Below the pieces are notes generated by a model. The model saw nothing but the letters and a program-made list of their open reading frames with translations. It was not told the DNA's origin and ran no database searches. Made by a program: the position numbers and the translations under genes. 64,000 nucleotides of DNA from Anaspis maculata. Its lineage: Eukaryota > Arthropoda > Insecta > Coleoptera > Scraptiidae. The DNA is taken from the NCBI GenBank assembly GCA_949128115.1, contig OX421963.1, positions 33,029,979-33,093,978 on the forward strand. The letters run 5' to 3'. Below are positions 1 through 64,000 of this stretch, piece by piece (position 1 is the stretch's first letter; each line of letters begins with the position of its first letter).

Positions 1-1301
1 GCTTCAACAGAAAATGAGAAAAACTTTTTCATGCATATAATGTGTCGTGGGTCGTGGATGCGTATGGTTTTGGTTCTTGACGACTTTGCATAGTTTTTTT
101 CGTGGATCTCAAATAGGTAACAATGCAGAATTTCCGAGCAGAGTAATTTCATCAAACTGTTTGCGTTCCCAGTTCATTACACAATCCGTACATATTCGCT
201 ATGGCTGGCAAGTTTATTTTAGATCCGGAATTCTAAATACACAGGTATTACATTAGAGCACTAAATCTATAAAATTTGTTATGCAGGAGGTGTGTGTAGT
301 GTAATGCGATATCGAGTTCGGTGTATGTATGTAATAGTAAACAATATTTTACATAGCACGTTGCATGTATGCACTTGTCAGGTATATTAAATTAATTATT
401 GCAATAAAATGTGGAGTACGCAGCGGGATCTCGACGTTCGGGAATTGATTCATTGTTAAGTTCGATATTGCATAAAGTCTATGACAGATGTGACTCTCAG
501 TCGTTCAAATTGAATACTTATAGCACCGATATGATTAATTACTACAACCTGATTGGACGATATTATTTTGAGTTTCATCGCATGCATTGGAAATTTTTAT
601 CCTCGACCGACGGAAAGGCAGTGCCTAACGTTAATTTGTGCCGCGCAAAGATTTTCCAGAGTTTCATTCTTGTCCATCTGGGCTTCAAATATGATTAGCA
701 GTGTTACTTTATTCTTGAGAAACCAAAAACGTGGAAGTGATTGATTAGTGAAGCTTTCATCGAAACGTGCGGTGCTTTTGTGCACAAGCTCGCAAAAATG
801 TTTATTGCTTTTGCAGACTCTGACCAACTCTCGGCTTTGTCCCCCGCAAATTTTTTTGCAATTTTTCCACCACCGCAGGCGGAATAACTGCAATTTTCTG
901 AAAACTATCCTCGCGGAGGTTTTATTGATACCTGCCCGGGTAGGGAAAATGTGTCGCTGTATGAACTGGGCATTGTATCTTTCGCAGCAAAAGCAAATAC
1001 AATTTATGAGCTTTGTTTCACTGCCAACAACTCGTTTTGATAGGTATATGGAGAGATGTTAAAGCACTCTTCTGTGCTTTCATACATGCCGAACTTTTCG
1101 TTTTGCGAGTATATGCGGAATAAATTTGTGTGTGCACCTATGAAAATCTCGACACGACGACGCGACCACAATGTTAGCTTTGCTCCCGCCGCTGGTTCGA
1201 TTCGCAGTCCAGACGAATATGGTAATGATATTGCCTCTGGGAGGCGTTTAATTTGGTATCCGGAAATTATTTCCATATATCCATCTCGATTGGTGTGTGT
1301 A
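1..1301. other. Anonymous AT-rich DNA, no gene seen
   Basis: Short open frames occur on both strands, but they overlap each other, lack splice support and resemble no family I recognise. No RNA gene or repeat boundary is visible before the palindrome that starts at 1304. Confidence 0.6.
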
Positions 1302-1832
1302 TACAGGGTGTTTCATGACTTATACGACATAGCTTAAGGATATATCCAGTTTTTTGAGGCGGATCCGGATCTGGCTTCGAAATTTTTTTAAGATCCTGCG
1401 TTTCAAAGTTACAGGGTGATTTATGTATTTTGGTCAAAACTTTGATATGTCATAACTTTGGAGCAAATGAATGGAATCGAATGAAATTTGACAGGAAATG
1501 TCTCTCACCACGAACAATCACAATGACCAACAAGACATGAAAAAATCCAGGGCCAGACTAAAAAAAATGGCCCCCATCAATTCTTGGGGCAAAAAAGCCA
1601 TTTCCGCATCGGATTCCTAAAAAATTGTCATTGTATTTGGACAGATGAGAAAAAATGCTACAGAATCAGCTATCCAATACGAACAGCACACCTCAGTAGG
1701 TTTAGTAAAAAAATTGAATAAAAAAATTGAAAATTTTAATAGCGATATTTCCTGAATGATTTGAGGTAATTCATCGCAATTACTACTTTTCAAACAGGAA
1801 ACGAGCAACATTTGAAGAAAAAATCAAAACTC

Positions 1833-2160
1833 CTAACAATAGGTGATAAATACATTACATGTTATCAACAAATGGTTTTCAAAATACCCTCCCCCAACTT
1901 CGACGCATTTTCCACATCTCGTCACTAAATGTCTAGTGGCTTTTCGAATGGTTGGTGTATTGTTCCGCGTTTCATTAGCAGCTGCAATGATCATTTCTCT
2001 ACAATCCTTCCTGGTATTCATTTCCGTCTTGTAGACCTCTAGATCTTTCATGCGGCCCCATACATAGAAGTCTAGGACTGTGAGATCAGGAGATCTGGGA
2101 GCCAGGAATGAGGACCCCCGCGACCAATCCAGCGATAGGGGTATTCTGCATCCAAGTATT
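1833..2160 (-). pseudogene. Mariner-type transposase C-terminus, left-arm copy
   Basis: Read on the minus strand, the frame gives a WIGRGGP-like block, then RSPDLTVLDFYVWG, a MKDLEVYKTEM block, and an ending GGGYFENHLL. This order (W-x-GRGGP, RSPDLTxLDFxxWG, KxxVYxT, GGxFExLL) is typical of the C-terminal third of insect mariner/Tc1-type transposases. The WIGRGGP and RSPDLT blocks lie in frames offset by one base, so a frameshift separates them. The N-terminal DNA-binding region and the first two catalytic acidic residues are absent. It is half of an inverted duplication with 2930-3244. Confidence 0.75.
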
Positions 2161-2800
2161 CTCTGGCGTTTGATGGAAAATTAAGACAGGGCTCCAATTG
2201 CATTCTGATGTATAATTGTTCTTCTTGCTAATCATAAATCTCCATAATTATGTGCCTGTTGTTTCGGGGCCTGTTCAAATTGCCATATTTTGGGAAGTAG
2301 AGCAGCTGCAGACACCGGCACCTCTCTAAATGAAGCTTAGATTTAGGGCTTATTTCCACAAAAAAAGAAGAATTGTATTGGTTGAACGGTTTATGAGAAA
2401 ATCACGCCGAGATGTTTTAGCTGGGATGCACTGTCTTGGGTATTGAAGTAAAAAATGAAAAAGGACCTACCTTGTGACGTCCAGCGCCGTGAGATGGAGA
2501 GAGCGCTCTCTGTGCATGGTCCGCTGATGTCCAGCGCGTCACGGTAGGGTAGGTTGTGGGTTGAAAAATGGAGTGATACACAATAACAATAATGAGAAGT
2601 CCGAAATCGCCCTCGCACAACGCGAATGGCGAAACGGAACCGAGGAGAAACGAAAAAAATGAAGAGAACCTTCAAAACTGAAACTGAAAAATTCTCACTT
2701 ATGGGCACACAAAAACCCTCATGCCACGGTACAAAAGAACTCTCAGCGGAGGTTTTCACTGAATTTGTGGTGCGGAGTGGTTGACGACACTTCAATTGGG

Positions 2801-3244
2801 CTACATTTCTTTGAGGAACGGCTGACGGGGGAAGGCTATCTAAACTTCCTCCAAAATGTTTTGCCTATTTTCAACAAAATGGGGGACCGCCTCATTTTTC
2901 ATTAAACGTCAGAGAACACTTGTACGCAGAATACCCCCATGGCTGGATTGGTCGCGGGGGTTCTCATTCCTGGCTCCCAGATCTCCTGATCTCACAGTCC
3001 TAGATTACTAAGTATGGGGCCGCATGAAAGATCAAGAGGTCTACAAGACGGAAATGAATACCAGGGAGGATTGTAGAGAAAAGATCATTGCAGCTGCTAA
3101 TGAAACGCGGAACAATACATCAACCATTCGAAAAGCCACCAGACATTTAGTGACGAGATGTGGAAAATGCGTCCAAGTTGGGGGAGGGTATTTTGAAAAC
3201 CATTTGTTAATAACATGTAATGTCCTATTTATCACCTATTGTTA
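2801..3244 (+). pseudogene. Mariner-type transposase central and C-terminal remnant, right-arm copy
   Basis: On the plus strand 2801-2905 encodes a block resembling the region before the last catalytic acid (FFEERLTGEGYLNFL, then NVLPIF). From 2930 the WIGRGG block follows, then RSPDLTVLD in another frame, a TAA stop exactly where the left-arm copy has TAT, and the GGGYFENHLL ending. Relative to a whole transposase (usually about 340 residues) less than half remains. The central block has no partner in the left arm, so this arm preserves more of the source gene. Frameshifts and stops rule out function. Confidence 0.75.
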
Positions 3245-3777
3245 GGAGTTTTGATTTTTTTTTCCAAATGTTGCTCGTTTCCTGTTTGAAAAGTAGTAAT
3301 TGCGATGAATCATCTCAAATCATTCAGGAAATATCGCTATTAAAATTTTCAATTTTTTTATTTTATTTTTTTACTAAACCTACTGAGGTGTGCCATTCGT
3401 ATTGGATAGCTGATTCTGTAGCATTTTTTCTCAACTTTCCAAATACAATGGCATTTTTTTAGGAATCCGATGCGAAAATGGCTTTTTTGCCCCAAGAATT
3501 GATGGGGGCCATTTTTTTTAGTCCGGCCCTGGATTTTTTCATGCCTTGTGGGTCATTGTGATTGTTCGTGGTAAGAGACATTTCTTGTCAAATTTCATTC
3601 GATTCCATTCATTTGCTCCAAAGTTATGACCTATCAAAGTTTTGACCAAAATACATAAATCACCCTGTAACTTTGAAACGCAGGATCTTAGAAAAATTTC
3701 GAAGCCAGATCCGGATCCGCCTCAAAAAACTGGATATATCCTTAAGCTATGTCGTATAAGTCATGAAACACCCTGTA

Positions 3778-6700
3778 TTTCAGTTCTTACGATAAAAATA
3801 TGGCGCGAGCGTAGCTAGTTGTCTAGATGTGCTATGTCAGGGCGAAGAGATGTAGGCGTAAGTGAGAAAACCTTAGCGTAAATAAGAAACATGAGTTTCT
3901 TTGGTAGAGTGAAAATTTGCTGCGGTCGAGAAGGAGCATCGTCTCTACTGGTTGGTGGGCACTTCGCTAATGCTGATATCAGTGGCCCCAGTGAGAATGA
4001 GAAAAGTTCCTTAGATTGACATCAATTTATAAGATTCTCTCAACGTGAAACTGTGAAGCTTGCTGGTTTAGTATAAGCTAGAGTAGGAAGTACTCACTGT
4101 TTAAGTGACGAGCATCAGAAAATGAATTCTCTACGCAGTGGGCATTTTCATTCCATTTCTATGGTACCGCGCTTTGACATTTTATTCAGTAGCTGCCATT
4201 CACCTCTAACTGGGAACCTCCTACGAAAGGTCAATCCTGATGTCAGGATATTTTCAAAGCACTTCAGATTTTTCGTTTTGGATGCCATCAACTTCTCGGT
4301 CTTCCAATTAATGTTTTCTCTGGGAATAACAACTGAGACGTCATAAAATTTACGAATTTCGTTTTCGCGATTTAATTCACTATCATTGAGGAAACTTTGG
4401 GTCTCATTAGTCTCGGCCTACTCCCCTGTAATTTCCACTGGGTGTGTGTGTTGGATGCACCAACAATTCCTCGTGCAGATACAACAGCGGTGGTGGTGCA
4501 ATAAATTGGCTTCATTTCATTTAAATAATTACCATCGATAAACAAAGAATCAAAATAGAAGACTCGAATATAATAAAACGTTTGCGAAGCTCCGACATGG
4601 GTATATCTTTTAATGCATAATTAGACGACGGTTGTGAACAGTAGCCGGGGCCCGCAGCCCTGCGAGAGAGTTTCGGGAAAAAATTGCGTAATTGCCTTAA
4701 TACATCACAGAATGCAGTAATCATGCAGTGATATTTTATGTAGATATCAATCCAAAGTCGGACTATCCGAACACATAATCTTTATTTAAGTCAAATTACA
4801 TACGGAGCGCCTTCAGCCATCACGGTATATTTAACGTGGTCGCTGTTGCTTCTTTGGGAAACGCGCGCACACACATACACACAAGAGCAGGAGGAATTGC
4901 ATAATTGAAGCTTGGATGCCCGATTTTGCAAGTTCCGATATTATTTTGCGCTGCTGCAATTAAACCGTGGGTATAACGAAAGGCACAGTATACCAGTCCG
5001 CGGTAATGTACGGTATTACCGATCGCCTCTATTTGAATGCTCGATTTCTCGATTTGTATACTTTTCTTACTGATGTAGGTATGCACTCGTTTGTATCACT
5101 TGATCGCTGAAATCGCAGGTTCATGTCAGTACCATTATCATTTTTTCCATGCCGAATGCCGAGTTCCCAGATTTTCGATCGCTCGCAAACTTTCAATTAT
5201 CTTTTGCACTGCAGGGTTTAACAATTGTACCATTCTCTCCTTCTTTTCCATCCTCTATGAATCAGAACTCGTATAAATGAAAACAAGTAACAAAGTTCAC
5301 ACGGGGTGAGTTACTAAAGCGCATTTTCCGCGAATAAAATAGTCGAAGTGATGATGTGGTAAATCATGGTGTAAAATTAAAAAAAAGGTTTGAAGTTGTA
5401 TTAAAATCGGCTGACTAGTAAGAAAGTCGATATGACGGGCCAAAATGTCGGCGGCCAGTATAATCAACTTCAAAATCATAGGCAATTAATTATGCAAGAG
5501 ATGAGTATATTCCACTTTCATTAAGATCAGTTCACAAAATGTATGTCAAACTATAATCTTCATTTAAGCCCACTTGCAACGGTCCATTCTTTAGTAGTAC
5601 AGGGTGTTCACGCGAGATGGGTACTCCCCTTTAAAAACTTATTTCCCTTCACAATAATTTCAAAAAGAAAAAACTCTCTTTTTGAACGATTTTTTCTGTA
5701 CTTTCTGAATATGTTTAGTACAATTTTCCATTTCATGCCGCATACAGGTGTTGCTTCCAGTTCCATAATCCACAGACAAAATTTTTAGTTGAAGAGAAGG
5801 TGGTTGAAGTCCCATTTTTTTCAGGATATATCAAGAAACGACTGAACTTATTGAATCCAAATTGTTTTGCATTCCACCTCAAAGAAGGTGGAGGATTGTT
5901 TTAGACACCTTCATTCGTCTTTTTAATGGTCAGTTTGACCATGGTGAGAGCTGAAGTGCTGTAAAACAGGGTCCAACAGCTTCTTACGGTCAATTAAAAA
6001 TAACATATTAACTGGGAATGGTCCTATTACATTCAAATAAATTATTGCCTATAACCATTATCACTAGTACCGATTTATTTCACACTTATCCAATGATGGG
6101 CTGATTCAAGAAGACGGCTATGAGAAAAACCAGTTGACTGTCATATTTTCGAAGACAGTATAGGCGGGGCCAACACATGGCATTTTATTTTTGACTTCAC
6201 TCTTTGCGGAACTACCTAAATGCATCCGGATATCTTGAAAGTACCAGCGCTACACAAAAAAATCCGAAAACTTTGTGATACAACCAAGAATTTCGGCGTG
6301 ATTGTTCCTAGGACCAAAATGAATAATTTGGCCCGTTGTTCTTTTCGATTACCCCCTGCTGGTCCAGAACTTCAGGGGTACAAGGGCGACATGACTATTT
6401 TTTGCTGCAAGCACTAAACACTGCTATCGATTCATGTTTGATGTCATTTCTGAATAACTAAAACCTGCTGATCACGATGTCGCCACTGTCAGAATGATGC
6501 GCCTGTCGGGAGACAAAGTAAAGCTGTCAGATTTGCAATGGGGGCTTCCTGAAATAACAAATTTTGGTCATCGAAGGGGATGTGTGGGGTATCATTTTTG
6601 ACATAATCGAGGTCTGCGAACTCGTTTCTTTGTGTGAAAATGTGACTGGTTTGAAAATGTGGAAAATATGAGGGGTCAAAATTATGATTATCGATCATCA

Positions 6701-6905
6701 AACATTTACGATTCATTGAAATGAGTTTTGTTGCACTTTTTATTAGTCTGGGTCAGCGAATTATTATGCCGTCATTGCCAAGGCATAATATATAATCATA
6801 GTTCTCCAGAAGCCGACTAATGCCGAATAATTTCGAATTGAAAAAATTCCTGGAACTGGCTACATCGACCATTAAGGAAAGTGTGAAATATAATTTTGGC
6901 CGCCT
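3778..6905. other. Anonymous DNA with one isolated CAGGGTG terminus
   Basis: No gene is recognisable. At 5600 a lone CAGGGTGTTCACGCGAGA terminus preceded by TA matches, inverted, the right end of the small element at 11670-11849, so an end of that family is present but its partner is not obvious. Short hairpins occur near 5870-5900. The 62-81 codon frames here carry no family signature. Confidence 0.5.
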
Positions 6906-7365
6906 TTAGACTCATGAAGCTTACTTTTTTGCATAAAGATAAAATTCTGTCAATATTAAGGGGGTTCATGAAATATAGATTTTTCGCTTTTTTCTACGTA
7001 AGCACTCGTTTGAATCCTTGAAGAAATATATTTCAGCATAAATTGATGACGTCGATGCGATGCTGTCATCGCTGAAGCGATACGTCAACCAGAAGCCGAG
7101 TGGGGGCTGTAACTCTTTGTACTTGGGTGCGCGTCTTGAATTAGGTTAAATTGGTCTTGAAATAATAATATGATGTGTTGGGCATCATTTCTCATGTTTT
7201 TGGGTCGCTGATTTCATTTCTCGAAGCAAAATTTTAATTGGGTTAGAATAAGAGGAGAGAGGTGATATCTCCCATGTACTAAGACAGCTACAACTCCTCT
7301 TGTAAGTCAATCAAAATTTTGCATCAAGAAATGAAATCAGCGACTCAAAAAACATTAGAAATGAT

Positions 7366-7600
7366 TAAGTTTAAATGTTTCTCAAAGTCTTGCCACAGGT
7401 TTTGATGTTTTTATAATTGGTCGACGCGCGTTTCGGCACTAAAACATAAAAACATAAAAAACCTGTGGCAAGACTTTGAGAAACATCTAAACCTAATTAT
7501 AATATTCAAATAAGCCACTTCAAGAAACCAAGAGCCAACAATGCTGGACACATACTTTAATATTAGAAATGATATTAATATTTATATTATATCATATACA

Positions 7601-7641
<41 letters not shown>

Positions 7642-7643
7642 AT
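7366..7643 (+). mobile_element. Poly-A-tailed retroposon with 12-bp target duplication and internal hairpin
   Basis: The insert is flanked by ATTAGAAATGAT at 7354-7365 and 7644-7655. Just inside the 3' copy is a run of 30 A (7609-7638). The intact opposite arm of the host palindrome has one GAGAAATGAT in the matching place, so the duplication arose on insertion. The insert contains an inverted pair around 7374-7490 (arms near TTTCTCAAAGTCTTGCCACA) enclosing GTCGACGCGCGTTTCGGC. A third ATTAGAAATGAT at 7562-7573 is unexplained. A poly-A tail and long duplication indicate target-primed reverse transcription. Confidence 0.7.
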
Positions 7644-7804
7644 ATTAGAAATGATGCCCAACAACACATATTTCAAGACCAAACTAACCTAGTTCAAGAT
7701 GCGCACCCCAAGTACAAAGAGTTACAGACCCCACTCGGCTGCTGGTAGACGTTTCGCTTCAGCGATGACAGCATCGCATCGGCGTCACCATTTTATGCTG
7801 AAAT

Positions 7805-8668
7805 CTAGGAGGATAGAATATTAGGGAGGGAAGCTTAGCCAGCTTGTGGACGGACAAAGCTGTCGCCAGGAGACGAAAGGGGATTGCATGAAGTACGCCC
7901 AGTAACCGTATCAAGTCACCAGTGCAACTTGACATTTGTGATTGCGAATTGATGAAAGTGACATTTGTAAATAAACATCATTTGAGGTTATGGAATGTGA
8001 CTGCTGTGCAGTGCTGTGCTTCTTTGGATTTTTGACTGTTATTCTACCTAAAAGACCGACAGGATCAGTTTTCGAAGACGTCTTGAAAGACATGCTGCGG
8101 CATACGACGTGTAAAAGTGATGATCCCCGCATTGGAGGCATTGAAATGGGCGTCATTTTGCAAGGTATGTTGATGGGTATCATGAGATCGTAATTTTTGA
8201 GCTTGTGAAACATTTTTCATTCCCTATAGACCATGTCATATCCTAGGGGATGCAGGGTGCAGGGATCGCAGGGAGTTCCTATGCGCCAACTCAATAAACA
8301 CGCATCGATGCAGATATTGGCCAACACACTTCAAAAGAATGACATTCATTTCAATGCTTCCAATACGGGGATCATCACTTTTACACGTCGTATTCCGCAG
8401 CATGTCTTTCAACACGTCTTCGAAAACTGATCCTGTCGGTCTTTTAGGTAGAATAACAGCCAAAAATCCAAAGAAGCACAGCACTGCACAGCAGTCACAT
8501 TCCATAACCTCAAATTATGTTTATTTACAAATGTCATTTTCATCAAATCGCAGTCACTAATGTCAAGTTGCACTGGTGACTCGATACGGTTACTGGGCGT
8601 AGTTGATTACCCCGCATGGCTACACTTTCATTGGCGTATGTTCCCTCCTTACTATTCTATCCTCCTAG
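7805..8668. mobile_element. Nested palindromic element, TIR CTAGGAGGATAG, 8-bp target duplication
   Basis: Ends are CTAGGAGGATAG and CTATCCTCCTAG, flanked on both sides by GCTGAAAT (7797-7804 and 8669-8676). The uninterrupted left arm of the enclosing palindrome carries this site once (near 7030), confirming an 8-bp duplication. Arms of about 400 bp meet near 8200-8240. Both arms contain matching open frames of 67-89 codons with no recognised domain, mirror images of each other. An 8-bp duplication is known for hAT, P and Merlin groups; the ends decide none of them. Confidence 0.75.
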
Positions 8669-8800
8669 GCTGAAATGTATCTTTTCAAGGTACAAGGCGA
8701 GTGCTTGTGGACCAAAAAGTACAAAATCCCCATTTCATGAGCTCCCTTAATATTGACAGAATTTCATTTTTATGCCAAGAAGTAGACTCCCTGAGTCTAA

Positions 8801-9947
8801 TGCCCGTGTTCATGGTCGTTGTCAAGTGCACTTTGTTCAAGTATCACTTTTTATCAAGCTATAACTCAAGTACAATTTCTCTTTCATTGACATATTTTTG
8901 GCTATTCCCGTGAAATAGTGTTCTTCGAGGAAATGGTGATTTCCATAACTCAAACTCTTCTGATTCACGAATGAGATGAATTTTTGCATTATGAATTACT
9001 TACTCCAAGCTGTAGAATTCGAGAATTGTTATTAAACTTTGCCCATTGATTTATTATTGCTGAACCCAATATTACGGCCGTATAGTATGTATGTGAAGCG
9101 GTCACCAAATTCAGTGCCTCCAAGTTTTCATCGGCTTTCAAAACTGGATAGCTTTGAATTTATTTGAGCGATTTTGGATCTGTTTAAGCTGGTCGATAGC
9201 CAGATCCATTGATTATTGGACCCAGGTTCTACAAAATATGTGAAAATATAAATGAAGGTTCTATAGGACTATAGGGTATCAAATAAAACAGTGCAAAACT
9301 GCGGCTCGGTCATCCTCATGAGTAGGCGCGGGTGAATAAGAACCGCTCGGGGGGAAAAAACCGTTTTCTAGTCTACCAAGTATGTGCCGTGGTTGAGCCT
9401 TACATAATATTGCTAGCATACAGTTCAAGCTTCACACTGCTTATAAAATTTTCGCCAAGTGTGTTAGGCAGGATTGAAAAAGGTGCTGCTGAACAAGCTA
9501 GTAAAAATTATTCACTTCTTAGCGGGCAATATCTTCAAAAATGCTGTTATTCACAGCAAGTTCACTGAATCTGAATGATTAGAAAACGACTGTAAACAAG
9601 TTGCCCTATCATTTTCTTTTTGGAAAAATCATTGGATTAATTTATTTGACAAGCAAAAGAAATTTTTTTTTTAAAAGTTACATAAGCCAAGAGACGATGA
9701 GAGATGCTCTTCATGTTTACATAAGTTATGAGTTTGCATCAAGGCAAATATGCCGAAAAAGTACGGTGGGTTGATAGGACTTCTTGCATCTTCAAGAGAT
9801 CTTTCACCTTGATGTGAAGAAACGAGCACAACTCGTATCCGGGAGATAACTCAGTGGTGGATACCTATGACCTTATGATGAGTTTGACAACAGAAAAGCT
9901 TTGGTCGAATTTTTTTATTCCAAATGACCTACGCTTGGCCTATATTA
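8801..9947. other. Anonymous DNA, no gene seen
   Basis: Low-complexity AT-rich sequence with short frames on both strands. No splice-supported coding segment, RNA gene or repeat end is visible. Confidence 0.5.
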
Positions 9948-10275
9948 CACTCAGAAAAATGTTTGGTAAATGAGTACCCAAAATGTGTTCAAATACTACC
10001 TTGTGTAGTGGTTGTATATGCATCCAATACTACACTTAGTTCTATTTACCACTACAAATTAGTAATAGCGATTATGATTGAGTGGACCAATGCAACACGG
10101 TTCAAATGAACTAGTGGGTGTAGTGGTAAATTTCAACACTGGTGAATGGTTATGACTAACACAATTATTTGGTGACATTTATCATTAGTGAGTATGGTTC
10201 AGTGAACTAATATTAACGGGTCAAATTAACTAGTACACGTAGTGGTAAAGTTTAACACTGATGATATATTATGAT
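9948..10275. repeat. Left subterminal repeat zone of the SAM-gene element
   Basis: GTAGTGGT occurs at 10005, GTAGTGGTAAA at 10120 and 10239, with an inverted copy (TACCACTAC) near 10047. The last two direct copies sit in longer units starting ACTAGT and ending about AACACTG, spaced 119 bp. The same motif recurs inverted-symmetrically at the other end. Such clustered subterminal motifs are commonly transposase- or transcription-factor-binding sites; that role is inferred. Confidence 0.6.
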
Positions 10276-10981
10276 CAACTACATGACTGTCGAATTAGAG
10301 TCTTTCAAGCAAAGTTAGGACTTATCATGTCTTTTAGTAATTGGTAACACCACAGCAATGTTATTTTTGACCAATGCCTGTCTGGTATTACTAACTATAA
10401 CTTAATTTGTTTCACCTACTGGGTGCTACTGGTTGAATAGGAAGGTAGGAAGGTAAATAAAAAAAAAATTACAAAAATTATTGTACTTACTCAAAATCAA
10501 AAATATCAACAAGATATTCACAAACATAAAGTATAACAATAAATACTGATAATACATAGACAAATGAATAAATAAATGAAATGCAATAGACTAGGTACAG
10601 GGTTGTCGTTGATTCTGAATAACCCGCTTTGTTCAAAATTTATAAATTGAATTATTTAAGTGGGTTTCACTAACGCTGAGTTAAGATAATACGAGATTAG
10701 TTTGAGGACTTTGCACTTAGAGACTTTGAGGACTTACCACTTAGCAGGTTTTTCAGAATCAACGACGATATAAAGAAAAACTGAAGAAATTTCAAATATG
10801 GCGCGGTAAATTGATCATAGCGACATTATCTTTTTTAAAAAGGTGGCAGTGTACATTCGAAAATAATTTCGTTACCTCAACAATTTTAGTTTCTTCAGTT
10901 TTTCTTTCAACAACATAACTGTGATAATGGCGAGAAAAACCTACATTTTCAAAAGATTTGTAAACGAAGTAAACGTCCTTT

Positions 10982-13900
10982 TTATTTTTTTCTTTTTATT
11001 TCAAATCTTTCTTTGGGAATCCTGAAAAAAGATGACAATGTTAATTAAGTAAGCAAAAGTGTACACTCTCATTTTATTTCAGAGCCAACCTTTTGTTAGG
11101 TTCAGAAGACAGCTCTCTATCTATTATCAGTTTGACCAATAATCGCCGCTTCAATTCCTTATTCAACCGATAGCTTTGTAAAATTTCTTTCCCATCATTG
11201 ACACTTTCCAAAAAAAGTAACAAATTATCCTGAAACATCATTTTCAATAAACAATTGTTCAAGAGTAACTATATTTACATTACCTGTTCTGCCAAAGTTT
11301 GTTGATTTTTCACAATCTCCTTTGATATAGAAGGAGCCTCTGAGTTCCCTGTTGGAGTTTGTCGATTTTCCACAGTTTCGTATGTAGAAGCAGTCTCTGA
11401 TTTCTCTTTTCCGCCACTCGTTACTGATATAGGTGAATCGTCGTCTCCCACCACAAAAGAAAAATCAGCGTTCTAATAAATTAATAAAACAATTTTATAC
11501 ATTAAACAGTCTTTCGAAATTATTAGTAAATATAACAGCTGATGTATAAAATCGAGTATAAAATGCAAAGTAGCGACAACTAGAGAGCGGATTTATAATT
11601 TTCCGCATATCCTATATACACACATCAAAAGAATCTAGGGGACAAGCAAATTGTGACATAAAATTTTTACAGGGTGATCAACGGAACGGTGTAAAATTAC
11701 CTAAAGTTCAAGACGAGCGCGATTTGACAAACTTTTTTTTATAAATTCTAATACAACAGTTACAAAGATTGATGTTTTAGCTTTAGAATAGTTCTTCAAT
11801 TTTAAAAATTCGACGTAAAATGGCGAAGAATTCTCGCGTGAACACCCTGTACAAAGTGGGATTGTATTTTTGGTTCTCCACCAGTAAAGCTTGGTGATCT
11901 TGCTCTATGTGACTCATGACAAAATAAGTGACCTGTACCTACTAATAATAATTACAAATTAAAAATTACATTATAATGATTTTTTTTTCATTTCACATTA
12001 CCTGTATGTCCTGGTACTCTTCAATCTTGGCCCAAACTTTGGCGAAGAGTCCAATTTGTGGAATTATGGATTTGAGATCGCTTTCTTTTAATACGAGAAG
12101 TGCCTCCAGGTCGATTTTGTGTTCTGAAAAATAACGTAGACTCCATTTAAAATAATACCATTAAGGTACTATAGCACGTGGAAACCGACGTAGTTCGAGA
12201 GTCTACCTGGCTGTTACGGTTTCACGTATGAAACCTTCAAAGATTCACACATTTTCAAGAATGTTACTTTTGTTTTATAATTACATAATTAGTTATTACA
12301 CGCAATTTGTGATTTGTTAGAAAGCGAGTGTAAAAAAGATGAAAAGAAGATACAAATAGGCTGCAACTGATTAAGTAGAATTCTTGTAGGATTTTGTAGG
12401 TATACAGGGTCATTCAGAAAACATGTCCACCCCCATTTTTATCGAGAACCGTTAGCGTTAGCGAGTTGCGGTAAAAACTGTTAGATTCACCATATCTGTG
12501 AAGTCCGATTTCATTATGCTACCAGATTTTTTTCACCAAAACTTTCTGTACGGGGGCGTCTTAAGAATTTGATCAATTTTTTTTTTACCCTGTACAATGT
12601 TGAGTGATATCTCATCTCAAAGGCCTTTAAAAGTTTCAATGGACAAGTGCAAACCGTTTTCGAAAATTGTCAGCGGTTTTCATTTAATGATAAAAAACAA
12701 AAACCTGGAAAAACACATTTTTGTGTATAAAATAAAAACCTATGACTATTTTTTCAAAATGCAAACGGCATTCAGTATAACTTATCAAAACGGTCAGTTT
12801 GATGTATAACTCAATATGCAATGACTATTTCAAAATTTTGAGGCATTTCAATTTTGTGCTTAAAAAATTTAATTTCGGAAAACCGCAAAATTTTAAAATA
12901 GCCATTGCATATTGAGTTAAACATCAAACTGGCCGTTTTTATAAGTACTACTGAATGCCGTTTGCAGTTTGTAAAAATAGTCATAGGTTCTTATTTTATA
13001 TACACAAAAACGTGTTTTTCCAGGTTTTTGTTTTTTATCATAAAATGAAAACCGCTGACAATTTTCGAAAACGGTTTGCACTTGTCCATTGGAACTTTTA
13101 AAGGCCTTTGAGATGACATATCACTCAACATTGTACAGGGTAAAAAAAAATTGATCAAAATTTTGAGACGCCCCCGTACAGAAAGTTTTGGTGAAAAAAA
13201 TCTGGTAGCATAATGAAATCGGACTTCACAGATATGGTGAATCTAACAGTTTTTACCGCAACTCGCTAACGCTAACGGTTCTCGATAAAAATGGGGGTGG
13301 ACATGTTTTCTGAATGACCCTGTAGAAAGCCGTGTAAAAAATTGAAAATATATTTATAAAAAATGTATAACGTTTCGCCCTCGCCTGAGGGCCTCTTCAG
13401 ATGGTAAACAGGTTAATATGGGTTGACCAGTCTACTTCAGCTAAAAGAGAAGGTTTAGATTTATTAAGGGGATGATTTAGGAGTGTTTTTTACTTACAAA
13501 TTTTGAATCGAGTGATTTATTTGATTTTCTGAAGTAGACTGTTAACTAACAATAAATGAATGACAATTTAAACAATAAATAAGGTACTTATATAGGTAAA
13601 TAATTCTAATAATAGAGATAGAAGTAGACTGAAGTAGACTGTGAACCCATATTAACCTGTTTACCATCTGAAGAGGCCCTCAGGCGAGGGCGAAACGTTA
13701 TACATTTTTTATAAATATATTTTCAATTTTTTACACCGCTTTATACCTACAAAATCCTACAAGAATTATACAAAGAAAAGCCACAAAACACCAAGATATT
13801 AAGTAGAATGATAAGTGGAAAAAGCCAAAAAGTAAGTATTACTTTATTAAATTCATGCGTCATGCAAGTATACCTACACATCAACATTTTCTTGCTTCAA

Positions 13901-14745
13901 GGGATTTTTTCCAGGAAAAATTTGCGCAGCGAAATATCGGAGGTGGTATACTTTTCAAAAAATCTCCCTGTATATCCTCGATCCCTGAAATGTGACATAA
14001 AAATCTAACCTCAATTAGGCAGGGCATCAAACAACTATTTATATTGTTTTTGAAATGAATTCAGTGGCTTAGAAAATAAGGGACAAACAGTGATTAATTT
14101 TATTTTAGAAAGATTTAGATTTATTTTAGAAACAGCCTCACAAAATTGGGGACGTAAAATCGGTTGGGCAGGGTGAAAGTTATATCAAATAATCGATTTT
14201 TACTTTGAATATCTCCGTTATTATGCGTTAAAATAGTATGTTATAGGCCTAGGTAGAGAAGTATGCCATTATAGTTAGAGTTTAAGGGAAATCGATTCGC
14301 ACCGCTTTTTTATGACCAAACAGTGTCACGCTGTTTCGTTCTTTTTAAAGCAATTTTTGAAGATTTGGGCTTGATTTTTTTTTATTGGATACATAACAAA
14401 TTGCAATTCTCTCGGTCTCACTCTGTTCTATAATGCGCGCATAAGGCGATACCCTTGTTGCCACCACACCCCGCCTTAGGTCAATGATTGAAAGCAATAA
14501 GCGCGCCGCGCAGCATGGAACAAGCAAAAAAATGTTGGTACCTATCTATAATTATTATTTTTTATCATTCTACCAAGCGATCTATCGAGCAGGCATGCAC
14601 AATTGCCAGCCATATCCTGCTTCTAGACAGGACACAGCCTTACCTAAATTAAAATTTTCTTTTGATCTTACGGCACATTGAAATGTTTACCTTGAAAGTG
14701 TGGGGATAGCTCAATGAGCCCCCAGTTATGAAGGTAATCATCCAT
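10982..14745 (-). CDS. SAM-domain protein gene, five coding exons (joined model)
   Basis: Exons in transcript order: 14745-14691, 12123-12002, 11472-11284, 11229-11090, 11021-10982. All introns are GT-AG and phases match, giving 546 nt (181 residues plus stop). Residues 1-59 begin MDDYLHNWGLIEL and contain IDLEALLVLKESDLKSIIP followed by IGLFAKVWAKI, the helix pattern of a sterile alpha motif domain (a protein-interaction module). Residues 60-122 are acidic, Ser/Thr-rich and probably disordered. Residues 123-168 (GKEILQSYRLNKELKRRLLV, then RELSSEPNKR) look like a second helical domain; I recall similar SAM-plus-this-domain proteins in insect annotations but cannot name the family. If the fourth intron is not used, translation ends at 11074 (173 residues). 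The short fifth exon ends in a lysine-rich tail and may be truncated. No enzymatic motif is seen. The unbroken frame over four introns argues for recent function. Confidence 0.65.
11670..11849. mobile_element. Short TA-flanked CAGGGTG element in intron of the SAM gene
   Basis: TA-CAGGGTGATCAACGG at the left and CGCGTGAACACCCTG-TA at the right bound 180 bp. The two termini agree only over about ten bases, so this is a degenerate or composite element. Its right end matches the solitary terminus at 5600. It lies in the intron between the exons ending at 12002 and starting at 11472. Confidence 0.6.
12405..13322. mobile_element. Near-perfect TA-flanked palindrome nested in the left arm of the Penelope-like element
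   Basis: Ends read CAGGGTCATTCAGAAAACAT and its reverse complement, flanked by TA at 12403-12404 and 13323-13324. Arms of about 455 bp are almost identical and meet near 12860. The opposite arm of the enclosing element shows the unoccupied site (GTAGGTATAAAGCGG read on the minus strand at 13735-13749), so insertion with TA duplication is directly visible. High arm identity suggests recent formation or gene conversion. No coding capacity. Confidence 0.9.
13668..13697 (+). other. Hammerhead-like motif (unproven), with inverted twin at 13376-13402
   Basis: CTGAAGA is followed by one extra G, a six-pair stem GCCCTC/GAGGGC and GAAAC, the order of hammerhead core strands (CUGANGA, stem II, GAAA). 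The extra base and the lack of an obvious cleavage-site partner stem argue against activity. A related GCCGAAACGCGCGTC lies near 7424-7438 on the minus strand. Confidence 0.25.
13810..14690. other. Intron sequence of the SAM gene with no further gene
   Basis: This is the 3-prime-to-start part of the first coding intron. A GC-richer patch at 14440-14520 stands out, but neither strand has a recognisable domain. It may be another dispersed repeat. Confidence 0.4.
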
Positions 14746-15376
14746 TCTAAAATAAATAATGAAAAATATTCGTGTAAGTATAAGCTTATGCAGTTGAAAG
14801 GCGAGTTTGCAGTTTTCCATGGTGACAGAGGCAGGAAGCAAAAAAAAAGGTATAATTTGAAACTTTCGTAAATATCTAGAATAGGCTGAAATGAGCTACA
14901 AACACTACAAAAATGCCCATTAGGGTTTATGAGTAGAAAAAGGATGAGACATCTATCTTTCTTTCACGCACTCGTAACGAGTCTGTTGCTAAAAAAGGAC
15001 AAGTAGTAAGTAATTGCTTACAAGTGCGAGAAGGAAGGGAGGTGACGCATCCTCCATCCGAACTCAAAGGCCGTTTGTAGGTACATCATTTTTATAGAAA
15101 AAACTAGTAAAAAAACTACACATTTCGGCATTTCCGCAACAAATGAAAGTAGTTAGAAACAGTTCTGGAGTGGAAAGGAATACCTATCTAGTTAAAATTT
15201 GGAATCCTAAATCCCAAAGTGCCTATTCTAGATAATTAGGTACATACCGGAACTTTTTTAAAACATCGGACCGCACACATCAAATTCATGCACTAGCAGT
15301 AATCAATATCAATAACCTTATGCAAAAATAACACCTCAAATATTATCTATGTAATTGTGAGTGTATAGGCACTTAC

Positions 15377-15480
15377 CGTTATTCTGTTAACTTTTTCGCA
15401 CCACCCCTTCTGTTGCCGGACAACTCACAACTCGCACTGATGAAGATCGTTAATGCGATTGATGAGAGACGGGGAGGGGT
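15377..15480 (-). promoter_or_regulatory. Probable noncoding first exon and promoter zone of the SAM gene
   Basis: On the minus strand AGAATAACG is followed by GTAAGTG at 15376, a strong donor that could splice to the acceptor just before the ATG at 14745, leaving AACGAATGG around the start. The upstream transcription start is not defined; it would lie at the edge of the right subterminal motif zone, so those motifs may act as the promoter. The upstream boundary is approximate. Confidence 0.4.
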
Positions 15481-15898
15481 GTTAGGTGTTACTAAGAAAA
15501 AACACTAACACTGTATCGATGTCAGCAACCATAACTGTATATAATCAAACACTTGTAGTGGTAAATCTCACCAATTTTAAGTAGTCTAATACGCCTCGAA
15601 ACTAACATGTTGGATTCAACTTAAAACACCGGGTAGAACCTAACACTGTAGTGGTATGTTTCAATACCACAACAATAGTTTCGTATACTTTGTATTGATG
15701 GAGTAGATTCAACATTAAAATGTGTGATATACACTAGTAATAATTGTGGTGGGCTATACTTCCTCCTGTTTACTAATTTGTAGTAGTTATTCGAACGTTT
15801 GGTAGTTTTAGTGAACATTTGAAATTTGTAGTACTGATGAACAAAATCTGCATTAACACTACAGGTGGTAAAAAACTCACTTGCTAATTTTCTCAGTG
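15480..15898. repeat. Right subterminal repeat zone of the SAM-gene element
   Basis: GTAGTGGTAAA at 15555, GTAGTGGTA at 15648 and GGTGGTAAA near 15866 repeat the motif of the left zone, accompanied by TAACACTG units. The sequence ends in the inverted CACTGAGAAAA terminus at 15898. Matching motif content at both ends supports treating the whole interval as one element. Confidence 0.6.
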
Positions 15899-16469
15899 TA
15901 CAAGTATTTCAAGATGAATCTGTCGCCTCAGAAAACTTTTTTTACAAACTGCATTTTTCATGAAGACTACATCGAAGAACCAATGAAACACAAAGACAGC
16001 CAGTTTCGACTGGTTTTCGATACGCAGAATGTCTTCGACAAGACATTGTGGCAGAAAGCCGTCTTCCGCTTTTACACGGCCACCTGGCATGCTCTCGGCC
16101 AAAGTGAAGGCAGTGATCCGGTTCCATATTAGTCTCTCGGCATTCTTCGTCTATTTAAAATTTGTCTCCTCCTCATCAGTCCAAATCACGGATTTCTGAA
16201 TATAGAGCTGGATAGCTAATCACAATATACCCCCACCACAATTTTTGTCAAACGCGTGTTGGCCGCCATACTGTGCTAATTTTTAGTTACTTTAATGCTT
16301 GTGGGTTGGCAAAGCTGCGAATAATTGTCATCCCTGAGTGTCACTTTGATTGCCAAATGTCACCCAAATGTCAATCTATTGTCATTTTTTGACGTTTTTC
16401 TTGTTTATCCGTTTCTTTGTGCGAAGTTTTCTCGACGTTTTTCAGTGATTTGTTGAAGAAAAAGACTTG

Positions 16470-16800
16470 ATGTCGTCCTGTTTTGTGCCTAGTTGCAAAA
16501 ATAGCGACAAACAAAACAAAACCGGCATAAGCTATCATGTGTAAGTTCGATGTTTTTATCCGATTTTTCATTTATTACAAAAGAATTATTTCAGGTTTCC
16601 GAAACGATCAAAGTGGAGTGGCTCCAGGCCATCAGTAGGGATCAACAAACATTTATTCAGCAGCGTAACAATGAGAGCGTGTTTGTTCAGATCATTTCTT
16701 GATGAAGCCTTCGAGCGAATTGGATTGCTCAAGAAACTGAAACCCAATGTAATTCCTTCACTTGATTTGCCTACCCTGAGACCACGGTATACCTGAGACC
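16470..16800 (+). pseudogene. THAP zinc-finger domain pseudogene
   Basis: A first exon (16470-16540) encodes MSSCFVPSCKN, the first Cys pair of a C2CH THAP finger, and ends at GTAAGT. A 54-bp intron ends TTTCAG at 16594. The second exon has the expected blocks HVFPKR, WLQAISRDQ, VCSDHF (the last Cys and His) and LKPNVIPSL, but in successive frames (0, 2, 1, 0), so at least three single-base indels break it. All four zinc ligands can be seen. THAP domains bind DNA in P transposases and in domesticated regulators. Position inside a P-like element favours a transposase N-terminus. An AATAAA lies near 16949. Confidence 0.65.
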
Positions 16801-17582
16801 CATTCCAGTAGCTTCAGAAAGCAGTCAAGCTATCCAGGAAGCTCCAACAACCACAAGCCAAGTTATGCCGGAATCATGACCAGATCAAGCTATGCCGAAA
16901 GCATCAACAAGCCAAGCTATGTCGGAATTGTTATTAGGCACAAATAAACAATTATGTTATACTTCAATAATTGTTTTCATTTTATTTTTGTGATATAAAT
17001 CAGGTTCGTGTTTGTGTTGTTTTGTAGCGTTTTAAAATCACTAGAACCGATCCAGTTCGGCTCTAAAATCAGGGGATCCGATAGGTTCTCGAAAATCCTT
17101 GCCCAATCAGTGATAGCGATTTTCGAGCTGAACTGGCTCCTTTCTGGCCAGTCGAAGACGCCATTAGTTTTTTGCTTGAGTTTCTACGTTTTGTCTTCGA
17201 AACAATTCATCAAATACCTTACGTTTCCAACATGTATGTATACGTTGTTTCAGATTGATTGCTATCTCAGTAGGCATTGGAAGTATATGGTTAAAGTCGC
17301 TTTAGCTTTGTCTAGTTCTAAACGTTTATTGTTTTAGTCCCAAGTCAGTGTGACATGTCAATCAAAATCAACCGCGAAGTTTTTTACTGTCGTCCAAACT
17401 GTCATGTTTCTGTCCACCTAGATAGCTTTTGGAAAGAAAATCGTAATAAGCACCTATCAACGCAAGTTTTAAGAATCTGTACGTGTTACTTATACAGTTA
17501 CTGTTGTTCCTGTTACGTTATACCTACTGTTACTGTTGTGTTGTTCTTTCATTGGTTTTGATTACCTGATAATTTTCACGCC

Positions 17583-17751
17583 ATGTGTGGGGATCCAGTT
17601 CGTTTATCTGCGAGAGAACGTGAAATACTTTGACGCTGTTACGAAGAACTCTTCAGAGATTCCAACAATGCAGCTGCCAGCATTCAGCGCGTTGCTTTGA
17701 TCTTTAGTAACGTACAGCACGGTCAAACGCATACTGGCGAAAAAGAAGCCA
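17583..17751 (+). pseudogene. Unrecognised exon-like segment inside the P-like element
   Basis: From ATG at 17583 a frame of about 56 codons (MCGDPVRLSARERE, one TGA, then RCYEELFRDSNN) runs to a possible donor AAG-GTTTGT. The composition is helix-rich and could be an N-terminal domain of a transposase, but no family is recognisable and an internal stop is present. It could also be chance. Confidence 0.2.
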
Positions 17752-18752
17752 AGGTTTGTCACTACTTACAACCAAAAAGTAGCCGTGGATCCCTGGGCCC
17801 AGTCGAGAAAAAAATCAGCCAGGCGCCCGTTCTCAATCAAAAGAGTAGGTACAGTACAGTCTGTTGTGCCATATCCTACCAGATTTCGTGCTTCTGTCTT
17901 CACTAAAAGGCTCAGTTGAAGTAGAACAGCGTAACTCGGATTTCGAAGCAGATCTTCCTTGATATCTGATCCCTCTCAAGGCCATGGAGTTTGCTTTACT
18001 GCTTTACTATCTATACCTGTGTGATATGTGGACAATGTTGATTGAGACTGTGGCAAGAACGAAATCTGCTGATTCCCCAGGTGCCTATTTTTTTTAGTCC
18101 TGAGATCGAAAACAGAGACGGTTCGAAATCAAAACTGCATGTATCTTTCTTCAAGTGCACCTTGAATGGGGTGCCGCACGTGATACTCGATAAAAAATGT
18201 AGAAATACTTTCTGACTGAAAGGAGTGAAAGATCTGACTTATAACCTGAAAATAAATAATGAAGTTTCCACGAGATTTACACTTTTGATTTGACGTTTTT
18301 TGTAACTAAATCTAAAGCTGCATTTAGATTTTCATGACCTACTGGGATAGCAATATTTCTGAAACAACGTATAGTTAACTATTCCGAAATAAAATGAGTT
18401 GCAATTTGTAATGAACAACATTAATGAAATCATAACCACTAACCAATAATTAAAAAATGAATAATAGGAAGATTCAAGAACCAAGAATCATTCTACGAAA
18501 CAAAAGTACAAGCATCTTAGCTTTCTCCCTGTAGGACTCGTCCAGTTTCAGGTAATTATTATTTCACAATTAATATTTGAAACAAATGTAAACACCAATG
18601 CACAAAAGACGGCGGTTTATGGTTTTTGAATCCGATTTGTTGCCCGTCAGCCAATAACATTTTAGCACAGTATGGCGGCCAGCTGGGTTCGGACAACACG
18701 CATGTGTTGTATTAGCTATCCAGCTCTATATTCAGAAATCCGTGGTCCAAAT

Positions 18753-19615
18753 ACAACTAGAAGTATATGAAGTATCCGTGTGATTATTATTGAAGGAGGG
18801 AAGCAACCTATCAGCATATTTTCACCTGAACCTGGAGTATCTAATACACTTTCCCCTTTCCGTAAAATCTATTTCGTCAAGTGAAGGCTGGGTGGTTCGG
18901 TAGGAGCGAAGGATGGAAGAGCAGCCCATAAAAAAAAACTCTACAAATTTGAAGCTGTTGTTTTATCGGTGAGATTCGCCAGGTTTGGAGCATGTTTTTG
19001 GCTTGAGTGACCGGGCTATAAGTATATCATGCATATTTCGACACGCTCGGTCCATTAATTTATTTTCAAAACCATTTCAGTGATGAAGCGATTAATCGTA
19101 ATTCAGTTTTCCGACAAAATAGACTTCGCACTTGCGATAATAGTTTAAAATTGCTCTATAATAACTGTATATCACTGCGGGTGTTAATGGGAAAATAATA
19201 AAAGTTAAAATGCAAATGATTTGTGCTCGTCCCCCTTTTGCATATAGCGCGCATATATAGGCACATTTGCAAATCACCACGAGAGGGCTCTCCGCGGGTT
19301 TCCAGAGGGTAGGGCGCCCGTTCAACTGTAAACCGAAGCTCTCGACACCGTCATCAGTAACATCACCCTGCTGAGGTCTTTGCCGAATCTTCAGGCCTGG
19401 TTCGTCATTCTACTATCACCATTACTATTATATTAGAAAAACCCGCTGAGGGCCCTTCAAGTAGCACTTCTCGAATGTAATTCAGAGAGATTATAATATG
19501 GGTGGTGGCGCAGCTGCATTTTCCGATTTAATTTATATTCCCTTCTATATATTCGGGAGATGGAGATTCCTAATCATATTCCTTGGAATTTTGCATTATA
19601 AAGGTATAGATTATA
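18753..19615. other. Sequence flanking the P-like element, no gene seen
   Basis: Before the P insertion this was continuous with 15901-16178. On the minus strand the joined flank has open frame around IWTDEE, faintly like a Tc1 acidic motif, but with a stop soon after and no further match. Nothing else is recognisable. Confidence 0.4.
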
Positions 19616-20010
19616 CAGGGTGGCCCAACGAAAACAGAACAGAGGGGTTTTAGGGCATTTCACCTCATTTTTTTGAAAAAAGCTCGAACAGATCGATTTT
19701 TATATTGAGGGGGAGGACATCTGAAACATACATTGGCGTATTTCTATCTTCAGCCCCCTCACCCCCACCCACCGTAAGTTTCAAATGACACCACCCACTT
19801 TGCGATACATCAAAGTGAAGAGAATGAGATTCTCTTTCTGAAAAAATATTTTTATAATTTTTAACCCCACCCCCCTTCTTCCTAAAATTGTCAAAGTTTC
19901 CAATGTAATATTTTTGATCTCTTAATTCTCTTCAGTACAGTCAACGTCATCCTGCACAGCATCGAGGGAGAAAAAGATGATTTCTTCGTGCATGTCAAAT
20001 AAAGGCCTCA
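19616..20010. repeat. Fragment of the CCGGGTGATC palindrome family with a different terminus
   Basis: After TA-CAGGGTGGCCCAACG the body (about 19690-19960) matches the left arm of the element at 41617-42695: GATCGATTTTTATATTGAGG, ACATACATTGGC, then CCACC-rich tracts and TTTGCGATACATCAAA. Only one arm is present and the terminus differs, so it is a truncated or recombined copy. Confidence 0.6.
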
Positions 20011-20072
20011 GGATGGCGCGGGTATCTTTGTCTGTGAAGTGATTCTTCGTTTTTCACATGTGTATATGGAGA

Positions 20073-20923
20073 TGTGATGGACAGGAAGCTGGTGCCTCAA
20101 AACTTACGTCATAAGATACATGATTTTAACCCTGTAGGTCTAATGTGCGTTGATGAGGTGGTTGAAAATTCCTTAGTCTTACATGTCAGACCGGGGCAAA
20201 ATTTACGTCATGAGATGAGGTACATGAATGACACCAACGGGTTTTTGTGTGGAAACATCCCCTAATCAAAAATCGGGTCATAAGACAAAATTTTTGGGGG
20301 CTCTCGGTCCATAAAAAAAGTTTGAAATTTTCAAAAAGGCCAAAATTTACCTCCTCCTGGAGATTTCTCCTTTGACATAATTTTTGGAATGAAAAACGCT
20401 TCTTACATGATTTTTTACGTAGGTAGGTTTCGAATCTGTTCCCAAAAATTTTTAATGGTACATCGCTTACAGGGTGCAACATCGAAAAAATTTCTCAAAT
20501 CGTACACTCTGTATTTTAACATGGAAATCGATTCTGTCTTTCATCCTGCGATCACAAATATATATCACACTTGGTGGGTTAGTCAACAAAACGCCTGTGA
20601 CAAAATTGACAAATTTGGATCTTTTTTTGAAAATTTCAAACTTGTCTTATGGACCGAAGGCCCCCAAAAATTTGGTCTTATGACCAGAATTTCGATTAAA
20701 GGGATGTTCCCACACAAAATCCAGTTGGTTCATTCATGTACCTTATGACGTAAATTTCTGGCCGTTTTTTCGAAAACTGACAAGCTTATACCAGCCTAAA
20801 GCCTGTCTGACATGTAAGACAAAGCAATTTTCAACAACTTTATCAACGCACATTAGACCTACAGGATTAAAATCATGTACCTTATGACGTAAGTTTTGAG
20901 GCACCAGCTCCCTATCCATGAAG
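20073..20923. mobile_element. Palindromic element with repeated TTACGTCATAAG sites
   Basis: Inverted arms (about 20073-20350 and 20625-20923) begin ATGGACAGG and share GCTGGTGCCTCAAAACTTAC. Each arm carries two TTACGTCAT/ATGACGTAA sites (near 20104, 20200, 20745, 20886). The centre holds an unrelated CAGGGTGCAAC terminus near 20470. A one-arm relative lies at 61190-61505. No target duplication is evident. Confidence 0.7.
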
Positions 20924-22319
20924 TAATTTCTTTAAATGCCATTTAGAAGAAAATCGACGGCTTCGATTTAGAGGCCTTTTAAGCGAGCCGCTGGTGAGCG
21001 TACAGAGCGCTCTTAAATAAAAACCATCCTCTAGGGGCCCACGAGCCCCTCTTCAGGGGAGTGTAACTGGCTTGTGAAGCATTTGTTGTCCCAGGTTTAT
21101 GAAGTTTTTTATTGATTTTTTGAATGCAGAATCTGTTGATGGTGAATTTGGCAGGCCAATTTCGGGACACCTGTATACAATCATGTCCGTGGAATAACGA
21201 CGATGAAAGTCGAGACAACAAACCGCTGCATGTTCGTTGTGCAGCAAAAGCAGTGTATAGATATACTCCAAGCCAAACCCCTAATCAAACCGGATTAAGA
21301 AGTAAGATAATTCATCATGGCCGGAATGTTATCAACAATTAGCGGAGCGGCCGGTAATGTCTGTGATTGGAGGTAATTTGAGCAGACAGACAATATATTG
21401 TAATATCTATAATTGTGGACGGCAACCCCGTGGAGATTGCGGCGGAGCACTCTGTTATTAGGGACGGCCGTATGGCGGTGGCTGCATGCATGGTGCTCTC
21501 CTCTATACTACTAGGCTGGTGACGCTCAGGGACAACCGGCCTGCTGCATTATATCCCTAGAACTGGGCACCACCAGTGAGTGCTAAACTGCTCGGCTCTA
21601 TTATCTCTGTCCTCCACCTATAATACGTAATACGAATTTTGGATGATGATGATGATGATGATGCATCAATTAGGGAACAATACCCATCACCATTATTGCG
21701 GATTTATTATTTACCAGCGGAATTAACATAACATAATATGCACACTTATACTTAATGCATCGCCCCCATCATCATTGTGGCACATGGATACGGAAAGCCC
21801 CGGTGCACTTTATAATTTATGATTACGCGGACGCTAGTCGCAAGTCGCATATTTGAGAAGGAACAGGCGCCATTGAGCATTGAGTTGAGATTCACAAATC
21901 GCACCATAATCAACTTCCACAATATGTACTTCAAAATCGAAGTTGAAAGGATTATTTTCTTGCTATTTGCGATTTCGTTTCAACATACGTTCAACGTTAG
22001 CCACATAGTGGACGTAAGATGGAACACGCGAAATCATATCCAGAGAGGGCGCAGTCATACCTTTTTCTTATTGGCATTGCGTTGAACTTTTGTTTTTCCT
22101 TACTTAAAAAAAATAATGACTCTTCAAAATAATCCTTGAAACTGAAAATTCCTCTAAGTCGCACCATCACCATTCACCGATTACTCTATTGACGAAATTT
22201 AAAACGGCATGCGCGAGAATTTCCGCCATAAATTTCAATTTGAATTTGTGCCATATGATTGGGCCTCACGTGACTCCCTTCCCGAATCAGGGGCTGAAAC
22301 ATTACGGAATTGAAAATAC
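20924..22319. other. Anonymous DNA with a (GAT)n microsatellite at 21642-21663
   Basis: No coding family is recognisable. The sequence between 21340 and 22060 is less repetitive than its surroundings and could be ordinary host intergenic or intronic DNA. Confidence 0.45.
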
Positions 22320-22504
22320 CTGGGCCGCTATTCTTGAATCGTGTGAGAAAAGTCCCTAGGAGTTTTATATAATCCGTACTACACTTCTGTAGCGAAAGTT
22401 GCCTAAAAACCACGATTTTAGGCAACATTCGCTACATCAGTGTACTGCGGAATGTATTTTACTCCCAGGGACTTTTCTCACATGATTCAAGAATAGCGGC
22501 CCTG
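22320..22504. mobile_element. Short hairpin MITE, TIR GGGCCGCTATTCTTGAATC
   Basis: Inverted ends of about 40 bp (GGGCCGCTATTCTTGAATC and reverse complement, continuing GTGAGAAAAGTCCC) enclose a second hairpin, TAGCGAAAGTTGCC / GGCAACATTCGCTA. Total 185 bp, no coding capacity. No convincing target duplication was found. Confidence 0.8.
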
Positions 22505-24008
22505 AAATGTGACGAAAGTGACAGAAGAACACGCCAAAAAATTAAATAACCTCGCTTTAGTTGCAATTTACATGATAGTTGAAGTTTGTTTTGAGGATTT
22601 GTGCATTTGTGGTACAGAACATTGTTAACTGCGAGACTTTGTGCCGTGGCGTATGGCTGACAATGACACGTACATCGATCTGACAGATGACTTCTGACAG
22701 TTCTGACTTACCTGTCGTTTGGAACAGTGTCGCCAAAATTTAAACGAAAAATTACACTAGAATGTTGCGCACGCCGTTTTCTATTTTGGAAAAACGTAAT
22801 CGGTGAAATAATTATCATATTTTTCCATCAATTTATTCATAGGTAGTAGTATATCATGTCAATTTTATGAAAACCAAAGAAAATACCGAAAAAATGGCCA
22901 ACCAATGACTTGGCAACAGCTTGAAGTCGGTGTACCCATCGCGCGCTTTTCGAACGTTATTCGGTCACTTTTATTTGCTTGTCCATTTCCTCTTGATTTT
23001 TCATGGTTTTTAAATTGACTCTGGCTGGTACCTACATATTATGGCTGGTATTGAACAATGTGAGAATGAACTTTTTCAAATCCTTCAGCTTGCAATATTA
23101 GACAGTAGAATATATAATTTGGAGATTACAGTCTATTTTTCACCATAATAACATTGGCTTCTCAAAAGATTTAAGAAAAATGCAAGAGACATTTGACGCC
23201 ACTTGGTCGCAGTTCAAGTATAATTATACAGAAAATGATTCGTTAAATTCAATAATAGGTTATTCGCACTAACTTGCAGAATTTGAATCAGGCGTAAATA
23301 TCTTGTTATCGTTGTTATCTTGTTGAGTAGTTTTTTGACTCTCAGTGTCATTCCAACTTGATAGCAGCGGTGATGAGAGACCTGCTAATCAGTGGCTCTT
23401 AAACATTCTCACAAAACGGTTTTTGGGGCCAAACAAACCTGGCCACACGTTTCGAGGCAAGAAACACATCACTGCTGACCACAGATGACGCAAACTTCAA
23501 TTTAGAAACAAGTAGGTAGGTACCTATCAATATCTACAAATACGAAATTCAAAGTTCCCATAGGCTTTTGAGAACTGCTGTCTTGTTACATCTCATGTAT
23601 GCCCGGGGAATTTATTGCTTGGCTTGGTATGGCGATTATCAATCTAGTTTAGGTACAGGTCTATGCCTGAATGCCGTAATTTTACAGGGCCGGACTTTGT
23701 CGCTTCTATAGCTTTATTATCCTGCTATTAAAACCCAACTCGTCCGATGAAACTCAGAACTGATTGGTTCAATAATTATGCAACTTCCAATTACCTGATT
23801 TGCAGTTTTTTTTGCTTCTGGTAGTACTTCGACGGCTGAACCCATACTACTTAGTCTACTTACACACAAACACTAACCTTAGTCTGCAAGTTATCCAGGA
23901 TTTCCTTGATCTGGAAAAAAAGAATACAGTTAACAATGGTTTTTGCGCCACCAATTAATTTTTTGTTGAGGTACTTCAATATTGTCTTAGGGGTAGCTGA
24001 CTTATAAT
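22505..24008. other. Anonymous DNA, no gene seen
   Basis: No domain, RNA gene or repeat boundary is recognisable. Around 23930-24010 the sequence leads directly into the orphan LINE domain. Confidence 0.45.
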
Positions 24009-24029
24009 TTGATTATATTATATTTTATT

Positions 24030-24392
24030 ACTGACGGCCTGAATCGCTTCAGTGACATCGTTGCTTTCGATTCGAAGTCTGACTCGGCTTATATAATCGA
24101 CCCTACAGTTCGATACGAAACAAACGATGAGGATCAAGATGAAAAAATCTGTGACGAAAAACGTGCCATCTACGAGAAATGTTTCGACTACTACGATAGC
24201 AAATTCTCTCCAAAATATGGTACTCGGAAATGGGAAGTGCTTGGCCTTTGGTTCGGAAGCCGAGGCACTGTAGGAAAAAGCGTGATGGACTTTTTTATTC
24301 GTTTTAAACTCGACATGGACGTGATCAACGATATATCGGAACAAATTCTGATTGACGCAATCAGGATTTTACACAAACATATTTATATATAA
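24030..24392 (+). pseudogene. Orphan C-terminal domain of a non-LTR retrotransposon (endonuclease-like)
   Basis: A 127-codon frame includes RFSDIVAFDSKSDSAYIIDP, then a charged stretch and EVLGLWFGSRGTV. The series D-I-(V/I)-A-F, DPT(V/I)RxE and (E)V(L/I)GLxxGxRGT resembles, to my recollection, the C-terminal restriction-like endonuclease region of R2/CRE-type LINE proteins annotated in many insects and other invertebrates. No reverse transcriptase motif lies upstream. The frame is open but isolated, so it is a 5'-truncated copy or unrelated sequence. The AT-rich tail after 24392 would fit a 3' end. Confidence 0.5.
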
Positions 24393-26090
24393 TATGCTTT
24401 ATTTATTATTATCTTCTAATTTTATATATTTTATATTTTCTTATTGGATTGATCAGTATGCTGTGTACTTTTGCAACCCGGAGTAAACGGGCAGCCCACT
24501 TTATGTTTGAATAAAGTTTTCTCTCTCTTCCGTGTGTAAACTGTGACGCGAGGGTGTGCGTCTGCAGCGGGATATTTTCGAAATACGTGCGGCAACCTGT
24601 TCGAGGCATGGGTAAATGAATATAAAACACAATAATAACGGTATGGGTGGTCTTCAGCACAAATAACCCCGCCTTTATTTGTATTGTATCCACCCAATGT
24701 CCATTCATCCTGACCAATTAATATATCAAATATTTAAACTTTTCGAATTTACATTCCTGAAACGTCACCTCTCTCGTAATTATTCCATATACACCCGCTT
24801 CCTTCAGGGCGCGCACTATATTTCTAATTAAAGAGACACACATGAGCCAAAAAAAGATGTGTGGAAAACAATAAAATTTCCTTGGTTAGCCCTACATAGA
24901 AATCCTGGCGTAGGTACATCTCGCGTCGCAAGAACATGAAATTAAAGAATAATTATACAATTAAAGTTGAACGGGACCTTTTATGATATATAATTAAAAT
25001 CGAGTTCGGTAGACATCAGCGAGGGCCTCAGCAGATTTATATGTAATAATTATGAGATATGAATGCAGTTCCAACTTTTTAATAATTAATCATCATTATG
25101 GCGCGCGGAAAAATTGCATCGACTGCGAAAGATGGGCAATAATAAATTATTAAACCCGTTTTTCATAAAAAAAATACAATATACCTACATGTGATTATAT
25201 GGACGGCGATGGTGGGGGTGGTAGTATTTTGTATTCTCGACGCGCGGAGCTCGGATGAAATTTGAGGTTGAGCGACAAAAGGAACAATAACGTTCACGTT
25301 TATATCCATTGGACGTTTGTTAAATTTCAATTGAATACATTATTTCCCTTCACGAAATTGATGTATATTTTTCATAAATGTAACTCGGGCTATTGTTTTA
25401 TTAGGCAGAGCATTGAAGGCTGTGCACGACTCGTGCTGCTCATTGTCTTATGAATAATTTACAAAATAGACACAATTGCGAACGATATTGTGCCGTTTTT
25501 CAAGAAACAATGGAAAAAAACTCAGATTGCTCCAGTGAAACATTGACTGATGCCTCTGGAATAATTCATCGCCACGTTTTCTTCGGAAGAATTACGCTAG
25601 GCTTGGTGTTTTAAGAGAAAATAGGTACCTTAACTATTGATGTTTGTTTCCGCACTCGTCTTAATCCCAGCGAATGCGAGAACGCTGAATCTTAGATTGT
25701 ATAGGGTATTACTTCCCGAATTATTAATGACAAGATATCTATTTCTAGCTGACATGGGGTGACCAAGGACACTTTCTCGGATAAGGGTGAAGCCGTCCGT
25801 CGAAGGGTTACGTTAATAATGAATATTGTTTAGAAAAATTACGTGAGAAACTCAAACCCGTTACGAAGTTCTGTCAACACTTCCAAGTATGCGCTCCAAT
25901 ACCCTGTCCACTCAAAAGAAAAATAGGCAATTTCTAAAACTTCAAAAAACTTTCAAATGTTTCCAATTTCCTAGTTATGACATGACTAAGTTAACAAGCG
26001 GGAAGTTATTTTGATTACTTACTAACAAGTAGAAAAATTTCTGCGATTTTTAGTGTTACCTACAATATTTTTTTATTGTTATCGAGCAAA
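24393..26090. other. Anonymous AT-rich DNA, no gene seen
   Basis: Low-repeat sequence with many AATTAAT motifs. It may be host intergenic or intronic DNA. Nothing coding is recognisable. Confidence 0.4.
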
Positions 26091-26198
26091 AACGTTCCTT
26101 TGTTTGGGTGCCGATTCCTTCAGGTAACCTATTCATGACTATTAAACGTTCTTTTGTTTGGGTGCCGATTTCTTCAGGTAACCTATTCATGACTATTA
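26091..26198. repeat. Two-copy tandem duplication, 54-bp unit
   Basis: AACGTTC(C/T)TTTGTTTGGG starts at 26091 and again at 26145, and both copies end TTCATGACTATTA. The copies differ at about three positions, so this is a young local duplication. Confidence 0.85.
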
Positions 26199-26269
26199 CC
26201 AAATTCTAACAGTCGAATTGCAGTGTCGGTCAGGAACACACGCACGTATTTCCAATTTGCATGGGTGCA

Positions 26270-26710
26270 TCGCGCCGAGGCGCCAGCAACAAACGAATAA
26301 TATTTTGCCGGCGAGCCGTAGCTTCGAAGTCGTTTTCAAAAATTCGTAACTAATGACCCGTAGATCGTGCCGGTGTGAAATTTTTAATTTTTAAATTTAA
26401 AAGAAAGGTTCAAATTCTCCTCTAAATCGACTCCGCATATGTAATAATGTATTTTGATGAGAACGGAGACTTGTCTACAGGTAACTTTATAGATCCAGCT
26501 GGTTTGTGAAATGCAGCAGTAAGTCGGCGATATCGCGCTACACCAAATTGTTATTATTTTATTTGTTCATAACTATTTCGTCAAGATTTTTCTTGATTCA
26601 GGTCCCAAGGTCATGAGCTACCCATTGGAGTTGACATTTTTCGCAAAAATCCTTTCGCCTAAGACTAGATGCTGTGACGGACGGACGGACGGACGAAGGA
26701 CAAAAGCGCC
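26270..26710. repeat. Dispersed repeat copy 1, ending in (GACG)n
   Basis: Shares with 29255-29690 the order GGCGCCAGCAA, GAACGG, CCAGC(T/C)GG(T/C)TTGTGAAAT, CGCGCTACACCAAA, GGTCCCAAGGTCAT, CTGTGAC followed by a GACG/GACA run. Same orientation in both. The 3' microsatellite suggests a SINE or LINE 3' end; the family is not identified. Confidence 0.6.
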
Positions 26711-27138
26711 TTGCGGTTTGAAGAAATGCGCTCAAAAGAACGAAAAGTTGTAACTTATCAACCAAAAGAGATAGAATCGTATAAATAAATGTCCATGTAT
26801 AGACTCTGTATTTATTTCATGGCTATGGTTATAAATAAGGTCGGTATTCAACAATAATATTAGTCAAATATCTTGAAAAGTTTCTAAAATATCCTCAGCA
26901 AAACTGAATTTTTTTAAATATTGATTGAATCACTGATTTTTCAAGATATTGTTAGGGGTTCCGCGTTTGGGTTGTTTTATAATTGAGACGATCGTTTTAA
27001 AACACACACTGTTCATTACTGCGTGCTATTATAAAACACACGTCAATAATTACTTGCGCTTGGGTATATCGCTTCAACTTCTCGCTGTTACCGCTCTGAA
27101 TTGAATACTGGTCCGTTGGCCGATCCGTGCTGTTTATA

Positions 27139-28609
27139 CAGGGTGGTGAAAATTTCGATGCTCACCATTGGTATCTTGGAAACGGTATGAGATACGAGGT
27201 CGGTTAAATTAGAAAAAAGTTGCGCATTTTTGTGGCGATTGAGAATCTGAAAAGAGACTGAATATTTTGATTGGTTTACGATTTATCACGAAAAAAGTGA
27301 AAATTTTGATTTCAGAAATTATTTTTCATCTTTCCAACCATCCAAGCTATTTCAATCAAACTTGGTAGTTTTATGTTTTTGATCACTACGAGTCGATCAA
27401 CGTCAACAGAAATTTTCCAGGCCTTCTAGATGTCAAATTATGATAGTCAACTTTTGTTTTTCTCATGGTCGCCATATTGGATTTTTGCACTAATAGATAG
27501 AGAAAAAAATTAGCTTTCCGAATTAGTAACCAACATGTTCTTTTTATGACATTTTTAGCGTCAAATTTTGAAATTTTCGTAAATTATTGACAAAATCGGA
27601 AATGCTTTGGAAAAGAATTGAAATATTATCAATAGCAACAACAAAAGGAGACAGATTGTGTTCAATTGACGTATCTAAGGGCTCGATACCAAGTTGCAGG
27701 TGCAAAGTTTGGGACGGCGTAACTCGCCACATACAGCGCGGTCTGATTGGTTGGTATCTGCCGTTGCTATGGTAACGGCACTGACGGCGGTCTCAGCCCC
27801 AACTTGGTATCGAGCCGTAACTTCTTAATCATGTTTTGTGCTTGTTTGTACTGAGAGTTCATAAATTGAATGAGTCAAGGGTGCCTGTGAATTCAGAAAC
27901 GTCTGTCGAAACTAGGGTAACTAATCCTTACTCTTTTTCTAATAAATTTGTCAAACTTTAACAAGAACGATGCTAGTTCCGTCAGACGTTTTTGAACTCA
28001 CAGACACCCTTGACCCATTCAATTTATGAACTACCGGTACAAACAAGCACAAAACACGATCAAGAAGTTAGATACGTCAATTGCACACCATCTGTCACTT
28101 TTTTGCTGTTGCTATTGCTAATATTTCAATTGTTTTTTTAAGCATTCCCGATTTTGTCAATAATTTCCGGAATTTTCAAAATTTGACACTAAAAATGTCA
28201 TAAAAAGAACATGTTGGTTACTAATTCCAAAAGCTAATTTTTTTCTCTATCTATTAGTGCCAAAATTCAATATGGCGGCCATAAGAAAAACAAAAGTTGA
28301 CTATCATAATTTGACATCTAGAGGGCCTGGAAAATTTCTGTCAACGTTGATCGAGTCGGAGTGATCAAAACCATAAAACTATGAAGTTTGATAGAAATAG
28401 CTTGAATGGTTGGAAAGATGAAAAATAATTTCTGAAATCAAAATTTTCAGTTTTTTCGTGATAAATCGTAAACCAATCAAAATATTTCAAGTTTCTCTCC
28501 AGATTCTCAATTGCCAAAAAATGCGCAACTTTTTTCTAATTCAACCGACCTCGTATCTCTTACCGTTTCCAAGATACCAATGGTGAGCATCGAAATTTTC
28601 ACCACCCTG
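27139..28609. mobile_element. TA-flanked palindrome inserted in the solo LTR
   Basis: Ends CAGGGTGGTGAAAATTTCGA and reverse complement, TA at 27137-27138 and 28610-28611. The arms (about 27139-27920 and 27950-28609) pair well apart from a 142-bp addition in the left arm, the MITE 27679-27817 plus its duplicated TAA. Both arms contain a CCATATTG / CAATATGGCGGCC segment. No coding capacity. Confidence 0.85.
27679..27817. mobile_element. PIF/Harbinger-type MITE, TAA target duplication
   Basis: Ends GGGCTCGATACCAAGTTG and CAACTTGGTATCGAGCCG, flanked by TAA at 27676-27678 and 27818-27820. The other arm of the host palindrome reads GTATCTAACTTCTTG in the minus direction with one TAA, which is the empty site. 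A 3-bp TWA duplication with GC-rich ends is typical of PIF/Harbinger. Confidence 0.85.
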
Positions 28610-28939
28610 TATATCTCCGACTACCATTCTGGAAGTTTCCATCGGTTCTCTAGCAAATTCCATATTGACCGCGGCATGTAAATCGCGACCGCCCTCGAAA
28701 CGTCGATCACCTTCGCGTATAATTCCGGCGTGCTTTGGACCGGCGGTACCTCCGCCAATTGGCCAGATGTGTCCTACTCGGCTATTGGAATCTCCCATGT
28801 TATTTCGAACGTGGCAGAGTCTAGGCGTATGCCCTCGAATATTTCTAGAGCTTCGTAATTCGCAACAATGGGTACGAATGGTCTAGAAGGGCCATGTGTG
28901 TTCTCGAATGGACGGGAGTCTCGCCGCTCGTAACAATAT

Positions 28940-29254
28940 TCAAATGGGAATGGAGTGCCATTGTAAAACACGCATTGGTGGTGTTTCATGCATGTGCAAT
29001 TGTGCATGTATGTTTTTTTCATTGGTTTTCTTAACAAAATATATTTCTTCAAATCCTAAGACGTCACTCGATCAACCTCCGGCGCAATTTTAAAGTGACC
29101 TGCTTTACAGGATTTTGATGCCTTGAATTTCAAACCACTTTTGAAGTGTAATTCGAGACTTCAAATCTTTTGAACGCTTTTTTATTGTTGTTTAAATCAT
29201 TGTTCCGAGTCTGCAGGACCTTCGCTTAAAGAAATCCGACAACGAAGGTTTTTC
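28940..29254. other. Short anonymous spacer, no gene seen
   Basis: Lies between the solo LTR and the second dispersed repeat. No feature is recognisable. Confidence 0.4.
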
Positions 29255-29690
29255 TTCGCGTGGCGCCAGCAAGAGTCGAAGGCAGTTTAAGGGAAATGCT
29301 TCAAATGTGTCAGAAAAATGTTGAATAACAAAATTTTCCAGTTTTAATTTGTGGAGATATCTATCGAAGTGAAGTTTTTGCTGAAAGGAAATTCGAATTT
29401 TTCTCTAAATAAAACCTCGCATGTGTCCATGTATTTCCATAAGAACGGGTACTTGTGCTTATGTCATAACTTTTCAAGTCCAGCCGGCTTGTGAAATTCA
29501 GCACTTCATCGACGACGCCGCGCTACACCAAAGTATGCCGCGCTACATCAAAGTATTATTATTATAATTGCTCATTATTATTCCGGCAAGATTTACTCGG
29601 TTCGGGTCCCAAGGTCATTTAGCTTGAAATTTTCGCGGAAACCCTTTCGTCTAGGACTAGCTGCTGTGACAGACAGACAGACGGACACAC
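29255..29690. repeat. Dispersed repeat copy 2, ending in (GACA/GACG)n
   Basis: Direct-orientation relative of 26270-26710. It has a small internal duplication of GCCGCGCTACA(C/T)CAAAGTAT near 29510-29550 that copy 1 lacks. Confidence 0.6.
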
Positions 29691-29699
29691 AGACGGATA

Positions 29700-30420
29700 A
29701 CGCGAGGACACAAACGCCTTCCCGTTTGGGAAAGTGAGCTCAAAATCGTTTATATTAATCATGTTATCTTGTCTGGAATCTTGTCAAAATTTCAACTGTG
29801 GGGCGTTCACTGCGACAAAGTTCGGAATCGAAAATCGTTGAAAATCGTGCATCTAATCTAGTTAACCATACCCTCTAACTGCGGCACCTTGTATAATATA
29901 GCATGGGGAGCGAGGCGTTATGGAATAAAGACGCTACCACCTGTAACACTTTTGTCGCCTCTGCCGCCGCTCGGCAATCAATTGAACCCTCGTCTTCCAC
30001 GCAATCAGAAAAGCAACAGCCCGCAGCCAAAAAGTCGGCGGTCCGCAGATGGTTTTCGATGGGGTGAAAAGAACACACCGCCATGAGGATAAGGGGCGCA
30101 GGGCCAATGCGGGTCAGGGAGGACCCCACGAACATCCTGCGGCCTCGGTAGGTGGGCCCGTCGGCTCCACCGGAGGAGAAGGCGTTTATAGATTGATATT
30201 CGCAGATTGATGATTGACGGTTCGACGCCGACGTCTGAGGACGTTTGCTCTGGTGCCAGTGGCGTAGCGAAAGGCAAACAACCAAATTTTTTTGCGCCCT
30301 TAATTTTTGAAACTAGTTTTTTCTCAATTATTGTGATCGATTAATTACCATTATTGAAGACCCAGAAAGCTAAACGACAGATCAATGACAATTTACATTT
30401 TCGTCCAGAGAATAAAGTTG
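29700..30420. other. GC-richer anonymous segment, no confirmed gene
   Basis: The segment 29875-30285 is richer in GC than its surroundings and has a 136-codon minus-strand frame (contains RGRRMFVGSSLTRIGPAPLI). I recognise no domain, and other frames are also open, as expected of GC-rich DNA. It may be a fragment of an unidentified repeat or old retrocopy. Confidence 0.25.
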
Positions 30421-30422
30421 TA

Positions 30423-30927
30423 CCGGGTGATCATTTGAAAATTACCCACCCGCAATAACTCCTGATTCCTAGTGAGTATTTTTTCTTCGAGCAAAAACAA
30501 ACTCTTAATATTTTAAAGGTGTGGTGGGAAAGCGAAGAGGTGGATTTGGGTAGGACTTTTTTCACTGGAAATTCTCTCCATCGGTGTTATGTAGGATGAT
30601 GTTGATGTTGACTACATTGAAAAAAAATAAGGAGTCGAGAATTGAAATAAATTCGACACTCGGAGAATTTTAGGAAGAATGGGGTGATTTTGAAAATATT
30701 GTTTTCAGGAAGAGAATCCAGTTCTTTTCAGTTTGATGTATCACAACGTAAGTAGTGTCATTTGAAAGTTGGAGTGGGTGGGGACGAAGGGGTTGAAGAT
30801 CGAAATTCGCCAATGTATGGTTTAGATGTCCCTTTCCATATAAAAATCGACCTATTTTTCGCTCGAAGAAACATTCACTATGAATCGGGAGTTATTGAAG
30901 GTGGATAGTTTTCAAATGATCACCCGT
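30423..30927. mobile_element. Internally deleted copy of the CCGGGTGATC palindrome family
   Basis: TA-CCGGGTGATCATTTGAAAA at the left and GTTTTCAAATGATCACCCG(T)-TA at the right bound 505 bp. Most of one arm is missing, while the other matches the right arm of 41617-42695 (GATGTATCACAA, CCAATGTATG, GATGTCCC). Confidence 0.8.
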
Positions 30928-31463
30928 TATAGTGTTACCCAGATGTTGGAGGATGTCTGTTCGGCTTGCTGCATCATGCACCTTGAATTTTCCAGCATGC
31001 GAACGAAAACGAACCGCATCTAAGAATCCCATACATTTGGTGATTTCCCAAGTTTCGAAAGACGAGTCAGAGGAACGTCAAACGGACACGAAACTTGAAT
31101 GCAGTGAACCGGATTCTCGTCGTTCAAAATTGACGGAAAATCACGAGGTGCATGGGCTCCTTTAGAGAAAATCTGAAAATGTTCATCCTGCTGTACAATT
31201 GCCGGAGCAGCTTGCTTCAAGTGTTTACCGGAACATTCGTGAAACTGATGGACTTCTCTCAGAGCCCTCACAAATGGCCAATGCTGGAATACACCGCAAC
31301 GACAATGGAAACGACGAGAACCTTCGAGGCTTTTCCAGGAGACGCCTGGAATATTCTTGGTTACAAGACCAACTATATAAGGGCGGCATGGCCAGGGAGC
31401 GAGTCAGAGTCGAATTAAAAGCGATAGTGCGAACACCAGCGAAGTGCCAAAATTAAGGGTGAC

Positions 31464-32457
31464 AATGGGGTACTTGCCAATGAAACAGATTTGACTGGAA
31501 ATACTTTCAATCATCAACAAGAGTAATAAATAGTATTTCCTGAAAATTTCTGGAAAATACCTATATCCATTGGTTAAAAAGATTTTTTTTCATTTTTTTT
31601 TTCAAAGGGTTGGTAACAGTAGGAAAATTTCAGTGAAATTTTTATGTCTGTATTTTTCAAATATTGTGATGCCACTCTGACAGTTTCTTGAATTTTCAAC
31701 CCAACAGTGCTGTTTGTTTAGTTTTTAGTATATTTGTGACGTCACAAATATATTTTTAAAACAGGCACTACGGCCGCAATTTTGGGAATTTAGGAAAAAG
31801 AGAAAATACGGGTGCAATATTTTTACCTGTAGTTTCGATTAAGCCAATAAAAAAAATTGGGCAAGTACCCCATTCGTTTGACGTGTGCTTTAGTCGAACG
31901 TAGTGATAAAATAATTAGTGCATGCCTGAATGTTTCTTTCTCAATAATAATTATTAATGTGCCCAACGCAATTTTCTCACGTTAATGTCAGAAGTGGGAA
32001 AATGGGGTACCTATGTACTTGCCCAATTTTTTTTTCAATGACTTAATTGATAGTATGATTAAAAATAATGTACCCGTATTTTTTCTTTTTCGTAAATTCC
32101 AAAAATTGCGGCCGTAATGCCTGTTTTAAAAATATATTTGTGACGTCACAAATATACTAAAAACTAAACAAACAGCACTGTTGGACTGAAAACTCAAAAA
32201 ACTGTTAGAGTGGTACAGGCACAAAAACTCCACTGAACTTTCCCTACTGTTACCAACCTTTGAAAAAAAAATCGAAAAAAAATTCTTTCAACCAATGGAT
32301 GTTAAAACATGTAAAAAATTTCTTCAATGCCATCTGTCTTCTCCACTGTGCCCAGTGGATATATTTTCCGGAAATTTCCAGGAAATACCCTTTATTACTC
32401 TAGTTGATAATTGAAAGTAGTTTCAGTCAAATCTGTTTCATTGGCAAGTACCCCATT
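31464..32457. mobile_element. Palindromic element with a perfect CRE palindrome in each arm
   Basis: Inverted ends AATGGGGTACTTGCCAATGA and reverse complement; arms about 450 bp. Each arm contains TATTTGTGACGTCACAAATA (near 31731 and 32134), which includes the full CREB/ATF site TGACGTCA. Immediately to the right begins Gypsy gag-like sequence. No clear target duplication was found. Confidence 0.75.
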
Positions 32458-32479
32458 GAGAGAAATTCGGCCTGCGACT

Positions 32480-33340
32480 ATAGAGAGAGAGTCTGGAAAA
32501 TTCCAGAATTGATTGGAAATACCGAAGACGAGATGCATGTCGAAGACAAGAGATGATGCAGCAGCAGGGAAAATGTCTAGTACAGAAAGAAAAACTGGAA
32601 GAGAGACGAAGAGGAACAAGATTACTGGCGATTGTGAAACAACTAACGTGGTACTTCAACAGCAACGTGAACAAACTAGAAGAGAAAATAATATCGATGG
32701 AAGCAGTCATTATGACAAAGCTGGAACAACAGGATGATCTTTTCGGCAGGTATGAAGGTGCCGATTTACGATGGAAAAGTCCATGGACCACCTACAAAAG
32801 GCAGTTTGACGTGGCTGCCGAGGCTAATGGATGGAGTGAATAACAAAGCTAGAACACTAGTTCAAGCTCTTGAGACCCAGCATTGGAGCTGCTGCAGGCA
32901 TACGATCCCAGACAGCGAACAGAAGGACTTTGCCAAACTGACCAGGGTGCTGGAGCTCTGCTGTAGGCACAATCACATGCGGCAGATTCATCAGACTCAG
33001 CTGAAGACTAGGACGCAAAGAAACGAAGGAAGCCTACAGAAATTCAAAGCGGAGGCCCTGAGGCTAGTTTACTGGCAATCCAGTCAACATCAGCAATTAT
33101 ACAGGCGATCCACGTTAAGACAGTTGAAGTTTCTCTAAGAACTCATCGCCTTAGGGAGGTGAAATCCGAAGTATATGCCCTGGGTTTCGCATAATCACGA
33201 TAAATCGGCAAAGGAAATGTTTGAGGAACTCCTCGACACTACGTCCCGCGTTTAGACCCCAGGACGACGACGCAAGACTGGAGGAAGGTCGCGCTGCTAC
33301 AACTGTGGAAGGATCGGACATCTGCGACGCGACAGCAGCA
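32480..33340 (+). pseudogene. Ty3/Gypsy gag remnant with zinc knuckle
   Basis: Segments in shifting frames recall insect Gypsy Gag: a Gln-rich N-terminal stretch, SPWTTYKRQFDVAAEANGWS near 32779-32838, a capsid-like tail (QLKTRTQRNEGSLQKFKAEA near 33000) and a CCHC knuckle CYNCGRIGHLRRDS near 33293-33335 whose last Cys is replaced by Ser. Frameshifts and stops are frequent, so the copy is dead. The usual role would be a structural nucleocapsid precursor. Confidence 0.7.
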
Positions 33341-33489
33341 TTGAGAGGCGCGCTGGTTAGCAATCCTCAAGGCCCCCCCAGGAACTACATCGTTTCATTG
33401 CTGAAGAGAACTGCTAATAGCCTCCTTCTCGAGAGAGACTCAATGGGTTAATTACTGTAACTGCGTCTGTGCCGGCGATATAAGGGCCA

Positions 33490-33980
33490 CGGCATCTATC
33501 GTTTGCTTAATAAAAAGAACTGAAATTGATCCTGAAAAGTTGGATGCTGTCAGGGTGTGGTCACGACCAGAAAATCAACACAAGGTTAGGAAAGTTTCCT
33601 TGAGTTATGCATCTACCATACAGACGATTTGTGGAGAAGCTCGCCAATAGTGCTAAAACCGTTGCACAAAGTGACTAAGGGAAAGACTCAGTTCTAATGG
33701 TCCGAGAGATGTTGAGACGCCTACACGACAATAATAAGGGCACTGTGTCGAGACCCATATTGCCTCGGCCACCGGGACAGTCCATCTTGAATACCGATGC
33801 CAGTAATACTCAGAGTGGGGAGGTACTGTCCCAACCTCAGGACGGATAAGAGCGGGTAGTGGAGTACTACAGCAAGGTTTTGTCCAAACCGAAAAGTAAC
33901 TGTGTCACACGTAGGGAGCTACTAGCGATATAATAGTGAAAGCCGTCGATCACGTCCACCAATACCTATACAACCGTGCA
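33490..33980 (+). pseudogene. Ty3/Gypsy pol remnant: end of reverse transcriptase and RNase H
   Basis: After KTEIDPEKLDAVRVW comes a connection region, then ILNTDAS near 33789, VLSQPQDG, ERVVEYYSKVLS and NCVTRRELLAI, the expected order for Gypsy RNase H. A protease and the RT palm with its catalytic YxDD box are missing between the zinc knuckle and this point, so an internal deletion joined gag to the end of RT. Several stops interrupt the frame. Confidence 0.75.
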
Positions 33981-34439
33981 GCAACTACAGCTTCAAAGCC
34001 CAACACCGACCAAGTAAAAGTCATGCCAATACAGACTCTTTTTGTCGAAAGCCAAGCAGAGAAGACTGCAATCACTGCGAGGTGGACCAATGGTATAGAG
34101 TACAAGGCAGTCCCCAGTCCCAGTTGAGATTCCACACAAATGGACCACAGCTAAGGTGGAAAAGGAGTAACAAGAAGATTCTACCATTGACTTGCTGACG
34201 GAAAGGAAAGAGCTCGGACCGAACAGACCGGAATATGCAAAGATCTAAAAAGAAAGACCGGACGCTCTTTGGGTCCAATAAAACTCGTTGAAAATGGAGA
34301 ACGGGCGGTTGAAAAGAGTATGAGAAAGCTCGGATCAACAGCAGGAAGTTTCGTAATTGGTGTTCCTTTGTTCCCCAAGACACGGGTGAAGAGATGTCCT
34401 GAGAGAGGTGCATGATAGCGCTACCGGAAGACATCTTGG

Positions 34440-34830
34440 AATCAATAATCAGCTAGCGAAGGTAGATACAGAGGTTTTACTTGGCGAACTGCTGGAACGA
34501 CATGGAAGCCTGGTATCGACAGCGCGAGATCTGTGCAGCTAGCAAGGAACCAAAAACTCATAGCCGAAAACAGCTTGGCACGAATAAGGTAGAGGGGTAC
34601 TGGATTCGAAGTGGCACTGGAGCTGCACTCCGCCCAAGGACGGAGTTTCGAATCGAATGTATTCCAAAGTATCTGTGCGTTGCTCGAAATACAGAAGACC
34701 AGAACGATTCCCCTTCACCCACGTACAGGGCAACACCTGTCAAAGGTCGTCGACGAAAATCAGCGAGACTCTGATCGTCACCTACGGCTATTCCCAATGG
34801 TTTATCGGTATTACGATAAAACGCGGGAGT
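34440..34830 (+). pseudogene. Ty3/Gypsy integrase remnant
   Basis: DMEAWYRQREICAASKEPKT near 34501 corresponds to the Cys half of the HHCC zinc site (partly mutated). Farther on, ELHSAQGRSFESNVFQ and KTRTIPLHP recall the end of the catalytic core; the D of the usual HSDQG is replaced by A. Frame changes separate the blocks, and part of the core is deleted. No 3' LTR is recognised after 34830. Confidence 0.75.
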
Positions 34831-36559
34831 CAGGAGAGTTCTGTGGTTTGGAGATTTTTCCTGGTTTCTTTCTACAGCGTGGGGCTAGCGCTGTATTGCC
34901 GTATATTTTCTACTGCGGCCACTTCAAGTAGTAAGTATCCACTTCGTTTTCGAAACATTCCACCGTGACCGGCGTGACCCCCCACAGTACAGTTCTCAGT
35001 GGCTTCACCAATGATGCGCTTCTTAATAGTGTTAGCAAAGGGAAGCGTCTACAATGATTGTCTGGGAAAAATTACCCGCCATGTGCCGCCATAATCTAGC
35101 GAGGCACAGCTAAAACAACTTTTTTGGAACATTAATGAAAGCATACCTGTTTCAGATTACACTAATGCAGGAAAGTAAAATATAAAAGAACCGTGTAAGT
35201 GCACGCCAATGTATGACCCTCTCCAACGTCGACCAAAGGGCGTCGTGCAACGAACACTTTCGCCATCGCTTCCCCTCCCCCCCCCCATCACATCGGATTC
35301 ATCCATCCGCCAATTTTCCCGCCGAAGGGCGTCACGGATGATGCAAACCCAGAAAATATACCTATACCTAAGCCCGCACACACACATACATACACACACA
35401 CACATACAGACGGCGACCGCCGCGTCGCGACGCCCGAAAATCTCTGCGGACGTAATGCGCGCAGGAAATGGGTGTCGAAATTCTATTTGCATGGACTAAT
35501 TTGCGAAGCGAAATATAAATTATTGCTTTTTAAATACGATTTTGCGATGATGATGGGAACGGAAAATGCCGACATCGGCGGATGGACGGCCAATTAGCCC
35601 GCTAACATTGCCGAGATAAAGCGCTGGACCACAATAAATAAAAAAATAGATATTCCTAATACAATTACCTTTGACTTTTTCTCCAGCTCCAAACATGCGC
35701 TAGACTTGAATTCGATGCAAGCATCGAAACTGCAAGACAGCTTCATCGTTGAGTTTCTGCGGAGATGGCAAGTTGCAGGGTCTGATCTTTAAGGTGCAAA
35801 AAGTCAGTGAATCTTGACATCTCAAAAGGTCAAGATTTGAACAATGATAATGGATATAAGTCCAGGTTTAACCATCAAAGCCAGGCAATATAATTAAAAA
35901 TTTGAATCTGAATCAAATCTGCGCATAGAGACGACCAATAAAAAACCTTTCAATTCAGTCCATAATGAACCCTAATTGAAAACAGAGTCCCTAATAGTCT
36001 TAAAAGGTTCCAATAAAGCTCTTTTAGCGGCATGTCCTTCCACAGTATTTAGCGTGTCACATTCCCAAATAAACTAATCTATTTAGGGGGGATCCGACTA
36101 TGGCATCAGCACTGGAAAAACGACTCCAAAGGAAAAATCAGTACTATCGTACAATGGTGATTTACTCTTGACCTGTTTTGGTGACAGGACAATCCGAGCA
36201 CCCGAGGAGCAGTTTGCGACCCAACGTTGCTCACCAACACACCAACATAACCTCAACACTTATGTGCATCGTAACCATGACTTACAATCCATGAGTCAAT
36301 CAATGTAGTACCTACATACTTCTAAAACACATGGAAATACATTAACTGACAGATTTCGATAAGATGTAATCAACATCAGACTCATCGAACCGCAATGTGG
36401 TGTTTGGATGTTTGTTGTTGGAGGTGTAAGTGTGATTAGCATTGGACGCCCGCGCCGGTACGTTTCTGACTTCATCCGTCTCCCTGGCTACGCTCTCGGT
36501 TTTCCTCTGTACACTGCCGTACTGCCGGCTGCAGATACTCGGGGAGCCTCCAAAGGAGG
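34831..36559. other. Anonymous DNA with a CA-rich microsatellite at 35380-35415
   Basis: The stretch 35200-35640 is lower in repeats and mixes GC-rich and AT-rich blocks, compatible with host sequence. No exon is recognisable. Confidence 0.45.
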
Positions 36560-36660
36560 AGCCATCAGCAAGCTCAGAATCGGATGAGACCCGCCTATTG
36601 GCACTACTTCCCGGCGGTTACCCATCCAAGTTCTGTACCGGCTCAGCGTTGCTGCAGTAG
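36560..36660 (-). repeat. 5S-rRNA-like fragment, possibly a 5S-derived SINE head
   Basis: Read on the minus strand, GCAACGCTGAGCCGG then GAACTTGGATGGGTAACCGC resembles the internal promoter half of 5S rRNA (around GTACTTGGATGGG-GACCGCC). The 5' half of 5S is not recognisable, so this is not a functional 5S gene. A 5S-derived SINE or promoter fragment is the simplest reading. Confidence 0.4.
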
Positions 36661-37796
36661 AGTTATGGAGCGCTGTACTACACGCTATTCGCTCGTTTAT
36701 TTTTTCAATTTTTTTTATTTCTTTCAATGATTGTTTTTGGCGTTTCAAAGAATCTTGTTATAATCGTATATTATTCTTTTTGAGCAATAAATAATAATAA
36801 TTCGGTCGGCACAGTTACTTCCTTTGATCAACTACACTACAACTGACCAAACCTCGCACTAACTAACGTAAGTCTGAATATAGTCGATTTTTTAGTAGTA
36901 TGGGCAAAATTTTAGATTTGGCATTGTAAACTACCGCTTTCCCGAGTCATCTGGGATTTGAAAAAAAGGTTATGTTAGTGTCGCGATGTCAAACCCGAAA
37001 GCTCCGATATTTTGAGCCAATTTTAAAAATTCGGCGATCTTGGCTGCATTAGAGCTCGTCTTGACCCGTGCTTGAAGCCACTAGCGTTCCTGCTTTTTGG
37101 AAGTTGCGTTTTTCAACACCTACCTTCAAAATCAAGTTTGACTCGACTCCCACTCATTGTCACATATTTATATATTGGGCAGAGCGTTCTTGAAAGTTTG
37201 GGCCGTAGCTTAAAACCGTTTCTACTAAAGTTATCTTATGCCACCTGCTTCGGTGACTTCGTCCAGGTATGTGGGGATCAGGAACGAAAAATCACGCACA
37301 GGAGATGCAATTTGTCTGGCAAACACTATCAAGTTTGAATTTAAACCCAAAAACTGAATAAGTATTACATGCTTTACTACTTGACAGTTCGACACCACAA
37401 AAAAATACGACTATGGTTTATTGACTTTTATTTTTAAATAAAAGTTAGAGCCATACTCTTTCATTCATGAATGAGTGAGCTTGGCCAATAGCAGCGCCTA
37501 TTTATTATTTAGTTCGAGAACAGAACCAAGTTTAGCGTACTGGAAGTTCTAGAACTGATTGTTCAGTGCTTCAGTGCAGCATTATATCAGAAAAAACGTA
37601 TGAGCGTGCACTATTCCCCGAAAGACAAAGCTGAAGAACGAAAGACACGAACAAGTGCATTCCCACTGGTCAAAGTCAGACTCACCTTGGAGACACAAAT
37701 TAAGGGGTTTCTGACGCGACTAAAAAAGTTGTTGACGAGGATCGGTTTTATTTTATTTTTTTCGTCAAGTAGAAACTCCTCCAAAAAGAAAATGCA
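36661..37796. other. Anonymous DNA, no gene seen
   Basis: A small inverted pair at about 37413-37455 (ATGGTTTATTGACTTTTATT / AAATAAAAGTTAGAGCCAT) is the only structure seen. Confidence 0.45.
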
Positions 37797-38160
37797 GGGG
37801 CAATGCTATGAAATTTTGAAAATTTCTAAAAAAATTGAAAATTTTTGATTTTGATTTTTGAAAACTTAAAAACTACATAGCATCGACAATGCATCTTTCC
37901 TCAAGAAAGTCGCATGCCAAATTTGAACTTTCTGTTTTCAAAAAAAGGTACCAAAAATCATTTCACGTGGCATGAAAGAGTGAATAATTAGTAGAAATCA
38001 TTTTTGGTACCTTTTTTTTGAAAATAGGAAGTTCAAATTTGGCATGCGACTTTCTTGAGGAAAGATGCATTGTCGATGCTATCTAGTTTTTCAATTTTCA
38101 AAAATCAAAATTTATCGAATTTATTTGGAAATTTTCAAACTTTGATAGCAATGGCCGGAT
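37797..38160. mobile_element. Palindromic element of about 360 bp
   Basis: The arms pair across GATAGCATCGACAATGCATC, GAAAGTCGCATGCCAAATTT and AAAAAGGTACCAAAAATCAT, meeting around 37980. Outer limits are approximate and no target duplication is evident. Confidence 0.65.
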
Positions 38161-39948
38161 GTCAGGAAATAAGCTTACAAAACAGATCATGCTCTAATCG
38201 GCTAAGGTTTTTCAACTGGCATAATGACATGATTAGCTTGGAAGACGACTTCTCCATCCGCTACTGGCAGTTTTTCGGACACTTGAGCAATCACATCGCT
38301 CAAGTCTGGGCTGGACTGTTGATATTTGTTGCATATTTTGAACACATAACTTCCGGTTTTCGGGTTACCCGAAACTCAACATTGAAAGAAACGTCAAACT
38401 GCTTGTTTCGTTGGTTCCCCAATTATTTTGACATTTGTAAAACGCCATCTAGCGGCAACTTTTTTTGAATAGGTACATATATATATATATATTCGTTTGG
38501 GTTTCGTTTCAGGCACAGTCTGAATTTATATGTCAAATGACGTTACGTAAGTATCAGACTTAAATTTGGAATAAATTGGAAAACTCGATCCATCAAAGTA
38601 TAAATTACCATACCTACGTCTCTGAAACGCTTATGTACATGATATGATATTTCGCCAACATTGTATCTGTAATATCTCCGATATTAAACCTCTTATTCGC
38701 TATTAACCTGTTTATGATGGACGTATACTTTTATATCTATTTTATCTGTGCTGATGCCGCCCCTACGTTATTTGTGTATCGGTATCGGTTTATATGAAAA
38801 GTAATCAATAAGAAAAGGTCCCTATTATTTGATACCCGCGACATTAGCAACCGCAGATCGCATCAGATTGCGCCTTGATGGAACCTGATGATGTCCTTTA
38901 TTCCGCAGCATGATGCACCCTGCTCAAAAAAAAGTTCGAGAACATCCCTCTTGAGATAGCCGCCGTGCATACAAAGTAATACTTTTCTATATATTTATAC
39001 TTATCAGATTAAAGATATTACATTGGTACTTATATTCACATGTGTCCAATGATATTGCGACTGGTGAAGAAAGAGCAAGAATTGTCATTGCGCGGGAATT
39101 TTTGCCGGGTGTAACTCGCGTTTTACATTGTGTTCATTCCTTGGGAGTTGCTAATATATTTTAGATGAGTGCAGTATATTTTTATGTGCGGAACTGAATC
39201 TAACCAAACTCCCCGCGTTTCCATTTTATATTCAAAGAGTCATTCCGTCAGTGCGTTTTACATTTAAGTGTGCTTCCTTTATTGTGGAAAAGAACCGTGC
39301 GCATACATTTATGATTTGAAATGGAGATGATTGTAACAGCTGATGAATTCTTACTAATTGACAACTCAATTCGACAGCGATAAATTATCAAAATCGGGGA
39401 AGTGTTTGTGGTCTAGTTAAAATCCCTAAATTAAATAAGGCGATATTGATTTAAATACCCTGCCATACAGAGAGATTGGTTCTATCATACCTTGATTCAT
39501 GCCATGTTCAATTCAGATGGAAGGGTTATGCGGACCACCAGCTACTTGCTTTCACTCGTCTATTCTGGTCGTATAATTTAGGATAGCTTATTGCGTTAAA
39601 TATTTTATCCATTCTATCAAATATCAATCAAACATAAAATAATAATTGTAGTGTAATATTTTATAACAAAATTTCAGCTTCAAAAAGTTGAGAACTAGAA
39701 ACGATTCGTTATCCTTTTGCTCAGAATTCCGAACACACCATTGCTCTAACAGTTCAATCAATCGACAACAAAACCTACTGAAGACGAAAACCGTAAAGCC
39801 TGTCAACCTAGAGAAAACTTCCAACGGGACGAATAGCTATAAAAACATAATTCACCCAAAAGTGACAAGTACCTAATAGATACTCAACAGGCGTATTTTG
39901 AGGCGAGAAGGTAAAACATTCCCTGCCAAAGACAGTAATAGTATATTA
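38161..39948. other. Anonymous DNA, no gene seen
   Basis: A minus-strand frame of about 57 codons at 38200-38375 (contains SDVIAQVSEKLPVADGEVV) looks protein-like but has no recognised family or splice context. The remainder is AT-rich and featureless. Confidence 0.4.
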
Positions 39949-40219
39949 CATACCGAGACGGGAAATACATCATTACTGCTAAGGGCACAGAGACAGCCTC
40001 CAGGCAATGCTCAATGCAAGACAATGCCTGGAGGCTCTCTGTGCCCTTAACAGTAATGATGTACGGGGTGTTTATAAGAAACTGTGATCGCAGCAGGCAT
40101 GGGTCAGGCCGAAAACCGCAGTAACAGGCGGAATTGTAGTGATCGAAAGCGGATTCCAAAGGCGATGCGATCACAGACATTTATAAACACCCGGTATTTC
40201 CCGTCTCGGTATGTAACTA
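39949..40219. mobile_element. Hairpin element, TIR TTACATACCGAGACGGGAAA, with nested insertion
   Basis: Inverted ends near 39949 and 40219 enclose a strong stem, AAGGGCACAGAGA...CCTCCAGGCA, that pairs with 40020-40063. The right arm is broken by a 131-bp TA element (40064-40194). A related single terminus ends at 40885. Confidence 0.75.
40064..40194. mobile_element. 131-bp TA-flanked hairpin nested in the 39949-40219 element
   Basis: Ends CGGGGTGTTTATAA and TTATAAACACCCGG, TA at 40062-40063 and 40195-40196. The left arm of the host hairpin reads the empty site (AATGATG-TA-TTTCCCG on the minus strand). Inside, ACTGTGATCGCA pairs with TGCGATCACAG. Confidence 0.85.
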
Positions 40220-40784
40220 TATTATTCACAACTATTATTGTAATAGACATATTACTATAACTTTTAAAACTTTGGAAAGAGATGGGTTGTTGACTTTTAC
40301 TTTTCGCTTCCGCGTAATCGCGGTAACCATTTTCCGCCCCGGGTGGAAAATGCATGGCCTTCGTGACTGAGTGACAGTTGACACTGACACTGTTGAGTGT
40401 TGAGTTGACAAAAAATAGCCTGTGGGCTCAGCTCATGGTGAGTTCGGAAATGCAAAATGAGTGACTTATTCTCCGAGCCACTTCGTGACGTTTGGTATTA
40501 ACTTTTATTTGGAGTTGTGGAGTAATAAGAGCAGCTCATCATGATCTGCACATCGCTACTACTGGTGGACGTGGACATTTCCAGAAAACTTCATAACGTA
40601 ATATCTAGTTACGAAATTACAATAGTCAGTTTTTTCAATAAACTAAAATGTCAAAATAGCTTGCAAAGCCTATACATGATATTGATGGGTTTGTGAACAT
40701 AAAATAAAGCACAATGAAGCCTAATAAATTGATTGTATATATACCTATTTTGCTATTAGGTGTTCAAAATGGTTGTGAATAAAA

Positions 40785-40885
40785 TAGTATACATACTCTC
40801 AACGGCAAGAGCTTTATTTAACGCTTCGCTCGCAGATATCTTTGCTCTCAGCGGTAAATAAAGCGCTTCCCGCCTCGGTATGTAA
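40785..40885. repeat. Small hairpin repeat abutting a TA palindrome
   Basis: GCTTTATTTAACGCTTCGC near 40809 partly inverts against GGTAAATAAAGCGCTTCCCG near 40853. The right end (CGGTATGTAA) matches the termini of 39949-40219. Confidence 0.5.
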
Positions 40886-40887
40886 TA

Positions 40888-41466
40888 CAGGGTGTTTCAG
40901 GGATGATAGCAAAAAATTCAACTGTGGGTAGATCTCGTCAAAATATGACGAAAGCAATAAATCATTTTGCAAAGTTCGGCCTAATGACGAAGATACAGCC
41001 CTCCAAAGTTCACTTTTTTCGGATTTCAAAAATTTGTAACTCAGGAACGTTTCGACAAATTTAGCTTCAATTCAGCTAAAGCTGGTTTGTCATAATTATC
41101 TATCAACCTGCCAAATTTGGAAAGAATCCAACCAGTGGTGTAGGAGTTATGAGGGTCAATAATTTAGAAGCATTCGAAGAAAAGTTGACCTTAAGTGACC
41201 CCATAACTTCTACGCCACTGATTGGATTCTTTCCAAATTTGTCAGGTTGATAGATGATAATGACAAACCAGCTTATGCTGAATTAAAGCTGAATTTGTTG
41301 AAACGTTCCTTAGTTACAAATTTTTGAAATCCGAAAAAAGTGAACTTTGAAGGGCTGTATCTTCGTCATTAGGCCGAACTTTGCAAAATGGTATATATGT
41401 TTTTGTCATATTTTGACGAGATCTATTCACAGTTTAATTTTTTGCTATCATCTCTGAAACACCCTG
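40888..41466. mobile_element. TA-flanked palindromic element, TIR CAGGGTGTTTCAGGGATGAT
   Basis: Arms of about 285 bp run from CAGGGTGTTTCAG at 40888 to CTGAAACACCCTG at 41466, flanked by TA at 40886-40887 and 41467-41468. The two arms differ at scattered sites. No coding capacity. Confidence 0.85.
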
Positions 41467-41616
41467 TATACTATTATCCAGAAGTTAGGAAACATCGGGT
41501 TAAAAATAATTAGAAACACCCGTCTGCAGGTGAAGTTCCAAGTAACTTAGGATAATTTCACTTGCAAGTTGCTTGTATCATTTACTGGGGTACATGCCAT
41601 GAGATGGGATCATATA

Positions 41617-42695
41617 CCGGGTGATCATTTGAAAACTATCCACCTGCAATAACTCCCGATCCCTAGTGAATATTTTTTCGAACAAAAACAGGTCGATTTT
41701 TATATCGAGGGGGACATCCAAAACATACATTGGCAAATTTCTATATTCACCCCCCTCGCCCCCACTCACCCCAACTTTGAAATTTCAAATGACACTACCT
41801 ACCTTGCGATACATCAAATTGAAGGAAATTAAATTCTCTTTCTGAAAAAAATATTTTAAATTTTTTTAACCCCACCCCTTTTTCCCTAAACATTCTCTGA
41901 CTGTCCTATTTTATATTCTGGACCCCTCATTTTTTTCTCAATTTAGTCGGCGTCATCCTAGATAGCATCGAAGAAGAAAATTCTCGGTGGAAAAAGTGCT
42001 ACCCAAATTCACCCCTTTGCTCTCCCCCACCTCAACTCCAAATTTAACGAAGCACCACCTACTTTGTGATACATCAAATCGAAGGAAATTGAATTCTCTT
42101 TCCAAAAAGAATTTTTTTTGAAATTTTCTACCCCTCCCCCAATAAATTGGCCATTTGGAGTATTCTAGGGGGAAATGGGGGGCTTTAAAAATTGTGAAAA
42201 AATCTTTTTCTGGAAGAGAATTCAATTTCCTTCAATTTGATGTGTTACAAAGTGGGTATTGACATTTTAAATTTTTAAGGTCAGGTGGGGGGAGCGAAGG
42301 GGTAAATTTGGGTGGCACTTTTTTATAGAAAATTTTCTCTTTCGATGCTGTGCAGGATGACGTTTACTGTATTGAAGGGAAATGGAGGTCAAGAATATTG
42401 ACTTGGACACTCAGAGAATGTTAGGAAGAACGGGGGGTGGGGTTGAAAAATTTAAAAATATTTTTTTTAGAAAGAGAATTCAATTCTCTTCAATTTTATG
42501 TATCGCAAGATAGGTGATGTCATTTGAAATTTTAAAGTTGGGGTGAGTGGGGGCGAGGGGGCTTAAGATATAAATTCTCCAATGTATGTTTTAGATGTCC
42601 CCCTCGATATAAAAATCGACCTGTTTTTGCTCAAAGACATTTGCACTAGGAATCTGGAGATATTGCAGGAGGATAGTTTTCAAATGATCACCCGG
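41617..42695. mobile_element. Full-length CCGGGTGATC palindrome
   Basis: TA-CCGGGTGATCATTTGAAAAC and inverse bound 1,079 bp; arms of about 500 bp meet near 42170. The body contains CCACCC-rich tracts and GATACATCAAAT(T/C)GAAGG. Related copies: 30423-30927 (one arm deleted) and 19616-20010 (one arm). This is the reference copy of the family in the window. Confidence 0.85.
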
Positions 42696-44365
42696 TATAC
42701 ATATGTTGAGGTAATTGATTCGAGAGGTTTCTTGAGGACTGAATTATTGAGTGCTCGCAAAATTTTCAGTCAGTCAAAAAATTATCGGGTATAATATGCA
42801 ATGAGTGCAATGAAAATTACCGATAATTCTGAAAAAATGCGTGTTGCCTGAAAACTGCACGAGTTTGTTTTCTCTGTTGTTCGAAAGCTAAAAGAGCCCG
42901 ACCCCTAGAATTATCTGGTTCTTTTCATTGCAAGAGTGGTATTCGGAAGAACATTTCCCGAATCATTCTACAAATTATTCACATATTATTTCACACTACA
43001 ATAAAATTGATGATACATGAATAGCCACCTAACTGTACTGAGCCGCAAAACAGAAAAGAGAACCAGAGGCTGACGAAATAAGACTGATCATACAAAACAA
43101 CGGTAAGTTCCAAGCTCCATGAAAATCGTTCCACTACTAATAAGAAATTTCAATATGGCGGCAGAGCATCATTTGTCCAAAATCTGATGTATTTTGATGA
43201 AATTCACATCGCCTGCGAATTTCACTCAAATCGGACCACTTTCAGAGAAAGGACCCCGCACGTTTCTTATGGAAAATGGGTCTCGGTCAAATTCCCTAAT
43301 TTTTTTATATGTTGTAGCCGCATTTGACTCGAGCCAAAATCCATCGTCCGTTACGTAAAAAAATGGACAGTTCTTTTTCTATAAGGGGTTGAAGATGGGT
43401 TATTTCAAAGTAAAGAAATATGTTCCAAAGTAAGTGGGAACATTTCAAGGTCCTTTCTAACATATATGGCTCATGAAAATTCCCTTTTCCTTTTGTGAAA
43501 AAATCAACCCTCTCCCTCACCCCCAACCCCTAGTTGAGAGTATCAAATCCGAAATTACGTTTGAAAGTCATGCAAATGGTTCTATTTTGTCAAATTAATA
43601 ATTTTGGCACAAATTGTCTTTCCAACCCCCAAGGGTGGGGTTGAAAAAAAAACATCGGTCAATTTGGCTGAATTTCTGATATTGTGCTTTATCAGCTACG
43701 CTGAACAAGATTACCAAGGGAAAACTCATACGTATGACCAGTTTCCACCCCACAGAGGGTTGAAGTTGTCTACAATGAATCATGAAACATTCTTCCATGT
43801 CATAAACCAAATGAATGGAAATAGTGAACTTTCATATCATCTTGTTTCGTGAAAATGTCTATTCTTCAAAAATAATTTCAACCCCGTACCTCATCCCCTA
43901 TCCCTGTTTCTGAACATCATATTCGAAATAAATCTTGAAAATGTAGGAGGTCTACGGTCGGATTATCTGCATCTGATTGTAAATCCCCTCTCAAAATTCA
44001 CTTCCACTATGCTTATGTTAGCACCCTTACAGCAGGCTAGGATATTTTTTTTTAATGATTTTTTGCCTGGATTAATATTAAAAATATTGGTGTTTCTATC
44101 AAGCTTCAATTTCACAGCAGTTTATTATGTCTACCTGTACCTCGACCTGTACCTAATTCCTTATTTTCTTCTTTTGTTCGGATACACCTCTATTTATAGC
44201 TCGATTTATAGTTTAGATTGAAGAATTTAATGTCATCTGAAGCGAAAGCTGCTCAAATGCTCAGTCAAGGCAAAATATTATGTCACACTTTTATTCCAGC
44301 TACTGCGACTATTTGAAGGATGAAATAAAAATAATTATAATTTTCAAGGTTTATTCCGAATATAA

Positions 44366-44596
44366 GCTCGGCCCGTGAAAACTAGTAAAAACGCAATCGA
44401 CAACATCACCACTTATGCCCAAAAAACCAGCAATGATGTCCAACAAACTGGCCCAACGGAAAATAGCTCCCCACATAATATTGCACCTTCTTCACAGCAA
44501 CAAACACAAAACAACCTTGAAATAATGATGACAAAAATGATGGACAAGATGGACAAGGTGCTCGACTTACTAATAGCTCTGATTGCCAAGATATAA
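44366..44596 (+). pseudogene. LINE ORF1 C-terminal fragment
   Basis: About 77 codons, Gln/Asn-rich, ending in a Met-rich helix (LEIMMTKMMDKMDKVLDLL) just before the ORF2 start. ORF1 of Jockey elements encodes an RNA-binding Gag-like protein with zinc knuckles; those are missing here through 5' truncation. ORF1 and ORF2 are separated by only two bases (TAA at 44594-44596, ATG at 44599). Confidence 0.6.
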
Positions 44597-44598
44597 TA

Positions 44599-47233
44599 AT
44601 GACTGCTACAAAACTAAAAATAGCAGTCTGGAATGCCAATGGCTTGGTCGCACATGGCCAAGAACTAAGAACCTTCATCATCAACCATAAGCTAGATATA
44701 TTATTGATATCGGAAGCTCATATGACGGAACGAAGCTTCATAAAAATACCAAAATACACAATATATCACACCCAACATCCTGAAGGTAGAGCTCGAGGAG
44801 GTACGGCTGTCATTAAACATCACGAAATCGCCAAATACAAGCAACGGAACCTGCAGGCAACAGCAGTAGAAATAGAAGATTAGAGCGGTAAACTGGTATT
44901 AGCAGCCGTATACTGCCCCCCAAACATCACCATTACAAAAGAGCACTTCGAAACCTTTTTTGACACTCTTGGAAACCGGTTTATTGCCGGGGGAGACTTT
45001 AATGCAAAACATCAACACTGGGGTTCAAGACTTGTGACAACACGCGGCAGACAACTCTACCAAGCACTAATGGCTAAGAATCTACAGCAGCTCTCCTCCG
45101 AACAACCAACCTACTGGCCTACAGACAGACAAAAAACACCAGATGTTATAGACTTCTGTGTTACCAAAGCAATTTCCTGTAACTACCTTGACATCGAATC
45201 CTGTTTGGACCTCTCTTCAGATCATTCTCCACTATTAGTCACGCTAGACTCAAGAGTACGGAAGAAGTCGCCACCGCCAGCATTGCCAAACAGAAGAACA
45301 GACTGGAACAAGTTCCGTCTTATGCTAGCAAGCCAGCTAAATATGAAAATACCCTTGAAATCTGAAGAAGATGTCGATGAAGCAGTTGAGCACCTGACAA
45401 AAGAAATTCAACAGGCCGCATGGTCAGCAACACCAACCTCACCGAACACTGATGACAAACCTGACCACTGTCCTGACCACATCAACAAAAAACTAGAAGA
45501 AAAAAGACAACTTAGAAAGCGCTGGCAAATAACTCACGCCCCACAAGACAAAACCAAACTCAATAGAGCCACCAGGGAACTTAAAAAGATGTTGAATGAT
45601 ACCAAAGATCAAAGTATCAAGGCACTTCTGGAATCTCTTTCACCAACAGAAGCAACTGATTACTTCCTATGGAAAGTGACAAAAAAGATGAAGTATCAAC
45701 AGCAAGTACAACCACCCATCAGAACCAAAACTGGCGACTGGGCAAGAACAGACCAACAAAAATCATGTGCGTTTGCGGAACACCTTGGAGATGTTTTCAC
45801 GCCATTTCCCGGCGATATTCTCCCACAAGAATAAAAAATCACAGAGCAAGCTCTCGAAGCCCCTTACCAAATGGATATGCCGATTAAATCTTTGAAAACT
45901 GCTGAGATCAAGTCAATAATTGCAAAACATCTAAATCCAAAGAAATCACCGGGCTACGACCTGATTACAGGCAAAGTGTTGAAGGAACTCCCACACGAAG
46001 GCTTCTTGTTGATCACCTTCATATTTAATGCCATTCTGAGACTGAACTATTTCCCATCACAGTGGAAAGTCGCGCAAATGACCCTAATACAGAAACCTGG
46101 CAAAGATCCTGCAGAAGCGAGTTCCTATCGGCCGATAAGCCTCCTGCCAGTATTGTCCAAGGTGTTTGAGAAAATTCTTCTGGCCAAAATTAAACCACTC
46201 TTGGCAGAAAAGAACATAATCCCAAAGCACCAGTTCGGCTTCCGGGCACAACACTCAGCAAGTCCACAGAGTCGGGAAAAAGATCAGAAAAAGCCTCGAG
46301 AATAAATTGTATTGCTCAACCGTTTTTTTGGACGTGTCCCAAGCATTCGATAAAGTATGGCATGAGGGCCTGATCTACAAAATCAAGACCAGCTTGCCCC
46401 ATCCGTACTGCCAGCTACTCAAATCGTACTTAACAAATAGATACCTATTCGTGAAGCAAGGCGAGGTCTTCTCATCACTGGTACCCATAAAGTCAGGTAT
46501 ACCACAAGGCAGCGTACTCGGGCCGCTCCTGTACCTCCTTTATACTGCCGATCTGCCAACCACCATCAGCACCGAAGTAGCCACATTTGCCGATGATACA
46601 GCAATAATGGCGGCACATAAAGACCCTTTAGTCGCCTCGAGACACCTTCAACGACACCTTAACGAAGTTGGGCAATGGATGAAAACATGGAGAATCAAAC
46701 CCAATAGTACCAAATCCACCCATGTGACATTCACTCTCAGAAAAGAAACCTGCCCTGAGGTTTTCGTGAATAACCACCCGATTCCTCAAAAAGACGACGT
46801 AAAATATCTCGGCATCCATCTGGATCGACGCCTGACGTGGGGAAAACATATCTGGAGCAAACGACTACAACTGGGCCTCACCTACAGGAAGATGTTCTGG
46901 TTACTGAATAGAAACTCGCACCTTAGCATTGAAAATAAGGTCCTGCTATATAAATCCATCATAAAACCTATTTGGTTATATGGCATTCAACTGTGGGGCT
47001 CGGCTAGTGAGTCGAATGTCTTGAAACTGCAAAGATTTCAATCGAAGACTTTGCGTGCTATTTGTAATGCGCCGTGGTTCGTCCCAAATCACGTTCTACA
47101 TCATGACCTGAATATCTCCACAGTTAAGGAAGAGATCTCCATCCAAAGCAAGAAATACCAAGACCGACTCTCCGACCATCCTAACCAACTAGCTGTAAAC
47201 CGTCTACTGTACTGTAGCTGTCTACATTCCTAA
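44599..47233 (+). pseudogene. LINE ORF2: apurinic-type endonuclease and reverse transcriptase
   Basis: About 878 codons. The endonuclease lies in roughly residues 1-220 with WNANGL, ISEAHMT, GGDFNAKHQHWGS and SSDHSPLLV, the metal-binding and catalytic motifs of APE-type LINE nucleases. RT follows (SSYRPISLLPVLSKVFEK, LDVSQAFDKVWH, GIPQGSVLGPLLY, and FADD at 46586-46597), then a C-terminal thumb-like region. Defects: TAG at 44881, TAA at 45832, and a small deletion near 46257 (after FGFRAQHS) that shifts frame 1 to frame 2. The protein would nick target DNA and prime reverse transcription in the nucleus. Motif spelling fits the Jockey clade. Confidence 0.85.
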
Positions 47234-48389
47234 TAGAAGACTGAAAAGATTCGACCCTCTGGACCTGCCTTAACGAAGCGATATCAGCATAGATGCAGGG
47301 AGCCCAAAAAACATAGCAAAATTGTAAGGATTGTTATGTAAAGAGAAAAGAGCTGGCTGCTGGGTCAGTGTCTATACTATGTCAGAATCAAATTTTATTT
47401 AATTTACTGAATGTTTATAAAAACAGATTGTAAATATACATGGGTGACAAAAAAAAATAAAAATTCGAATATGATGTTCAGAAACAGGGATAGGGAATGA
47501 GGTACGGGGTTGAAATTATTTTTGAAGAATAAACATTTTCACGAAACAAGATGATATGAAAGTTCACTATTTCTATGCATTTGGTTTATGACATGGAAGA
47601 ATGTTTTATGATTCATTATAGTCAACTTCAACCCTCTGTGGGGTGGAAACTGGTCATACGAATGAGTTTTCTCTTGGTAATTTTGTTTAGTGTAGTTGAT
47701 AAAGCACAACATCAGAAATTCAGTCAAATTGACCGATGGTTTCTTTTTCAACCCCACCCCCTACTTTGGGATTGGAGAAACAATTTGTGCCAAAATTAAT
47801 AATTTGACAAAATAGAACCATTTGCATGACTTTCAAACGTAATTTCGGATTTGATACTCTCATCTAGGGGTTGGGGATGAGGGAGGGGGTTGATTTTTTC
47901 ACAAAAGAAAAAGGGAATTGTCATGAGCCATATATGTTAGAAAGGACCTTGAAATGTTCCCACTTACTTTGGAACATATTTCTTTACTTTGAAATAACCC
48001 ATCTTCAACCCCTTATAGAAAAAAAACTGTCCATTTTTTTACGTAACGGACGATGGATTTTGGCTCGAGTCAAATTCGGCTACAACATATAAAAAAATTA
48101 GGGAATTTGACCGAGACCCATTTTCCATAAGAAACGTGCGGGGTCCTTTCTCTGAAAGTGGTCCGATTTGAGTGAAATTCGCAGGCGATGTGAATTTCAT
48201 CAAAATACATCAGATTTTGGACAAATGATGCTCTGCCGCCATATTGAAATTTCTTATTAGTGGAACGATTTTCATGGAGCTTGGAACTTACCGTTGTTTT
48301 GTATGATCAGTCTTATTTCGTCAGCCTCTGGTTCTCTTTCCTGTTTTGCGGCTCAGTACAGTTACATTACAGTACAGTACATTCTCACT

Positions 48390-48520
48390 CACTTTGGAAC
48401 ATATTTCTTTACCTTGAAATAACCCATCTTCAACCCCTTATAGAAAAAAAAAAACTCCATTTTTTAGGTAGCGGACGATGGATTTTGGCTCGAGTCAAAT
48501 TCGGCTACAACATATAAACA
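48390..48520. repeat. Extra direct copy of a palindrome-arm segment
   Basis: TTTGGAACATATTTCTTTAC and the following CCCATCTTCAACCCC and GGATTTTGGCTCGAGTC repeat 47967-48092 in the same orientation, just outside the giant palindrome. It probably arose by local duplication or template switching. Confidence 0.7.
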
Positions 48521-48624
48521 AGCAAATATGCCTCATGGGCATAAGGCTCAGTAGCGCACTTCCTTTTTGAAGGATTAGTGAACGCAAGATGTTATTTAGG
48601 GTTCTACCGTTATTTGGGCAGAAA

Positions 48625-49330
48625 TTTCAATATGGCGGCCAAAATAACGTCAGATCCATGAAGATTGGCTTAAAAATCAAAATGATCGTACTATAGACAA
48701 GGGTGAGTTCCAAGTTTCATGAAGATCGTTCCACTAATAAGAGATTTCAATATAGCGGCCAAGATGGCGGCAGAATGTTGGAATTTGGCTGGGGAATAAG
48801 AATGATCATACCAAACAAAGGTGAGTCCCAAGCTCCATGAAAATCGTTGAGTGATAAGAAATTTCAATATGGCGGCCAAGATGGCGGCAGAGCATTATTT
48901 GTCGAAAATCGGATGTATTTTGATGAAGTTCACATGGCCTGTGAATTTCACTCAAATCGGACCACTTTCAGAGAAATTCAAAATGGCGAATCAAAGATGG
49001 CGGACAAGTGACAAAAATCATTGGTCAACTTTATATGGTGGTCACGTACGCATTCGATTGGCGTTTACACCACATTGATATGTCTTTTCGTTGAGGCATA
49101 ATTCTCCTAGTTCTATCACTTTGAAACATGTTCAATATGGAGAAAACAAGATGGCGGCGGGGCATCAATTGTCGAAAATTGGATGTATCTAATTGGAATT
49201 CACATCGCCTGCGAAGTTCACTCGAATCAGACAACTTTCAGAGAAATTCAAAATGGCGGATCAAGATGGCAGCCAAATGACAAAAATCATTGGTCAACTT
49301 TATATGGTGGACACGTACGCATTCCATTGG
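48625..49330. repeat. About 120-bp tandem units rich in ATGGCGGC motifs
   Basis: TTTCAATAT(G/A)GCGGCCAA(G/A)AT starts at 48625, 48745 and 48863 (spacing 120 and 118). The units share CATGAA(G/A)ATCGTT and a GGTGAGT(T/C)CCAAG segment. Further ATGGCGG sites occur near 48985, 49000, 49150, 49252 and 49265. The last part duplicates TCATTGGTCAACTTTATATG at 49018 and 49287. Confidence 0.75.
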
Positions 49331-49333
49331 CGT

Positions 49334-49947
49334 TAAAATCCACCCTGTATAACAAAAAGTAACGATACAAAATGGATGTAGTAAAGCATACCTGGTGCCA
49401 AAAATACAGCCTTTACATTGCTGAGAAAAAAAAAACAAAATTGATTGATTTGTTTGAAAGTTATTAGTCCTCAAACTTGACTTTAGAAATTTCAGCCAGT
49501 CAAATAGGGAAAAGTAGAGAGAAGTAACTATCGGAGTTTCAGAAATTTGACAGGGATGTTCACTAAAGTATACTTATGAACATACTAAAAGTCCCCGCCT
49601 CTACCTGTTGCGCTTGGTAATAAATTTGATCGAAGGACCATTTTTCCAAGATGGCGGCTCGAGCACAACGCACAACAGGTAGTGGCGGGGTCTTTTAGTA
49701 TGTTTATTAGTATACCTTAGCGAACATCCCTGTCAAATTTCTGAAACTCCGACAGTTACTTCTCTCTACTTTTACCTATTTGACTGGCTAAAATTTGTAA
49801 AGTCAAGTTTGAGGACTAATAACATTCAAATAAATCAATTAATCTAGTTCTTCTCTTCAGAAATGTAAAGGCCGTCTTTTTGGCATCAAGTATGCTTTAC
49901 TACTTCCATTTTGTATCGTTACTTTTTGTTATACAGGATATATTTTA
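49334..49947. mobile_element. Palindromic element between two opposed CAGG termini
   Basis: CCTGTATAACAAAAAGTAAC near 49343 pairs with GTTACTTTTTGTTATACAGG near 49918; arms of about 290 bp include TCCCCGCC and CTAAAAG... segments and meet near the CCAAGATGGCGGCTCGAG at 49648. A partial copy lies at 50568-50700. Confidence 0.75.
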
Positions 49948-50567
49948 ACATTTTGATTGATTCTTTTGTACTATTTTGGATAAGGCACATCAATATGGGG
50001 CTCATATACAGTTGAATAACCTTTGGACCTCTTGTATATCCTTTGCTGATGTCTTTTGTTTCAAACTGTTTCCTTCATAACCAATCGACAACACTTTTTT
50101 GACTTAGCTATTATTCTTTTAGTTTAATTCATATCGAGCATTCCAGAAGCTCGTGAAGGCACAATACTGATGAAATCTTGTCTTACAATATGTAAATATC
50201 AAAACTGATTGATGTTCGTTTGAAACCTTCACTCCGCCCTGTTGGAAATGTCAAACTCTAAAACCAAATTTTTGCTTAATTTAAAAATAAAAATAAAAAA
50301 ATATTTTCGCAATTTTTTTTTCTATCTCAACTGTCACGTTTGGCTTTGATGTAGATTGCCAACATCTTCACAAATTTTGAAGACAATATCCCTAGCCATA
50401 GACAAAAAATCGCTTATTTTTTAATTTTTTATTTATTTATTAATATCAACATACACGAGAAAAAAAATCGGTATGAAACAATTTTTGTAGACAATTTTAT
50501 AGCCTTGATTTTTTATAAAACTTAATTGAATATCTCTGATGATTAGCGGAATATAAGCAGGAAATTA

Positions 50568-50700
50568 GATCGAAGGACCATTTTTCCAAGATGGCGGCTC
50601 GAGCTCGATAGGTAGAGTTGGGGACTTTTAGTATGATCAACAGTACACCTTACCGGACATTACTGTCAAATTTCCAAAACTCCAACAGTTTTTTCCCTCA
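50568..50700. repeat. Partial copy of the 49334-49947 palindrome centre
   Basis: GATCGAAGGACCATTTTTCC and AAGATGGCGGCTCGAGC match 49628-49665, followed by TTTTAGTATG and TGTCAAATTTC. About one arm is present. Confidence 0.7.
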
Positions 50701-51089
50701 AACGGAAAAATTTGTTCTAATTTGACTGGCCTATACTAGGTACTCATGTTTTATGGAAATTTGTTATCGTTTTATAGAAATTTGTTTTTTGTTTTATTAT
50801 GGACCTACCTTCCATGTCATAATTTATTGTCGTCTAGTACCTTCGAATAAACAATCTTTTTATTATAAAACAAAAATATAAAAATTATTATAAAACTATT
50901 CTATTCTATTCTATTTAGTGTCCAGAGTCCAACGCTAACACTGGACACGCATCATGTTTGTTTGACAGCAGGTGTTTAAACAATGGCAGATCGATTGAAT
51001 TATCTATTTGGTCTTTCGGATTATCGCTAATTAATCCTCAAAATTTGTGTCCGAATTACGGCGTTTTTGACGTATGAGGGAAATATTCA

Positions 51090-51269
51090 ACCGTAATATC
51101 ACAAGTGCTTAGATTTTCACGATAATTTTGATCAGGCGATCGCGAGTGCTGATTGTAGCGATAAATGCCCGACTCCGTAGGAGGAGGGCATTTATCCAGG
51201 GACAATCAGCCCGAGGGAAACGCCTGGCCAAAATTATCTGGGAAAATCTCGAGCACGAGTGATATTTTG
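51090..51269. mobile_element. Hairpin MITE of about 180 bp
   Basis: AATATCAC...GATTTTCACGATAATTTTG (51093-51132) inverts against CCAAAATTATCTGGGAAAATC...GTGATATT (51228-51266). The centre has a tight stem ATAAATGCCC / GGGCATTTAT near 51163-51197. No coding capacity. Confidence 0.7.
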
Positions 51270-54029
51270 AAGATTATTACATAAAAGAAGTCCGAAGTGA
51301 CAGCTGTCAGATTTTGTTGTTTACATGAATTTTATTCCGTTGCTATTGACAGTGGGATTTAGATAAGTGAATATTATCCTTGTAGGTCTAATAATCAAGG
51401 GCGTTGTATGTAATAATCAACCTAAGTAAAGAAAAACGACTTCTCGGGTCAATATCGGTCGATAATGACGGAACGTGTATAATAATGCAATATTCAGTCT
51501 TCACTCTACGAGAAGGATTTTTGAACACAATACATACCGTCATTTTAGATCTACAATCTTTGTTTCTGGTGACTGATTTTTTTTCATTACACATCACACG
51601 TTCGTAACCAAATCAAGAGAAATTTCTCACTAAGCCTGTCAACTATATATACAATGTGTCACATCAACACCAAGTGAGCTCGCATCACAACCAAACCAAT
51701 ATCCCTATAGAATACCATACACAACCCCGACATTTACGCCACCTGTCGGCGATAAGATGAAGGAATTTCATGCAATCACCCTACAGCAAAATACATGTTA
51801 TTATTGGTTGTCGTTGTCGCCATTGAGAGAGTCTGAAGAGAAGCCATATCGAAAACCATACCATTCTAACCAGACTGCCGAAAAAAAAGGCAAAAAATCG
51901 AGCTGAATCAATCACAAAGGGAAGTAATTATTGTTTTAATAATACACATACGTATAAATGTTTCTGGAAACACACAAAATTACGATTAAAAAATCGACGC
52001 ATGTTTTATATTGTGGCGGGTTTGAATGAGAAAAAAAGCAGCAATTTAATTTGAACCATCTGCGTGCGTATTTTAAGTCACTGATTGGAACTGAATAAAA
52101 GATTAATTAAACATTTCCAATAAGTGAGTGTTTCGGAATGACTGGTTCGAAAAACAAAATTGTAGATATGTATGTACCTATATACACACAGGATATGTGT
52201 GTGTTCGTTGCAGGGGTACATAAAAAATACACACGTCAGATCTTTTTTTTTTCAATACCGGTGCACACACAGTAGCAATCAGATCCCATCCGAAATAAAA
52301 ATACGGCTAGACGTAATTGACTGATATTGAATAAAACATTGAGCAGAATAGAAAACGAAAAAAAGTCGTCAACTATACAGCACAGAACAATACACACACA
52401 CATCCACACACCCACCCACCCAGTCCACATATACAACATGACCGAAAGGCAATTTAATTGAGCCATATAACATTTATATGAAACAAATTCTCGGGAGAAT
52501 TTCGATTGTAAAAATGCGGACCAGTAATTTCGCTGGGTACATATGAGACTAACATAAAACACAGTTGTAAATTATTGATCTCAACTCCCCTTTATTTATT
52601 TTAGCCACCCTAATTTATATTCCTACGAACGGAACCCATCGGACACGACGGCCTTTATTGTTTTAAACACCGACGATTTATACGAAAAAAAAAACCGCTA
52701 AACACCGAAACACATAATGACAAAATAAATATCACCAAGCCACCGCTTCGGTACTCTGCAATATTGGAACTGAATCGGAGATTTTTCCCCTTTGGTATGA
52801 ACTAGGATAACCCATCAGGAAGCCAACAATCAATGTTGCATTTTGGAGCAATAAAAAATCGTAAGATGCATCTTTTCAGATGGCTGCTGCTCTAATTCAT
52901 CTGTTCTAATTTTTCACTGAAGTGATGTAGGCAACCAACAACACAACAGCACCCTGAAACTTGGAACTGTTCTTTTAACGCGTTCTTTCTTCTTTTTTTT
53001 TGCAAAAATTTCTGGATAATCCGCAAATTTTATTTTAGAATATCAATACACACCGTTCTGAGTGACAATTTTTTCGTTTGGATTTGCGTGTGGCCGTTAT
53101 CCGTACCCGTGGGTCCTTTTCAAAATATCACCCTGTATATTGGGCGACTTTGGCTGTATCGGTCTTTTGATCTATGCTCGATAACCAGGTTGTTAGTTTC
53201 AACAGAATGTTGGGCAACATAGGGGAGATCCGGGTAACATGGCGCAAGCAGAAAAGATGCCGCATTGCCGTACTTAAATTGCTCATCACGAGGCTCATAG
53301 TTCTGGAGGCAGTGAATTTTTTGGTACTTTTTACCCAGACAGCTAACATAGATAGGATTCTTCAGTTAGTAATTCTATGCAACAAATCGTATAATTCAGT
53401 ATAGGGGGCTTTCCGATGAGTTTAGACGGCAATGCCTTAGAAAATACAAGATGCGTTCCACTTTTTCCCAGTAATGATGGTTCTACTAACAAGTCGTATG
53501 ATAAAATTTAACGCAAAAGACTGGCTGATCTCTGGGCATGGCAAATATGCCTGCATGGGACGTGAAAAACTGATGAAAAGAAAACTAATTTTGGCCTGCA
53601 AATAAGATGCCGACAGACTCATTTTCCAATTTCATAAATCAGCCAGACTTATTTTTAACCATACCCCATGATAATATCAATTTATATATTAGGTTACAAA
53701 CCTGGGGTAACATATCCGACGATCTTATTTTTCAATCAGCTGATTGAAAATTGGTGATGGCTGAGTGATTTACTGAATCACTTCAGCCATTGCTTTGTAC
53801 AACTGCATGGAGATAAGCCAGATCGCTATTTAATGTAAGCTTTATTATCTACTTCAGTAAGTTGGTATATAGGTATATGTATCTGAAATTCATAACTAAG
53901 AAAATAAGTTCCCTTATTTGCAATTTTCCACCCATGGAATCCACCGGAAATTTTTTTACAGACTCAGGAATGGATGGTTATAGCGTTTTTCACTTGACTG
54001 CTTCCAACAGTCCGCACTTTTCGGGTTTC
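51270..54029. other. Anonymous DNA with one isolated CACCCTG-TA terminus near 53131
   Basis: AT-rich, low-repeat DNA at 51640-52960 may be host sequence. A CA-rich stretch lies at 52389-52420. No gene is recognisable. Confidence 0.45.
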
Positions 54030-54815
54030 ATTCCATTGAATAATAATACCGCGATTCATAAAAAATTCTCAGGGGGGTAGGTAATAGGGGGAGTGTTTTT
54101 CTTCTCTCCTATTTTTACCTTCCCTAATTATTTGTTGAAACCGTTGATGTTTTCGGATTCTACATTCAATGTAGGAGAAAAAGTTACTGCTGCAAAATTT
54201 TGATTAGAGGCTCTATCTTTGAGATATTTGGGTTTTAGACTTTGGAAAACATCTCGAAATCGCCACTTTCCGGAGCCCAAATTGTTTTTCTCTGAAAACG
54301 CCTCTTTTCTTAGCAAAAAATTGCAGTAAATCATCTCAAAACACCTAGAATAATAATTCCACTTGAGGAATAATGAGTTTTCTTGGATTTTAATTCATAG
54401 GTCTCAGAAAAACGCGATTTTGAGGCGTTTTCCAAAGTTGCAAACCCAAATATCTCGGAAATGAAGCCTCTAATCAAAATTTACGAGGATAACTTTTTTC
54501 TAAATCAAATTTAGAATTCGAAAACAGGAACAATTCCAAAAAAATAATTAGGGGAGGTGAAAATAGGGTGGAAAGAAGGGGCAACCCCCTATTATCTACC
54601 CCCTATGAAAATTATTGAAGAATCGCGGTGTTATTATTCGACGGAGGCTTATTTAAGTAAACTTTGGTTCAAATTTGATTAGAATCGGTCCAACGGTTCA
54701 AAAGTTACGCTGGAAAATCGATTTTAGAACCATGAGTTTTATTTCCATTCGGCCTTATTTTTGATGGGCAATCATCCCTCAAAGTTTGTAATAACCAGTG
54801 CCTAACACCCTGTTT
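54030..54815. mobile_element. Palindrome related to 58927-60261, left arm truncated
   Basis: Arms around 54035-54335 and 54365-54660 invert (ACCGCGATTC...GGGGGTA, CTTTGGAAAACATCTCGAAA). The right side continues with TAAGTAAACTTTGGTTCAAA, as in 60060-60082, and ends near AACACCCTG. The left outer part is missing. This copy lacks the SINE present in its relative. Confidence 0.7.
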
Positions 54816-57039
54816 ATGGCGGACCCTGTGCATCGAAATAAAATATTTTCGGATGATTTTTTAATTTCTCTAAAAAAAAATAAGAATTTTCTAGATGAAA
54901 TCACCTTCTGATGTTTTTCAAGATGTTACCCGTGAACGTCGTGAATTTTACGTCCAAATTCAAGAGTGGTAGGTAGAAGTTCCAAAAGAAACAAAAACCT
55001 ATCTGGCATTCAGACAACTTTTTTATCAGTTCGAGCCACCACAAAACCCTTTGCAACTCCCCATTAACCCTTAAATGTAAAACTAGGTTTCAATTCTCTT
55101 ATATAAGGTCGCATACCTCCTATTCAAGTGAAAATGTTACTTTTTGGTTTTGCTAACTTTTGTGAGATAAATCACCACCGGGACACCCTATTATTAGCTG
55201 TTATAGCTAATATTTTTAGGACCCAGATTTTTAACTGTGAAAAGTCAACTAATCCTATTAGTTTCTTTACAGCTACAATCTACAATGCCATGAATGAATG
55301 CTGTATGGACCTACCAGCTAACTGGCAAACGAAACGAAGAACCTGGAAGGTAAAGAAGTGAGGGAAATTGGCAGAAGAACGTAGCAGGCATACATGCCGC
55401 GCCATCTGTGGCGCGACGCCCCAATCTTTGCGGAAGGTAACGTCTGAAGCTTAGGTCAGTAATAAAATAACATTGAATAATTTTTTTTAGCAAAATAAAT
55501 TAAGGCAGCTTTGAATTGAACAGTAGTTATTGAATGTAAATTTAATGAACTCTGGTAGATTTACGGTTTTCCCGCCAATTCAATAAAAATCACCTAAAAA
55601 CGTCCATACCTACTCAATAAATTATTTCTACAAGCTAGTCATCATAACCAACCTATGAACGTATGCCATATAATACCTAGCTATAATTCTTTCATTATTT
55701 CAAAAAAGTTGAATGGAGGGATGAGTTCTGAACCTTGGAAGAATAAAGGCCGATCCCCAAATACCTATGCCGTAAAACTTCACCTAAAATAAGAAGGAAC
55801 CCATACATTATGTGAAAAAAGGGTGGTAGATATACATAGTTGGCTTACAACTAAAATTGACCAAGTTAAAAATCATATAGCTACGAAAAATCCATTTTTG
55901 AACACTAATTGATGAAGTACCCATAGTTTAAAGAATTTCCTGTCTCGAGAATACCATCGGCATTTTTTCCTGATGAATACAATGAATTTTATGGTGCTTT
56001 GTCATTCCAACTAGTTTTTGTAAATTTTTGACCTGGTCATTATTACTTGTATGCCCACAAATAATGTCAACCGTGTAGAAAGATGAAATTGTTAGCAACC
56101 ATTGACTGAGGAAACTGTCAAAAAAATTCAAAATACATGGAATTGTTGCAAGATGTATTTCATCATTTTTATCCAATCCCATTGAATAATGCACGCATTA
56201 TCACGCGCATACATATGCCTGCGTTTTTCAATAAGACTGGATAAAGCATAGTATTCTACTCGCGGGTAATGGCTATTACCAACTCGCCAAGGCTCGTGTC
56301 GGCAAACTGCATCCTCATGAGTAAGAAGCAATCATTACCCGCTTGTTGAGTAATACACTATTATGGTTGCGGCGAACTTTCAAAGTAATGCTCTTAATCA
56401 AAACATAATAAATAATCATGATTAATAATGGAGATTGACCCTTATTGTTCCAGATACAGAATTTTGAATTGGCTCTACGCAGATCAAAATTACCTACGTG
56501 GGACATTATTAATTCGATAAACTCTCATGTTAAAATATAAAATTCAAGTCCTTTTCTTAGTTTGTTCAAAATTTGCGGAATAAATAATAACATGAAAAAA
56601 AGTGTTTTTTATAATCATTGATAACTTCGATCTTTTTGCAGTGATGACAAACTGTTGAACAATTTCGAAACTCGACGGCCATGCACCGCGGGGCGGTATG
56701 TAAACAAAAATCATTTGCACATAACCTAACTTTCGGACGTAATTTACGTGGGATTGGGATCACAAAGGCATCAAAATCAAATGTGGGGTCGAAATAATAC
56801 CAAATAAACATGAAAACAGCCAAAGAACCGAGTTTGGGGTTGCCACCTGACATTCCAAGACGGGCGTCTTGGGCGTCTCATGACCCCAAACTCGTCGACA
56901 CAGAACAAAATAAAAACTAAAATAAAATCTCACCTTGCCGTGAAACGAAAACAAAAGGTAAGAAGCACACCAAAGCACACTAAAACATAAACTTGAACTG
57001 AAAACAATAATGATAACCAAAAAGCTGGATGCTGGAAGT
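54816..57039. other. Anonymous DNA, no gene seen
   Basis: Mostly AT-rich. Neither strand offers a spliced coding model or recognised repeat boundary. Confidence 0.45.
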
Positions 57040-57460
57040 GAGGAGAAGGAATAAAACGTCGGATTTGTAGGTGTGCAGGAAAACAGGTGGATTCGGCGGT
57101 CGGTGGTGGAGGGACGCGTCGTGGCGCGGCCAACGTCGTAAATAGCGGCGCTGTCGTCGCGGCGCCCGCGACTTGTTGATTCTCGGCGGCGTTCAAACGG
57201 CGTCAGGGCCCAGAAAAGGCGATCTTCAGGTGCCGGCATTTAGCGCGTTCGAATTTTTTTAACAATCTTATTATGTATACAATGAGCACGTGTCGTTTGA
57301 CAGTTCTAACATGTGTTTATTAGCTCTTGTAAACAAATAATGGTAAGTGGAAGTGGGATAGCACGCGGCTTGCGCGGCGCCGGCCTTACCATCGGTACAG
57401 GACGCTGCGTTTTTCAGTTGAGCTTCTACACGCGAAGCGGCGCTAATGTCGAAATTTAAG
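57040..57460 (-). promoter_or_regulatory. CpG-rich patch, candidate host promoter or first exon
   Basis: CG dinucleotides are dense at 57090-57240 and 57360-57450, unlike the surrounding DNA. On the minus strand GTACCGATG is followed by GTAAGGCC at 57389, and AATAATG by GTAAGTGG near 57345, both plausible donors. An 88-codon minus-strand frame (PRRVPPPPTAEST) starts without ATG. No downstream exon is identifiable in the window, so this stays a candidate. Confidence 0.25.
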
Positions 57461-57944
57461 AACCACATCTCTCATGACTATGTTCATCCCACAATCCCAC
57501 ACATAGTGCGGCGGTTAGTAAGAACCACCTTGCATTTTGTGATAAAGATAAAAGCATGAAATTTGGCACATACGCTCTACAGACTGTCCTTTACTATTTA
57601 CGAGGCGGACCGATGGAACCGCCGTGCAGTTGTCAGAATTGGCATTTGCCTACCTTCCAGGGGCCAAAACTGAAGTCGGTTATCAAGCTGATTCAAAAGT
57701 GACGTCGATCAATGCAGTAGACCTTCACAGTATAACTCCACCAAAACAGATGTCAGTATTACGGAAGGAGGGGGAATGGGAGGGGATAGTTCTAGCCGCG
57801 GCACAGATTTTTTTATTTGTCAATTTCGGACCAAATTGACAAGTTTGGTGTCGTTTCCGACTAAATTACATCTTCTGAGTTTCGAATTGAATGTTGTGAT
57901 TGCAGTTTGGAGAAAAAAAAAATTGTTTTGTTGAAAAAAAATAT

Positions 57945-58545
57945 ATTTCAGAAAAAATCTTAGTCTTTTTTCATTTTGACTTTTATCTCAATTCCGGGCA
58001 TTCGAAGTGGAAATCCTTATTTAGTTCACTTCTTCAAAGCTTTCTGTACATAAAAACCATGTACGAGACCTGATTTTTACTCTGACAAGATCGTGAGCCT
58101 CATTTGTTTCTAAAGTCGTAGAAGTAATATCCGATAATTTTATTAATTTTCATGTACGAATGGAGGTGTGCGTGCAAAGCCTTGCAGTTTGTTATAAAAG
58201 CCTGAAACTTGGCATACATGGTCTATGGACTGTCCTTCACGATATAAGAGGAGCACCCATGACGGAACCGCCGTGCAGCTGTCAGAATCGCCGCGATACC
58301 TTTGCATGCACACTTACATTCGTACATGAAAATGATAGCATTACACTTTCACGACTCTAGGAACAAATAAAGCTCACTAACTTGTCAAAGTAAAAATCAG
58401 GTCTCATACATGGTTTTCATGTGCAGAAAGCTTTGAAGAAGTGAACTAAATAACAATTTCCACTTCGAATGTCTTGAATTAGGATAAAAGTCAAAATGAA
58501 AAAAGCCTAAAATTTTTTTCAGAAAAATATTTTTTTGGTAACAAA
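57945..58545. repeat. Internal hairpin of the composite element
   Basis: TTTTGACTTTTAT...GCATTCGAAGTGGAAAT...CATGTACGAGACCTGATTTTTACT (57976-58083) inverts against 58390-58500. The loop repeats the arm segment found at 57530-57650. Confidence 0.7.
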
Positions 58546-58599
58546 ACGAGGGGTTGACCGCAGCGAGAATTTGTACAAAAGAGTTCCTCTCTTGGAAAG

Positions 58600-58785
58600 A
58601 GTTCCCCCGACTTCCTCTGAATTCCTCTTGACTTCCCATGACTTCCTTCGACTTTCTCCTGACTTCCTTCGACTTTCCCGGAATTCCTCTGACTTCCTCC
58701 TGACTTCCTTGGACTTCCTACTCCCTCCTGACTTCCTCGGACTTCCTCCGACTTCCTACTGACTTCCTCTTGATTTCCCCAGCCA
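58600..58785. repeat. Minisatellite, about 10-bp unit GACTTCCTCN, copy 1
   Basis: More than a dozen variant units read GACTTCCTC on the plus strand. They follow ACGAGGGGTTGACC and TTTGTACAAAAG. Confidence 0.8.
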
Positions 58786-58926
58786 TTCAATAGCTTTTTA
58801 CTTATCTGCTCTTATTTTTGGTCAAGAGGTTTGGTTACTGCGCCTAGCTAGCGATTAGAGGTGTTTGGGAGTATAGCATTGGTATTCAAAATGATGATTT
58901 ATTCAGCGCCAGATGGGGTAGGTATA

Positions 58927-60261
58927 CAGGGTTGTCCAGTTTTTTATACATCAATCTAGAGAGATGATAAAGAATAAAAAATGAAGGGGACTCTCCTAAA
59001 AAAAACAGTAGTGCACCAACAACGGAGAAACAGTCCTTCAAAGTTGGACAAAAAATCGTTTTTTAGCTCAACTTTTGAACCGTTCAACCGATTTTGTTCA
59101 AATTTGAGCCAAATTTTACTTGAGCGAGTCTCTATCGAACGATGATAATAGAGACTACCCCTCTTTTTGTCCTCTAATTTTTTACTTTCTCGAAAATCTT
59201 GAAAAATTGTTTATTTTTGCAATCTATGTTCAACCTGAAAGAAAAAAATTACTCTTGCAAAATTTTGATAAGAGGCTTCGTTTTGAGATATCTGGGTTTG
59301 GAACTTTGAAAAACATCTCGAAATCCTCACTTCAAGAGCCTAAAACGGAGCGGTGGTGGCCGAGTGGTTCAGGTGTAGGCGCGCCAAGCCAGTCGTGCTC
59401 TACCGCGCGGGTTCAAATCCCGCCTCGTCCATGGATATTTTGTGTTCCGAAAAATTGCTCCGACCTTACTATGCCATATCTGCACCTGTCTGACTACAGC
59501 GGTTACAGAAAAAATGGATTTCTGACTACAGAGTTGAGTGCTATCAGAGTACTGAGGCCTCACATAGTTAAAAGTAGGCAATTTAAGTATGAATCAAACG
59601 TGTTCCAAAAACCCACCGAATGTCCCGTCGACGCTAATAACCTCGTAGTTAATGCGTCGTAAAACATTAAAAAAAAGAGCCTGAAAATTTTGTTCCTTGA
59701 AAACTTATTGCTTATCAGCAAAAATGATGGTTTATCAACTTAAAACACCTGCAGAACTTATTTTGGTTGAGAAATTATAAGTTTTCTTGAATTTTGATTT
59801 TCAGGCACTTGAAAGTGGCGTTTGCATGATATTTTCCGAAATTTCTGACTCAAATATTGAAAAAAACGAAGCCTCTTATTCAAATTTTGCGAGGGTAGTT
59901 TTCTCTTTAAAATTGAACATAGAACTCAAAAATACGAACAATTTTGGAAAATTTTCAAGGGTGTGAAAAATTAGGGGGCAAAAGGAGACGTGCCCCTATT
60001 ATCTACGATCTGGATAATTTTGATGAATTGCGTTACTATCGTTCGATAGACACTCGATTAAGTAAACTTTGGTTCAAATTTGAACAGAACCGGTTGAACG
60101 GTTCAAAACTTATGCTATAAAAACGATTTCTCATTTCCAACTTTGAAGGGCTATATCTCCATTATTATGCTCTTCGAAATTTTTGTTTTTGAGAATGTCT
60201 TCTTAATTTTTGATTCTCTATCATCTCTCAAAATTGATGTATCAAAATTTGGACCACCCTG
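58927..60261. mobile_element. TA-flanked palindrome carrying a SINE in its left arm
   Basis: TA-CAGGGTTGTCCAG at the left and GGACCACCCTG-TA at the right. Without the SINE the element is close to 1 kb with arms of about 490 bp. Its relative 54030-54815 lacks the SINE. A further CAGGTGTCCCGG terminus starts right after it at 60266. Confidence 0.8.
59346..59675 (+). mobile_element. tRNA-derived SINE with target duplication
   Basis: The head contains box A TGGCCGAGTGG (59357-59367) and box B GGTTCAAATCC (59410-59420), with a T-stem GCGGG/CCCGC, like a tRNA-Ser/Leu-type gene. The 5' acceptor strand no longer pairs with the 3' CTCGTCC, so it is not a tRNA gene. A unique body follows and the tail ends in A8. 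AGAGCCTAAAA (59335) and AGAGCCTGAAAA (59676) flank it. The opposite arm of the host palindrome shows the empty site GTGCCTGAAAA near 59801 (minus strand). Confidence 0.85.
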
Positions 60262-60518
60262 TATACAGGTGTCCCGGAATAAGGGTTACAAAATTCACAG
60301 GGAAATAGAAAATTTGAAAATTTAGGGGACCTACATGTTCCCAATTCATGGGATCGCTTCTAAGGGTCCCTCCGACCCACATCTCGATGGACCGGCTATT
60401 GTTTGTATACCTCCGGCTTCCGGCACAGTAAAGCACTTTCTCACTGACGCCAACACGACGGTGATGTTTTATATTTTGTTGCGCATGTGCATGTCGCGGC
60501 GCATGCGTATATCAATTG

Positions 60519-60716
60519 AGACTTCCTCAGACTTTCTCCTGACTTCCTCAGACTTCCTCCCGACTTCCTTGGACTTCCTCTTGACTTCCTTCTGACTTCC
60601 TTAGACTTCCTCGGACTTCCTCGGACGTCCTCCTGACTTCCTCCGACTTCCTCTTGACTTCCTCCGACTTCCCCCAGACTTCCTCCGACTTCCCTCGGAC
60701 TTCCTCTGGCTTGTAC
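60519..60716. repeat. Minisatellite, about 10-bp unit GACTTCCTCN, copy 2
   Basis: About 19 units read GACTTCCTC on the plus strand, as in copy 1, then CTTGTACAAAAG and GTCAACCCCTCGT follow. The flank is inverted relative to copy 1, but the repeat is not. Confidence 0.8.
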
Positions 60717-61189
60717 AAAAGATTTCCCCAGTGGTCAACCCCTCGTAACAAAACAGAATTTTTTTCTTTCAAACCGCAATTACAACATTCAATTTGAATT
60801 CAGAAGATGTAATTTAGTCGGAAACGACACCAAACTTATCAATTTGGTCCAAAATTAACAAATAAAAAAATCTGTGCCGCGGCTTGAACTATCCCCTCCC
60901 ATTCCCCCTCCTTTTGTAATATTGACATCTGTTTTGGTGAAGTTATACTGTGAAGGTCTACTGCATTGATAGACGTCACTTTTGAATCAGCTCGATAACC
61001 GACTTCAGTTTTTGCCTTTGGAAGGTAGGCAAATGACAATCCTGACAGCTGCACGGCGGTTCCATCGTGGGTCCGCCTCGTAAATAGTAAAGGAGAGTTT
61101 GTAAAGCGTATATGCCAAATTTCATGCTTTTATCACAAAATGCAAGGTTTCCCTGTGAAATGGTCGTTAACCGCCGCACTAACAGTTCA

Positions 61190-61505
61190 TCCTCATGGAC
61201 AGGAGGTTGGGTGCCTCAAAACTTACGTCATAAGTCATAAGGTACATGATTTTACCCCTAAGGGCCTAATGTGCGTTGATAAGGTTGTTAAAAATTGCTT
61301 TGTCTTACATGTCAGACCGGGGGCTTAGGCTGGTATGAGCTCGTCAATTTTCGAAAAAGGGGCTAAAATTCACGTCATAAATGTACAAGAAAGAAACCAA
61401 CGGGATTTTATTGTGTATGAACATCCCCTTAATCGAAAATCTGGTCGTAAGACAAAATTTTTGGACACTTTCGGTCCATAAGACAAGTTTGAAATTGAAA
61501 AACGT
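61190..61505. repeat. One-arm copy of the 20073-20923 palindrome
   Basis: ATGGACAGGAGGTTGGGTGC, CTCAAAACTTACGTCATAAG, TTACATGTCAGACCGG and GGTCCATAAGACAAG match the left arm of that element in order. It lies just outside the composite palindrome. Its terminus is adjacent to the other element's end, so one may have inserted next to the other. Confidence 0.75.
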
Positions 61506-62171
61506 GGGTGCGTGACCATAGGTCATAGTCACCCTCGAAAGAAGTGAAACTTTCTATAGGTATGAACGAGGGTATGAATCAATCAGAAAACAACGTTCGA
61601 AGAGGTGTTCTTCTCGTACTCTCGCTCCGGCCCTCCCTAACGATTTGTATTATCTTGTTTTTTTTAACCTCGCCAAACGTAGTGGCGGAAGCTATTTGTG
61701 GCCGCTTTTTTTTCGTGATTTTTTTTCCTCGTTTCTCGTTGTCGTTTCCTAACAAAATTTACCTAAATCCTCCGTATTTTCCGAACGGTTGAACATATCA
61801 AGTCCATTCTTTCGGTTATCGAATCTTAACTATTGCGGGTTGATACCGACGACGTTTAAAGATGATCGGTCAAATATAGACAATATTTTACAACAATAAA
61901 GATTGCATAAATCGCGAAACTCGTCGAAAATAAAAAAAACGCATATGTACCAAAATTTGCATCATCATGTCTTTCAATCTAATGAAGCCTTGTGCCTAAT
62001 TTTTGTCTTAAATTGAAGTACATATCCAGACCTTTGTTACAGTGTGACAGCGATTGAGAAACAATGGTTTATTAATTATTTATGAGGTTTATAAACATAT
62101 TCTCATCGGCTATGCATGCATCATGATTCTCAATCAACGAGGAAAATTTTTGTTTCCACAGTTTTCCATAT
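61506..62171. other. Anonymous DNA, no gene seen
   Basis: An 82-codon plus-strand frame at 61544-61792 is hydrophobic and unrecognised. No repeat boundary is evident. Confidence 0.45.
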
Positions 62172-62689
62172 TGTTACGATATCTCGCGTACGGGTTCGAA
62201 TATAATTGAGACGATCGATTTAAAACACACACTGTTTATTTCTGCGTACTACAATGAATACACGCTAACAATTATCTACTTGAATTATCGTTGTGATTAT
62301 CGCTCGCTTGTCCGCTCGCTGTCTCTCCCACTTCAATACTGCCCTGAGCTGCCGGCTGATGCCTTATATAAGGCCTCCGAATATTGTTCCCAAACTTTCG
62401 GTCTACTTCCAGCAAATTCCATAGTGGCCCGGCATATGCGGTTTCTAGACCATTCCTGAGTAATCACACACATTACCCGTATAATTCTGCCGGGTTCTGG
62501 AACGGCGCCTCCGCCAAAATGGACAGATGTTTCTCGATCGAGCATTAAGGTCTCCCCATTCGGTTTCACGTAAACGCGCGCTCTGGAATGCACCAGAACA
62601 TTCCGCACTTCTACACTACGATCTAATGGATGGAAGAATCCAGAAAGATCGCGTGTTTACCAATATGCACGGGATCACCGCTCGTAACA
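62172..62689 (-). mobile_element. Solo LTR, same family as 26950-28935
   Basis: Terminal TGTTACG and CGTAACA enclose 518 bp, flanked by ATAT (62168-62171 and 62690-62693). On the minus strand a TTATATAAGGC box near 62364 is followed about 120 bp later by AATAAACAG near 62242, a U3-R-U5 order. TG...CA ends and a 4-bp duplication fit Ty3/Gypsy or related LTR elements. Unlike the other copy it has no insertion. Confidence 0.8.
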
Positions 62690-62693
62690 ATAT

Positions 62694-63651
62694 ACAACCA
62701 AAGAAGCGATTGGAGCCGAAGTATTGCAGAACTTTTTAAAACAAAATGCAACCAACAACTGTAAAGAAGTGGTGCGCACATGCCACTCATATTTACTATG
62801 CAAAATGCACTATATTACTACTGAGGTGGGCATTTTTCGTATAAAGCTGAGCTTTCACAGAATTAATCAGATATTTGCTCTTTACAAAAAGAAAAACAAG
62901 GCACCCGTTTAGGCTAGCCGAGTTATGGGGCTAAGACGACCGCTCTCAACGGTACAATAGTATTAACGTAAAATAGGTATGATGGAGATGAAACTAATCA
63001 TCCCTAATTTCTACATCGAAAAGATCCTATTCCAAACATTTGCTCTGCTCGTGTCTTTCAAACTTTCAAACTATGTAGTTGAATAATGTCCCATTTTTAC
63101 CGCAAATCGCAGATGAGAGGTATTCTTACGTGTCACATACAGTTTCTCTCGAGGTTTCTTTTTTCTTTTCATTGCCTTTTTTTTGCATTAATAGGTACTT
63201 TCCTTTTACCACAAAATTCACTGATCTGATCTAAGTTAGAGAGAGAACGAGCGAGAAAGCACATGCGCGAAAATGAGATACCACTAACAACTTAGGTCAG
63301 AATACTCAGTTCAGGTTGTAAAAGGAAAGCACCTAATGACTACTTATTTTATCTCAGGCACATTTGGCAAATACAGGGTTATTCAATTGTCCGGAATAAA
63401 ATTCATAATTTTTGATCTTTTTTTTTTCGGGAAAAACGCTCGAACAGGTCGGTTTTTAAAAAGGGCAAGACATTTTTCCATGACACGTGTCATGATCTAC
63501 CGGCAACCCCTTGGCCTCTAGCCACCCTTAGTATTTTTTTTAATGGCACTCCATGGCTTAAGGGGGCTCGTTGGAAAGCTTGTCAAAAACTGTATTCAGA
63601 TCAGGGCCGGGCCGAAGGGGGGGTGTGGAGGGTGCATAACGGGTGTATTGC
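62694..63651. other. Anonymous DNA with an isolated CAGGGTTATTC terminus at 63374
   Basis: TA-CAGGGTTATTCAATTGTCC starts an element-like block whose body (CTCGAACAGGTCGGTTTTTA) recalls 19680-19700, but no partner end lies in the window. Confidence 0.45.
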
Positions 63652-63836
63652 GTGCTTTCCACCTAGCCTCAAGTTCGGCACACCTGCCATTTACGCATGT
63701 GCGGGTTCCAAACGGTGCTTTCCATCTACGTGTTTCTACTCGGTTCTGCGCCGTTCATTGGATGACGTAAAATTTTGTGCCACACCATGGAACATGTGCC
63801 GTCTGGTGGTATTTGTACCGTCTAGGTGGAAAGCAC
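63652..63836. mobile_element. MITE-like hairpin, TIR GTGCTTTCCACCTAG
   Basis: GTGCTTTCCACCTAG at 63652 and CTAGGTGGAAAGCAC ending at 63836 enclose 185 bp; GGTGCTTTCCATCTACG near 63714 is a third, internal variant. No target duplication is clear. Confidence 0.65.
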
Positions 63837-64000
63837 CCATTATATTTACTCGAACACTGTCACCAATTGTCATCAGTGTTGGTAGTTCGAAAGTTTTTTG
63901 AAGTTTTGCTTCAGAACCAAAAACTGTATGTAGAAGATAATATACAATTTGGATTATTCCAACAATTGCAGAACTTCTTTGTAGGATATATTCTAGTGAT

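Follow-up and report, generated by a model that had tools for sequence, protein, structure and literature searches.

How does a transposon-like unit come to carry a spliced SAM-domain gene and no transposase? The question is raised by a segment in a 64,000-nucleotide stretch of the genome of the beetle Anaspis maculata, called here the window. The unit is very probably a non-autonomous, internally deleted copy of a young DNA transposon with two genes, one encoding a SAM protein and the other a RAG1/Transib-like transposase. The most likely reading of the SAM protein is that it belongs to the element as its second protein and is not a captured host gene.

The ends of the unit are related CACTSAGAAAA repeats with matching subterminal motifs, which are present at 9948 and 15898 as the first-pass annotation had described them (Table 1). 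An 11-bp inverted pair that matches at 10 of 11 positions and has TA borders is not significant alone. The window contains 136 such pairs (at least 10/11 matching, 1-10 kb apart, not of low complexity), 46 of which lie outside its masked long inverted repeats. The unit's pair is the only one of the 136 with a terminal CACT start. It shares 14 10-mers between its terminal 400 bp and ranks 14th of the 46 pairs; the 13 with more come, by their coordinates, mostly from other repeats in the window, and 134 of 19,937 random pairs share at least 14 10-mers. The subterminal motif is more telling evidence for a unit than the terminal pair. With at most one mismatch, TGTAGTGGTAAA occurs four times in the window, always within 400 bp of a unit end and never elsewhere. 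Allowing two mismatches gives six occurrences in the unit ends, none in the unit interior and eight outside the unit, and allowing three gives 10, 11 and 66, respectively. A single 17-base motif match was also observed, at locus L001. Scanning the window for Rfam families and for tRNA genes gave no match.

Recurrence of both ends at the same 12 loci is decisive for a real unit. In the genome searched (757.8 Mb in 50 contigs), a search with the left 400 bp of the unit finds 16 places, of which 12 align along almost all of the query with 98-100% identity. With the right 400 bp there are 17 matches, which reduce to four weak loci and the same 12 loci, at one of which an insert splits the match. 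A perfect 2-bp target duplication flanks 11 of the 12 copies: TA in five, including the window copy, CA in four, CG in one and TG in one. The twelfth copy, L020, has no clean duplication (CA versus GC). The earlier proposal of a mobile unit bearing a SAM gene is thus borne out, and the check suggested with it, a search for several copies with the same ends and target duplications, succeeded at all 12 loci. Because an 11-bp pair alone is not rare, the ends could have been a chance pair around an ordinary host gene, but 12 paired occurrences, 11 with 2-bp duplications, already refute this reading and leave it practically no credence. TA borders are real for the window copy; a TA duplication does not hold for the family, and the CA, CG and TG duplications of other copies also rule out the Tc1/mariner assignment that TA borders might suggest. 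The left ends of the 12 copies (627 bp) differ by 0.34% on average, and therefore the family spread recently. Three weak left-end relatives (L029-L031) and their flanks contain no transposase match and no SAM match.

Table 1. Features of the unit, in window coordinates
Feature	Position	Strand	Evidence or remark
Unit, very probably a CMCT-type DNA transposon copy made non-autonomous by an internal deletion	9948..15898	.	Paired ends at 12 loci; TA/TA flanks
Left terminal inverted repeat, CACTCAGAAAA	9948..9958	+	Bordered by TA; recurs at the 12 loci
Left subterminal array of TGTAGTGGTAAA-like motifs	10004..10249	.	Exact or 1 mismatch at 10045-, 10119+, 10238+
Transposase C-terminus remnant, last 64 codons (residues 756-819)	10795..10986	-	tblastn, 98%
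Deletion junction	10986..10997	.	5.37 kb of the longest copy (reference 1043-6408) missing in the window copy
SAM gene exon 5, cut short	10982..11021	-	Matches the longest copy to ~10998, then junction sequence
SAM gene coding exon 4, donor boundary AAAAG/GTTGGC	11090..11229	-	
SAM gene coding exon 3	11284..11472	-	Reading frame and comparison with a fuller copy
Short TA-flanked repeat with CAGGGTG ends, intron 2	about 11671..11855	.	Sequence only
SAM gene coding exon 2, rest of the SAM domain	12002..12123	-	In L025 and L026; interrupted in L028
Nested fold-backs, intron 1 (12403-13324 inside 12375-13771)	12375..13771	.	Common to other copies
SAM gene coding exon 1	14691..14745	-	Of 10 other copies tested, 6 have it whole and 2 in part
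Possible non-coding 5' exon with a GTAAGT donor at its end, adjoining the right subterminal array	15375..15500	-	Inferred, from the DNA letters alone
Right subterminal array	15554..15863	.	15554+ exact; 2 mismatches at 15647+, 15852-
Right terminal inverted repeat, CACTGAGAAAA	15888..15898	-	Bordered by TA; recurs at the 12 loci

What the window copy lacks is apparent when ten copies (the window's and nine others) are mapped on the longest one, L028, which spans 16,112 bp; about 4.8 kb of that length consists of inserts missing from copies that cover the same places. Missing from the window copy is the L028 segment that contains exons 6-9 of the SAM gene, the bulk of its exon 5 and, on the same strand, the greater part of an 819-codon frame. 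The window unit therefore has no whole transposase because about 5.4 kb was deleted. Other copies carry different deletions. One is common to L018 and L023 and a second to L021 and L027; in each pair the two copies sit at different sites, so such deleted copies do move. L018, L022, L023 and L024 are deletion derivatives of the same family, being short copies that retain both ends and hardly any or no SAM coding sequence. The full SAM gene has nine exons totaling 1596 nt, or 531 amino acids (lengths summed with the window's exon 2, because exon 2 in L028 holds a 0.7-kb insert). L019 lacks SAM exons 2 to 7, and none of the 12 copies was seen to have both genes undamaged.

The SAM gene of the window copy has five coding exons that join in phase to 181 codons without a stop, a structure that was recovered exactly as first annotated. 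The gene had also been called intact-looking, which fails by the standard of the family: the deletion junction cuts the fifth exon, and the junction sequence supplies the stop after residue 181. The 181 codons thus stand for about 531. A four-exon, 173-amino-acid model was dropped because the AAAAG/GTTGGC donor and the exon that follows it agree better with the fuller copy and with the relative from Photinus. Two statistics derive from the four-exon version: none of 20,000 random chains of blocks with its block lengths was open, and G+C by codon position is 0.51, 0.30 and 0.39. The introns had been described as invaded by repeats, and both intron 1, with its nested fold-backs, and intron 2, with a short element, agree with this. 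Because the fold-backs are common to several copies, they are older than the spread of those copies.

The SAM domain is built jointly from exons 1 and 2. The window protein scores 19.6 bits against the SAM_2 Pfam model, just under the cut-off of 20.5, and a fold test recovered a SAM fold for the domain. The SAM structure model is weak overall (pLDDT 57.8), and outside the SAM domain it gave only poor fold matches. The 173-amino-acid query found no relatives among proteins 0.55 to 1.75 times its length, probably because the relatives have about 530 residues and fall beyond that range. Searches of viral contigs and of genome contigs found no relative. It is possible that the truncated 181-residue protein, with the oligomerization domain and little else, is a repressor that poisons the full protein, in the way that KP acts for P elements. 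This would fit a copy that has lost the 3' two thirds of its coding sequence and has retained the SAM domain, the start and regular splice sites. The frame is perhaps open only because the copy is young, however, and a repressor is quite improbable.

The missing gene encodes a transposase of 819 amino acids in a single frame, which is open in L028 and L019 (the two differ at two residues) and damaged, split or partial in L020, L021, L026, L027, L022 and L024. The earlier statement that the unit has no transposase is correct in that the window copy holds no whole one; it does hold a 64-codon remnant, and fuller copies encode the protein. A whole transposase gene hidden in the unit is ruled out, because no Pfam family matched unspliced six-frame pieces of at least 25 amino acids and the remnant is the only such coding sequence. 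In L028, residues 364-496 of an 828-amino-acid frame partially match the Plavaka transposase domain (PF18759) with 27.6 bits, above the cut-off of 26.3, and L019 scores 27.4 bits. Transposase_21 has no significant match in L028, and its match in the relative P0012 (E 0.0037) is below the cut-off. Two C2H2-like fingers are present, which are weak by Pfam (E 0.034, below the cut-off). Residues D290, D380, C400, C403, H603 and E623 are kept in 41 of 41 sequences, and H599 in 40 of 41. C(2)C and H(3-4)H motifs lie between the second D and the last E, and this motif order suggests that the conserved D and E residues are catalytic. The structure examined is that predicted for P0002, a relative of the transposase with 38% identity and not the transposase itself; it has a RAG1-like core and a C-terminal BAH-like domain. 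The remnant in the window falls in the stretch that is BAH-like in P0002.

In L028, the transposase gene is directly downstream of the nine-exon SAM gene on the same strand, and the pairing of the two genes extends beyond this family. A protein search with the transposase found 360 relatives at E<=0.01; among the 120 matches listed, all those with a named organism are from insects, and the top relative is from Agrilus planipennis (49% identity). A 472-amino-acid SAM query, scored against the 7995 candidates that shared most words with it, found three relatives, the best of which is a stand-alone protein of 530 amino acids from Photinus pyralis (57%). Within the beetle's own genome, scoring 55 of 162 transposase candidates gave 56 matches that cluster into 48 loci, and a single SAM query (P0121) gave 44 matches. 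Of these SAM matches, 37 are within 8 kb of a transposase match; the other seven have none nearby, and one of them is in the deleted copy L025. SAM matches occur at seven of the nine transposase loci with at least 90% identity. Among 39 diverged loci, 10 have SAM exons beside the transposase, always on the same strand, eight upstream and two downstream, and 29 have no match to the single SAM query. A limit chosen after the table was seen, at least 33% identity along more than 500 residues, leaves eight diverged loci, and SAM is upstream in seven of them. Near-duplicates are included in the 10 paired loci (C4 and C6; C1:8130015 and 8257413), so the pairs are not all independent. For a family with 47% identity at C3:41838480, the ends were not found within the 5.1 kb examined.

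These data bear on whether the SAM gene is a passenger that the transposon took from its host in the manner of Pack-type elements; the first-pass annotation had allowed for a captured host gene. SAM is a common host domain, and the window copy taken alone has only this gene, with no Pfam family matched in its unspliced six-frame pieces. However, 37 of the 44 genomic SAM matches accompany a transposase. The pairing also recurs among the diverged loci (10 of 39) and in the annotated proteins of four other insects, which makes capture very unlikely. The same pairing indicates that the SAM-transposase association is older than this family, and it is the reason to regard the SAM protein as the element's own.

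The gene models from other insects suggest a second alternative, in which at least some transcripts would encode a single fused protein with the SAM part as its N-terminal domain. Among the 120 listed relatives, four annotated proteins (P0114, P0023, P0030 and P0001) have a SAM part N-terminal to the transposase; they come from Agrilus (last part only), Holotrichia, Ceutorhynchus and the butterfly Brenthis. Moreover, the transposase ATG in L028 overlaps the SAM stop codon (ATGTATTGTAA). However, the two genes of L028 occupy different frames, the transposase frame has a stop immediately ahead of its start, Photinus has a SAM protein that stands alone, and automatic gene models often merge neighbors. 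Fusion is therefore unlikely, although less so than capture, and two separate proteins are the preferred reading.

A fuller element, read from its right end to its left on one strand, comprises a motif array and presumed promoter, the SAM gene (about 531 amino acids), the 819-amino-acid transposase gene and the left end. The transposase probably combines two C2H2-like fingers with a catalytic core of the RAG1/Transib type (D, D, C2C, H3H, E) and a BAH-like domain at the C-terminus, and it may bind and cut the CACTSAG ends in the manner of RAG1 and Transib. SAM domains mediate protein-protein contacts and form polymers, so perhaps the SAM protein oligomerizes along the subterminal motifs or on the transposase. 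It might then help to join the ends or regulate expression, in the way of TNPA of En/Spm, which serves as a model for a protein that acts on subterminal arrays. The earlier suggestion that the SAM protein may be a mobility factor stands as a possibility. Any movement of the window copy would most likely require transposase from other copies.

The family resembles several known systems. It shares a RAG1-like catalytic core with RAG1-RAG2/ProtoRAG and Transib. In ProtoRAG, the gene for a second subunit adjoins the RAG1-like gene, and here also a second gene lies beside the transposase. In contrast to these systems, the second gene encodes a SAM protein and not a RAG2-like one, the BAH-like domain is in cis, and the target duplication is 2 bp, whereas that of RAG and Transib is 5 bp. 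Like En/Spm, a CACTA element with TNPA and TNPD, the family has two proteins, subterminal repeat arrays and CACT ends. It differs in its 2-bp duplication, which is 3 bp in plants (PMC4158355). L028 has no significant match to Transposase_21, the En/Spm domain, and the relative P0012 has one below the cut-off. ESTA elements have TA duplications, unlike this family, in which TA accounts for just five of 11.

The CMCT clade comprises EnSpm/CACTA, Mirage, Chapaev, Transib, Plavaka, ESTA and Lanisha, according to the excerpted account in PMC12730594. Features in common with the clade as given there are CA..TG termini (here CACT..AGTG), a 2-bp duplication within its range of 2-5 bp, the D-D-C(2)C-H(3)H-E order and a RAG1/Transib-like fold, the last seen on the relative P0002. 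The same excerpts mention neither a SAM-domain second protein nor a BAH-like C-terminus (PMC12730594). The PF18759 match above the cut-off is Plavaka-like, whereas the CACTSAG termini differ from the TGT..ACA or CATCA..TGATG reported for Plavaka (PMC12730594, in the excerpts). SmTRC1 and animal TRC elements are likewise animal, CACTA-related and flanked by 2-bp duplications, but they have CCC termini and a Transposase_21 domain, and the excerpted account describes no SAM partner (PMC1636069). Listings of the open-licence PMC literature showed no paper that describes a DNA transposon with a SAM protein.

What was an odd gene-bearing unit is now a defined two-gene transposon family, and because open transposase frames exist and copies are nearly identical, its activity is directly testable. 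The family may also explain some of the SAM and C2H2 proteins that are annotated as uncharacterized in insect genomes. RAG2, which contains a PHD finger, reads chromatin and controls the cut for RAG1. A tentative and more speculative proposal is that an insect-wide lineage combines a RAG1-fold transposase that has its own BAH domain with an obligate SAM partner that polymerizes on subterminal arrays, as an independent counterpart of RAG2. A RAG1-like transposase with a different partner and a BAH-like domain bears on the origin of two-subunit transposases like RAG.

In L028, the longest family copy, a nine-exon SAM gene, interrupted in exon 2, lies directly upstream of an 819-aa transposase frame, and the SAM stop and the transposase start overlap (ATGTATTGTAA). 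Judged from its sequence, this overlap resembles a termination-reinitiation arrangement.

Elsewhere in the same genome as the window, contigs C4 and C6 carry a look-alike pair of transposase loci (29% to the query, the family's transposase), at which a SAM exon is found downstream, not upstream, of the transposase. Among the candidates scored (55 of 162), six transposase pieces are located on contig C43. All are damaged, and their identical stop tally makes them look as if they were copied within a repeat array.

Long inverted repeats and palindromes are abundant in the window. The features read from one further stretch suggest one more unit, of unassigned kind, with GTGCGGCGGTT ends, TA borders, arms of ~400 bp that are 90% alike, and two internal GACTTCCTC minisatellites. 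Another stretch, in which inverted repeat arms of ~900 bp (96% alike) surround LINE-type frames, is probably a fold-back with a LINE nested inside it. A 131-aa open frame had no match in the Pfam search.

Coordinates of features in the window and at other loci
Feature	Location	Pfam
SAM stop/transposase start overlap	L028:4117-4130	
Look-alike transposase loci	C4:33113824-33118744; C6:22827554-22832474	
Transposase pieces	C43:32766-613202	
Long inverted repeats/palindromes	window 1301-3778; 27135-28613; 31463-32458; 41613-42699; 57925-58547	
Putative further unit	window 57506-61179	
Probable LINE in fold-back	window 43030-48364	
LINE-type endonuclease and reverse transcriptase frames	window 44521-47233	Exo_endo_phos, RVT_1
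Open frame	window 23997-24392	

The Abscondita terminalis protein P0122 combines a SAM-family C-terminal part with a fragment of a Mutator-like transposase (PF20700, E 2.6e-20, Pfam search). This protein is either a gene-model merger or a sign of a second superfamily with a SAM partner.
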